Below the pieces are notes generated by a model that was given only the letters and a program-made list of their open reading frames with translations, was not told the origin of the DNA and ran no database searches. This document shows positions 1 to 64,000 of a stretch of DNA of 64,000 bases, in pieces; the first letter of the stretch is position 1, and each line of letters starts with the position of its first letter. The DNA is from Apostichopus japonicus. Its lineage: Eukaryota > Echinodermata > Holothuroidea > Aspidochirotida > Stichopodidae. The stretch is taken from positions 6,105,501 through 6,169,500 of the forward strand of contig NC_092581.1 in the NCBI RefSeq assembly GCF_037975245.1, written 5' to 3'. The position numbers were made by a program, and so were the translations under genes.

Positions 1-1029
1 ATAAAGAAAATGGCCTCATGCAGGCTATTATAGGCCTATACACATGCAATACACAATTACACATAGTTACATTCCTAGGTACCGATTGCTAGGGCATCCA
101 GGTGAAACGTGTATTAAGCATTACCCTGGTAACATGAGATTCTCAGCTGTTCAAGGGAACATGTACGTGTGTAGGCCTACTATAGGGCCTATATGAATAC
201 TATGAGGGTGCATATATGTACTATATCAATACCGTTGGCGCAATAATACATTTTGTTGTTATAGGGACAATGAAGCCTACAGTCAACTATTCTTGCTTTA
301 TAAAGACGCTTTATTTGAAAAGATCGCACTGCGTTTATGGTAGGCGAGAAATGAAGCTAAAAAAGAGCCGTACATTCACGATGATGCATAAATGTAGGCA
401 TGAAAAAATTCTTATCCCTGGCATCTGGTGGGGGATATGGTGTATTACATCCCCTCCACCCATTTTCATGGGAGGATATATCCACCTCCCCCCCCAGGAT
501 CGCCACCCATGTATTCAACCCCATATTACTGAACCACATTGCGTACCCTGTACTCGTAGCTACAAGTTAATCAACCCCCTAGTCATGATCCGCATTGCGT
601 TCTCTCCTCTGGGAACCACTCTTAATCAACCATCACTTCCGGGATCCGCTCTGCGTACCCTATACTCATAGCTACAAGTTTATGAATCCTCTGGTCATGA
701 TCTGCATTGCGTATCCTCTACTCGTTGATTCTTTATCAACCCCCGGGTCAGTAAGTAGGAGATGAGATGGCGGTTGTTGAGGAAAGGTGAGATGTTACAC
801 ATGTGTATTATTTTTTCTTATTTAGTATATCCTATATTACCTTTTCTATATGACATTGGTCTGGCCATCCCTCTTCTACCTCCCAAACTTACACCTTTCC
901 AACTGCCATGTCACACCCTATGTACAGCAAACACCTTACCTAGGTATGAATATATATCTATTTAATCACTCAAATGATTATGACCAAGGCTTAATGCTTT
1001 CATGTTTGTCTCTATCATATCCCTCTATC
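1..1029. other. Non-coding flank with a degenerate tandem repeat
   Basis: No convincing gene. From about 530 to 755 a unit of roughly 55-70 bp recurs about four times, each copy containing CATTGCGT or CTCTGCGT followed by a TACTC-G/A-TAGCTACAAG-like tail. Confidence 0.5.
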
Positions 1030-1332
1030 CAAGGGCGTAGGAACCGGGGGGGCTGGGGGGCGCCAGCCCCCCAGTGAAAAATGTGGAGGGGCGGAAGTAT
1101 CATTCCGCCCCCCCCCCCCGCTTCGCAAGTCAGAAAACCCCTTTTTCATTTTCAAATGAGAAAAAAATCTCATTTGGAGCACCAAATTGCATCTAAGGCC
1201 AGGTGAAAATACAAAATTAAGTTTACAAAATGGAGTCGGTGTTGAAGTGTGCTATATTGCACCAAATTGCAGGCCGGCCATAAGTCTTCAGCCCCCCCCC
1301 CCCCCACTCAAAAGTACCTTCCTACGCCACTG
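1030..1332. mobile_element. hAT-type MITE
   Basis: Ends are CAAGGGCGTAGGAA and, on the other strand, CAGTGGCGTAGGAA. The element is flanked by a perfect 8-bp direct repeat CCTCTATC (1022-1029 and 1333-1340), as expected for hAT insertions. It is 303 bp, has G- and C-runs near the ends and no coding capacity. Confidence 0.8.
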
Positions 1333-1356
1333 CCTCTATCACTGTGAATACTTTAC

Positions 1357-1430
<74 letters not shown>

Positions 1431-1440
1431 GTGTGTGTGT
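1357..1440. repeat. (TA)n(TG)n microsatellite
   Basis: About 40 bp of alternating TA are followed directly by about 40 bp of TG with one interruption. Confidence 0.95.
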
Positions 1441-1858
1441 ACTGTCCTAACAGCCATCAGAAAACAAAATATACACTCCATCTATTTATTTCTTTTCTGC
1501 ATGTTGCTGCAAAGTGTGGAATTGATGACATTCTGATGCGAATTACGTAATTAACCATTTGCTATGGACACGGCAATGTGCCGTTAAAATGACTTCTGAT
1601 GCCAGCGTAACTCATCAATTTGTCGCAAATTGTGGAATTGGTGAAATGTAGTAATATATTTATCCTTTTGCAGCAAGTTGCTGATAATGATGACATTTGA
1701 CAAAATAAATCGGTACTGAACGGCGAAAGGTGAAAAAATAGTACAGTAGATGCTACAGTACATTAATCTATGTTAATGAGTAAAAATTGACTTTTAAACA
1801 AAATGTATGTATATTTTCGGTCTATTAGAATGAATTGTGATCTTTATGAACTTTGGGT

Positions 1859-2197
1859 ATGTTAAATACCCTTGTTGAAGAACTTAAACCAACTTTGAAG
1901 GAGAACATAGTTCTAATGCTTGAAGATAAACTGGCCGGTACGCATTTCCGTAGTATTATCTCGCTAGATAACATTCCAATCTCCATGGTAGTAAACAAGC
2001 AAATCACTGCATTGTGCGAGAGCATTGATACCTTTACAATCGAGCCTATGTACTCGAATTCCACACTATCCGTAATCTGCCAGACTCTTCGAACAGCGGG
2101 GTTAGATAATTTTTCACGAATAAATACTATTTTAGAAAGAGACTGCTATTATAAAGACGCACGAATGTTGCTTGTTTTCACAGATCGGAAATGAAGT
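1859..2197 (+). CDS. Uncharacterised 111-codon open frame
   Basis: An ATG-initiated frame (MLNTLVEELKPTLKENI at the start) with balanced, helical composition and no low-complexity bias. I do not recognise a domain. It could be a small intronless gene, an exon of a gene extending outside the window, or a fragment of a mobile element. No clear splice acceptor or polyadenylation signal frames it. Confidence 0.28.
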
Positions 2198-3872
2198 GTT
2201 GATATTGATCGAAACAAGTTAATATTAGCAGTATTTGAGACTTGGATAATAACGTTAGTCGAAAATTTAACTGAGGCTTAGGCCTAACAGTAACACTAGT
2301 AACAGTGAGGCTAGTCTGACTGAAATTAACGTTGCGCTTACTGTAGCATACAAATTATTAAGTCTGCAGCGTAATCGAAATAATGTAGCCTAAGCTAAGT
2401 TGGTGACTGTAAAGTAAAGTTAGCCCTACTGCTAGTTTAATTCCTTATGAAGCTAGTCTCGTTGTGTAACTGCAAACCTAATAGGCAAAGGCTTAGGCTA
2501 TTCAGAAGTGTACTCTTTGTTGTTGTATTTTTTACACTTCCCTCTTTCAAAAATCACATTGTGTGATTTTCATTGGCATAGGCTAATGTTATTAACCCAG
2601 ACATTGAGGCTTGACCTAATAATATGGTAGTGAGGTATAACTTTGTGTGTTCCCTAACTTTGCGTACTGTGTAATACATGATGATGCACAGTTAGACTCG
2701 GTCTGTAGTTGCACATGTAGTGTTCGTAAGTAAAATTGTAACCACTTTTTTAATCGCAATGTTTAATCTACAAAATAACCAACATTACTTCAATATGATA
2801 ACACTTCTCTCTGGGACCTGACCTGTCTGAGCTTAGAGGCTCAGAGCATAACAAACAGCATCGAAAGTCAATGGATGTATACTAAGGCCTACACTACAGT
2901 TAGCTTATCGACGAATGTGTCAATTTAGGTGTATGAAAGAACTTGACACGGCAGACATTTTGTGGTCAAATTCTGCTCAATTGTACGGTGCATAAGCACA
3001 GAACCTTAAATATTTTGAGATCATAACATTTCTGAGGAACTACACATATGAAAAACACATACTGTTGAGTGATTTGGATGTTTCCTTCATAGATATCATT
3101 GATCAAATCCTTAAGTGCATCAATTATGAGCCCACCATGCTACAGTATTTAACTTCAACCCACACATAAATTTCTGAAACTTTTTATTCACTTCAAGCAC
3201 TACAACTTACAAGTATTACTCTTTCTATTTCTGGCGGAATCTAGTCAAACCATCAATGAAATCATATAGCTGAAGGATAGAATTAAACCACTGAGCAAAA
3301 TCAGCGAGATTGTCATCATTGCAATCCTTTAAGACTGGAATACCCTTACTATCACAAATTTAACATTAACCATGAATACACAGTAGCAGCACTGACAGAC
3401 ACAGTACTTAGTAGTTACCATGTTTTTATGTCAACTGTGGTGCCATTTTGATGCAAATTTAAAACATAGGCTAACAGTCCCAATTTTGTATTCTGTGGCA
3501 TATTCTTGAATTACTTCACCCATTTACTATCTTAGGCCATACCGTAACCTTTAGCGCAAGCCAGAGGTTAGGGAGTATAAATCTATCTCATCCTAGCGGA
3601 ATCCAATTACAATGATGGTGTTACCATGTAGTTGAATGAGAATTGCAAACACAGAGAAAACCCAAGGATCTTCTGTACGTGTATCAGCATTACCTCTGAC
3701 CTTAAAACAATGTTCGTTGTCTTAGCATTGAGAAGTTACTGTATACCGTCCTACATTGGCCTGTTGTTACAACAACATTTTAGCTGTTATGAAAATGGGC
3801 ACACAGCTTCTGATACACAGTCAATAAAATGTAAGTATTCTCACACTTGTTCATATTTTGCCTTCTTTACAG
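2198..3872. other. Non-coding 5' flank of the LCA5-like gene
   Basis: No gene or repeat recognised. The promoter and any non-coding first exon of the downstream gene should lie here. The only clear signal is the splice acceptor at 3871-3872. Confidence 0.4.
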
Positions 3873-3937
3873 AAATATGAGGTCTTTGAACAGTCGAGAA
3901 GACGGCATTCAAGTTTGAGCAGGTATATTAATAAAGT

Positions 3938-4349
3938 ATGACGGCCAAGCTTGAAAGTGATTCCTTTTTCGACTCAGATGGGGAAAATTTCAGTCAGGAT
4001 AAGACCCTCTCAAAGTTAAACCCTGAGTCTAAGGACACAAACCTTAACCGTTCATCCAGCTCAACTTCAGGACACTTTTCAAACAACACTGGTGACGACA
4101 AAATGTCTGTACGGGAGCAGTCTGCCCGTTCATATACAGTTTACTCTCGGCAGTCTCGGTCACCGTCCAATTCATATCAGTATTCAGATTCATTCGATTC
4201 AGAGAACTCAGGACAGGACACAAGACAGGCAACTCCGGCTTCGAGACGTCGCAAGAAAACGGCAAGCAGCAGAACACCCCAGAAATCAACTAAATCCTAC
4301 AGCAGTGCCTCTACAAATGTTGGTCGCTCAACAACAAAGAGAAAACCAG
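3938..4349 (+). CDS. LCA5: LCA5-like, coding exon 1
   Basis: The start ATG is at 3938. A polypyrimidine tract and AG at 3871-3872 suggest that this exon begins at 3873 and that at least one non-coding 5' exon lies upstream. It encodes a Ser-rich, low-complexity N-terminus (137 codons plus 1 base) and ends at a GTGTGT donor at 4350. Confidence 0.85.
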
Positions 4350-7300
4350 GTGTGTAGATTAATCGATATCTGATCTTTAGGATTAGTGCCATTTTGAAGA
4401 TATAGGACCCATAGAAATTTGATTGCATGTCAAACATAAAATGAAAAATGTTTGAACCTTTGAAGCGCCTAAATAATTTAGTTTGTAACACATGTACGTC
4501 AATGCAGGAATATGTCTTAATTATGCAGCATTAGGATCAAGGGCATCAGAAGTTCAACTTTTAGATTGATTCCTGGTTCTTTGAGGCAGATGTTTCTTGC
4601 CTCTGCTACATATATCTGGTAGCTTGGAGTGTCTTGGTGAATGATTGCATGTATAATCAACACTCAACGTTAATCATCTGCCTCCAACCAACTTATCCAT
4701 AACAGGAAAGAGGTTCATCATTTGCATGAGGATTAACTACTGATCAGTGTGTAAAAGAGTATAGGTACGAGCTCTATTGGTATCAGCTGATACTTGTAAT
4801 ATTGGTCTATAATTGGTATCTGCAAGGTTTGCTGCCAATATTGGGTAATCCGTATTGTTGATTGACAAAAACTTGACATTTGAGCTAATCACTTATAACC
4901 AGAGATCTAATGCACACCTCCACTCTAATAGCAAGTAAAATTGGCTTCATGAGACATAAATACATGCTTCTGTACACTTTACTTTTGTAGACTGACTATA
5001 AGGCTGGTAAAGTACCAAAAGTGATTGTGCTTTTGTTAACCATCAACATTTATCTTGTCATTTCTGTTAAGGGGTGAGGAAAGGAACCGGTACCAAGTCT
5101 GTTGGCAATAGCTCAAGTCGAACCATGAGCCTTGCCAGTGTGCAGCAGTCTCCACGAACAAACAATGAAATCACACAAAGAATGCTTTCTGCTAAAGGTC
5201 ACACAATTAATAGACTTAGAAATGAGTTGGAGGAACTCAAGCTCAAATATGATGATACCTTGAGCGAAAACAGACTCTTGAAACAGGTTCAACGGAGGCA
5301 GGAGAGAGCCCTCACAAAGTTTCAGGATGACGAAGCAGATCTCCCTCAACTGCTAAAGAAACACAGTGCAGAGTTGGATAGTCTGAACCGAAGGATAAGA
5401 AAGTATCAACAGAAGGACAAAGATAAAGAACGGAGGTCCAAAGAGCAGCACGAGCAGCTACTGAAGACAAGGGATGAACTGAAGAGACTGCAAGAATTAG
5501 CAGCTGACAAAGGACTGAAAGAACGGGACCAGTTGAGACGAAGAGCAGATCAAGCAGATGAAGAATTGGTGGAGAAGAATAGGAAGTTGATGGTATGTAT
5601 ACTAGTAACTTCAATTCTGCGCTACTACTGAACTTTACAGGGTTTAAAATTATATTCTCCAATGGGTGACATGTATTAGAATGGTGTTGTCTAAACATCT
5701 CTGTTTGCAATTTAATGTTTTTCCCACCCAAACTGTATTAGCAAGAAATTTATTGTGCTCTTCCTGCATTTATGAACAGTAATATTAGAGTTAATGTTAA
5801 ATAAGACAGAAAGTTAAAAAAAAATATCAATACTATGATAAGATTTAAATTGGTTAAGCAAAATGGTAGGTTTAGTCATGATTAACATTCTACCAGATCA
5901 ATGTGAGTTGTTTTGCTTGTTGTTACTGTTTTTATATTGTTTTCATCCTCCTTCTTACTGTAGGATCTTGAGAAGTACACAGAGAATATGAAGAAAAATC
6001 ATCGAAGGGCCGAGCACCAATGGAGGGTAAAAGAACTGGACATCAAGAATAGATTGAGGGATGCAGAAATGGAAAGGGACAGGTTAAGACTTAGGCTTAA
6101 GGTAAGTGTTAGTGCTGATAATCCACTCTTTCTTTTGTAGTTGATTAATCGCTTAGCTCTTCTCGCGCATACTGCGATTACTCGGTTACAGTTATGACGT
6201 CATCACTGTCATTTTTACATTGCAGAAATTTGTTTGTGCCTTAAGGTGTGGTGTCTTAATCATGTTAAAACATCTACCAAACAAACCTGCGAACAACTTT
6301 CAGTCTATAACGTTTCTTAAAACCTTCGACGTTTCTTAAAATGTTCATAGTAAATCGAAAACTTTTGAATGAATCTATTTGGCCACCACAACTACTATCA
6401 CTGATAAAGCAAACGTGCAAACAATGAATAGATAAAACACCTTCATGCAGTGAGATGATTAGTATTCAAGAGTTGTCTGTAGAAGGATGTTCAAAGTTCT
6501 ACCCTAGGCTAAAGCGCGACGGCAAACAAATATGTTGCACATTGAAATTAAACTACACCGCAATCGACACACTTGATCAGACATCCTATAAATGTGAGCT
6601 AGGCCAGTAATGAAGTAATTGTAAAAGTGTTTGAAGAAATGACAAATAATTTACGGATTTGCGATTATACGCAATGATCAAACATTGCTAGGGCTGAATG
6701 TTGCACTGCAGAACAAGCATATTACTGACAACGCATGAATCTAATAGAAACAGGTACCTGCCGATTTTTTACACTGCACAGTGCTAATGTAGCGTTGTGT
6801 GAACCTGTACTTGGGGATATTTGCTGACAAACTGCTTCAGTGTTGTTTTTGATAATACTACTTTCTATTCTATAACTGAAATATTGATCATTTTTCTTGT
6901 TAACATTCAAGGTTTTTTGGCTGTGTTACAAAAGTCTGATATTGCTCAAGGGAATATTGAGATTCCATGGAGCAAAGGCATGGAAGTGCTGCTTTTATGG
7001 ATGTTATTGCATTCGGTCTGTTTTTTTATGGAAAGGTTGTTGTTGAAATGTTTTAATATATCATTATTTGCTTATTTTATTTTGTTTTATAGGAGAAAGA
7101 GAAGGAGTTGGATGTTCAAAATATCTACAGCCATAGAATTTCCAAGAATCCATCAAGATTACAAGCTATAAGTGACGGTAATCAAAGGCATCTTTCAATC
7201 TCAAAATCAGTTTCTGTGGAAGATCTTCACAATTCTGTTTCTCCACGGTCGGATGTTAAACCTTCCCCAAGACACAAAGTCAACAGGACTAGTTCATTTA

Positions 7301-10300
7301 GGGAGAGGGATGTTAGACAGAATGAGAAAACAGAAGATGTCACCACAGAACCAGAAACAGTCATGCAGGAAGAAAAGTCTATGCCAATTCCTTCAAAGTC
7401 AGAAAGTTTTGAAATATCTCACACAGAGGAAGAGAGAAAATCTCCCGAGGTGATCAAAGAAGAGCAAAAACTGATGGAACCACCTAAGAAGCAAAAGACA
7501 TTTGAAAGAGAGGAGAAAAAGGTGGACGTAGAAGAGAAAACAGTGGAGGCGGAGAAAGAAGATGAACATTTGAAGATACTCAGGATGTTGGATGCTGATG
7601 TGCAGAATTTGGAAACGAAGAAACCAACTGCAAAACCAATCTCGACATCGGAGAAGGAAGATAAGACGGGAAAGGTATCACGATATTCATAATAAATAGA
7701 AAAGATAATCCTGGACAATTCATATGGAGAATGTCTGGCTTGTCTTTTAAATTCTCCTGTTGCTGCAGCTGCTGATAAATGTTTCTCTTTAATTTTCCTG
7801 TTGCTACAACTGCTGATATATGTGCATTCAAATTGTAGAACTAAATGTTTGTGAAATGTCTGTTTATATATATTATATACCTTAAACAAGTGAGACCACT
7901 TTCATTAAAGTACTTCTATTTGTCAAAAAGACTGTCACCTTCTGAGATTTCTAAATGTCATAGAGGCTAAGTAACTTTATATCCAGCTGATGAGCACTGG
8001 AGAAAATGACCTGAAGTTGTGAAAGCTTAAATGAATACTGTAGATTTATCAATTGGAGGAAACAATTGTAACATTGCTCTTATGTGCTGTACTGACTGCT
8101 TGGCGCAGCATAGAGCAGTGTCAGTTCCTCAAACATTCATCATATTTTTGAAAGTACTTGAGTTTTGAGTTTACAAGACTATTTCAATTCTCTCTGTTGT
8201 GTCACCTGTTGCTTCTGATGGTGTTTATAGTAGCAAAATAACAAACTCCTGAAATGAGGAATTGGAAGTTATTAATCCTTCTAATTTCTCAGTTTTATTC
8301 TGCATAATCATGAGTGATATTATTTTCTTGCTATCTAGGTATTTGGTAACACAAACTCTGACAATGGGGCCTACAAACCCACTTGGCTCTTTGGAAACAA
8401 AGGGGATTCAGAGGTAGGTTCAAATATAAACAGTGAATACTGATAATTCAATTGTATGACAATTTGAAGTTAAGAGAGAGATTATACCCAGTACTGTTAT
8501 TTGAAACAGGAACATAATCCCAGTGCAAACTATCTTGTCAAAGAAATAAGGTAAGCCTCTTTAAGCCTTTGACTACAATTTCCACTTGATTTATTTCATT
8601 TTTTAATTCTCTCATTCCTGATGTCTGATTGAAATATCTCCATTCTATGAAATTTAACAGCTCTGATTGTAGCAGTTGTGTGATAAACCTTTGTGTTTTG
8701 TGGCTGTTGTCATACAGGTGGTAGGCTAGATGTGAATTGATTGATTTTATTAAGGTCTGCCTGTATCTCTGTCCTGGTTAAGAGTAACCAGAGTAACATT
8801 TAATAGAATGTTGCAGGTAGGACTTATATCATCAGTTTTTTGTATACTTGTGTCACAAGATGGATGTTTGTAGAATACTGCAGCAATCACTGTAGCAAGG
8901 TTAGATACTGTACACTTGTGTAATGGGTTAAGCATTGAGCATGTTGGTCATGCTCCCTCAACACAAGCTTGCAAAATGCAAACATAACTGATTCTCCCAG
9001 AATTACTCTAGATTTTATGTTGTAATCAATTATTAACCTTTACATTTTCTCTGATCATTATCATATGTCTTTTCTTTTGAAATTTTAGAATAAAAAAGAT
9101 GTTGAAAAGAAGAACGACCAGCAGATCAAAGGTGAGCATGACCTGCTAATGTATTCAATTAATTCAGTCTATTTTATCTTTTGTTTGTGTTTGGTATTTT
9201 TAAAGTCAGATCTGTATTGCTGATATAGTTATGGCTGAATATCTCTCAGACAGACAGCATTAACTACCCTTTGACCAATTAAGAATTCCATCAAACTGAT
9301 TCTTTCATGAAATCTGAAAAGTGAACAAACAAAAGCCGACTGTACACTGCCCTGATACGAAGGCAGCCTAACTAAACTTGAACTATTTTGCATCTTATAT
9401 TTTCTGAAGCTGGTCAAACGACTGATCATCACATACAATAACTATTTTCTCTTAATGACTGTTGTACATTTAGGTCACATACAAACTTTACCTTCCTGTG
9501 GTCGGTTATATTTGATAAGACCGTACACTGCTGACTATAAGACCGCACACTGCTGACTATAAAACCGCACACTGCTGACTGTAAGACCACACACTGCTGA
9601 CTATAAGACCACACACTGCTGACTATAAGACCGCACACTGCTGACTATAAGACCGCACACTGCTGACTGTAAAGACCGCACACTGCTGACTATAAGACCG
9701 CACACTGCTGACTGTAAGACCACACACTGCTGACTGTAAAGACCGCACACTGCTGACTACAAGGCCGCACACTGCTGACTGTAAGACCGCACACTGCTGA
9801 CTGTAAGACTGCACACTGCTGACTATAAGATTGCACCTTGTTGACTATAAGACCGCACACTGCTGACTGTAAGACCACACACTGCCGACTGTAAGACCGC
9901 ACCATGCTGACTATAAGACCGCACACTGCTGACTATAAAAACCGCACCCTGCTGACTATAAAAACCGCACCCTGCTGACTATAAGACCGCACTCAGCTGA
10001 CTATAAAACCGCACACTGCTGACTGTAAGACCGCACACTGCTGACTATAAGATCGCAGACTGCTGACTATAAGACCGCACTCAGCTGACTATAAGACCGC
10101 ACTCAGCTGACTATAAGACCACACTATGCTGATTACCAGTTGAGATGCCATATATTCATTATTCCTGGATGAAGCTGATTCTCTAATTTACTTCAACTTA
10201 AAGTAAATTAAATAAATATTTTAGAATTTAATGTCTTATTAACTGAAATAAAGAAATCTTCTTATCTGTTTATACTGTTGTTTAGGTAGGTGACAAAAAG

Positions 10301-13274
10301 GAAAAAATGCAAAAGTATCTTTTCATATTACTAGCTTGAAATCAATGATCTCAAGAAGGGCAATGTATGATGATCTCACAATGCTCTTATGCTTGACTTG
10401 TGTATGGGTCAAGTAGCTTATTGTGTAGGTCTTAGTAATTATAGCCAGTACAGTAGGTGTCTAAATCTAACAAACTGATAACTGCTACAAATTCTACATG
10501 AATTCCTGTATGAAGCTGTATGAAGTGGTGTATTTTACATAGAGTCCAGTATAAAGTAGAATAACACCATTCTGTTGTTAGGTTACCGATTGCATGTATT
10601 CACTATTGAAGGGACAATTATGGGGATGTCAGCATCAGATCAGTTTTACAAACTTATCAGAGCTGCTTGCTACCAGCCACCTGTCTCTGGAAGTATAGTG
10701 TAATGTGTCTCATGTTATCCTTACATTGCAGAAAGTCCAAAGAAGCGAATAGAGAAAGAAGAAGAAGAAGAAGAAGACTTTCCATTCTTTGGTCCTTCAA
10801 ATCCCAAACAGAGTCCTTCTCAATCAACAAAGCAACCAACAGGTGTTGTTAACAGTGTCAGAGACCTTCACAAGTATTCAAATTCTGGCAAATCTGACAA
10901 AAATGAGAAGAAAGGTAAAATTCAATTCTGCATTTGCTAGAACATTAGGTTAACTAGCAGAGAAATACTACTTAATCAGGGATCAGGAATAAAATGTGTG
11001 TTGTATTAATTTGCATGTGTGTTTATATTTTTGATGCATTGGCTGGTTAACATGATAACTCACCATGTCCTGCTTGTGTGAACTTCATACCTTGTGTGTA
11101 GTTATCTCTTAATCAGTTCTAGCTGGTTTTCATAATTGGTGGTCATCAGTGGCCAAATTATGAAAACCTGTTTAGAAAAATTGACTGAGGTAGTTTAGTA
11201 TTGATGGATCTCATTGATGGAAGATACATATCGTAGGTGCACAAGATTGAGTACCAGCTTTATACCAGTTTTGGCAAAAGGTCAGTTGAGGTCAAAAGTA
11301 GTCACTCTGAAAAGTGTTGACTAGTAATGTAGCAGGCCCGAGTTGATGTAAACTTGTGTATGTCAACTTAACATGCTTAAAGTGGTAATTTGTGGTAGTA
11401 AGTGCAGAGAAGAGTTGTTTATTGGCAGATTAAACTTGTTATAAACACCTACAGACAAACGTGGATAAAGTTAACATTTGCTATGGAACAGTGTTTGATA
11501 TGTACACAGCAAGCTATTACCACTGAGACTGGCCAGGCAGCCCCCCCACCCCTCTAGGAGAGCAAGAAATTCTTTGTGTACCATGAATCAATATTTCAGT
11601 ACTTCATTGCAGATGGAAGTGGGGGGTGGCAGGCATACTATTGAAAAGCCTAGCCTGTTCTTCCCCTACGTGTGGTTGATATTTGTCTTTAACTGTATAC
11701 CTGTGAATTTGGCACAGTGAATGTTACCTGAAGATGTGGACTGGTCCTTCTAGTGTTGCAATGCATTGCTTCAGAACTCTGAGATTGTGTAATTGACAGC
11801 ATCTACAGTATTTTATCTTTTCTCTTCTATCACTGGAAATGAACAAAATGTCTCTTGAATTAAGAATGTAGAATTTAAATGAAGAGTAAGTTTTTGATGA
11901 AAAGATTGCATGAAAGGATTAGTTCAGGTGCCATACATGTTTATCTCATATGAAAGAGGACAATAAAAGAAACACAATGGTGAAGAAACTGTTCAAATAT
12001 CTTTTTCTGTTAAGTAGATATTCAAGTTTGAAGTTCTATTGGACCGTGCAGAAAGTGCTCAAATCAGACTAGCTGTGATGTCACATCCTCACATTTCTGA
12101 AAAATCTTTGTTATTTTCTCAAAATATTTTGTGAGAATTTTATGACTTACAATCAAAAGATATGTCAGGAGATCTCATATTTGTCAGGGGAAGTGTTTGG
12201 GATTTACTATCTGAAGAATTTTTATTGAATTTGTTAAGATTTGTGAAAAAAATTGTAATGAATTTTTAATGAAATATATTCACACATGTTAAGGAAGTGA
12301 GGATGTGACATCACACCCTCACAGTTAGTCTTTCTACACCAGTCGTTTTCAAAGAAATTTTTGAAATCTTTAAAGCGTGATATCTCCTTAACAGAACATG
12401 CTATCTTGGTAGTTTCTTCACTGTTCTGTTTGTCTTTTTGAGCTCTTTTATACAAGAAAAACATCTTATACACCTGAACCAATCCTTTAAATGACATGTC
12501 TTACTGCTAATTATGGAATTAATAATCAATTGTTTTTTCACGTCTTTTCACATTTCTCTTCTATTTTCAGATAATGTCGTGTTCAATTCTAGTTGGAAAG
12601 ATGACATCGGAGAAAATAAAAGGAAGGCCTCAACAACTCAGAACGATGACTACCAGAAGAAGAAAGAACTTCTGCTGCAAAAGATGAAGGGCATTGATAA
12701 TTCAGAATCAAACGAAAGATCCAGTTCTGGAAAATCACAGAAAGATTACAAATTCAGTGAACCTGTCGAAAATTTACATCATGGAAGACCATCACACCCT
12801 GAGGTCAATCTGTCCCCCAGGAGCAGCCGTAAAAACCAGTCTAACTTCACTACGACCAACGGCAGACGAACATCCAAGGAAGATATCGATGTCGACGAGA
12901 TTACGTTCGGAAGCTACGCTCCTTCTTTTAGTAAACCAAAAGATGTAAATCAGGAAAAGCAAGCAGTGAAACCTAGTTCTGTCGACTCAAACAGCCTTGA
13001 CTCGAATGATAGAAATGTAAGGAGCTCCTTCGGGGGTGAAAACATCTTCTCAACATCAACAAAAGCCAAGCCAGTGGCAGACAGTGCAGGGTTGCCATGG
13101 GAGACAAATTCACGGCCGTCTCAAGGGAGGGCGACCTTCAATGCGAACAATAAACAAAATACGTTATTTGCAACGACTCCTTACTCGCAACAGAAAAGCC
13201 CTTTCGCAGCTAAACCCATCACTGCTGGAGCAAACGATGACATTGACGATGATATCGAAGAATTTATTCTGTAG
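3938..13274 (+). CDS. LCA5: Lebercilin (LCA5)-like ciliary coiled-coil protein, 8 coding exons
   Basis: Joined coding exons are 3938-4349, 5072-5592, 5964-6101, 7093-7674, 8339-8413, 9089-9131, 10732-10914 and 12571-13274. They total 2658 nt in consistent phase and give 885 residues. Every junction has GT/AG ends. The lebercilin domain spans about residues 171-375. It opens with ITQRMLSAKGHTINRL, continues as a long heptad-like Glu/Lys/Arg/Leu coiled coil through exons 2 and 3, and ends at the start of exon 4 with KEKELDVQNIYSHRISK, a close match to the end of the vertebrate lebercilin domain. The N-terminus (1-137) is Ser/Thr-rich and exon 4 is Glu/Lys-rich. The C-terminus is acidic (DDIEEFIL). 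Lebercilins localise to the ciliary axoneme and basal body, act in intraflagellar transport, and are mutated in Leber congenital amaurosis. The protein is longer than human LCA5 (about 700 residues) because of low-complexity tails. An LCA5L assignment cannot be excluded. Confidence 0.92.
5072..5592 (+). CDS. LCA5: LCA5-like, coding exon 2 (start of lebercilin domain)
   Basis: The acceptor AG is at 5070-5071 and the donor GTATGT at 5593. The exon completes a Gly codon with exon 1 and ends in phase 0. It carries most of the lebercilin coiled coil, including RRQERALTKFQDDE, which resembles the conserved RQEKAL-KFE segment of the family. Confidence 0.93.
5964..6101 (+). CDS. LCA5: LCA5-like, coding exon 3 (coiled coil)
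   Basis: This is a 46-codon exon, phase 0 at both ends, with acceptor TGTAG at 5959-5963 and donor GTAAGT at 6102. It encodes charged coiled coil (DLEKYTENMKKNHRRAEHQW onward) that continues the lebercilin domain. Confidence 0.92.
7093..7674 (+). CDS. LCA5: LCA5-like, coding exon 4 (end of lebercilin domain, Glu/Lys-rich region)
   Basis: The exon has 194 codons, with acceptor TTTTATAG before 7093 and donor GTATCA at 7675. The first residues complete the family signature ELDVQNIYSHR. The rest is a disordered Glu/Lys-rich segment. Read-through into the intron meets a stop at 7690. Confidence 0.9.
8339..8413 (+). CDS. LCA5: LCA5-like, coding exon 5
   Basis: This 25-codon exon (VFGNTNSDNGAYKPTWLFGN and five more) sits between CTATCTAG and GTAGGT in phase 0. 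The motif YKPTWLFG resembles a short conserved element after the coiled coil in lebercilins. Confidence 0.8.
9089..9131 (+). CDS. LCA5: LCA5-like, coding exon 6
   Basis: This is a 43-nt micro-exon (NKKDVEKKNDQQIK plus 1 base) between ATTTTAG and GTGAGC. It is supported because it keeps phase between exons 5 and 7. Confidence 0.72.
9519..10135. repeat. 22-bp minisatellite in LCA5 intron 6
   Basis: About 28 head-to-tail copies of a unit close to GACCGCACACTGCTGACTAT plus AA, with single-base variants (for example CTCAGCTGACT, CCCTGCTGACT) and occasional 1-bp length changes. It lies wholly between coding exons 6 and 7. Confidence 0.95.
10732..10914 (+). CDS. LCA5: LCA5-like, coding exon 7
   Basis: The acceptor ATTGCAG ends at 10731 and the donor GTAAAA is at 10915. 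The exon encodes a Glu run followed by DFPFFGPSNPKQSPSQS, a conserved-looking short linear motif in an otherwise disordered region. Confidence 0.82.
12066..12331. mobile_element. Inverted-repeat MITE-like element in LCA5 intron 7
   Basis: The left end AGACTAGCTGTGATGTCAC is mirrored at the right end by a reverse-complement copy (AGACTAACTGTGAGGGTGTG, then TGATGTCACATCCTCAC). The core of 17 bp is perfect in both arms. No clear target duplication is visible, so the superfamily is open. Confidence 0.6.
12571..13274 (+). CDS. LCA5: LCA5-like, last coding exon
   Basis: The acceptor TATTTTCAG ends at 12570 and the stop TAG is at 13272-13274. The exon encodes NVVFNSSWKDD, then KKKELLLQKMKGIDN (like the lebercilin 'K-LL-K-IDN' block), ITFGSYAPSFSK and an acidic C-terminal tail. 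Confidence 0.92.
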
Positions 13275-16200
13275 AAAAGAGGACCATTTCGTTTTATCGA
13301 TCATGTACATAACTAAGTATATTTGATGATTGTATTTATGAGCAAAGACTTAACAAAAGTATTAAAAGTTGTACCTTGACACTGTGTTGTATCTTTGTGC
13401 TTAATGTTTTTATGTATTCAAAGAAGAGGTCTGATGTAAAATATATATGTTATGTTATACAGAAATCATATAGTATTAATAATGCACACCTTGCTGAGTA
13501 ACAAACCTTGGAGGATATTAAACCAAAGTATTAGTTTGACACTCTTTGTGAAAAAGAGATTTATGTACAGTTTCAAGTAAATTATATTCATTTTCTTTTG
13601 CCTTGGCTGTTGTGATGCTAAAGGGTTTGAGACACATTAGATATTAGTTTGTTTGGTTTATACATGTTTAACTCACCCACTGAGCTATGTATTAGTGCAG
13701 TATCATCGAATATTAGTTACATATAGCTGAACAAACATTCTGACTATGTTTGTAATAGACATATATTTCACTATTACACTGTCATGAAACTTTCTGCTCT
13801 GGAGAACCATACCATTGTTCCCATAAAGGGGCCGAGGTGTGTGTGTGTGACGGAGAAATCGTCATAGTAATGAGCTGTTTGAGTTTGGGTTACAATACTG
13901 TTAATGTTTTAATCCCACATATACAGTACCTTAAATAGGCTAAATTGTAAAAATTTGCTGAAATTGACGTAACCAAACCTGGACACTGCAGAATGTTGCA
14001 TTTGTAATACTGTACACCAGGGAATGTTTAGTAATTATAGTATTGTAAGAGAGTGTTACTTATATAGATTATTGTAACTATTGTTTGGTTGCAACTATTT
14101 AGTTTAATCTGCTTGTAAATCACATTCAGCCAAAAACTATTTTATAGCTAACAAACTTATCATTTATGCCATATGTTCCATCTTTAACATGCTCAACGTA
14201 GAGAGAAATATTACTGACTAGTTTGGTGCCTGAATATTAATTTTCTTTCCTTTGTAGGTGCTCTGAATAATAATCTATATCTTAAAGTGCTATTAAGATT
14301 CAAAAGTTGATATTTTGTAAATGCACTTGTAACTTATTTTTCTTTTCTAGTTATAATTAGTAACAGTGGCAGATAAATCATTGTTTAGTGTTAATCACCG
14401 AACTGCTCATTAATTATTGAGACTTATGATCATAGCATGTACAAATAAAGGACAATGAGTGGTTCTTCCATGACCAATCCCCGTTATCTTAGGGTCTATC
14501 ACTGCTACTTAGGAGTTTCAATTATGTTTCCATTTTTCTGAGATGTCTGTTCTGTTCTGAGATGTCTGTCATTAGGGAGTACTGCTAGCCTGTGACTGCA
14601 TAGTTTGTTTCCCTTCCCTTGTCAGTGCTATGCCATGCAACATACACATATGCAAAGGGAAATTGATAATTGGTGATAATGATGTTTGATATAATATGTG
14701 TGAATACACCATCCCTTTAAAGCAGGGTGATTTTGTCATCAAACTTGATAATGCCATTGGTACACAAAGGCTGGGTGTTAGAAAAAAGTAACAAGTAAGA
14801 GAATGATCATATTCAAATTTGACATTTTTTTTTTCCTTTTGCAAATATTAAAGTAGTAGTATGGTTGGTAAGGAGGTTGCCATGATGGATGCGTCTATGT
14901 AATCAAGACAGGTTATTCACTGTCACTGGTTAGATGTGTATGTTCTTCGCTGACTTTGTTTGTGTAAGACTGTTTTTTTTCTGTTTTTTTTTGTGCATCT
15001 TTCATTAAAAGTTAATAATCATGATAATATTGTGGATCATTTATCAACGATATGAATGCACATTTTTCATGCAAGCAGTTATCGCGTAAGTACATAAGGA
15101 TATCTACCATAAATAAATGTATCAAAGCTTGCCATAGGGACTAAATCTAGCGTTTTCTTATGAGTATGATCTTCATAACCGCGGCATGTACTTCACAAAT
15201 TAGTTAGGATGATTAAAATTCTATCAATATTCTATCAGTCCATTTGATCCTGAATGTGAAGTCTCTTAATTTCTCAAAGTTTCAGTTCTAAGTTTTAAAT
15301 GAAACTGTTGCATATTTGAATATTGGTATTTGTAAAATTCATTGGTTCTTTCAATATCAAAAATTTCTGTATATTGGATTCGCGAACTTTTTCTAGACAA
15401 TTCGTACATTTTCAGCTAAATATTCGATTTTTTTCTTTCTGTTACATAAATTGAGGTCACAAATGTAACCTTTTTTTTATTTATAGTAAAACATGTATAC
15501 CAGTATGGCAAAGACTTTGATTTAGCAGGGATACAGATTTGAAAATAAATAATAAGAGACAATGTTATCAAAAATTCTTTCCATTCTTTTCAAAAGTTTC
15601 AAATAAGTAAAGAAAAGCATCCCGTGTAACCTACCCTGTTTGGATTTTGATAGACTTTTTAAGCTGTTTATTGATTTCGTTACTTTTGTTAGAATTCATT
15701 CCGTTGCCAGCATTTGCGGTCTTTTACTTCTTCTGTTGTATTGTCCTTTATTATTGTTGCAGACAACTTTCGTCTCTGAGATGTTATGCCGTTTTTGAAA
15801 ATTTAGGTTGACAATTCAATGAATTTTAGCAAAGTAACGAAATTAGCGACTCGCGACAAAAAGTTATTTGCAGACGGCAATATCATTTAGAAGAATAACA
15901 GAATAAGAAAATAACGACAACAACAACTTAACATTGGACAACAACAAAATCTCAGGTATAATCACTCAAAATCCCACACCCGTATAATCTGTTAATAAAT
16001 TAATAAAATAGTGCAGCCGGAGGCATATGTAATTATAAATAAAGCATAAAATTGGACGTAAACGCAGCTTAAAACAGTCAACATCTGGATCAGTCTTACA
16101 CAAACGCACACTGTCCGACTCTCTGTGAGTCTCCACGGATATGGCTTGCCATAGACGGCTTGCCATACACGTAAGGACGGTCGATTGAGTCGGGGGGTTG

Positions 16201-16540
16201 TGATCAGTTGGGCAATGTGTGGCAAGCTTTAAGTCTCGTCGATCTCGAAAAAACAACCACGGGTAATAAAATATACAGGTGGCATGCACCTAACGCCTTC
16301 GGTGGTGCACTGGTCTATATACTAGTATATACATCACTTCTTTACTATGGTATTTTAGATCAATGGTTTAATCCGGCATAGCAGATAAGATGAGCGTAGA
16401 TTTGCTATAGCGCCTGCGCACTGCTACGAACAACAAACACATACGTAGGCACGCGTTTGTGCTGGCGTCCGTTCTTAATTGTGGGTACGGAGAAGAGTCA
16501 GACATCCTATACGTCCAGCGACATACAACATCTTTACCTC
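13275..16540. other. LCA5-like 3' UTR and intergenic DNA
   Basis: AT-rich sequence without a recognisable gene. A candidate polyadenylation hexamer AATAAA is at 14444-14449. The remainder shows no repeat array or coding signal that I can support. Confidence 0.4.
14444..14449 (+). terminator. Candidate polyadenylation signal for the LCA5-like gene
   Basis: AATAAA about 1.17 kb past the stop codon, followed shortly by GT/T-rich sequence. Other variants (ATTAAA) exist nearer the stop, so the site used is uncertain. Confidence 0.3.
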
Positions 16541-16553
16541 ATGTGGTTTATAG

Positions 16554-18416
16554 TAGTAAGTAGTAGTAAGTTGAGTCTCGTCTATCCGACATGCTCAGTT
16601 ATTAACCTCCGCCACGTTTCACGATCTTGCGCAAGGTTTATTGCTTCCTCGAAATTATTAATAGTAACGTCCTTAAATTGGGACTTTATTTTTTCCAAGC
16701 AAGGTAGTCATGCACGGGCCTTCCTACTGGTTTAGCAGTATGTTTCAGTGCTTCTCTTAAAGCAGGGTTGTCAAACCTACGGCCCGCGGGCCACAGTCCG
16801 GCCCGCCGCAGGGTTGCGTCCGGCCCGCCAGAGATGATCTACGGTGCGAAATTTTAGTGAGCAGATTTATTGATAACAATTTGAAGCTATATAATCAATC
16901 ATTCGAACCTTGTGGGTCCAAAAAACTGCATACAGGTCAGTTTGTGTGACACTCTCTCAGCGGAGGAGAGGGGGCGGCTGAACTTTATTCATCTGTTTTA
17001 TCAGGAAGGAAAATAAATCAGTGCGCTCCGCGCGCAGTGCTCACATTTTGTTGCCTTGGGCTTCGGGCAAAAAATCGAAAAATCGAGCGTAGGGTTCATG
17101 CGGCCCCTCCTTCATCATAATCATTCCATGTGGCCCTCCTCTGCAAGAGGTTGGACAACCCTGTCTTAAAGCAACCTTTGCTGGAGCGTCCTCCGGAAGT
17201 CTTGCCACATGACCGAAAAATCTCAATCTTCTATGTGCGACTATGGTTGACCAAGGTGTTTGGTTGGTTTCACTGTAGAGCTCATCGTTTGATAACCAAT
17301 TGTTATTGGTCCATCTAATGTTGAGAATATTACGAAGTAGTCTCCTTTGAAAAGTGTCAAATTCGCGATCAAGATCCTTCGTTGTGCCCCACAGTTCGCA
17401 ATTGTACAAAAATACTCTTTAATAAAGCCTCAAAAATCCTAAGCTTAATGTTCCGGCTAATGTTTTTGCTTTTGAAAATGCTTGACAGTGTGTTGAAAGC
17501 TCCGTTGGTTATACCAATTCTTCGGTTAATATCGTCTTCGGTCCCCAGCAAGCTTCCAACATATTTACACTTCTTCCAACTGTCATTTCCTTTTCTTGTG
17601 ATTGAAAATTTCTTAGTTTTTGTGCAATTGATTTTCAGATTCCTTCCTGCCAGTTTCTCAGAGACTCGTTTTTCGATATCTTGCAGTATATGCTGACCAG
17701 TTGATGCCCAAGAGATATCATCAGCGTATTGTTGGTCTACTGTGAAAAAAGAATTAGTGGTGGTTGTGCTGTAATCATCATCAACTAACTGAGATGGCAG
17801 GATAACTGCATCGATATCATTATCATCTGATTTCAAAGAGTTGGCTAGATAAGTTATAAAAAATAGTGCGCTTGCACTATCTCCTTGTGGTGAACCAATG
17901 TTAGTGTTAAAAGGAAGTCCGAGTTTGACCTCTAGTTTGACTGTGTATGAGACGTTATCGATTAGCAGTGTTATCAGGTGAAGTTCGTCGTTGTCCAGAA
18001 CCTGCTCTAGGTCAGTTAGCAAGGATCCTCTTTGAATTGTGTCGCCACGCCTTGCTCATATCTAGCATCAATAGATTTATAGTGTAACCTATGGATGTTA
18101 TAGCTTTTTCTGATAACACTTTAAGTTCAGCTGTGCATGCGTCCTGAAGTGTAGGCAGTTTGGGTAATGGGGAGGATATGCTCATCAATTGACGGACGAA
18201 TCCTCCGGTTTTTGGATAGGAGTTAGGATTCCTTGTTTAATTTCAGTTGGGAAATCTCCTGATTCGGCTATACTATTTAAGATATTTGCTATGTGTTTGT
18301 GTGAGCATGGGGCATATTTGAGATGTTCGGCTGTGACCTTGACACAACCTGGGGTTTTATTATTTTTTAAGGATGAGACTGCTTGTTTAATTTCATCTTC
18401 ATCAAAGGGCGTGTTT
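16554..18416 (-). mobile_element. 5'-truncated non-LTR retrotransposon (LINE) fragment
   Basis: A 13-bp direct repeat ATGTGGTTTATAG flanks the insertion (16541-16553 and 18417-18429). On the minus strand the remnant reads as reverse transcriptase. It begins FDEDEIKQAVSSLKNNKTPG near 18400, followed by DMSKA, GSPQGDSASALFFITYL, QYADDISWAST, RRLLRNILNIRW, RRLRFFGHVARLPEDAPAKV and finally ETWRRLITEHVG with a stop at 16582-16584. A 1-nt frameshift near 18040 and others show that it is dead. The 3' end is a short repeat of CTTACTACTA. The family within LINEs is not certain. Confidence 0.9.
16763..17163. mobile_element. hAT-type MITE nested in the LINE
   Basis: Terminal inverted repeats are CAGGGTTGTCAAACCT and CAGGGTTGTCCAACCT. 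A perfect 8-bp target duplication TCTTAAAG lies at 16755-16762 and 17164-17171. The GGCCCGCGGGCC subterminal block is typical of hAT (Charlie-like) termini. At 401 bp it is non-autonomous. It interrupts the LINE reading frame between APAKVALR and EALKHTAKPVGRPV. Confidence 0.92.
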
Positions 18417-18429
18417 ATGTGGTTTATAG

Positions 18430-18772
18430 CGCCGTAATAATGTATTTGATAACTTCTTTGAGCCGCGCGCGCATCATGTATGAGAGCTATTTTGCGCGCG
18501 CGCTATACAACGAAAGCCACAAGACGCGACATCAAGCAAAAAGCTCACGCAATGTAGCCAGTACTAAACTATATATATGTACTCACCCGTTGTATACGCG
18601 CGCGCCCCTTGTTTTTGTACCTATTGTGACGAAGTAGTGGTAGTTCACATCTAAGGTGACAACAATGAAACAGTAAAACATATATACGACATATGTATTT
18701 TGCTATACAAGCGTTATATACGTACTTTCGAAAGCTTCAAGAAATCTTCGTGATTTTATCAAAAACATCAGA
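18430..18772 (+). promoter_or_regulatory. Putative promoter/5' UTR region of the PIM-like kinase
   Basis: Between the LINE boundary and the kinase ATG lie three clusters of alternating CG (GCCGCGCGCGC at about 18463, TTGCGCGCGCGC at about 18493, ACGCGCGCGCCCC at about 18596) in otherwise AT-rich DNA. Position and composition suggest a promoter, but no TATA box or start site can be assigned. Confidence 0.35.
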
Positions 18773-18812
18773 ATGAATCAAAAACTTACTTTTGATTTGC
18801 TTCGCTTGGCTG
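18773..18812 (+). CDS. PIM-like kinase, coding exon 1
   Basis: A short exon (MNQKLTFDLLRLA plus 1 base) that ends at a strong GTAAGT donor at 18813. The ATG is the first in-frame start and the phase matches exon 2. The short length makes this exon less certain than the others. Confidence 0.72.
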
Positions 18813-21630
18813 GTAAGTAATTCAGCAATGTGTACTCCATGTACATAGTTTTAACATGTAAATACAGATATTATCAGCGTTTGGGTTAAACCTTAAGAAA
18901 AAAATGTGTGGGTTACAATCTCCCCCCATCCCCATCCCATTCCATTTTAATGTGAAACTGTCAAAAGATAATCATTTTGTAGTTTATATTTTATATTAAG
19001 GACCAGTTGTTTCTTTAAGGATGTTTTTAGGCATATTACTGTAATAATATGAAAACCCACAGTAGATGTAACATGCAGCAGCATGGATGATAATTCCACG
19101 CTATAGCTACTGGGTGACAACCACGGATCAATCAATCATGAGGCCTATCATAAGTATATATATTGTCACCCCAGCAAATGCAACACAGTGGGTAAACTGT
19201 GATGTCATCAAGGGAAATGTTCCTTAAATGCTTGTAATTAGGTCCTTCAAAAGTGATGTATGGAAGTTTGATGAGCTATTAACGATTTCAATATTTATTA
19301 TTAACGAAACAGTTACTTAAAAGATACGTGCTTTTGTTAAATAACTTGGTTCCGACTTACATTTAATGGGACGATGGGGTAGGAGAGCCTAGACTAAAGC
19401 ACACTACGAATAGTGTTATTTAATTTAATTTTTATTCGACACCGTTTTATGTTTTCAGGTTTACTTGGCTTCTGTAAGGATTCAAGAAACCGTCATGTTG
19501 GAAGAGAGATAGACTCAGTGTTTGATACACTGGCCATGGATGTCAGCTCTTTGCTGAAGTAAGTCAAGACATAAGGTTAAGAGGTAGCTACTTGGGTGGG
19601 AGAGAGGCTATTCGCTGTGAGAAGGAAATGTGAACATGGAGTACTCTACCATTTCAATTTACTCGTAAATATTATCAATCTGCACCCTCATGAGCAGCGA
19701 ATAGAAAAATATTTAACTGAAAAGCTGAACTGATTTCACCCCATAAGTTTATAAACTTGGCTATATTTGCAGACTGGAGGACTCAAAACTACTCTTGATC
19801 ATCTGTAGCGCTAATTCAATATGCATGGAACGCCATGAGCTTCTTCTTTACAAATTTGAAATCTCAGCTTATAGAAAGCCAATGTATCAGCATTGTAACA
19901 TTTTAACTTTTTATACAGGAGCTACAAGGAGGTTGAAGATCAAAATCTCAAACTTAAACAAGAACTTCGTTTCTGTCGTTGCCGAGGACCAAGGGCCGTT
20001 CCTAACGGACAAAATGACAAGAAAAGAAAGGTTTGTTTATTATAATAGCTCATCAGTTATTACTTCGTTCTGATTTAATGTCGAAAATAATAACAAAGGC
20101 GTATACTTGGTGGTTTACAAAAGAATGGAAAATAAATCAAACAAAGGTTGATGAAAGAAAACATTAAAAAAATATGTCTACAACTTTCATCAGAAATTGT
20201 AGAACCTCGAAATTGACAAATCAAACTGAAAGTAAATGTCTTACAAAGTAATTAATAATTCTCCCAGTCAAATTACAACACCTCTTTTTGTGAAAGTTGC
20301 ATTCTACAACCACTGCTTTCTGTTAACCAAGCCTCTTTGTCTCCACAGAGGACTCGTAAGAGTACGTCAACTAGCAGTGGAGGAAGCACCAGTTATGGTA
20401 GCAGCGGTAGTAATACTAGTAACAGCGGCGGTGCTGTTGGTTACGGAGGTGGGAATACTGGAAACGGTGCCAGTACTCACAATAATGGCAGTCGGGCTAG
20501 CGGTGGCAGAAGCAGTACTGGTTCCACTTCTGGTTCCAGTCGACAGGTGTCAGTACCACGTGACAACATGGCCATGGTCAAGGCAGAAGTGCGAAGATCC
20601 GGTTACGAGCTTCTTAATGATCAGCTTGGTAGAGGTGGTTTTGGTTTGGTCTACAACGGAAGACCTCTGAACAACTCCGGTCAGGTAAATAATAGATTTT
20701 CTAAGAAATCTATCTAAATTTGGGTCCTTAAAGTCAAACTTAACGTAATGTGCAGTTGGGCATTTAATTCCATATGTAGTTTTGATATTGGTGTTGGCTC
20801 GATATTTTTAACGGTGTTTTTTCTTTATAACATTGATATTATTTGAAAATTAGCTCATATTTTCAATATTACTTAATTAGCCTTCTCTTATGATGTCTTT
20901 ACAGGAGGTTGCCATCAAGCTTACCTTATGCGATGATATTTATTCGTGGACCAATCTCCCAGGTCAGAATGATCAGATACCTGTAGAGGCAGCAGCCCTT
21001 ATCGCACTAGAATCTGTGACCAGTGTTGTGGATCTTCTCGGCTTCGGTGAAGTCTCCCTGGGCAGCGATGATGTGTTCTTCTTTGTGATGGAGAAACCAA
21101 TGGGATGCATCTCGTTCGATACATATTTGAGGCAACATAAGCCTATTCTTCCAGTTGTGGCCTTCTCCTTCCTCAAACAGCTCGTATCGATGGTGTTGGC
21201 TATTCATCAATGTGGCTGGTTACATGGAGACCTGAAACCCAGTAACTTGTTGATGTGTGCTCAAGACCAGCTAAAAGCCATCGATTGTGGTCTAGCCAAG
21301 AAGCTCGTCAATGGTCAGTGTATCGTAACATCAGCTGGCGGTACAAAGGTATGGAACATGGCTCCCGAACGACGTAACGCTGGATCGTGCGACTTGGTCA
21401 AGTCTACTGTCTGGTCTGTGGGTGTAATGTATTATTACATGATCTTTGGACGGCTACCTTTCTCTTCTCTGAAGAAAGCACAAAAGAAGCCTCTAAAATG
21501 GCATTGCAACATACCCATTGGAGCCAAAACTATTCTACAGCGTTTATTGGATCCCGATCCGAACAGACGAGTAGTTATTGAGGACTTAGAGCAGCTGATC
21601 CAGACACACGCTGCTCTTAGTAACATCTGA
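18773..21630 (+). CDS. PIM-family serine/threonine protein kinase, 5 coding exons
   Basis: Coding exons are 18773-18812, 19459-19558, 19919-20030, 20349-20684 and 20905-21630. They total 1314 nt in consistent phase and give 437 residues. Residues 1-84 form a helical N-terminus with a short coiled coil (SYKEVEDQNLKLKQELRF). Residues 85-155 are a Ser/Gly/Asn-rich linker. The kinase domain (about 170-432) has the Gly loop LGRGGFGLVY (178-186), VAIK lysine 201, HGDLKPSN (catalytic Asp 305), DCG in place of DFG (Asp 323), APE (349-351) and TVWSVG in place of DxWSxG. The last change, and the P-E-A-A-A-L helix C, match PIM kinases, whose vertebrate members read AVWSLG. ATP- and metal-binding residues are present, so an active enzyme is plausible. 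Vertebrate PIMs lack the long N-terminal extension. Substrate is unknown. Confidence 0.9.
19459..19558 (+). CDS. PIM-like kinase, coding exon 2
   Basis: The acceptor TTTTCAG ends at 19458 and the donor GTAAGT is at 19559. It encodes GLLGFCKDSRNRHVGREIDS followed by an amphipathic helix-like segment. Confidence 0.8.
19919..20030 (+). CDS. PIM-like kinase, coding exon 3 (coiled coil)
   Basis: The acceptor TATACAG ends at 19918 and the donor GTTTGT is at 20031. It encodes the charged coil SYKEVEDQNLKLKQELRF and a basic KKRK end. It restores phase 0. Confidence 0.8.
20349..20684 (+). CDS. PIM-like kinase, coding exon 4 (linker and Gly loop)
   Basis: The exon has 112 codons, acceptor CTCCACAG and donor GTAAAT. 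A Ser/Gly/Thr/Asn-rich linker precedes the start of the kinase fold, which carries the nucleotide-binding loop LGRGGFGLVYNG. Confidence 0.88.
20905..21630 (+). CDS. PIM-like kinase, coding exon 5 (most of the kinase domain)
   Basis: The acceptor TCTTTACAG ends at 20904 and the stop TGA is at 21628-21630. The exon encodes VAIK, the hinge region (FVMEKP), HGDLKPSN, DCG, WNMAPER and the C-lobe to the end of the protein. Confidence 0.93.
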   Translation, partial: EVAIKLTLCDDIYSWTNLPGQNDQIPVEAAALIALESVTSVVDLLGFGEVSLGSDDVFFFVMEKPMGCISFDTYLRQHKPILPVVAFSFLKQLVSMVLAIHQCGWLHGDLKPSNLLMCAQDQLKAIDCGLAKKLVNGQCIVTSAGGTKVWNMAPERRNAGSCDLVKSTVWSVGVMYYYMIFGRLPFSSLKKAQKKPLKWHCNIPIGAKTILQRLLDPDPNRRVVIEDLEQLIQTHAALSNI

Positions 21631-24190
21631 TAAGTTGTTAAGAGAACGTCTTTTCTGTCACCGACCCAGGAGCGAACCTTTTAGACAATTGACTAGAGTT
21701 TCTATTCATAAAACTTCCAATCCTATTATTAGAAGTGAACTATGTTTTCCTCCAGTGAAGAACAAATTGATCCATTCTGCAGATTTTCTTGGGACTTGAT
21801 CCGAAGAGACGTTGTTGGGGATCAATAAGAACTGATCAAGGCACACTGCATAACATGGTTGGCCGCTTGCCAAGAAAATACTTTCGATCATTTGCAATAG
21901 TGACTTAATATTCATGGGGTTCGCTGCTCCCCCTTTTTTTTTTTTTTTTTATAAATTACACATTGTCTTTCTTTCTCTAAGTACAGTAATTAAATTAAGT
22001 AATAAAACAACGTCTTTGTCCTTTTTATTCGTCGAAAACGGGATGAATGGAAGGAGGGAATTGCAGTCTCCATTTGAACTAACCTTGCTCGGTGTAAGGG
22101 TTTCCGTGGAGGTGGGGTGGTTGCGTGGATAAGTGGGGGGGGGGGGGTCGCAAACAACACTGTACACGAAATATCTCTATATCGACTTCTCAGATCGAAA
22201 GTTGACCTAACCGCCTTCTCCTCTCCCCTTCCCTTCTTTAGTTTGATATTCCAACTTACTTGTCTAATAATTTCTCACCTTTAATACCCCTTTAATATGA
22301 AAATGACCACTATCTGTTCGAGACGATTATTTCCAACAGCGGTGTCTTAAAATTCTGGAATAAGAAAGACATTTCGGTGGTTTACAGCGATATCGGTGAA
22401 TAATGTTTTTTTTTGGTAACAATTGAAATTGTTATTGTCTTCTTGAGGGATGAGATTTAGGAAGGGGAAGGGATGTTCTTGTTACCTATATTTCTAATAA
22501 TGGAACAGGGATGGCATCGTCAAATATACCCGCCACTTTTCGTGGCCGCCAATTTTCGTGACCGCCACACTTTTGGTACTAATATTTCATATTTATTTGC
22601 ACCGTTGCGTAACCATAAAAATATTCGCCATTTGGCAATAGCAGAATTGTTTAAATCTTTTCAAATTCAGTACATATTTTGATTTTATTCCGTCTGTGGT
22701 TGAACAGCCATCCCTTGCTTACAATTGACGTATTTGTTATGCCGGCGATAAAGTTCAAGGTCTGTTATATACCGCACAAAAACATTTTCATATATGCACA
22801 TATATATGATTACCACGTTTTTCTTGTGAAAGACATTTTAGTTACAACCATGAGATATGACCAGTCATTATGTTAACCCGGGGAATATATGTGTATGCTA
22901 CTATACAATGTAGCGGAAATTAAGTAGATTTTTTACCGATATAGTTGATTTAGTTGCTGAAATTAAATTACATGAAATGAGTGATCGCAGCTCAGAATTG
23001 GGATAAGTTTGGTTAAATCGAGGTCCCCGGGTCAACTTACTTGGTATCATTTTGCTCGTAAATATCAAATAGCAAATGACCCTCAACGAAACATTTCCTA
23101 CTGCTCTGTTGACCAGTTTGCGTTTGTTTGACCATATCTGTTGAACAAGCTTATAGCTATAACCAACACATTTTAATGGACCAGACAATAGTAATATGAA
23201 GTGAAGATAATAAGTAAATTCATATTTCTTTATTTGCAACGATTGCACTCAATCACAGCAAATTACAAGTGGACCATACAATGACTGAGGGTGTATACCC
23301 TTTACTACGGTACCCTTCAACTGGCCGCAGTTCTATCAGAAAATCCCTTATATGAAAGTATGGTTTGAATTACCTTCGCCGTTTATATCGCTGTCACAGT
23401 ACCACACCACTGCAGTACACCTAGAGTGGTAGCCTCTTGAAATCTGAAAGGTTGTGGATAGGCCTAACATCCTATGTATGTCTATAATCGGAGAGGGTAT
23501 AGGGCAAATAAAGCAGACGATAGGAGGACAGATCAAAGAAACATATTGGATTTGGTGTTATTGTTCGTTGCTATGGCTACTCACTACGGACTGAGTTGAG
23601 TTGTAACAAAAACAAGTACAAAATATCAGTTGAATTGGCGGACATCATCGTTTAGGCCTACGGTCTACAATTTATCAAAATTTAATTAAAAGAGTTTGTT
23701 GATATCAGAGGACAGTATCTTAACAATATCTGTTTGCAGCTATTCAGGATGTGAGTCAGCCCCTTGAGGGTGTTTCATGTCATTCATAGACCGCACCACA
23801 CCACATCACACCACATCAACATTAAAAGATTTGGTGAACCATATTTTGATATCAGAGGACAATATCTTAAAATTATAATTTTGCAGCTATTCGGGATGTG
23901 AGTCTGTCCCTTAGAAGGTGTTTTTCTCTGACGTGTGCTCTAAGAGAGCCCGTGCGGCTCCTTCACTGCTTTGCAAAGGAAATGTGTATGCGCAAATTGT
24001 ATACTGCTCCTACTTCTGCGATGACACTTTCATCTGCGTTTCGCCATGTTGTTCTATGTTCCGTATATCACTCCATAAATACTGCTACAGTTCAGATGCC
24101 GCTTGGTTATTGTTGACGGGTCTGAAAGGAACAAAAAATAAGCCGTTACAAGAAAAGGATGTAGGGACATTAAATTTCCACACGCGCCCT
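21631..24190. other. 3' UTR of the kinase gene and intergenic DNA
   Basis: A candidate AATAAA polyadenylation signal is at 22001-22006. A short segmental tandem duplication lies at about 23700-23790 and 23848-23925 (GATATCAGAGGACA... GCAGCTATTC). No other gene is recognised. Confidence 0.45.
22001..22006 (+). terminator. Candidate polyadenylation signal for the PIM-like kinase
   Basis: AATAAA 371 bp past the stop codon at 21630, followed by T-rich sequence. Confidence 0.4.
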
Positions 24191-25772
24191 TATGACAAGC
24201 CGTTTTAACATTTACCTCGCAATTAGACTTAAGTCGAATACATTTCACTTAAGTGGAATACATTCTACTTAAGTGAAATGGAATTCCACTTAAGTGAAAT
24301 GTATTCCACTTAAGTGGAATTCAATTTCATTTAAGTAGAAATGGACATTTCTATTTCACTTAAGTGGAAATGCATTCCACTTAAGTGGAATTGTATTTCA
24401 CTTAGTGGAATACATTTCCACTTAAGTGGAATTGTATTCCACTTAAGCTAAATAGCCCATCTATTTCACTTAAGTGGAATACAATTCCACTTAAGTAGAA
24501 TGCATTTCCACTTAAGTGAAATACAATTCCACTTGAGTGGAATGCATTTCCACTTAAGTGGAATTGTATTCCACTTAAGTAGAATACAATTTCACTTAAG
24601 TGAAATAACATCTTTTGGGCGTCAATTTCACTTAAGTGGAATTCTATTCTGCTTAAGTAAAATACAATTCCACTTAAGTGGAAATGTTGATATGTGGCTT
24701 ACATATAAATACTATTTAGGGTAATGTTCGTCGTAACGCATTCAATTGCTCATCACATATGATGATTTAGTCGATCCTCGTTGCACGTGTACATCATGGC
24801 TACGGCTAATCATTCACATCTAACATTGCTGGAATGCGATCAAATAATTGTTGTTGTTAGAGACACAATTCGAAGTGTTGTTTCCTCACTTACACAGAGG
24901 AACAATCAGTATGATGCACAACAGAGGCGACTTACATCTTGTTTAAGTAACATAGGCAGAATTCGTAACTTTTTAGATAGTGAAACTTTTGACGAAATAA
25001 AAGATTCCATCCAAAACCCAAAATCCACAAAAAGTAAAACGTTTTCTTGCCCTTGTCAATGCGTTTTCGGCTGTAGCTCCAACCACTTATAATGTATTTG
25101 CCATGGCTTTATTTTGGTAATGGTATTCGTCAGGTACCAGGTCAGGTACGTACGTACACACCTTGCACGGATGTTAAGTGCTAGCTGGATCCCGATGGAC
25201 AGCCGATATTCATTGTGCACATATCAACACCACGTACGTACGTACACGTATCGCGGCAAGTTGTTTATAATGGCGCGCAAATGCATGGGCAAAGTTTGGC
25301 GGTAAATGTACTAGCCAATCACATTCCACTTAAGTGGAATAGACTAGCCAATCACATTCCACTTAAGTGAAATAGACTATCCAATCACATTTCACTTAAG
25401 TGGAATGCATTTCCACTTAAGTGGAATTGTATTCCACTTAAGTGAAATAGACAGGACATTCCACTTAAGTGGAATTGTATTCCACTTAAGTAGAATACAA
25501 TTCCACTTAAGTGAAATGCATTTCCACTTAAGTGGAATACAATTCCACTTAAGTGGAATGCAATTCCACTTAAGTGAAATAGAATTTAGCTTAAGTAAAA
25601 TGCAGTGACAAGTTGATGAATTCAGCTGAAGTAAAATACAATTAAGCTTAAGTGGAATGGTATTCCATTTAAGTGAAATAGAATTCCACTTAAGTTAAAT
25701 AGTATTCTACTTAAGTGAAATGTATTCGACTTAAGTCGAATTGCGAAGTAAATGTTAAAACGGCTTGCCATA
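24191..25772. mobile_element. Fold-back element built of CTTAAG-centred palindromes
   Basis: Outer ends match as an inverted repeat of about 50 bp (TATGRCAAGCCGTTTTAACA, then ATTTAC[C/T]TCGCAATT and GACTTAAGTC). A 6-bp direct repeat CGCCCT flanks the element (24185-24190 and 25773-25778). Inside each end is an array, about 24233-24690 and 25323-25745, of near-perfect palindromes such as ATTCCACTTAAGTGGAAT. The roughly 630-bp centre between the arrays holds a 98-codon open frame. The overall plan is that of fold-back DNA transposons, but no transposase is present and I do not recognise the family. Confidence 0.82.
24796..25092 (+). CDS. 98-codon open frame carried in the fold-back element
   Basis: ATG at 24796 begins MATANHSHLTLLECDQIIVV and continues with a helical, mixed-charge sequence (RDTIRSVVSSLTQRNNQYD, RIRNFLDSETFDEIKDS) to a Cys-rich end (CPCQCVFGC) and TAA. 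Composition is that of a folded or coiled protein, unlike the repeat frames around it. I find no known motif and no splice structure. It may be a cargo gene, a captured host exon or chance. Confidence 0.35.
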   Translation: MATANHSHLTLLECDQIIVVVRDTIRSVVSSLTQRNNQYDAQQRRLTSCLSNIGRIRNFLDSETFDEIKDSIQNPKSTKSKTFSCPCQCVFGCSSNHL

Positions 25773-25824
25773 CGCCCTCGGTATAGGCCTACTTTGCACA
25801 CACATATAACACTGGTTGTGGACG

Positions 25825-26095
25825 TTAGTCAAGGCGCTCCGTTAACAACAGATCCCACATAGTTTTGACAAACCTGTATTTTCTCTTCCTGAGTGATAAC
25901 GTATCTTCAATCGTATCGGGCATTGGTAGACCTTTTGTTTCAGGGAGGAAGAATACCAAGAGACCAGCAAGGACGGATGAAGCTGCAAAACAGACGAGAG
26001 GAAGGTGTTTCCAACCCTTCTCGAGGACCAATACAAGAGGGGCTATGATACCACCGACACGAGCAGCGATGGAACAAGTCCCGACGCCAAGGACC
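25825..26095 (-). CDS. SLC22-like, last coding exon (helices 11-12, C-terminus)
   Basis: The acceptor CTCCTTTCAG precedes 26095 and TAA is at 25825-25827. It encodes GVGTCSIAARVGGIIAPLV, helix 12, LPETKGLPMPDTIED and a basic cytoplasmic tail. Confidence 0.93.
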
Positions 26096-29000
26096 CTGAA
26101 AGGAGACAGATATAATATTAACTCGTGTTAAAGCTTGTTAGGGAGTAAACGTTTTGCTCATGCCATGAATAGTCACGTGTAAGTGGGTTCCCTTGAAGTT
26201 GCCTATAAGATAAACGTGTGTGACTAAAATCATGGAGCTATAAATAATCCATGCTAAAATTAACTGTTTGAGTTGCCCCCTTAAACTGTTCTTTGCACCA
26301 CAGAAACTGTTGTGTAAGATGCTGAGTTGTCCACATTCTCAATTTCTCATACTGATGAAGGTTATGGTGAATGACATCGTTCCTGCTAGTTTACACGATA
26401 TGTTGGACTTAACTATAACATGACCTTTATTTTTTTTTTTATGATTTCATATATGGATATCCGCGACCATGATGCAGAGGGAGCAAGAAATCTTCGAGTT
26501 TTCGATAACCAGTTAAACGTCCAATGAATTAACCGGTTAACCCGGTGACAATAACATGAAACGTTTAACCAATTAATCGTCGGAACTGAAAAGGTTAACT
26601 TTCTCGTCTTCTCCAATTTGGGTCAACCCTGCATGTAACCCACCAAAAGAATGCTAAATTATCTGTATGCATTTATCTTCCCACTGGTTGTTCCCTCTCT
26701 TTCTCTTTGGGTGTATTTATGTTTAACGATTTCTGTTCTTCTTATCATCTTGGAATGAAAATTAAAATTATTCTTATAAAGATGGTAACCTATAAAATCA
26801 TGATTATTTTCTATAGAGATTTCGACGTCGGAAAGTTTTTTAATGTATTAGTATTTCAGAAATGCAACATACAAATAACATTTTTTTTGACATTTTTTTC
26901 AGAATTTGATACATACTCGGCTATAATACTCATGTTAATAAACACCATTGTGAATAGTTTTCAATCATTGAATATAAAATCAGACATTTTCTTCAAACTA
27001 ACATTTAAGCCAGTAATTTTGACAATCTGATGAGTTTCTACATCAAACTGATTGACATTTTACTCAAAAGGATAACTATATCGCTGATGTTATGGGAGGT
27101 CAAAGTTTCTGAGTTTTATTCCTTTTCTTCTGCGAAGCAGGGTTGCCAGTTTATCTTTGGCGCAGCCGGACAAATTGGCGGCCAAATCGGGCCGTAAAAA
27201 TACACCAAATACGAATTTGCTGTTACTTTATGACAATCGACCGTGTGTATGGGCTTCCAATTTGTTGGAATTTGGGCCCCTCAGCTGAAAATTACATATA
27301 ACCAACCTTAAGTCGATATGAACAACATGAAATTGGTTGAGATCATTGTTTTAAGGAAAGGTGGGGTTTAATGATTTCAGCTACCGTACTCTTTCTTGCA
27401 ATTTGGTAGGCCATTCAGAGCCCCTTCCCTCCCCCCCCCAAAAAAAAAAAAAACACGAAGAAGAAAAACACAAAAGAAAACGTCAAAATGCTGTTTGGTC
27501 GGATCTTTCAGTTTCTTCCGGCCAATGAAACTTGCAAAACAAAAATTGCCATCTGGGGAGATGTTCTGTCTGTGATAGAATAAAGAAGGAATAAACAAGA
27601 ATGAAGATACTTTTGTTATTTTTAGCTCGAACTCACCTCAACGGGGTCGGGAATATTTCTGCGGTGTGAACGTAGATATTGGCGAAGGATGCTGTTATCG
27701 CAAATTTTCCAATCATACCGAAAATGACTCTTATCGGTCCCAATGCTACAGAGAATAAAACATTACAATATTAAGTTTAAAACTTTAGAATTGCAGGGCA
27801 CTGTTCTTACCCTGTTATGTTTAATCTCATTTAATTTGGAAATATTTGAAATTTGAATGACCATGTGAAAATCATAAAAAATTCTGGCAGGATCTAAGCA
27901 TCAAATGGCGTCGATATTCACCAAAATATTTAGGAAAAAAGACTTAAATCTTTCGACAGAAATCAGTAATCGACAGGTGTCGACAGAATGCATAAAGGGA
28001 AACAGATTGAAGAAGTCTAATATAAGTATAGACAAAAGCAAAGAGCCAAAGAGGACAAAATATATCAATTTATACAATAGGCTATAAAGATTTCCATTCT
28101 GAAATAAGTTAAATTAGTAAAGCATATTAAATAGGCATACATTATAAGTTAAATTACTTAAGCACATTACATAGGCATACATTCTAAGTTAAATTAGTAA
28201 AGCAAATTAATTAGGCATACATTCTAAGTTAAATTAGCAAAGCATATTAAATATATTTTAAGTTAAATTAGTCAAGCATATTACATAGCATACATTTTAA
28301 GTAAATTAGTAAAGCATATTACATAGGCATACATTCTAAGTTAAATTAGTAAAGCATATTACATAGGCATACATTCTAAGTTAAATTAGTAAAGCATATT
28401 ACAAGGCATACATTCTAAGTTAAATTAGTAAAGCATATTAATTAGGCATACATTCTAAGTTAAATTAGTAAAGCATATTAATTAGGCATACATTCTAAGT
28501 TAAATTAGCAAAGCATATTAAATAGGCATACATTCTAAGCTAAATTAGTAAAGCATATTACATAGGCCTACATTTTAAGTTAAATTAGTGAAGCATATTA
28601 AATAGGCATACATTCTAAGTTAAATTAGTAAAGCATTTTATACATAGGCATACATTCTAAGTTAAGTTAGTAAAGCATATTACAAGGCATACATTTTAAG
28701 TTAAAATAGTAAAGCTTATTAAATAGGCATACATTCTAAGTTAAATTAGTAAAGCATTTTACATAGGCATGCATTCTAAGCTAAATTAGTAAAGCATATT
28801 AATAGGCATACATTCTAAGTTAAATTAGTAAAGCTTATTAAATAGGCATACATTTTAAGTTAAATTAGTAAAGCATTTTACATAGGCATACATTCTAAGT
28901 TAAATTAGTAAAGAATATTACATAGGCATACATTCTAAGTTAAATTAGTAAAAGCATGTTAAATAGGCATACATTTTAAGTTAAATTAGTCAAGCATATT

Positions 29001-32000
29001 ACATAGGCCTACATTCTAAGTTAAATTAGTAAAGCATTTTACATAGGCATACATTCTAAGTTAAATTAGTAAAGCATTTTACATAGGCCTACATCCTAAG
29101 TTAAATTAGTAAAGCATATTAAATAGGCCTACATTTTAAGGTCGTCAGAGTATGCATCAAATATGCTAGAAAAACAGATAATGGTCACACGTTTTAGAAC
29201 TTCGCCGGAAGCAAGTTTTACTGCCACATTCAAAGCAATTTCCCTGTCTGAGACAACTCGTTGCTAAAACGTAATGAAGCATTCAAAGTTAAGTAGTACA
29301 TCGACAAGATATAGTCTACACTAACCAGGCTCGATTCCTGGTGTTAATTTGTTAATCAGAGCAGTTTCAATTAGCAGCTTCTGTTTTGTTGATTCCATGT
29401 ATGGTTTCATTTTCCAGCTTCGTAGATGGAGAAATCAACAACAGATGCAGAATTGAGTGTTACTTGTATTTAACAATCAGCTAATGGACAGATATCCGTG
29501 GTTTATGGTTGTGTTCGGCCCAATCTTATAGTTAGTCACTCCTGCCTCTCCCTGTGCCCTGCACTCCGACACTATACCTAACTGTTGTAAGACCCTGCCT
29601 GGCACAACCATTGCAACATGTGCTGCATTCAAAATGCATTGCATGCTTTAAACAAATTCAATGTAAAAGGCCAGGTGTCCTTCTGTTTACTTTGCCAGGA
29701 TTATTTTTGCAGGGATTCATAAATTTTCTTCTAACTATTATAATTTCATTTTAATGTGTGAGCAATCTTTTTTTTTCAAGAGTCTAGGGGGAGCTAGAGA
29801 AATTTATGCTGAGAATGCTTAACAAGAATAGTAAAGTCTAGTAAGTGTAGTAAAAACACTAAACGACTTTTAATGTGAAGTGAGATATGTTATGTGAGAT
29901 ATGTTATGTGTGCCTTCAAAGTGTCTAGCCTTGCCGCATTTCTCTACATTTTGATGTTAAATTTTATTTATGACACGTGTAACATTCAAATAATGCAGTG
30001 ATCGTAAAGATTATTTCTATTTGTATACTCGACATAACCTTTGATCTATATTACCACATGTTTATTCCTTGAACACATCACGAGGTGAGCCAATGCATAC
30101 AGCCTGTGAAACACCGGGTGGTCCCCCTGCGTATAACTCTTGCCATATGCTCCACAGGTCCTTCATGGACATTGAGATAATTACGCCCTCTGACCTCCAC
30201 ACAATATGAATTTTACTGTATGTTGTATTACTAAATTTTGTTTGTTTTTTCACAACGATTTTACGCTACACGACGTCTCAACTAGGATATCTTTATAATT
30301 ATTGAGCTATTTACTGGGTAATTCCCTTAGCTGTTGAATTTTAAGTATAGGTGACTTGTAGAAAATTCCCAAGGACTTGTACAGTTTGTTAACGTCATGT
30401 GAACATGAAACCCACCATGTCAACGAGATGGATCTTTTACCCATATTGTCACATTCCATCACACACTTAGAGAACAATACATTTAGATTCCCATCTTGTA
30501 CTTCTAACTCTCTCTTTGAATGTTATGGAAAAGATTTCGTAAAGTGGTTGAGTGTGTGAACAATTTCCATTTCACTATTTTGCACAAAACATTACTTTTG
30601 ACAAATTTCAATCAAAGCAATGTTTGTCTATACATGTATAGTTGACGTTTTCTTTTTGCGAAAGTAAATAGAATGATAAATAAAGACTTGAAGCAAAATT
30701 AAATTAGATATATTGCAGACCATAAAAAAACACTGTGGTCAGCCCAGCTTATATTTCTATATACCAATATTTAATTCTGAGAAATGACCCTTTAAGCAAA
30801 TGAGGTTCATAAATTAAAAAGACTGGACTATTTAGTCTAATGTACAGACTGATACCATTACGTCAGTTCCTCATATGCAACACAAACTCACTGGGATGAC
30901 ATAACTCTTCTATTGCCTCAAATGACATGTTTACAATACCTTATAAAGGTCAAATAGTGTTGAATGTAATCCAAGGGTCCTTTCCTATTTATATGAAGTT
31001 AAAGAAACAGGTTAGGGTTGAGTTATTATAAGTTTTTATAACAGTAGAGTTGGGCCAGCACTGAGGAACTGGCGTCATCATCAATTATAAAGTTAAAGGA
31101 TCATTCCAGAGGAATAGCATATTTTAAATTTGAATGTCTTGAAAACCTCAATAGATAGATATGGAAACATCAGTAGCACTGACAGTTTGTTGTTTCTTAG
31201 ATTACGACATTATAAGACTACAATTCTGTTCAAAGGTCGCTCTTTAAGTTATTACATTAGTGATTAGACTCATTGTTACATTTGCGGATGATTTATCTCA
31301 TATCAGTGCTTTGTATGACATGAGTGGTTGATTTTGTTGCATTAATGTTTAATGTGACATTAGTGGTTATTTGTGTAACAGTAATGCTCAGTATTGAGTA
31401 AGAGCATTAGTCTTTTTACATCAGTGGAAAGGTTTTGCACCAGTGGTTGATTATAGCATTACATGGGTGATACAGGGTCTTAGTTCCCTTGTGTTTTACG
31501 TACGTGCTAGTATAGTCGCAAAACATGCCAGTCCTGCAAGAATCATGAGTCCTCCCGTTGATATTTTTCTTCCTAAGTATGTCATACTAAACATACTAGC
31601 AGTGTAGGCTGGTATCTCCACTGCACCAGATAAACAGAAGGCTATGTAGTTGTTAACACCAAGACTGGAAGTTCCCAAAGATAATCCATAGTAAACGAAG
31701 CTTTGCACGAACCTGAAACCAAATCGAGACCATATAAAGGTAATAACAGCATTTCGTCGTGCGTCTTGGTAGCGGCGTATACAAGAAGGGTTTTGAATAA
31801 TAAGAACTGGCCGAGGCAGGCGAGTGGAGGGGGGGGGGCGGTCTTCAGGAGGTCTCATGGTAGGTAGATATAAGTCACATAGCACTTGCAGTAAAGGGTC
31901 GATTGTACTGCCTTAGGTGTGTAATCCGAAGGACAAAGGTTCTCTTACATACAACCTCTCACGCATTTTCTCAGTGTGGAAAATGTTTCAATTATAGATA

Positions 32001-35000
32001 ATTGTTTTTTTGCGTCGTTATAGTTATAGTGAGAGAGATATGAAATGTTTTTAATATCAAAGACACACTGACTGAGATTGGGAGTAAGAACTGATGCGGA
32101 CGGGTACCTCCCCCCTCCCCCCCCCCCCATTCAAACGCTGTCTAACAGTTACAGGACTCACCCGACACCCAGGAATAGGCTTGTACTGAAGGAACTATAG
32201 TAACACGCATAGTACTTTGGAAGGTTCATGGGAAACCTTTCCACCGTGAAGCTTTAAAGAATTATTGGAACGTAAACAGAATTCATGTTTACGCTAGGGG
32301 TCTCTTTCATATTTGAAAATCTCATCAGTAGCCTTCCAGCTGTTCACTCCCAACCGCAGATTAGGGGAGGTTAAAGATCATGGATTTCCCTGTTGCAGCT
32401 CACTATCAGATAGGGTTAGTTGTCTCATAACTTGTTCAAAGATCGTTTTGAATAATATAACAGGTGGTTGTGTGAAACCAAGACAATGCTTCGTTTCCTA
32501 TCCACTAACTGTATGTTGCCATACCACAAAATACAGACAGCAGTCAATATAGATCAGCGAGGTCAGGGAACAACTCCTTGGCGACGATCTCCAAAAGAAC
32601 AATGTGTTTGTGTTAACACTAGCCAATAGTGGTTCAAGTTTGGTTCAAGTTTGATCAAAACATGTACCTCATTATATTTTGGAATTAATGCGTATCTTTG
32701 CTAACATATTACAGCTTAATATATATATAAGCTGCAGCCCATGAGGATATTCATTGTCACGTGCCCCCCCACCCCCCAACAAAAAAATTGTGCCACCCCC
32801 AGGTGCCCACCAGATTCGATTTGTAGTGTTAAAAGAAATACTCAAACAATTTTTTTTTTGAAAGGACGAAAAAGTATTATGTTCATCAGTAAAACTACTT
32901 ACCGCCCAACTATTCAATCGGAAAACATGTTTTAGTTCTCTCATAATGGATAATCCCCAGATAGCACCAAATTGCATCATATGACCCTTAATTATTTAAA
33001 AACATTATCTACATTGTAGTATTAGGCTTCTAAGAATTGGCGGAGATTGAGCCCGCGGAAAATTCGGTCAAGCTATATGAAAACTTCCAGCTTAGCGTTT
33101 ATTATTGAGAGAGAGAATGAAACAGGCGGAAACTGTAAGGGGTTTGTTTTTCTAAAAATGCATGGTAACTACGTTCATGGCCATGCAGCTGCAGAAGGGG
33201 GTTGGGTATAATCCCCAGTTATAATCGATCTGTTCTGACAGATATGCCATCACATATTGGGGTTAAAATAAATAGACCCCCCCCCCTCCAGTGTCCAAAC
33301 GAGGGGAAGAGTTACACACAGTTCCTCGACCCGTGTTCTCAATAAAAATTGACCAATTTCAAGTTGACAATGACTGAAACGTGCATAATAGCACAACTTC
33401 CTATGCAAGTCATAAATCTAATACGAAAATATTTAAACAAAAATCTCTGCACTTAGTCACTGAGTTAGGATCGAAGTAGTCTCAAATCATAGTAAAACCG
33501 ACCCGAGGGTGCTTTTGTGTTATTTGTTCTAGCTTTCATTTCCTTCCCAATATCTGAATTGCAAAGATACCCCCTCCATAAAATGTTCTGCTGTTCCTCT
33601 TCTGTAGTTCCAAAATCATTTTCCATCTTCATGCATCTTCTAGATGCGTTGCCTTATCCTCTCCCCGCCCCCTTTTTTGTTGTTGTAACTTATCCCTTTG
33701 TATATCTTCCTGGATTAGAAGACCGTATTACTCATTATCAGCAACACACAGCATCGCATTAGCAAAAGAGAAAAATAATGAAATTATTCACTAGACTTAC
33801 CAATTGTAAATTAAATTGATTGTATAATAAATTAAAATCCGATGACGTAATATATCCAGGTACGACGCACTTTGTATGGGAACGTCTTCAACCTAAGCGA
33901 ATAAGAAAAATGAGCTTATAGCGTGGATGTATAAAGAGGTGTTGTATATTATAATGGTACTATGCAACCTGTTTACTATAATGGTACTATGTAATATGTT
34001 TACTATAATGGTACTATGCGACCTGTATACTATAATGGTACTATGCAACCTGTATACTGTAATGGTACTATGCAACCTGTATACTATAATGGTACTATGT
34101 AACCTGTATACTGTAATGGTACTATGTAATATGTTTACTATAATGGTACTATGCGACCTGTATACTATAATGGTACTATGCAACCTGTATACTGTAATGG
34201 TACTATGCAACCTGTATACTGTAATGGTACTATGCAACCTGTATACTGTAATGGTACTATGTAACCTGTATACTGTAATGGTACTATGGAACCTGTATAC
34301 TGTAATGGTACTGTGTAACCTGTATACTACAATGGTACTATGTAACATGTATACTATAATGGTACTATGTAACCTGTATACTGTAATGGTACTGTGTAAC
34401 CTGTATTCTGTAATGGTACTATGTATCATGTATACTGTAATGGTACTATGCAACCTGTATACTGTAATGGTACTGTGTAACCTGTATACTACAATGGTAC
34501 TATGTAACATGTATACTACAATGGTACTATGTAACCTGTATACTGTAATGGTACTGTGTAACCTGTATTCTGTAATGGTACTATGTATCATGTATACTGT
34601 AATGGTACTATGCAACCTGTATACTGTAATGGTACTGTGTAACCTGTATACTACAATGGTACTATGTAACATGTATACTGTAATGGTACTGTGTAACCTG
34701 TATACTACAATGGTACTATGTAACATGTATACTATAATGGTACTATGTAACCTGTATTCTGTAATGGTACTATGTATCATGTATACTGTAATGGTACTGT
34801 GTAACCTGTATACTGTAATGGTACTATGTTACCTGTATTCTATCATGATACTATGTAACCTGTATACTATAATGGTACTATGTTACCTGTATACTGTAAT
34901 GGTACTATGTTACCTGTATACTGTAATGATACTATGTAACCTGTATACTATAATGTTACTATGCAACCTGTATACTATCATGGTACTATGTTACCTGTAT

Positions 35001-38000
35001 ACTGTAATGGTACTATGTTACCTGTATACTATAATGTTACTATGCAACCTGTATACTATCATGGTACTATGTAACCTGTATACTGTAATGGTACTATGTA
35101 TCCTGTATACTGTAATGGTACTAGGTATCCTGTTTACTATAATGGTACTATGTAACCTGTATACTGTAATGGTACTATGTAACATGTGTACTGTAATGGT
35201 ACTATGTTACCTGTATACTATCATGGTCCTATGTAACCTGTATACTATAATGGTACTATGTAACTTCATGTATACTGTAATGGTACTATGCGACCTGTAT
35301 ACTATAATGGTACTGTGCAACCTGTATACTATAATGGTACTGTGCAACCTGTATACTATAATGGTACTATGTAACATGTATACTGTAATGGTACTATATA
35401 ACCTGTATACTGTAATATACAACCTGTATACTGTAATGGTACTATGTAACCTGTATACTGTAATGGTACTATGTAACCTGTATACTATAATGGTACTATG
35501 AAACCTGTATACTGTAATGGTACTATGTAACCTGTATACTGTAATGGTACTATGTAACCTGTATACTGTAATGGTACTATGTATCATGTATACTGTAATG
35601 GTACTATGCAACCTGTATACTGTAATGGTACTATGTAACCTGTATACTATAATGGTACTATGAAACCTGTATACTGTAATGGTACTATGTAACCTGTATA
35701 CTGTAATGGTACTATGTAACCTGTATACTGTAATGGTACTATGTTACATGTATACTGTAATGGTACCATGTAACCTGTTTACTATAATGGTACTATGTAA
35801 CCTGTATACTATAATGGTACTATGTAACATGTGTACTGTAATGGTACTATGTAACCTGCCGTATACTGTAATGGTACTATGTTACCTGTATACGGTAATG
35901 GTACTATGTAACCTGTATACTGTAATGGTACTATGTTACATGTACAGGGACGGCGATTTGTTTCAAATATTGGGGGGGGGGACATTTGCTTGGATGCAGG
36001 CGAATTACTATCAAAGCGGACCGCCACCATTGGTTGGCGCGCAGCGTACAAGAAAAGTTCTTGTTTTGACAGCCCCCCAGATCCCCGGAAATGGCACTTC
36101 TCGGGCTTGAAAATGACCAACCAGATGTACAATTTTGCCTGAGAACCAAGTTTTTCCCAATAGTTTTGTTTCATTCATAACCTTTTTCAAGATTGTCACC
36201 AGTCACACATCATGTTCGACCTCATCGCATCTCCTGTGGATCATTATTTTTGTAGGTAATTCTACGTAACACCCCACAACACCCGTCAGCCCCAATTTTC
36301 AAGGTTTTAAGCCCATTATTTGTTCAGAATTTGAATAATAATTCACTTCAAAACATACCCATAATGTTGCACAAAATTTCATCTATGGACAACCAATATA
36401 GAAAAAACCCCTTCAACCCCTAACAGACCGGTCAAAATTGCACGAGTAGAGGGAAGTATGATGAAGAATGTTGGTCAAGGAATTTTCGAAAATTCAGACA
36501 TAGTTAATTTATTGGTGTACCAATATTAAAACCTCTTATAACAGCTACTATAAAACTTCGATATCATCAAAACATACCCCAAAAATATGCTCGAGGGGAG
36601 GGGGCGGTCTCCACCCTTCGCCCCCCCCCCTGGCTACGCGCCTGCGGTTAGAAATTTTGTAGGAAACAGGCCAAATGAAAACCCAGTGAACCCATATCGA
36701 TGTGGATCATATATATGATTGTACGTACTTACACTCATACACAAGAGATGTACAGACATTATGATAATAATCACGAGTGACAACATGTTACACGGTCACA
36801 GGTCACAGAAACGACCACGGAGAGTCATTTACCTCATGCAGCATGTGTTGGATGAAGTTGTAGCCACCGCCAAATATGATTTGGATAAATAATCTCACGC
36901 GTTATTTTCTATTTATAGCCCAGACAAAAATTATGCCACCAAATTATTGGGGGGGGGGGTATTAGATACCACCGTATATCCCCACCTAAAATATTGGGAG
37001 GACATGTCCCCCACCCGCCCCCCCCCCAATGATCGCCTATGTATTATGTAACCTGTATACTGTAATGGTACTATGTTACCTGTATACTGTAATGGTACTA
37101 TGTAGCCTGTATACTATAATGGTACTATGGAACCTGTATACTGTAATGGTACTATGTAACCTGTATACTGTAATGGTACTATGTAACATGTGTACTGTAA
37201 TGGTACTATGTAACCTGTATACTACAATGGTACTATGGAACCTGTATACTGTAATGGTACTATGTAACCTGTATACTGTAATGGTACTATGTAACCTGTA
37301 TACTACAATGGTACTATGGAACCTGTATACTGTAATGGTACTATGTAACCTGTATACTGTAATGGTACTATGGAACCTGTATACTGTAATGGTACTATGT
37401 AGCCTGTATACTATAATGGTACTATGGAACCTGTATACTGTAATGGTACTATGTAACCTGTATACTGTAATGGTACTATGTAACATGTGTACTGTAATGG
37501 TACTGTGTAACCTGTATACTACAATGGTACTATGTAACATGTATACTATAATGGTACTATGTAACCTGTATTCTGTAATGGTACTATGTATCATGTATAC
37601 TGTAATGGTACTGTGTAACCTGTATACTGTAATGGTACTATGTTACCTGTATTCTATCATGATACTATGTAACCTGTATACTATAATGGTACTATGTAAC
37701 ATGTATACTGTAATGGTACTGTGTAACCTGTATACTGTAATGGTACTATGTTACCTGTATACTGTAATGATACTATGTTACCTGTATACTGTAATGGTAC
37801 TATGTTACCTGTATACTGTAATGATACTATGTAACCTGTATACTATAATGTTACTATGCAACCTGTATACTATCATGGTACTATGTAACCTGTATACTGT
37901 AATGGTACTATGTATCCTGTATACTGTAATGGTACTAGGTATCCTGTTTACTATAATGGTACTATGTAACCTGTATACTGTAATGGTACTATGTAACATG

Positions 38001-41000
38001 TGTACTGTAATGGTACTATGTTACCTGTATACTATCATGGTCCTATGTAACCTGTATACTATAATGGTACTATGTAACTTCATGTATACTGTAATGGTAC
38101 TATGCGACCTGTATACTATAATGGTACTGTGCAACCTGTATACTATAATGGTACTATGTAACATGTATACTGTAATGGTACTATATAACCTGTATACTGT
38201 AATATACAACCTGTATACTGTAATGGTACTATGTAACCTGTATACTATAATGGTACTATGAAACCTGTATACTGTAATGGTACTATGTAACCTGTATACT
38301 GTAATGGTACTATGTAACCTGTATACTGTAATGGTACTATGTATCATGTATACTGTAATGGTACTATGCAACCTGTATACTGTAATGGTACTATGTAACC
38401 TGTATACTATAATGGTACTATGAAACCTGTATACTGTAATGGTACTATGTAACCTGTATACTGTAATGGTACTATGTAACCTGTATACTGTAATGGTACT
38501 ATGTTACATGTATACTGTAATGGTACCATGTAACCTGTTTACTATAATGGTACTATGTAACCTGTATACTATAATGGTACTATGTAACATGTGTACTGTA
38601 ATGGTACTATGTAACCTGCCGTATACTGTAATGGTACTATGTTACCTGTATACGGTAATGGTACTATGTAACCTGTATACTGTAATGGTACTATGTTACA
38701 TGTACAGGGACGGCGATTTGTTTCAAATATTGGGGGGGGGGGGGACATTTGCTTGGATGCAGGCGAATTACTATCAAAGCGGACCGCCACCATTGGTTGG
38801 CGCGCAGCGTACAAGAAAAGTTCTTGTTTTGACAGCCCCCCAGATCCCCGGAAATGGCACTTCTCGGGCTTGAAAATGACCAACCAGATGTACAATTTTG
38901 CCTGAGAACCAAGTTTTTCCCAATAGTTTTGTTTCATTCATAACCTTTTTCAAGATTGTCACCAGTCACACATCATGTTCGACCTCATCGCATCTCCTGT
39001 GGATCATTATTTTTGTAGGTAATTCTACGTAACACCCCACAACACCCGTCAGCCCCAATTTTCAAGGTTTTAAGCCCATTATTTGTTCAGAATTTGAATA
39101 ATAATTCACTTCAAAACATACCCATAATGTTGCACAAAATTTCATCTATGGACAACCAATATAGAAAAAACCCCTTCAACCCCTAACAGACCGGTCAAAA
39201 TTGCACGAGTAGAGGGAAGTATGATGAAGAATGTTGGTCAAGGAATTTTCGAAAATTCAGACATAGTTAATTTATTGGTGTACCAATATTAAAACCTCTT
39301 ATAACAGCTACTATAAAACTTCGATATCATCAAAACATACCCCAAAAATATGCTCGAGGGGAGGGGGCGGTCTCCACCCTTCGCCCCCCCCCCCCTGGCT
39401 ACGCGCCTGCGGTTAGAAATTTTGTAGGAAACAGGCCAAATGAAAACCCAGTGAACCCATATCGATGTGGATCATATATATGATTGTACGTACTTACACT
39501 CATACACAAGAGATGTACAGACATTATGATAATAATCACGAGTGACAACATGTTACACGGTCACAGGTCACAGAAACGACCACGGAGAGTCATTTACCTC
39601 ATGCAGCATGTGTTGGATGAAGTTGTAGCCACCGCCAAATATGATTTGGATAAATAATCTCACGCGTTATTTTCTATTTATAGCCCAGACAAAAATTATG
39701 CCACCAAATTATTGGGGGGGGGGGTATTAGATACCACCGTATATCCCCACCTAAAATATTGGGAGGACATGTCCCCCACCCGCCCCCCCCCCAATGATCG
39801 CCTATGTATTATGTAACCTGTATACTGTAATGGTACTATGTTACCTGTATACTGTAATGGTACTATGTAGCCTGTATACTATAATGGTACTATGGAACCT
39901 GTATACTGTAATGGTACTATGTAACCTGTATACTGTAATGGTACTATGTAACATGTGTACTGTAATGGTACTATGTAACCTGTATACTACAATGGTACTA
40001 TGGAACCTGTATACTGTAATGGTACTATGTAACCTGTATACTGTAATGGTACTATGGAACCTGTATACTGTAATGGTACTATGTAACCTGTATACTGTAA
40101 TGGTACTATGCGACCTGTATACTGTAATGGTACTATGTAACCTGTATACTACAATGGTACTATGGAACCTGTATACTGTAATGGTACTATGTAACCTGTA
40201 TACTGTAATGGTACTATGGAACCTGTATACTGTAATGGTACTATGTAGCCTGTATACTATAATGGTACTATGGAACCTGTATACTGTAATGGTACTATGT
40301 AACCTGTATACTGTAATGGTACTATGTAACATGTGTACTGTAATGGTACTATGTAACCTGTGTACTGAAATGGTACTATGTAACCTGTATACTGTTATGG
40401 TACTATGTTACATGTGTACTGTAGTTGTACTATGTATCCTGTATTAGGAGAGTGGCAACATATCAGGAAGCAATGATTCAGATATTTTGTTTTTCATTGT
40501 GGAAAGCAAATGCCCAAGCGAATTGTACGTTCAATATATATGTAAGTTAAACATATTAATTTAAGTCTTTAGGATAAACATCGTGCACCCCAACCCGCCA
40601 AAAAAAAACAAAAAAAACGATGAAACATATATTAAAAATTTTGAAGGAATGTATTATATAGAATATTTCATATCATTACACTTACAGTTTTAAGAGTTGA
40701 CATCAATTCATCTGGTAGAGTTTTTCCGTTCACTCTGGCAATTTTCTTGATAACTTTCTCTGCATGAACAAACTTCTTTTTACTGAGAAGCCATCTTGGT
40801 GATTCGCTTAGCATTCTTTGTTTTCAACAAGAAACAGACAGAGAGTGAGAGAGAGAAGAACAAAGAACACAGTCTGTTTTATTATTTATTTGATAGTACG
40901 TTTGTTTAACTTGTTTGTTCGTTCGTTCTTTGTGTGTTTATTAATTTGGTTTAATTTAGCTACCGGAGAGGGAGGCTACGTATCTGGACGTTGGGTGGTC

Positions 41001-44000
41001 CAGAAGTTATGTTTTGTAGTTCTACATTGAAGCAGTATTGTGTTGCGCCTTGATTGCAGCTGATGTAACCTTTCAGTAAAGTAATATATCTTCGATCTGA
41101 ACTAGTTTCATTTAAATGTGTTGCTGTCGTGTCCTCGGATCGGCATTCCCCTATGGTGGCAGCAGTGGGATAAATATAGTGCTGCATCCGTACGGAACGT
41201 TGTACAAGTCACTGTAGTGTATGTGGAGAAACGTATATCATGTTAATGCAATAATAGAATGCTAACAGATTTTCTTTTTATATACTCACCCTATAAAAGG
41301 TGTTAAAAAGAGGAAAGGGAGAGCGTAGATAACCATCTGTATTCTCCAGCTTGTAACATAGCGTCCAATCACAGCTAATACGAAATAGCCAAGAGCAAAG
41401 AAATACCACAAGAAAACTCCAAAATATACACGTACGTCTGCACCTACGACTTCTGTTCCTGTAATGAACATGAAAGAAAGAAATTGTCACATTGGCATGC
41501 ATATGCAAGCTATGATAAGTACTATAACAGTGACAGTCAGGGTTTCGTCAGCGGAAGCGTATTGTAATGGGCAAACAACATAATTGTATGAGAAGACCGA
41601 ATTATTGCATCATCAATGAATGGTTGTTGTAGGACGAGCCCAACTGCAAAGTTTCATGTGGGTTTATTTGTACAGGGCGGTGGATGTCAGGAATATGTAC
41701 TAAACGTGTTTTGTTCATATGGGAGGGGGGGGGGGGGTAGCGCACAAAAGTTAAAAGTGGCTCACTCAATAATTATTGACAATGCTTTCGATGGTCAAAT
41801 CCATAACAAAGCAAAATAGAGGTTTTAAAGGAAAAGTTTGATAACAGTATCCAATACTAAGTGCGAGCAATTTATACTGTCGTTAAGTTTTGAATCATTA
41901 AACCATCCGCGTAGTACTCAAACGGATATGGTAATTGATCAAAGTCTGACACTATCGTAAATGTTTCACGGGGTAAGAGAAATTTAAATATCGCGTTATA
42001 CATCTGAATTATTTTTTCACATTTGCTCGCCCGGATACCTCTTCACAATGATCACAGGCAAAGTGTTTTTCAAATACTTCTTTTTGTCCCCTCTTTAATC
42101 TCCTGATGTGAAGAAACTTTGACTTGTTGCGCTAAATTAATTATGTCGTTAAGTATGAGCACTATCCACTAGAAAACAAAATTGCTTTGAAGTTGAATAC
42201 GTACCGTAGACAAAGCAAACCAGACTAGCTCCATAAGTAGTAGCCCCGACGGTGAATCGCAACATAGCGTACACATATATGTTTGACGATAATGCAGTAA
42301 TAGCACATACGACACCGGTCAACACCGTACATATCGCGATAGTGTAAAACCGACCGATCCTGACAACAAAAAAGATACCCAGGGAAAAATTGTTACAGTT
42401 TTACATGACTGTATCATTTAAAATGCTCGGAGAATTTGTAGTGGCACAAAAGGTTGTTGTAAGTTTGACCCTATTCGTATTCATAAGCAGATACGAACAC
42501 CACCTGGCCTCTCATTTTGAGATTTCTAGATTGGCATTCGACAACAACCGATCAAACCGTGAACATATCGGTAACGTAAAACAATTGGATTCGATAGAGT
42601 ACAACATCATCAATAAAATATCATGGGCTGACTTATAATACTTCACTTAAATGTAACTCCATATATAGACTATTTAACTCCGTCTATAAAACAATGTAAC
42701 TTCATGGATAATGGACGTACCTTTAAATGGGTAAACCATGTAGCTATATATAGATCATGTACTCCGTCTATAGAACAATGTAACTTCATGGATGAGGGAC
42801 GAACACTCTAAAAACAACCTGGTGAAAATTTCCTGGTCAACAATTTGCTAACATTATCCTGGATATTGTCTACGTTAGGTAACATAATCCTGGTGACGCC
42901 TGGTTAATCTAGGGCGGTAAACCTGATCTTAACATAACCAGACTGGTGAATTAATTAAAATAGATTATCAGCATATTGCAATCCTCGCCTCTGATTGGTT
43001 TGTTGGTCGCGACTCAAGACGTTCGAACTAGCGGCTTCCTACGTATGAAAATCGCAAGCCTACGGAACTGTCAAATACAACTAAGAACTCTGCAAATAAC
43101 CATCTAATTATGGCAGATGACGAAGTCAAATTCATGCTAGATCAATGGGGAATGAGTTACCCTAAATGAGTGTTTGTTTAAAGGTAAAGGTGGAATACCG
43201 GGATCATGTCTATTTAGTCATTTCTGTGATACAGTCAGTACGCGCGATATTGTAAGTATAACCTAAAGTTAGCTCATACGTTGTCAGGCTATGTTAGGCC
43301 AGATCGTGAAGAAAGTGTATGCCTATAGTGTGTCATACCCAATACTTAGCAAGACCTAGACCTTCGCTAAATCACGGGCGCTTCTACTTCTACCGAATGC
43401 AAGTTATTGTGGTGTATGGTAACTATGAGGGCACACCTAACGAAAGCCACACAGCAACTTTTTACGCTTGGGTCAGCACAATTTAGACCCCGTAGCTTGC
43501 CTTCGCTTTTAAATAGACTAGGCCTAAGCTAAACAGTGGATATCTTTAGACCACTAGTGGTCTACATGTTCGGGCTATACTAGTGATTGCCGACATTGAA
43601 AGAAGAAAATACGCTATAGCAATTAAGCTATATTAGGTTATACGTATTGATATTGAGAAATTTATTGAGAATAATGATAATTTGATACTATTCATTTATA
43701 AAAACCATGAAACTCGTGTATGGTTAATCTTAATCTAGACTATACTTCAATCTAAATTGGTCAACAATCAATGCTTTAGGGTCTCCGGGGGGGGGGGGGT
43801 GGTACTGGTGTGTCAAACTCTAACAGGTTTTGGCTGAAATGTAAGTTTATTAGGCTAAGCCTATCCATGCTTAATGATATAGGTATAGTCTAGCCCTAGT
43901 CACATGTAAGTTTTATCCACATGAAAAATGTAAAATGAAACACCACATAGCTAGGTCACAGCTTTGCACTCCTTGCAATATGAAACAGACATGAATATAA

Positions 44001-47000
44001 ATTGTTTATTACATCTCATGCTGTTCTTATACTACGACTATACCGCTCCCAAACGTAGATTTTGGAGCACTGTATAGTTAGGCAGATTATATTTCCATTT
44101 TAGGCACAGCAGATCATGAAATTGGTGTAAATCTCAGTAAACTGAACTGCCCATAGCAGGCACTCCTTATGGCATGAATTTCTGAACATTCAAAAAGGAA
44201 CATATTTACAGTTTTCATTGGAGATGTCACTGTCCTATCATACATCTCTTCAAAGAGGAATGTTTACAACAGTACAAAGATATAAACTGGTAAGTATTTA
44301 AACATGGTACAAAACTCAAATAATGACCTCTGGAAATTTTTTTTTTTTTAATATGTTCTAACAAATGTGACCAGCTTCTGTTAGGTGCAGAAATAAATAA
44401 CTCTTTTCTGCTGTTATGTGTCATTTTGTTTTGGCAGAAATAAAAGATTTTTTCCAAGAGGAGCAAACAGCCATGACAGAGTACTGTACATAAAACAGTA
44501 CCTTGAGCCTTCCATTCCATTGCAAACTACATGAACAAAAAAAACTACTGGCTGCAGTTTACTTAGCCCTGGGATGGTAAGCACTGTTCAATGTAATGCA
44601 ACTGAATACTGTCAAGCAGAAGTAAATATCTCCAACAAAAATACTGATATGCTTAACTACAGAAGATTTGCCATTCAAATTTCTATACCATGTTCATATA
44701 AAAAAAGCAACAAGTGAACATGTTCGTTTATGTTGCTGCAATGTTCATGCTGTATACCCTGGGCTGACCCTCTGTTTCTAGAAAAGATCGGAAACGATTA
44801 CAGACATCATTTTTCAACACCAGCTAGAGAATTCCCGAAACCCTACATGATTAACCATGAACAGTGTCATACACATACAATGTCTTTAACTCTTCACTAA
44901 TTGTTTTCACCAAGATTGAAAAGTTAACACGTCTTGAGAATGTTTGCGTCCACTCAGAAAACCATGCATCCCTACAGACCTCCATGAAAACATGCACTTT
45001 AAACTACCTCTGCAGGAAAGCACAATACTTAGTTATAATGACCACTGACAACCATCTGACTTGTGCACAAAAAAAATCAAATGATGAAAGCTGTAACTAG
45101 TATACAACAACAACATTTTTGCCAAATTTCTGAAGCGCGAAGTTTGCCGTAGACTAGTTATCATATAGTTACAAGTAGTTGCAATTAAACAACACCCTTT
45201 GTGTTCATTGAAAATTATAAATGCAAGAATGCTTCCAGACAAAGATATGGGCTATCAGCCGAGCAAAATCACAATTTAGAAACCACCATTGACTATTTAT
45301 CATGAAAATCTCTGTGATGGAATTGTTGTTAACAAAGTACATTCGTTAATTGTTATGATTAATTTGTTCATTGCGAACTATAGATGCAAGAATGTTTGCA
45401 GACAATGATATGGGCTACTAGCCAAGCTAATCAGAAGAAATTTAGAAACCACCATTGACTATTTTTATCATGAAAATCTCTGTAATGGAATTGTTGTTAA
45501 CGAAGTACTTGCGTTGATTGTTATCTTTTTTTCAAACAAATTCAATCATCTGTGTAAAGGATTCGAATTTTGGTTCTTTGTAGAAGAAGTTGTGGTTTTG
45601 AAAAGAAAGAAAGATATTCATTCAAACAATTGTTGTTTTTCATAGGCCTAGCTGTAAGTGTGTGTACTTGTGGGTTGGTCATGTACAAGTTATGCATGTA
45701 GATGTCACTGGAACCATAACACTGCATGCACCATTGCAACCTCCTTGCAATCATTCATACATGTAAATCAAGAAGGTTAATTGTTTAGATTAATGTTTAA
45801 TTCACATGGAATGGCATTAGCTGATAGCCCACTGATTATTGGGGTAAAGTGGGTCCAGTTTGGATATGTTAGGAAATTGAACAATTAATTTACTGGGGTG
45901 TCAGCCAGAAGTGACAGGACTTTGCAAAGCAAGACCAAACTTGCCTAAAATGAAGAGAAATCGCTTTGACAGAGATCTTTCAGTGCTCCTACCTTCATGT
46001 ACCGTAAAATGACAAGAACAACAACAATCTTGAACCGATATGATACCCTTTGGTTTTTGAAGTGGTTTAAGTAACAAACACTATTGACTCATTTTGCTCC
46101 AAGCGACCTTGTGTACTGCACTTTTACACATTTGACATTCGCCTATTATGAAAGTCCATAGGGCTATGTGTACTGAAGTCTCCATTTTCTTGTTCGTCGG
46201 AAAAGATGAGAGGAAAACCACCGTGAAGAATCGTGATCCTATATTGGCTGCAAACACAGCCTGTTACTGCACTTGCTATAAAAGACAGGCTTATGCAAAG
46301 TATTCCTTTACTTCAACCGGAACTGTTATAAAAAAACGTTTTCAAAAATATTTGGTACATACTAGTAGACTGAAGAAACGATTAATCCTCTTTTTCATCC
46401 TAGTTCGTTAACACACCATTTAATACTTTAATTGCTTCATTCCATTCGTAGAATGGTGCAATCATACCAAAATACCTGGAGGAGGTGAAAATTTGAGAGA
46501 GGCTGCTAAGTTGTACAGTTTTGCAGTAGTAGAAGAATATCTCTGGCTTGGACGATGCACATCAGGAATGTGATTGTAGCTGTTTATGAGAAAAAGTTTA
46601 ATTTCAATCCATCTCTATGTCCACAATTAAAAAAAAAACTGCTTGTACAACTATACAAAGAAACTTGGACAGAGATGACCTGTGATGAAGAGACATATAG
46701 AGGTGTTCAGGAATTTTATGTGCAAGGTCATTTAGGGACGATTTAGTTAATTCTTTGGAAATGCTTCTTCGTCCACGGACAGACATGTGGATGTATGTTA
46801 ACATGATCACCATTATTGTCAAGTATGAAGATGGTCATTCGGGGTCGGAGTTTTCAGAAATTTTATGTTAAAGGACTTCGGTCGATTCTTTAATTAACGG
46901 TTAGTTCAAAATCTTTATAAATTAATCTTTCTTGTGATTATTATAAGCAAGGAGCCAGGTAAACGGTCCATTTGCCCTAGTAAAATCATAGCATGTGACC

Positions 47001-49915
47001 TATAATTAAGTCAACTTTTGTTCAATTTTTTCCGTAGTAAAAACTGTTCAAGTGATTTTGTTTCCTTGTGCAAAAGTGCTGAACAAAGTCTTGCTATTCC
47101 CTGTTATACTTCACTGTTGAAGTCAAGCAATCTTCGGCATGTGACGATGGTAATGTGAAACATATGTCCTCAAAATTTTGACTTCAGTATTGCATTTCTT
47201 ATAAAAATTCATCGTATAAATATTTGAGGAATTAATTTAACTATTTTGCGAATGTTCATTTCTCAAAATTCAAAAGTAAGGAGACACAAATAAACTTTCA
47301 GTAGAATTAATTATGATGTTTTATAATTTTTGATTTGCCTTTCCATTATTTAAATGCATTGCAACTTTAATCGAGGATAAGGTGGTATACCCAATAGTAT
47401 AACAAGGAAAGTGGTGATTTAACCAGGAACGAGGTGGAAAATTCTTTGATATTAACCAGGGTAGTAGTCGCATCAATCAGGAAATGTGTAATTTAACCAG
47501 GAAAGAGGTGGAACGTTCTATGATATTAACCAGGATATTATTGGCACCAGCCAAGAAATGTTGGTTAATTTAACAAGGAAAGAGGTGAAATACCCATTGA
47601 TATCAACCAGGATAGTGGTAAATTCTAACCAGGAAATTTAACCAGGATATCCTGGTTATTTCTACCAGGATTTTGTTAAAGTCTCATTCACCAGGAAACC
47701 TGGTGAAAACAACCAGGATATGGAGGGTGGCATATAAACGCAGCTCCTGGTGAAAATTTCACCAGGTTGTTTTTAGAGTGTACCTTTAAATGGTTAGATC
47801 AGGTAACTATGTATATAGACCATGTACTCCGTCTATAGAACAATGTAACTTCATGGATACGGGACGTACTTTCATATGGGTAGATCATGTAACTCCATAT
47901 ATAGACCACGTACTCGGTCTATGGAACAATGTAACTTCAATGGATAAGGGACGTAACTTCATATGTGTTGATCATGTAACTATATATATATATAGTTCAC
48001 GTAATCCGTCTATAGAACAATGTCACTTCATTGATAAGGGACGTACATATGGGTACATCAAATAACTCCATATATAGACCATGTAACTCCGTATATAGAA
48101 CAATGTAGCTTCATGGATAAGGGACGTACCTCCATATGGGTAGATCATGTAACTAAATATATAGATCATGTAACTCTATATATAGACCATGTAACTTAAT
48201 GGATAAGGGACGTAACTTCATGTGGGTAGATCATATAAGTCCATATATAGACCATGTATCCTTGTATAGAACAATGTAATTTCATGGATAAGGGACGTAC
48301 CTTCATATGGGTTAATCATGTAACTCCCTTTATAGATCATGTAACTCAAGGGATATAGGGCATATACATTATTTGGGAGATCATTTAACTCTTCTTATAA
48401 ACCATGTTGCCCTCAGATCATCTACCTAGATGGTTAAATCTTGGAAGATGTACCACTGATGGGTAGATCATTTAACTCTCAAGACAGACCATGTTACCCC
48501 CAGAGTAAGTAAATCCATGGTTACAGAGTATGTAACGACATGGGTAGGGGAATATACCTCTTTTTGGTAAAACATGTTAAGGTCGTCTTTAGGTTCTCAT
48601 ATAGGCTATGTTGAGTACACCAAACGACCCCTTCAAAGATACAAGTGTCACGTTGTGAAAGACACATATGCACCAGATGCTTTTTTAGTTGGGTTGTAAC
48701 CTGCGTCAGAAGATCTCACTGGATCAAGTTCATTAGAAGTTCGTCGAAGTCTGCAACATGCACAGGTTCATATACGGTACACCATGGCATCCAAATTTAA
48801 TAATTCGGGACCGTGGACGTCATAATGTTTGCTCGATCGAACCAGGGAGTTGTTAGGGAACAAATCCCTGATTGAGATTTGTATACTGTTGATGTCGTGC
48901 AGCCAAACGGATCAGGGGGAAACATGACATATGCTAGATTGTGTGACTTACTTGTCAGCCATAGCACCACTCAGTATGCAGCCCAGCAAGACTCCAGCGA
49001 GGTTGACTGATTGAAGCACATTAGGGATCGACGATCTATCACAGACCAACTCCCACTGAAAGAAATGATCGTTTAAATGTAAATTTCACCTAAATCTCAT
49101 CAAACTCTTGTTGTTGATTGGATGAATGGACGGAGAGAACAAACGAACTGACTGATGGATGTATGGACAACACGGTCAAATTGTATCCCCCGAGGTGGGT
49201 CAGTATAACGTACTTGAATATGTTTCGCTGGCTGATAGTCGATTTCATTTGGCCACATGCTGTAAATACTAACCTCAGTAGCAAACATCTTTCATTCCAA
49301 ATGTATGGCATTATATTGTCTAACAAGTAGTAATCGACCTGGAAGCGAGTTATTTTATGACGGTAATCAGCCATATGGACATGTAGAGAAACCGTTTAAC
49401 CAAAATATTCCACTTAATTAGATTCTTAACATAACAACTCTAAACTGCGGCTGAAAGTCTCCTATGAAGACTGCTGACAGTGGAGGATATGTACTTACTT
49501 CTTCTGTTATCGTTTTGCGGTAGTTATTTCGTTCAAAATGCCAGCCCTCGTCACACGGTATGACGTCATCAATGTACGTCGATAAGTTATTTGATTCGTA
49601 TGCATCGCTTAAACTGATCCCAGAAAGGTTATATTTAAAACACTGTGGATCTAAATCATATTCGTCAAGATTTACAGGTGTAGATAAGTTTCGTTTCAAT
49701 TCGTCGCACTGACTTGCGTCCATCAGATATTGGCTGCAGTTCTCTGCTTCCCATTGGCTGACTTTACACCAATGGTCATTAGTCCCTGTCATGAAGAACT
49801 GAGCAAAAGTGATAAGACATCCCCCAAAAGATACAATGCAAATGAAAATGTATGTCCGAAGTTGGAACCAGTTTAAGCTCCCAATCTTTACCAATATTTC
49901 GTCGAAGTTGTCCAT
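25825..49915 (-). CDS. SLC22-family organic ion transporter, 8 coding exons found, one missing
   Basis: Coding exons in transcript order are 49915-49499, 49055-48952, 42359-42205, 41458-41290, 40806-40686, [one not found], 31712-31504, 27745-27637 and 26095-25825. Together they give 1555 nt. Hallmarks of the SLC22 major-facilitator family are visible: the N-terminal FDEILVKIGSLNWFQLRTY, a large Cys-rich extracellular loop with several NxS sites, WELVCD before helix 2, the DKIGRF loop, ESPRWLLSKKK after helix 6, FVYYGLSLG in helix 7, and LPETKGLPMPDTIED at the C-terminus. The usual length is about 550 residues, and the missing exon of roughly 80-110 nt would bring this copy there. Members move organic cations, carnitine or anions across the plasma membrane. 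Substrate cannot be told from sequence. Phases require the missing exon to be 2 modulo 3, so direct splicing of exon 5 to 31712 would shift the frame. Confidence 0.9.
26096..27636. other. SLC22-like intron 8
   Basis: No exon or complete mobile element recognised. A CAGGGTTGCCAG sequence at about 27139 resembles a hAT terminus, but no matching second end was found. Confidence 0.4.
27637..27745 (-). CDS. SLC22-like, coding exon 8 (helix 10)
   Basis: The acceptor TTCTCTGTAG precedes 27745 and the donor GTGAGT follows 27637. It encodes LGPIRVIFGMIGKFAITASF and IYVHTAEIFPTPLR, the conserved helix 10-11 region. Confidence 0.92.
28095..29142. repeat. 40-bp minisatellite in SLC22-like intron 7
   Basis: About 26 copies of a 40-bp AT-rich unit containing TAAATTAGTAAAGCATATTA and ATAGGCATACATTCTAAG, with variants AAATAGG, ATTAGG and TAGGCCT. 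It sits between the exons at 27745 and 31504. Confidence 0.95.
29143..31503. other. Remainder of SLC22-like intron 7
   Basis: AT-rich sequence with no exon, RNA gene or bounded mobile element that I can support. Confidence 0.4.
31504..31712 (-). CDS. SLC22-like, coding exon 7 (helices 7-9)
   Basis: The acceptor GGTTTCAG precedes 31712 and the donor GTACGT follows 31504. It encodes FVQSFVYYGLSLG, FCLSGAVEIPAYTAS and FSMTYLGRKIS. The first base should complete a Trp codon begun in the preceding exon, as in other SLC22 genes. Confidence 0.9.
31713..33942. other. SLC22-like intron expected to contain the missing exon
   Basis: The exon joining 40686 to 31712 should carry a segment like LxDLFRTPxxRRRTLxxxFxW. 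No such sequence with proper splice sites was found here. The only resemblance is the stretch just upstream of 31712, which reads RRNAVITFIW in frame, separated from exon 7 by 18 nt (31713-31730). Confidence 0.45.
33943..35943. repeat. 27-bp satellite array, block 1
   Basis: About 74 copies of a 27-bp unit (TAATGGTACTATGTAACC plus TGTATACTG). Because 27 is a multiple of three and several frames lack stops, long spurious frames (MVLCNLYTV repeated on +, YRLHSTITV on -) run through it. Variant units recur with 162-bp (6-unit) spacing. Confidence 0.95.
35944..37038. repeat. 1.1-kb spacer between satellite blocks, copy 1
   Basis: Non-satellite sequence with G- and C-runs near its ends, GGCTACGCGCCTG near 36630 and a segment at 35990-36110 related to the dispersed repeat at 57.8 kb. 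It is almost identical to 38704-39805 apart from homopolymer lengths. It probably began as one or more mobile-element insertions in the satellite. Confidence 0.85.
37039..38703. repeat. 27-bp satellite array, block 2
   Basis: About 61 copies. The second half repeats, unit by unit, the variants found in 34793-35943, including the irregular units near 38075 and 38195, which shows duplication of the whole block. Confidence 0.95.
38704..39805. repeat. 1.1-kb spacer between satellite blocks, copy 2
   Basis: Near-identical copy of 35944-37038, offset by about 2760 bp. Differences seen are mainly in G-run and C-run length. Confidence 0.9.
39806..40443. repeat. 27-bp satellite array, block 3
   Basis: About 24 copies. 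It begins with the same order of variants as block 2 and then decays (CTGAAATGG, CTGTTATGG, GTAGTTGTAC) before unique sequence resumes 240 bp from SLC22-like exon 5. Confidence 0.95.
40686..40806 (-). CDS. SLC22-like, coding exon 5 (ESPRWL loop)
   Basis: The acceptor TGCTAAG precedes 40806 and the donor GTAAGT follows 40686. It encodes ESPRWLLSKKKFVHAEKVI and the cytoplasmic loop after helix 6, ending in phase 0. The polypyrimidine tract is weak but the family motif is unmistakable. Confidence 0.9.
41290..41458 (-). CDS. SLC22-like, coding exon 4 (helices 5-6)
   Basis: The acceptor CATTACAG precedes 41458 and the donor GTGAGT follows 41290. It encodes TEVVGADVRVYFGVF, LWYFFALGYF and helix 6 to FLTPFIG. 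Confidence 0.92.
42205..42359 (-). CDS. SLC22-like, coding exon 3 (helices 3-4)
   Basis: The acceptor TTGTTGTCAG precedes 42359 and the donor GTACGT follows 42205. It encodes IGRFYTIAICTVLTG, the YAMLRFTVG segment and the start of helix 4. Phase matches both neighbours. Confidence 0.92.
42650..42803. repeat. ~85-bp tandem repeat, left part
   Basis: About two units with ACTCCGTCTATA, AACAATGTAACTTCATGGAT and GGGACG. The same unit resumes at 47781, so the array was split by the element between. Confidence 0.85.
42804..47780. mobile_element. ~5-kb TIR DNA element with CCTGGT-rich ends
   Basis: The terminal inverted repeat CACTCTAAAAACAACCTGGT occurs at both ends, followed by GAAA. Many CCTGGT/ACCAGG hexamers follow inside, over about 140 bp on the left and 380 bp on the right. 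By comparison with the surrounding tandem repeat the empty site was GGGACGTACC, which fits a TA target (left flank AA, one change). No intact transposase is visible. The interior holds a damaged coding exon at 43110 and a ~165-bp tandem duplication at about 45240-45500. Confidence 0.75.
43110..43251 (+). pseudogene. Damaged coding exon inside the ~5-kb element
   Basis: ATG opens MADDEVKFMLDQWGMSYPK, then a stop. One base further on, the frame reads ECLFKGKGGIPGSCLFSHFC and stays open to a GTAAGT donor at 43252. This looks like a first exon broken by a 1-nt insertion. The start resembles the short helical N-termini of some transposon-encoded proteins, but I cannot name a family. Confidence 0.35.
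47781..48400. repeat. ~85-bp tandem repeat, right part
   Basis: About seven diverged units with AACTTCATGGATAAGGGACG and GTAGATCATGTAACTCCATA, spacing 83-92 bp, fading out by about 48560. Confidence 0.85.
48401..48951. other. SLC22-like intron 2, proximal part
   Basis: Decayed copies of the ~85-bp repeat to about 48560, then unique sequence with no recognised feature up to exon 2. Confidence 0.4.
48952..49055 (-). CDS. SLC22-like, coding exon 2 (helix 2)
   Basis: The acceptor TTTCTTTCAG precedes 49055 and the donor GTAAGT follows 48952. It encodes WELVCDRSSIPNVLQSVNLA and helix 2 up to the MADK of the DKxGR loop. Confidence 0.92.
49499..49915 (-). CDS. SLC22-like, coding exon 1
   Basis: ATG is at 49913-49915 and the donor GTAAGT follows 49499. 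It encodes helix 1 and the extracellular loop with Cys pairs and NCS/NLS sites, ending before the conserved Trp. A tract reading TTTTGGTAG just upstream (AG at 49934-49935) suggests a spliced 5' UTR. Confidence 0.92.
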
Positions 49916-50114
49916 TGTGGAAGCTTCGAGAATCTACCAAAACAACCAGAAAACATAAACGTTTTAGTGGTTTCCGATGCCCTAACATATAATAGTGTAT
50001 TGAGCCTTAAGGCTGGCGCCAACTGTGCGACCATTTGCTGCGAGCGCTTGAGATCTGTGAGCGATCGAGCGTGAGCACTGATCGCAAGCGATCACTTGCG
50101 AGCAAAGGTATCGT

Positions 50115-50523
50115 AATACATTATACATAGACTGATTGCGATGACGTTATGCATACAAACAGCAAAAGTTAAACACGTTGAGCCGTGTGTAGATATCAGG
50201 TCCCGTGTAGCCCTTATCGCAAGCAGATCGCTGATTGGTAAAGGCTGCAAATTTGCCTATATAACAGTGTGTAAGCGACAGCGACCTCACGAAACCAACT
50301 TTCGCAAACTCTGCGATCGGTCTTGCAACCACCTTGCGATCACTTGCGGAAGTCGCGGAAGTTTTGAACACGTTTGAAACTTTGCGACCAAATGCGATCT
50401 TGTCTGCGGACAGCGATCACCTACAACCATTCTCGACCGATCCTCGCACACTTGGCTTAAAGCCTGTCGCTGTTTTGTTGTTTGTATGCATAACGTCATT
50501 GCAGTCAGTCTATGTATAATTTA
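50115..50523. repeat. Second inverted repeat nested in the Harbinger derivative
   Basis: ATACATAGACTGATTGCGAT, GACGTTATGCATACAAAC near 50120-50160 is repeated inverted near 50475-50520 with few changes. The segment may be a separate MITE inserted in the Harbinger copy or a fold-back rearrangement of it. Confidence 0.55.
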
Positions 50524-50605
50524 TTGTTGAATAGAACTCTATGAACACTATGCCGAGAGCCAGGAGGGCTGCACTTGTCCTGGAGGTTGAACGACAGAAA
50601 AGAAT

Positions 50606-50960
50606 TGTGGAGGTATAGGTCCAACTTTTTCCAAAAGTTCCTGGAAAATTTCAGGGCACATACGCTGGAAAGCAATACATCCTGGGACATCTTATACTAC
50701 CAGTTCCTGCATGAAGGTTTCCTAATGCCCGAATAATTCTCTTCGCAGCAGCCTTGGGCGGGCCCAGAAACCACGAGTGCGCTGGCGGTCCCTGCAACGT
50801 CTGTGACGTCTCAACAGTTCCACAGCTGCAGCCACAACAGTGGCACGACGTCGGTGTTGAAGCACGAAGTGTTGGTCACCCTTTACCACAAAGTCTTGAA
50901 GCATGACTGAAGATCTAAAAACTTGCTGGTACCCCCAGGCAGCAAAGAGGCGCAAGCATT
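50606..50960 (-). pseudogene. Harbinger transposase fragment
   Basis: The minus strand reads RGFWARPRLLRRELFGH (50722-50780), then after a frameshift FQRMCPEIFQELLEKVGPI (50610-50675). These correspond to the WVRP-L-RR and RM-PE-FxELLxxVGP segments at the N-terminus of PIF/Harbinger DDE nucleases. The catalytic part is deleted, so the copy is non-autonomous. Confidence 0.75.
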
Positions 50961-51121
50961 GTTCATAAAAAGTGCACGAGCGATCGCATAGTGTACGATA
51001 CCTGTGCTCGCAAGTGATCGCTTGCGATCAGTGCTCGCGCTCGGTCGCAGGAGAACACGGTGACCTTGGATCGCACACAGATCTCAAGAGCTAAAGGCCG
51101 CATAGTGGGCGCCAGGCTTTA

Positions 51122-51880
51122 CATGTTAAATATTCATGAACTTGCGTACACCAAAATAAAGAAGGATTATGTATTGACTAACGCGGCAAAATGATTAGGA
51201 AGGTACCAGGAATCAGTTATCATGTAGACAAAGTCTATTAAGTGACGTATAAAAACAGATAAATTTATGAATATTAATGAGATCACATTTTGTGATCTCA
51301 TAAGCATGTACTGTGTCTATATAGTGTATTATACTGTTACTTCTACGAATAAATGTGTGTAGAAAGCTAAATAGACATACTATTTTAGAGATATCTGATT
51401 AAGAAGATTATATTATCTGATTAATATTCATGATATGCACACAAAAAACAGCACAGTTGTTTGTATGAACGTAGTATGACAAACCTTATACATATGTCAA
51501 GGATGAAAATCACGGAACAGTTGGTTCTTGTGTTGTGTTTACAAAGCAATTTCTGCAATTTGATGAATATTAATGACATAAAGCAGCTTATTATGTACTA
51601 TCATCACCACCAAAGTTTCAGTACGTTACGCTGTGACCATTCCTTAATAACCACGGCATTGGAACCAAACACTATCTACTCATCACAGGCACCTACCTAA
51701 TGAATATTACATTGATTCAACCTGTGGTTGTTGAGATATCATGTTCACCAGCTAGATTCGACAGTTTCCCATAAAGCCAACCCCATCATGAATATTAATA
51801 AGGCAAACTTGTTGCTGCAAATACCATGCATATGTATATAGTTACATCGACATACCAAGTTTAAACACAAGAGCCCAATG
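51122..51880. other. Intergenic, AT-rich
   Basis: No gene. The 51690-51830 part (ACATTGATTCAAC, GACAGTTTCCCATAAAGCC) has a diverged relative at 53970-54100, which suggests an old dispersed repeat. Confidence 0.4.
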
Positions 51881-52766
51881 GTACGGAGAGTCAAACGTTC
51901 CATAAATGTCGAAAAAGAAAGTGAAGTGTCCAAGTTAATATATTTATGTCCAAATCGATATCAACATGTTACAATTCGATATCAACATGTTACAATTCCA
52001 TATGGCCAAAGTGATTTATTCATGTGCAAAGACAAAAGGATAATTCCTGTAGTTGCATTGGACCCTTTATACATTGCATAAAACAAAAAATACCATCGAC
52101 GACTTTTATCTGTACCGAGCCCCACACAACAGCTATAAAGGGCCCATGGCCCACACATGATTTGATTATGTTAACAAAAAGCAGGATAAATCTTTTAGAG
52201 GTGTTGGCTCTATTTGGACATTGCGGTATTCAAAAATACCAACGAATTCAGTTTTTAACTATAACGGGACCCATGCAGCAACCTCAAAGGCCCAATTGCC
52301 CACACAGGAATTAATCATGTGAAAATAGACAAAGGGCCCAAAAATTGCACTAAGGCATCAACGTGATCCCTTTGGCTTGAATATTTTATTTCCTTCTCTC
52401 AACATGCTGACACAAGTTTTGGACATTCTCATATAAATCTCGACATATTGATACAGTTTTGGGCATTAACGAAACGTTGGCGCGCGCCGATATTCCAAAA
52501 TTATAGCACGACGTCAATATTGTATCTAGCAAGCAATGTTGACATGACCAACGTAGTAGTGGCATGCTGTTACAAGTTTTCGACATGCTGATGTTGAATT
52601 TGACATGTTGATAGACGCAATGACATATTTGGTAATTTGTTTCGACATGTTCATATGGAATTGTAACATGTTGATATCGAATTGGACATATATATATATA
52701 TATATATATTAACTTGGACACTTCACTTTCTTTTTCAACATTTATGGAACGTTTGGCTCTCCGTAC
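51881..52766. mobile_element. Inverted-repeat (fold-back) element, 886 bp
   Basis: The left end GTACGGAGAGTCAAACGTTC and the right end are inverted copies over about 125 bp (GAAAAAGAAAGTGAAGTGTC, GATATCAACATGTTACAATT). A possible 4-bp duplication AATG flanks it (51877-51880, 52767-52770). The right arm contains an expanded TA run and several GACATGTTGATA repeats. No transposase was seen. Confidence 0.65.
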
Positions 52767-52770
52767 AATG

Positions 52771-54190
52771 GCACTATGGTTCCTTGCTTGTGAGGAATAT
52801 TAACAAGGGAGCAGCACTGTCCTAAAATTGTTATGTGGTCCGATGAACACACAATATTATTGCCAAAAATATCACAAATCAACCGTTGGTCCTTTTGAAA
52901 ACCTGTTGAGGGCCAGGTGTCTGATATCATCAACAGTTGGCTCTTTTTACAGAACTCACAGAATCATCCTAGTATCTTATTAAGAATTTTAACAAAACTA
53001 AACAAAACCAGATTTCTAATAACTTAGCACACAAAGGTTGCAGAGAGTCAACTTATGGACAATTTAGATCGGAATATGGCCACGAAAATTCAAATAATCA
53101 ACTTGAAAGAAGCTAATACAGTTCACCAGAAGTCAACCTGAGGTCAAAGGTCAGATGTAGTTTGACACGCTGATTTAAAAAGCAACATGACAAGTCTGTA
53201 CGACCATCCTAACTGTACTTACTTAAAAAAAAAAACCTTGATCTCTGATAACTTCGCACACAGAGGTCGCACAGGGGTCAACCCATGGCCAATTTTGATC
53301 GGAAGGTACCTTTGAGATCCGATTATGGCCATGAAAATTCAAATAACCAAATAAACTTCTACAGGTCACCGGAGGTCAACCTGAGGTCAAAGCTCACATA
53401 GATACAGGTCGACTTTTGGATTACAAGAGCGTAACTCCCAAACTTGACGGACACTTTGTTCTCAAGTTATTTCAAGAATACTAGTTTGTGACCACTAATT
53501 GACCTTTGTTGACCTTGTATCACATGACCGTTATGTTTGGAAATGATCCCTTACCCCATTCACAACTACTCCCAAATATCAACCATGTCGGACCCTGTCA
53601 ATGGGAGTTATTGCTGTTTTCAATATTTTGTTTGTTGGCCTCTAACTGACCTTTGGTGACCTTCACAGGCACCAAAACCAATAGGGCACACCTCCTCACT
53701 ATCTCGGATCTATATACCAAGTTTGAGTTTAGTCCAACTTTCCCATGTTGAGTTACAGTGTACCCAAGCAAGTGTCACAGAGGCACACAGACACGCACAC
53801 ACACAAACGCAAACCTGACTACATAGGTTCCTTTTGCAAGGAACCAGAAATCGGACATACAGTTGCAGAGATTTTGACATTTTAAGAATTTTATGATAAG
53901 CCCTTGAACACTTATTAATATTCTTGAGATGGGAATCATGTAATAGGCTATGTCGTATGTCATCATACTACCAAGTATCACATTGATTCAACTTGAGTTG
54001 ATTGAGACATCGTGTTACAAGCTGTTCTGACAATTTCCCATTAAGCCCCATCCAGTGATGAATATTAAAGAAGTAAAATTATTGTTGCAAAGAACATTTC
54101 TTACATCACCATACCCAATTGAACAGATACTGACATTTTCAAATTTTACGTTTGGCCTCGCCCACTCATTATTATGCAATATAGCCCTTG
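52771..54190. other. Old dispersed repeats, no gene
   Basis: Two diverged tandem copies of a ~230-bp segment (about 53025-53160 and 53245-53395, both with GCACACA, ATTTTGATCGGAA-like, CAACCTGAGGTCAAAG). Then comes TGACCTTTGTTGACCTT and CCCAACTTTCCCATGTTGAG-like sequence typical of degraded interspersed repeats. Confidence 0.45.
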
Positions 54191-54191
54191 C

Positions 54192-54448
54192 AGGCAAGCA
54201 AGCAAGCGAGCGAACAAGAAGCGAGCGAGCAAGCGAGCGAGCAAGCGAACAAGAAGCGAGCGAGCAAGCGAGCGAGCAAGCAAGCGAGCAAGCAAGCGAG
54301 CAAGCAAGCGAGCAAGCAAGCGAGCAAGCAAGCGAGCGAGCAAGCAAGCGAGCAAGCGGGCAAGCGGGCAAGCGGGCAAGCGGGCAAGCGAGCAAGCAAG
54401 CGAGCAAGCGAACAAGCGGGCAAGCGAGCAAGCGAGCAAGCGAGCAAG
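54192..54448. repeat. (AAGC/GAGC)n tetranucleotide array
   Basis: Uninterrupted alternation of AAGC, GAGC, GAAC and GGGC. It is open in several frames on both strands (Ala/Ser/Glu/Gln or Leu/Ala/Cys/Arg runs), none of which is a gene. Confidence 0.95.
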
Positions 54449-54972
54449 AACATACAGTATACCTTTATACACACATGGTAATCGAGAAGTACATGAAGTA
54501 GAGTGTATGTTTGCACGGTCAGGCACCTAAGCCCACCAAGTTCAAACTTGGTGGAGTTTGCGACACACTTTCTTGCTCGCCCGCACACACATATAGGCCT
54601 ACACTGTCACACACTTCCTAACATTTTTGATGTGGGGTGAAGCACAGTATCTAATCTCCATACACATATCATGGTGGGAAATTAGATACTTAGAAATAAA
54701 TCGTTACCTATTCCGAGTTCTTTAATTGTTATTGACCGATGAAGACAGTGTCAGAGCCTGCAACTAGCACCAACACACTTCTCATCCATTCGATACAACG
54801 GAGTTCTGATAGACACACTCTGACAATAACACGACTTTTACACCGCAGTTGCCAGTTAAGTTGTGCACGTATACTGACTTGAATGGCATATGGGTGCTAG
54901 GTTGTCGATGATATATCTTATGTTGTTAAATGAATAGACTTCAAACCAAGATTAGATCTCAATGGGTAAAAC

Positions 54973-55408
54973 TACGGAAGCATAGAAGGGACATGAAAAT
55001 TGCCGCTTTGGTGATATGCAACAATTTCGACGAAATGACAAAAATCTAAAAATTGACATTTTGATAATCAATACCAACTCATGGCAAACTTACAAATAGG
55101 CATTGACATTGATGCATTAAGTCGACAAAATGGCGAAAATATGAAAATTGACGTTTTGACTACATCATACCAACTCGTGAAATCTCGACAAAACGTCAAT
55201 TTTCAGATATATGTCATTATGGCGAATTGAATCATCTGGTCAAAATAACAGCTTTCACAATTTGTTGACATTTTGACGAGTTGGTGCATCGCGACCAAAC
55301 GTAAATTTTCAGATTTTCGATATTTTGACGATTTAGAATATCATCAAAACGTCAAGTTGATGCATCTCATCAAAACGTCATATTACATGTCACTTCTACG
55401 CTTCCGTA
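54973..55408. mobile_element. 436-bp MITE-like element with 6-bp duplication
   Basis: Ends are TACGGAAGCATAGAAG and, inverted, TACGGAAGCGTAGAAG, with a direct repeat TAAAAC outside (54967-54972 and 55409-55414). The inside is full of short inverted copies of TGACGTTTTGAT and AAAATTGACG. No coding capacity. Confidence 0.65.
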
Positions 55409-55414
55409 TAAAAC

Positions 55415-57790
55415 AACACATTCGTGATTGATCTCGAGATATTTGAACTAAGCAATGCTCAATATGAACTGTTGTCACACGTCGCGAAAAGCAATTGTTG
55501 ACTAGGAAACAAATGTGACCTTTGTGACCGTACATTACCAGAAAAGTCTATTCCAAGCAGTTTCCTCACCAAGTAACCAGTTTTACCAAACCTTTCGAGC
55601 ATAACAGACAGTAAAATTATCATTGATCAAATTCACACATAAACCTACTCCTAGATTTGTTCCACATATACTAGGCACTCATTTGCGTGAAATTAATAGA
55701 CCCATTAAATTCGATTTCGTCACCTGTTCATAGTTTTGTTTGCATCTCTGTAGAATCACGTACACAAACAGATCCGAATGGAATGGGTTTTCCTTCATTG
55801 TTTGAAAAGAAAGTTGATTATTTCTATGGGGTTTTGTTTTCTTTTTACTATTGCCAGGTACCAGTAAAAGCAACGTTAAATGAAAACTATACTTGAAGTC
55901 GCATGTGATTTCAAATCAGACATTCCTTTTTAGCTTCATTAGGGAATTGTTATAGAGCTGCCCAGATGTTCAGTCTTGTTATTTCCATTGTTTCTGGCAA
56001 TCTATTAGCCAGCACGTAAGATTCGGGCATCAGTACCGTATATACTTAAATTAGTGTTTGAAGGAAGACTATAGCGAACCAAGTGCAAACTACTTTAAGA
56101 ATTCGTGGAATGAGTAACAAAGACTTCAAAGTCCTAGAGGCCACAGGCATATGTTCAAACTCCGAGCTACATGTTCCATTGTTCAACTAATTGGAGAAAT
56201 ATTGCATCCATCTTGTACTGACCCCAGCGGACATAAGTAATCTCGAGTTACAAGAAAATAGGTCTAAACAGATATAAGAAGGTCAGCCCATGCACAAGCT
56301 GAAATGAAATACTAGGCATACACTTTTGATATTGAGACTATATTTTCAGTCGTGTCACAAGGTTCGACCATGATCCATACAGTATCTCTAAAGCAATAAA
56401 AAACACAGATGAACCCAGTTTTTATTGTGAGTTTCACAACACTGGAATAAATACGTGTGGTGGGGTGTGGTGTGGTCTGTTGGGGCGTGGTGTGGTGTGA
56501 TAAAGCGAGTTGTTGTATTCTGTTGTGTTGTGTGTTGAGGTGTAAACTGAGATCAGTGTTGAGGCATAAAGTGTAGTATAGTGCGGTGTCTAGTGGTTTC
56601 AAACATGTATGTATGTACGTATGCATGCATGGGCGGGATTACGGGGGGGGGGTGGCAAGGGGGGAATTTCCCCCTTTTTTCCAGACCTTAGTTCACTTTC
56701 TTGTCGTTTTTTGCAGACAAATGTGCACAACCCTAATCGAAATTATTCCCCCACAACAGCTCTATCAAATAGGCATATTTGTCTCGAATCTAAGTCGAAT
56801 TTGTGTTTAACATCGTAACATGTAGCATGCAGAATAACTGGAGCTGGAGCTAGCACTTGGTTCGTAGCACAGGTTACGAATCCTGTAGCTAACACACTAG
56901 CGATTCAATTCTGCATGTGATGAATCCGCGGCATGTGCTACAGTGCTAGCTTCAGGAATTGATTTTCAACGTTGCTGCTCTAATGAATGCGTTGAATAAC
57001 TAAATCCAGAGAAACGATTAACGAAAGCCAGATTTTCATATTGGGTATATCAATAATTAAATGTAATACACTGAATCATGACACACCCCCCCCCCCCTCC
57101 CCCGTGTCAGTCAACACTGTGCAATGGCAATGCCGATGTGATTTCTTTAATGCCCGAAATCCTGGAATGATGCATGGAAGTCGAATAATGTAAATTACAA
57201 ATTGACATTAACACAGTAACGGAACCGGTGGACTTGAGGGGCTTATCCCCCATGAAGAAAGTAGGGGGGCGGGGGTAAAGGTATGTTCAGCCCCCAATAT
57301 TTGCCAAGTGCTCTAAGAAGTGGGGACCGTGGGGAGAATTTCGAAGTGTGTGCTGAACATATTTTTGATCGGTCCAATGCACAATATACTAATAATTTTA
57401 GGGGGAAAGAACTGTCTAGATGCGATCTATTGTTACCAGAGGTGTCATTTTTGCTGATATAGGATTTCCTTTTTGCTTAAATTTCGACGCGCCAACTGAT
57501 GGTGGTGCACCGCCTAAATAGTGACGTAAGCTTCAGTTGTACATCACCATATAAGTTCATCTGTCCGTCCTCCCTAAATTTACACACATTCATTAATTGT
57601 TTAGATGCAATTTAAAGCCAATATGGGTGTTAATTTTACCGATCTAAGGGTACCTTTCATCGAAAATTTTGACGCTCCTTGCCAACCGATGATGGCTCTC
57701 CGCTTAGATAGTGACGTATAACAAAAGTTGTACATCACCATCTGACCATATGTTCTACTATCAATCCTTTAAACGATAATTAACTCTCTA
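55415..57790. other. Intergenic, repeat-poor to moderately repetitive
   Basis: No gene recognised. GTGGTGTGGT-type simple repeat lies at about 56455-56590. A hairpin-prone stretch is at 56820-56930 (CATGCAGAAT and ATTCTGCATG). Segments at 57480-57540 and 57670-57740 are diverged relatives of the repeat at 57.8 kb. Confidence 0.4.
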
Positions 57791-57960
57791 GATACAACTG
57801 CAGACATGAGATCCATATTTCATGCAGCTAAGAGCACTCGGGAAGTGCCGTTTCCGGCCATCTGGAGGGTTTGTAAAGCCAAAAAAATTCTTGTACGCTC
57901 CGCGCCAACTGATGGTGCGCTCCGCTTAGATAGTTTTGCTGGCAGGTTTCCCCCCCCCCC
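57480..57960. repeat. Dispersed repeat shared with the satellite spacers
   Basis: 57826-57960 (CGGGAAGTGCCGTTTCCGG, CTTGTACGCTCCGCGCCAAC) is an inverted, diverged copy of part of the spacers at 35990-36110 and 38750-38870. Shorter related blocks with GCCAACTGATGG or CCAACCGATGATGG occur at 57489 and 57682. Probably a non-autonomous mobile element family. Confidence 0.6.
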
Positions 57961-57999
57961 GCCCCTCCACTTTCACAACTCAAATCTCGCCCCCCTGTA

Positions 58000-58205
58000 T
58001 GTATGTATTTTAGATCCTCCTGCAAGCAGGAACTCATTGGCTTTTCAAAGCCGCATGCTGACTGAAGTCAGTCTCTTAGATTCATATGTAACGTCCATGA
58101 TCAACAACTCTGTAACTGGACGACATGCATTAATCTTGGTCTTTTCTTGGAGGGGTTCGAACTGGGGACCTATGATTGGAAGGCACCGTCGTTGACCACT
58201 GAGCT
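58000..58205 (-). repeat. tRNA-derived SINE-like sequence
   Basis: On the minus strand from about 58205 the sequence reads AGGAGTATTAGCTCAGTGGT (A-box-like), then CCTTCCAATCATAGG (anticodon-loop-like, TCC) and AGTTCGAACCCC (B-box-like). The T-stem does not pair properly, so this is not a functional tRNA. A non-tRNA body follows to about 58000 and the head-plus-body plan suggests a SINE. Confidence 0.45.
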
Positions 58206-58219
58206 AATACTCCTCAAAG

Positions 58220-60353
58220 ATCTGCTGCTAAAAACATCTGCTCCTAAAACATCTGCTGCTAAATAACTTGGCCGTCACATAACATAAATTACGTAGCTCC
58301 ATCTTCTATTGTCAACCGCTGTGAAATTATAAGAGGACTTTTTATAACCTTCGTGTACGAACTTCTTTTCACTAAGGCGCATTGCTGGTGGGTTACTATT
58401 GATAGTCACACTCTTCTTGGTAGCAATCTGTACAATGTACAGGTTGGGTAGTAACTATGATAGGATAGGCGTATAGGAGCCCAATTTGATGGGGGGGGGG
58501 GTGTAACGACTTGCCCGAACCAGCCCCCCTCCCCGCCTCCTACGCCCATGGTGACCTTGTATATAAAGATGTTATACGTGTCCATATATAAAGTCTTATC
58601 AGTTTATTATGTATTTGAACTGTGAGGTTTTGCTAAGTTAATAACAATTATAACCTTGATTCGAATCAAAAACAGAAACTCCGGGGTTAAGGAATTAAAA
58701 ATCACTATGCATTATGAATTGTGATATTCATCAAGTTCACCATTTAGTCCCGTATCCCGAAAGAAACAGAAGTATGGAGAATGGTCATACTAGGAGACAA
58801 TTCACAGTTTGCCGTAACTGATGTTTAGGTAATTTTGCAATTATTTAAGTTCTAATTTATGGAGAAAGGTTATCAGGGTGTACGACTCCATGGCTTTCAG
58901 AGTAATTGTCGTGAATATTTTAACGCAAAAGAAAGGCATAGTACATATAAGGGTTCAATGATCACATATTTTTTAAACTTGAGTTTGTGGTATTATGGTA
59001 TTATGGTTTTAAAGGGTTGGCGTAAACCCCTGAGTGTTTGAGTTCAGAACATATAGATTGCAAGTGATCAAACAAACAAAACCTGTTCACCTAAAGAAAA
59101 TTGATGAATTCGATTCTACCCTGCCCAACAATTTATCACTTTAGTAGCTCTTTTCCCCACGTGCAGCACATCTTAGGGGGCGGGCCGGATGGGGGGGGGG
59201 GTCAGTGCCTTGGTTCGGTACCGTCCACGTGTAGGGTCGCAATCCGGGAGTGGGTCAGTACCCATGAAGTGGATCACCTAATAGGGCGGGGGATTAGTAC
59301 CCATGTACCAGCAGGATCACCATTTCAAATGCATTTATGACTATAGGGTCCATTGCTGTATATAATGATGTAAATTATGTACTATCAATATATCACTTCA
59401 CCGTCCGTCGGTCCTCCTCATGCCAAGTTTGATAAGAGATTAAATATTTGCAAAATTTTGGGTGAAGAGATCTTCAAACCCAGAAAAAAAATTCTGATAA
59501 GTCTAGTTATTTGACAGGTGTTGTTATTTATAATATTTTTCTGTAAAATATAAAAACAAAATGAAGAAGCCAGGTGCTAGATTCTCCTTTAACCCGGTTG
59601 CTATTATTCCGGCGTTGTTTACGAATTCAATTTCCCGTTCAGTGAGGTCAAAGACGAATATAGGGTTCAAAAGCGAACATTACCACCATCATTGCTATAC
59701 GAAGTGATTGAAACCAGGTAATACAGTTAAGATGTATATATAGAGAAGGTACATAAACACTGTGAGTTGATTTGAGCCAGAGATGTGTCCCAGGCATAAA
59801 TCAATAATATACATTACACCACTTCGGAACTGGTTATTTTACAACTTTGCTTGTTAGCTTAAACATTGTAAAAAAAAAGTGTTCGCATTCAAACCAGTTG
59901 CTTGATAAGATTGTAAATGGTGGCCAGTATTTTGACCTGGAATATTCGCGAGTTCGCAAACTCGATTTATCCAGACCAAACCAGTCCGCGATCCTTCCTA
60001 GAAAGCGTTGTAAACTTACATATGGTGTGATGTGATTGACATATTTCATCGAGAGAAATTTGCTGCTGTTAATTAACCCGTATACAATAGAAAGTAATTA
60101 GGTTTTAATTTATCGATATCACTAACAGAGGCATTGTGTGATCTCTTAGGGGACATGAGAACGTAGTTACCAAACTGAATCCCCGGGAGTTTAATGTTTG
60201 ACTTTGAGGTCATCTACTTTTAGGTACTGCTTATTAGTGTAAATGATATTTGTAAATGAATTCACTTTATTAATTCACAAAGTGTATTAGGTACATGGTG
60301 CCTGTAAAATCTTTAGTGACTCAAAACGATAACAACGTTCTCTTGCTATAACG
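58220..60353. other. Intergenic, no supported gene
   Basis: G/C-run-rich degraded repeat pieces near 58485-58550 and 59170-59330. No coding frame with family resemblance. Confidence 0.4.
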
Positions 60354-61137
60354 ATGGCGCACCCTCACCAGCTCACGATGGCGCACCCTCACCAGCTCAC
60401 GATGGCGCACCCTCACCAGCTCACGATGGCGCACCCACACCAGCTCACGATGACGCACCCACACCAGCTCACGATGGCGCACCCTCACCAGCTCACGATG
60501 GCGCACCCTCACCAGCTCGCGATGGCGCACCCTCACCAGCTCGCGATGACGCACCCACACCAGCTCGCGATGGCGCACCCTCACCAGCTCACGATGGCGC
60601 ACCCTCACCAGCTCGCGATGGCGCACCCTCACCAGCTCACGATGGCGCACCCACACCAGCTCACGATGACGCACCCACACCAGCTCACGATGGCGCACCC
60701 TCACCAGCTCACGATGGCGCACCCTCACCAGCTCACGATGGCGCACCCTCACCAGCTCGCGATGGCGCACCCACACCAGCTCACGATGGCGCACCCTCAC
60801 CAGCTCGCGATGGCGCACCCTCACCAGCTCGCGATGGCGCACCCTCACCAGCTCGCGATGGCGCACCCACACAGCTCACGATGGCGCACCCTCACCAGCT
60901 CGCGATGGCGCACCCTCACCAGCTCACGATGGCGCACCCTCACCAGCTCACGTTGGCGCACCCTCACCAGCTCACGATGGCGCACCCTCACCAGCTCACG
61001 ATGGCGCACCCTCACCAGCTCACGATGGCGCACCCTCACCAGCTCACGATGGCGCACCCTCACCAGCTCACAATGGCGCACCCACACCAGTTTACGATGG
61101 CGCACCCTCACCAGCTCACGACGGCGCACCCTCACTA
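60354..61137. repeat. 24-bp minisatellite
   Basis: About 33 copies of GATGGCGCACCCTCACCAGC plus TCAC/TCGC. The 24-bp length keeps frames open on both strands (MAHPHQLT and RHRELVRV). A 1-nt deletion near 60870 shifts the frame. There is no splice or start context to indicate a gene. Confidence 0.95.
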
Positions 61138-61730
61138 GCTTGTGCAGCTTCTGTTGCCCGTTTGGGTCACGAATCTCCCGTCCTTTGTTTCAGGATTTTC
61201 GTGCCTCGACGAGGTAGAGAGATTTCTCCTGTCTTTTACGAAGATGTTCTACCTCAGAGCTTATTCTTTTGCGACAATTCGACACTTTTCCTTTAGCAAG
61301 GAAGTCTCCATACAATAGTCAGCTGTTACTATTCTTGAAATCTTTAAATGCATCGATTTTTAGAGCTACCAATAAATTGTTATTGCAAGATTTACGAGTG
61401 TTTCATAGTTTGTTTTGTTGACCTATAGGTACCATACCACAATTAGAGTAGTGCACTTCCGGTTGAAAATTTAACCGCCTAAATGTAACCCACTGAAGTG
61501 ATTTTTTTGCTGATTCTTGGGCTAATATGTCACATTCAAATTTACCGCCATGATCGTTTAAAAACTTCATATATATATATATAGAAGAGGGCAAAGTTTT
61601 TCAAAATGCAGAGTGCAAGAAAGAAGTTCTCCTATAATACATCGACACACAGCCCTATCATTATCAACTAATTAATTAAGTTTACAAGGGCACAGAAGAG
61701 ACATCAGAACTCGGTATTTAATATCTTTCA
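61138..61730. other. Unique sequence between two tandem arrays
   Basis: No gene or bounded repeat recognised. A short TA run lies at about 61571. Confidence 0.4.
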
Positions 61731-62218
61731 TGTGTTTAATGTGTTTGATATGTTTAATATGTTTAATGTGTTTGATATGTTAATGTGTTTGATATGTTTC
61801 ATGTGTTTAATGTGTTTGATATGTTTAATGTGTTTGATATGTTTAATGTGTTTGATATGTTTGATGTGTTTGATATGTTTGATGTGTTTAATGTGTTTAA
61901 TGTGTTTGATGTGTTTGATATGTTTGATGTGTTTGATGTGTTTAATATGTTTAATGTGTTTGATGTGTTTGATGTGTTCGAAGTGTTTGATGTGTTTAAT
62001 GTGTTTAATGTGTTTGATGTGTTTAATGTGTTTGATGTTCAAGTTGATGTGTTTAATGTGTTTTATATGTTTGATGTGATTGATGTGTTTAATGTGTTTC
62101 ATGTGTTTAATGTGTTTAATGTGTTTTATATGTTTTATATGTTAATATGTTTAATATGGTTAATATGTTTAATTTGTATAATATGTTTAATATGGTTAAT
62201 ATGTTTAATACAGAAAAT
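61731..62218. repeat. 9-bp tandem repeat
   Basis: About 50 copies of TGTTTRATR-type 9-mers (TGTTTGATG, TGTTTAATG, TGTTTGATA), with a few indels. Open frames of MFDVFNVFD or KHIKHI type are by-products. Confidence 0.95.
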
Positions 62219-64000
62219 TATCACTTTTTTGTTCGTAGTTCAAGTTGTGTGTCTACTGTGTTAAAAATCGGTAAAAAAAAAATTAAACAAAACCAATATG
62301 ATATTTAGGTAAGATTCTGTATTATTCAAAACTCGGAATAAATCACGTGTTTACATCTTGTAGCACCTTTTCTCATTGTAACGGTATACGATTTACGTTA
62401 TACATTCAAGGCACATGCCTGGTACGTATAGCTATATCACTAGGACAATTTCGAATTATTCACTTCAATATATCTATACGGCATCTCACCATACATCATC
62501 ATGCGTCAACAGATGGAGTATTGAAACAACAGCTCTAATCGAAAATATAAAACCAACAAGCCAAAAGGCTTAGGATGTTTAATATAGATGCATTTTCTAT
62601 AAAAAAAACATATAGTTTATATGTAACACAACTCAAGGACTTTGACCTCCACCATATAAGTTAGCTGAATAAGTGAAGTGGATCTAAATAAAAACGTTTT
62701 TCAGAATTTGATCAGCATTCACCACAAGATAACGTTTAACCTCCATATTAAACAATATAGTTCTTGCAGTCACTGAGGTGGATCCACATATTATCTATGA
62801 AATTCATTCACGCTTTATTTTTGATAACCTTTAACCTCCATGTTAAACAATGTAGTTCTTGCAGTCACTGAGGTGGATCCACATATTATCTATGAAATTC
62901 ATTCACGCTTTATTTTTGAAGTTATTGTACTTACAAGTTACTCAGGCTTTGCCTATTTATTTATTTATTTTGGTTAACTTCATACTAAACTAAGTAGTCC
63001 AGCCGCTTACATTGATGACCGAGTTATATGTTAAACGACCAAAGAGGATAAGTGACAATGACTTGTAATCTGCTTTGAAAACCAATTGAACGGCAAAAGG
63101 ACTACAGGTGACGATAATAATAAGGTTAACTATATGATAATATAAAGGGACATAGTTTTCGTTCTTATCTTGTAAATTTATATCAATTATCTATATTATC
63201 ACAACGTTTGGTCTCTTTAGCGTTCCATATTGTGGGAGCCGACCAAACCACAATGTACATAATCACTGCGTAGGCCTATATGTTTATTACCATACCGTAT
63301 AATCGAATATCTTTTACATTATCATCTTGCCACTTTGATATATTATGGTGTATTTTTATGTAATTTGTGGTTCCATACGGCAAGACTGTCGGTTTATGAA
63401 GGAGGTTGCACTTCACACGAGTGACATTATGTGCGGGGATCTATTAAATGTGTCATTGTAAATGACATCGTATACATGTATGTAAAATAGACCTACAATC
63501 ATTACTTTACGGCTGTTGAAAGATATATTATGAATTTATTAATCCATTTGTTGTCATTTATTCTAAATTATTTTTTCATTTTGTAAAATTATATTTCCCA
63601 TTGGTATGTTCAGAGGGCCGGGGAGGGAGGGGGGTAGGAGGGGTATGCCCGTACCTTCCACCGCCAGTCAGGGGAAATAGTTCAGTCGGGGCATATTTGA
63701 ATTCAGACGGGAACACCACTGCTACGGGTATTAGTTCAGCACGTACCGAAGTCAGTTGGGTTATTTTAGAATACGTCCACCCCTTCCCCTTCTTTAAAAT
63801 CCTTGATTTCCCCTCAGATGAGATTTTAGTTTTGGATCCATCCATATCTTTATTTGACTTACTGATATATGTTACGGTTATGAACATTCTCAAGCATGGC
63901 TTGGAGATTTAATTGCCGTCCTATGCAGGAAAAGCAACTAACAAGGAAAAAGATTATTATATACATACGGTAACACTAATAAAAAAGTTTAAAAAAATTG
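62219..64000. other. Terminal non-coding stretch with a 95-bp tandem duplication
   Basis: 62738-62832 and 62833-62928 are near-identical (AACCTCCATRTTAAACAATR, GCAGTCACTGAGGTGGATCC). Elsewhere nothing gene-like. 63600-63700 is a G-rich degraded repeat. Confidence 0.5.

Follow-up and report, generated by a model that had tools for sequence, protein, structure and literature searches.

A mobile element with arms of phased palindromes in the sea cucumber Apostichopus japonicus, probably of the IS3EU type

The element at positions 24191–25772 of the window (the whole stretch of 64,000 nucleotides of Apostichopus japonicus DNA that was analysed) is mobile, because its ends are common to hundreds of places in the genome, mostly with different 6-bp flanks, and longer copies carry a transposase. 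The best explanation of the whole, with a probability of roughly 0.78, is that of a non-autonomous IS3EU-type element formed by internal deletion, whose arms would act as docking sites for the transposase. Judged by its sequence features, the assignment to non-autonomous elements of the IS3EU type is very probable, and the origin as an internally deleted derivative is equally so.

The element is 1582 bp long and has CGCCCT on either side, at 24185–24190 and 25773–25778; both the coordinates and the flanking repeats are exactly as given in the preliminary description. The left outer terminal inverted repeat (24191–24224, plus strand) begins TATGACAAGCCGTTTTAAC, the common family form being TATGGCAAGCC, and the right one (25739–25772, minus strand) reads TATGGCAAGCCGTTTTAAC on the minus strand. 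The family termini are TATGGCAAGCC..GGCTTGCCATA; the left end of the window element, TATGA, is one base off TATGG, and the right end matches the family form. The inverted ends, originally estimated at about 50 bp, are real but longer: 57 of the 60 outermost positions are identical, and the outer inverted pair comprises 71 nt at 94%. The left arm (24225–24683) and the right arm (25310–25738) are, like the duplications, assigned to no strand. Between the left arm and the open reading frame, a TATA-box-like sequence was noted by eye at 24704–24711 (plus strand) and may be a promoter remnant. An open N-terminal exon remnant, MATANHS..., follows at 24796–25092 (plus strand), with 38% identity to the N-terminal exon of a full-length element on contig C16. 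When the two flanks of the window element are joined, the matches in the assembly are only its own two halves (1–120 and 115–240), which overlap by 6 bases, the CGCCCT duplication. Outside the element, at 25825–26031 (minus strand), is an open reading frame whose stop lies about 50 bp from the element end; by eye it resembles the tail of a sugar/organic-cation transporter, and a Pfam comparison gave no match at E 0.01.

The arms are arrays of palindromes centred on CTTAAG. The left arm has 18 such cores and the right arm 16, 34 in all, as against 7 in the remainder of the 64-kb window; the two arms are separated by a 656-bp gap free of cores, and the spacings within them are 20 or 21 bp in most cases. 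The left arm has 18 centres with at least seven of eight matching pairs and the right arm 13, whereas 100 dinucleotide shuffles per arm average 0.38 and 0.36 and never give more than 2, so that the array structure first described is confirmed. The claim that the units are perfect palindromes of 16–18 bp holds for 12 of the 34, the perfect length ranging from 6 to 18 bp. Self-folding of the arms had also been proposed, and the left arm has a predicted fold of −165.3 kcal/mol vs −41.2 (sd 4.2) in 100 shuffles (z = −29.8). A chance or low-complexity origin of the arms is ruled out by the palindrome-count and folding shuffles, and a satellite unrelated to mobile DNA by the paired terminal inverted repeats and the duplications.

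The same arms are found throughout the family. An 18-bp palindrome, ATTCCACTTAAGTGGAAT, occurs exactly at 728 genome sites (control, 0). Among 812 CTTAAG spacings shorter than 100 bp in 22 family loci, a value of exactly 21 bp is found 542 times and one of exactly 20 bp 83 times; another 122 are 27, 29, 33 or 36 bp and are off phase or only roughly in phase. The symmetric sites of the window's family hold a conserved phase. The number of units varies among copies, from 14 to 23 in one arm and from 16 to 34 in the other, with the exception of locus L009, a small derivative with only three sites; 33–53 sites are kept in 21 of the 22 non-autonomous loci.

Mobility had been proposed from the single copy, with identical ends and different 6-bp flanks at other loci as the test and a longer copy as a possible source of the transposase, and copies of all these kinds were found. 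With one mismatch at most, the 19-bp terminus has 371 + 382 = 753 matches in the 671,581,487-base genome, and the reversed control has none. Twenty-five loci were taken: six, the window copy included, by best matches to the element's open reading frame, and 19 by paired termini from contigs C2–C5, near the top of the listing. Three (L010, L017 and L018) were dropped, their flanks being common with L009, L016 and L003, which leaves 22 distinct loci. A perfect 6-bp duplication is present in 17 of the 22, with 13 different hexamers, and no locus matches at 7 bp; when left and right flanks are paired across loci as a control, 13 of 462 pairs match. Among the five imperfect cases, L007 has a shifted duplication of 5 bp, and L004, L009, L022 and L025 have one mismatch each. 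When the 17 duplications are taken together with their reverse complements, 32 of the 34 sequences have G at position 2, so the target form of the family is nGnnCn, with which CGCCCT agrees.

Several copies (L007, L008, L013, L015–L017 and L020) are composite, with extra internal termini after AATTGAAGGA or GGATCGGTCG; our reading is that these are nested or captured elements. Near-identical copies of the N-terminal exon also recur on C19 and C20, about 170–230 kb apart, with further ones on C11, C14 and C21. Their positions are near the starts of C11, C14, C20 and C21 and at 31.0–32.4 Mb of C19, suggesting large repeated blocks with one copy per block.

The N-terminal exon remnant has 120 matches genome-wide. 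It was matched in 15 of the 22 family loci, the other seven being without a match, and in the 14 loci besides the window it is 92–99% identical to the window copy. We read it as a relic and not as a retained repressor gene: the pooled dN/dS is 0.69, and stop codons interrupt it in 3 of the 15 loci.

Following up one distant match to the exon (38%, C16:5813049) revealed a complete element. Two full-length relatives were delimited, one of 22,667 bp (C1:12260970–12283636, duplication CGGCCG) and one of 21,419 bp (C16:5792413–5813831, duplication CGAACC). Both have the terminus TATGGCAAGCCGTTTTA(A/G)C and arms with CTTAAG cores, of which the two arms of the C1 copy hold 17 and 21. Long aligned stretches of the two are 97–98% identical, and one arm is 92% identical. 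A 161-bp tandem repeat lies within the full-length elements (L027 1594–4433; L028 404–1306), repeated about 17.7 times in C16 and 5.6 times in C1.

The transposase exons lie on one strand and comprise an N-terminal region, a helix-turn-helix (HTH) and an integrase core. The core matches rva_4 (PF24764) at E 2.7e-76, the general rve model giving only E 0.04–0.2; HTH_7 scores 24.5 bits in the C1 copy (E 3e-5) and 22.0 in the C16 copy, at a cut-off of 23.8. In the C1 element the Pfam comparison covered 10 pieces. A comparison of the integrase exon with PDB sequences gave no relatives at E up to 0.1. In the C16 element the N-terminal exon begins directly inside one arm; in the C1 element about 1.55 kb is inserted in this exon relative to C16. 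Between the two copies there are 5 synonymous and 6 non-synonymous changes in the rva_4 exon (dN/dS 0.33), 3 and 2 in the aligned N-terminal part (0.20), 0 and 2 in the HTH exon, and 0 and 3 in the exon between the HTH and rva_4. From these counts, purifying selection on the DNA-binding part appears weak or unproven. Among 150 scored of 225 rva_4 candidates, no full-length element with the N-terminal exon of the window's own subfamily was found; within the same scope, and by eye, the 38%-identical one on C16 is the only exon copy with an rva_4 match no more than 15 kb away. The direct partner of the window element may be extinct, absent from the assembly or overlooked by the search.

A second gene accompanies the transposase. 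On the opposite strand, and convergent with it, is an open reading frame of 362 amino acids whose C-terminal part matches the HECT domain (profile positions 200–306 of 306, E 1.1e-11); it is read inward from the side opposite the N-terminal transposase exon. Six synonymous changes and one non-synonymous change separate its C1 and C16 copies, and this dN/dS of 0.05 between full-length copies suggests purifying selection. Of 143 rva_4 matches the best 25 were considered: 15 of them have a HECT-like match within 15 kb, convergent in every case. Among the best 19 (E ≤3e-65) HECT is present in 13, at 2.1–5.4 kb, although these 13 places are not independent, being copies of about six families. Five of eight weaker places also have a convergent HECT match, a count biased by contigs chosen partly for known HECT matches. 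Of the six places without HECT among the best 19, L038–L040 form one family by alignment and another is L043; the two remaining, from their profile range, we take to belong with the L038–L040 family. HECT is a regular second gene in several rva_4 transposon families. In a partial search of the literature, no description of HECT in IS3EU was met.

Other rva_4 transposases with TAYGG termini are accompanied by different repeated cores, at about the same spacing. GATATC is repeated in 16 units at L033 (20–21 bp, with one spacing of 27), in 27 units at L041 (mostly 20–21 bp, plus 38, 46 and 26) and in 28 units at L042. ACGCGT is present in four units at L031 and L032 (spacings 19, 23 and 19) and in two units 21 bp apart at L044, where terminus and transposase are still present. 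L029 and L030 have an imperfect 22-bp repeat. A transposase tree of 16 rows, 14 of them different, has clades that match the cores: CTTAAG (100/99), GATATC together with L043 (93/93) and ACGCGT (93/92); the program warned of long branches, L029 and L030 among them.

By a strict count, symmetric centres number 9 and 12 in the C1 element and 13 and 14 in the C16 element (maxima of 3–4 in 100 shuffles), and 24 and 27 in L041 and L042 (maximum 5). L032 is barely above its shuffles (2 vs a maximum of 1), and no excess over 100 shuffles was found in L033 (4, maximum 4), L029 (2, maximum 3), L030 (2, maximum 2), L031 (2, maximum 2) or L044 (0, maximum 1). Only the CTTAAG arms and L041/L042 clearly have an excess of palindromes. 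The periodicity of L033 at 21 (0.5) is the strongest among the related families; peaks are at 10 and 20 in L041, 22 and 11 in L029, 42 in L031, and 46 followed by 21 in L044. No phased palindromic arm was identified beside the transposase at L039, L043, L045 or L046; the stretch fetched for L043 may stop short, and L046 has a terminus-like sequence with no adjoining array. L038 and L040 have AT-rich repeats only. Other repeats were noted in L039 (33 bp), L045 (52 bp) and L046, where a long self-inverted array occupies 3438–4579.

The window holds a second non-autonomous, IS3EU-like element at 51882–52765, with a CAATGG duplication on both sides, a terminal inverted repeat of TACGGAGAG(T/C)CAAACGTTCC and 21-bp repeats, CAATTCGATATCAACATGTTA, in both arms. 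Its terminus has 317 genome matches at two mismatches at most (control, 3), and all three copies retrieved (L048–L050) have perfect 6-bp duplications. The targets GTTGTG, GAAACA, CCTTAC and CAATGG depart from nGnnCn. Three rva_4 queries gave no transposase match in the 6.4-kb copy L050. A short cluster of terminal inverted repeat ends (TATGGCTTGCCATAGACGGCTTGCCATA) with no element between them, at 16140–16167, is perhaps a remnant of excision or deletion. Other features of the window are a very long 27-bp minisatellite at 33943–38704 and 39806–40444 (about 176 + 24 units), in which both strands have long open frames, a degraded reverse-transcriptase-like open reading frame at 17372–18055 (minus strand; RVT_1 E 2.3e-6, under the cut-off) and a protein-kinase open reading frame at 20881–21627 (plus strand; E 9.9e-27). 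Elsewhere in the genome, the mitochondrial contig is translated with code 9, and on it COX1 is followed by a gene that by eye is ND4L and then by COX2, the gene order of echinoderms.

The palindromes are interpreted here as putative phased docking sites for transposase dimers, a role we hold to be somewhat better supported than not. A transposase from an element of the 21–22-kb type would cut and paste the window element with a 6-bp stagger at nGnnCn sites. Each palindrome would be bound by a dimer; the simplest candidate is the transposase, acting through its HTH exon. The two helical turns between sites would place the dimers on one face of the DNA, where a row of them may bring the two ends together and favour their cleavage. 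Regulation of genes inside the element may be a further role of these palindromes. Folding back would be a consequence of the arms being inverted and palindromic, and is not necessarily the form in which the element works. That arm hairpins or cruciforms are themselves the substrate of a structure-driven fold-back mechanism is very improbable: the predicted folding of the left arm is indeed very strong (z −29.8), but the 6-bp duplications and the integrase-type (DDE) transposase are in keeping with ordinary integration through staggered cuts, and relatives with few units, such as L044, retain terminus and transposase.

Two other readings deserve more weight, though both are unlikely. The arms might be passive, satellite-like arrays shaped by slippage and gene conversion, with palindromy as a by-product of conversion between opposed arms. 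The differing unit numbers of copies (14–23; 16–34), the existence of composite copies with internal terminal inverted repeats and the unit symmetry of several related families, no stronger than in shuffles, all accord with this; conversion, however, accounts for the similarity of the arms to each other and not for the two-fold symmetry of each 18-bp unit, and the spacing of about 21 bp recurs in families with a different unit sequence. A little less likely again is that the palindromes are mainly operators or enhancers for the element's genes and that the ends are recognized through the outer 34 bp alone, as might be suggested by the N-terminal transposase exon starting directly inside the arm in C16, by the HECT open reading frame read inward from the other side and by the TATA-like motif after the window's left arm. 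The retention of 33–53 sites in 21 of 22 non-autonomous loci suggests instead a need for them in movement, but the argument is weak because the copies are young (exon remnant 92–99% identical) and L009 has only three sites.

The docking interpretation can be extended, tentatively, to a re-codable platform of symmetric dimer sites about two turns apart, in which the core would be replaced as the HTH diverges (CTTAAG, GATATC, ACGCGT) while spacing and termini are kept, and in which the convergent HECT ubiquitin ligase would have a part in transposition or in evading host control. This extension is made less probable by several related families in which the strict palindrome count does not exceed that of shuffles. 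If true, it would provide a natural series of matched transposase–DNA pairs; if the arms are phased sites that change with the transposase, one genome would give several such pairs for the study of co-evolution of transposase and ends. Phased sites would also offer a mechanical reason for the origin of fold-back arms, and with a conserved HECT open reading frame next to the transposase, ubiquitin ligation would join the accessory functions carried by DNA transposons. IS3EU elements are seldom treated at length in the part of the literature searched.

Polinton/Maverick elements have AG..CT termini and genes for DNA polymerase B and capsid proteins. Their duplication, 6 bp according to extracts of the source (PMC10045372), agrees with that of the window family, but the TA..TA termini rule them out. 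The window element has the fold-back type of architecture, with long inverted repeats made of tandem repeats. The duplication is 9 bp in FB and 8 bp in the sea-urchin TU elements, and about 9 bp in Mutator-type fold-backs. A Mutator-type fold-back is ruled out by the 6-bp duplication, 0 of 22 loci matching at 7 bp. FB, Galileo, Tetris and a sea-urchin element likewise consist of inverted repeats of variable tandem repeats, the repeats of Galileo contain extra transposase binding sites, and the majority of fold-backs are considered members of Mutator, as the consulted part of one source has it (PMC4079207); the window family differs in its 6-bp duplication and integrase-like transposase. In Hermes, a hAT element, several transposase dimers contact one transposon end; this is a different superfamily with BED domains, and a palindrome array is unmentioned in the portion of the source consulted (PMC10368747).

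The closest agreement is with IS3EU (with GingerRoot), which has TA..TA termini and a duplication usually of 6 bp (PMC10045372, in extract). Fungal IS3EU families have terminal inverted repeats longer than 30 bp and TAYGG..CCRTA ends, and fungal TET+ IS3EU elements have a second gene, an alpha-kinase, in the opposite orientation to the transposase (PMC12730594, in extract); Styx in Zymoseptoria is an IS3EU-related example (PMC10853768, in extract). Here, perfect 6-bp duplications are present in 17 of 22 loci and in both full-length elements, the family form has TA..TA termini from which only the window's left end, TATGA, is one base off, the inverted repeats exceed 30 bp with 57 of 60 positions identical, and full-length relatives with the same terminus and arms have an integrase-like DDE transposase. 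Because termini, duplication length and transposase type agree, the family fits the known IS3EU superfamily, a placement by described features and not by protein comparison. The available extracts of IS3EU descriptions do not mention phased-palindrome arms, a HECT open reading frame or a length of 21–22 kb, and the words 'subterminal', 'palindrom' and 'HECT' each occur 0 times in PMC10045372. The element had been proposed as belonging to an undescribed family; the superfamily is known, as are fold-back arms of tandem repeats, while for phased-palindrome arms no description was met in a partial search of the literature that drew on sources other than Repbase. As far as that partial search shows, the arm design is new within the known IS3EU superfamily.
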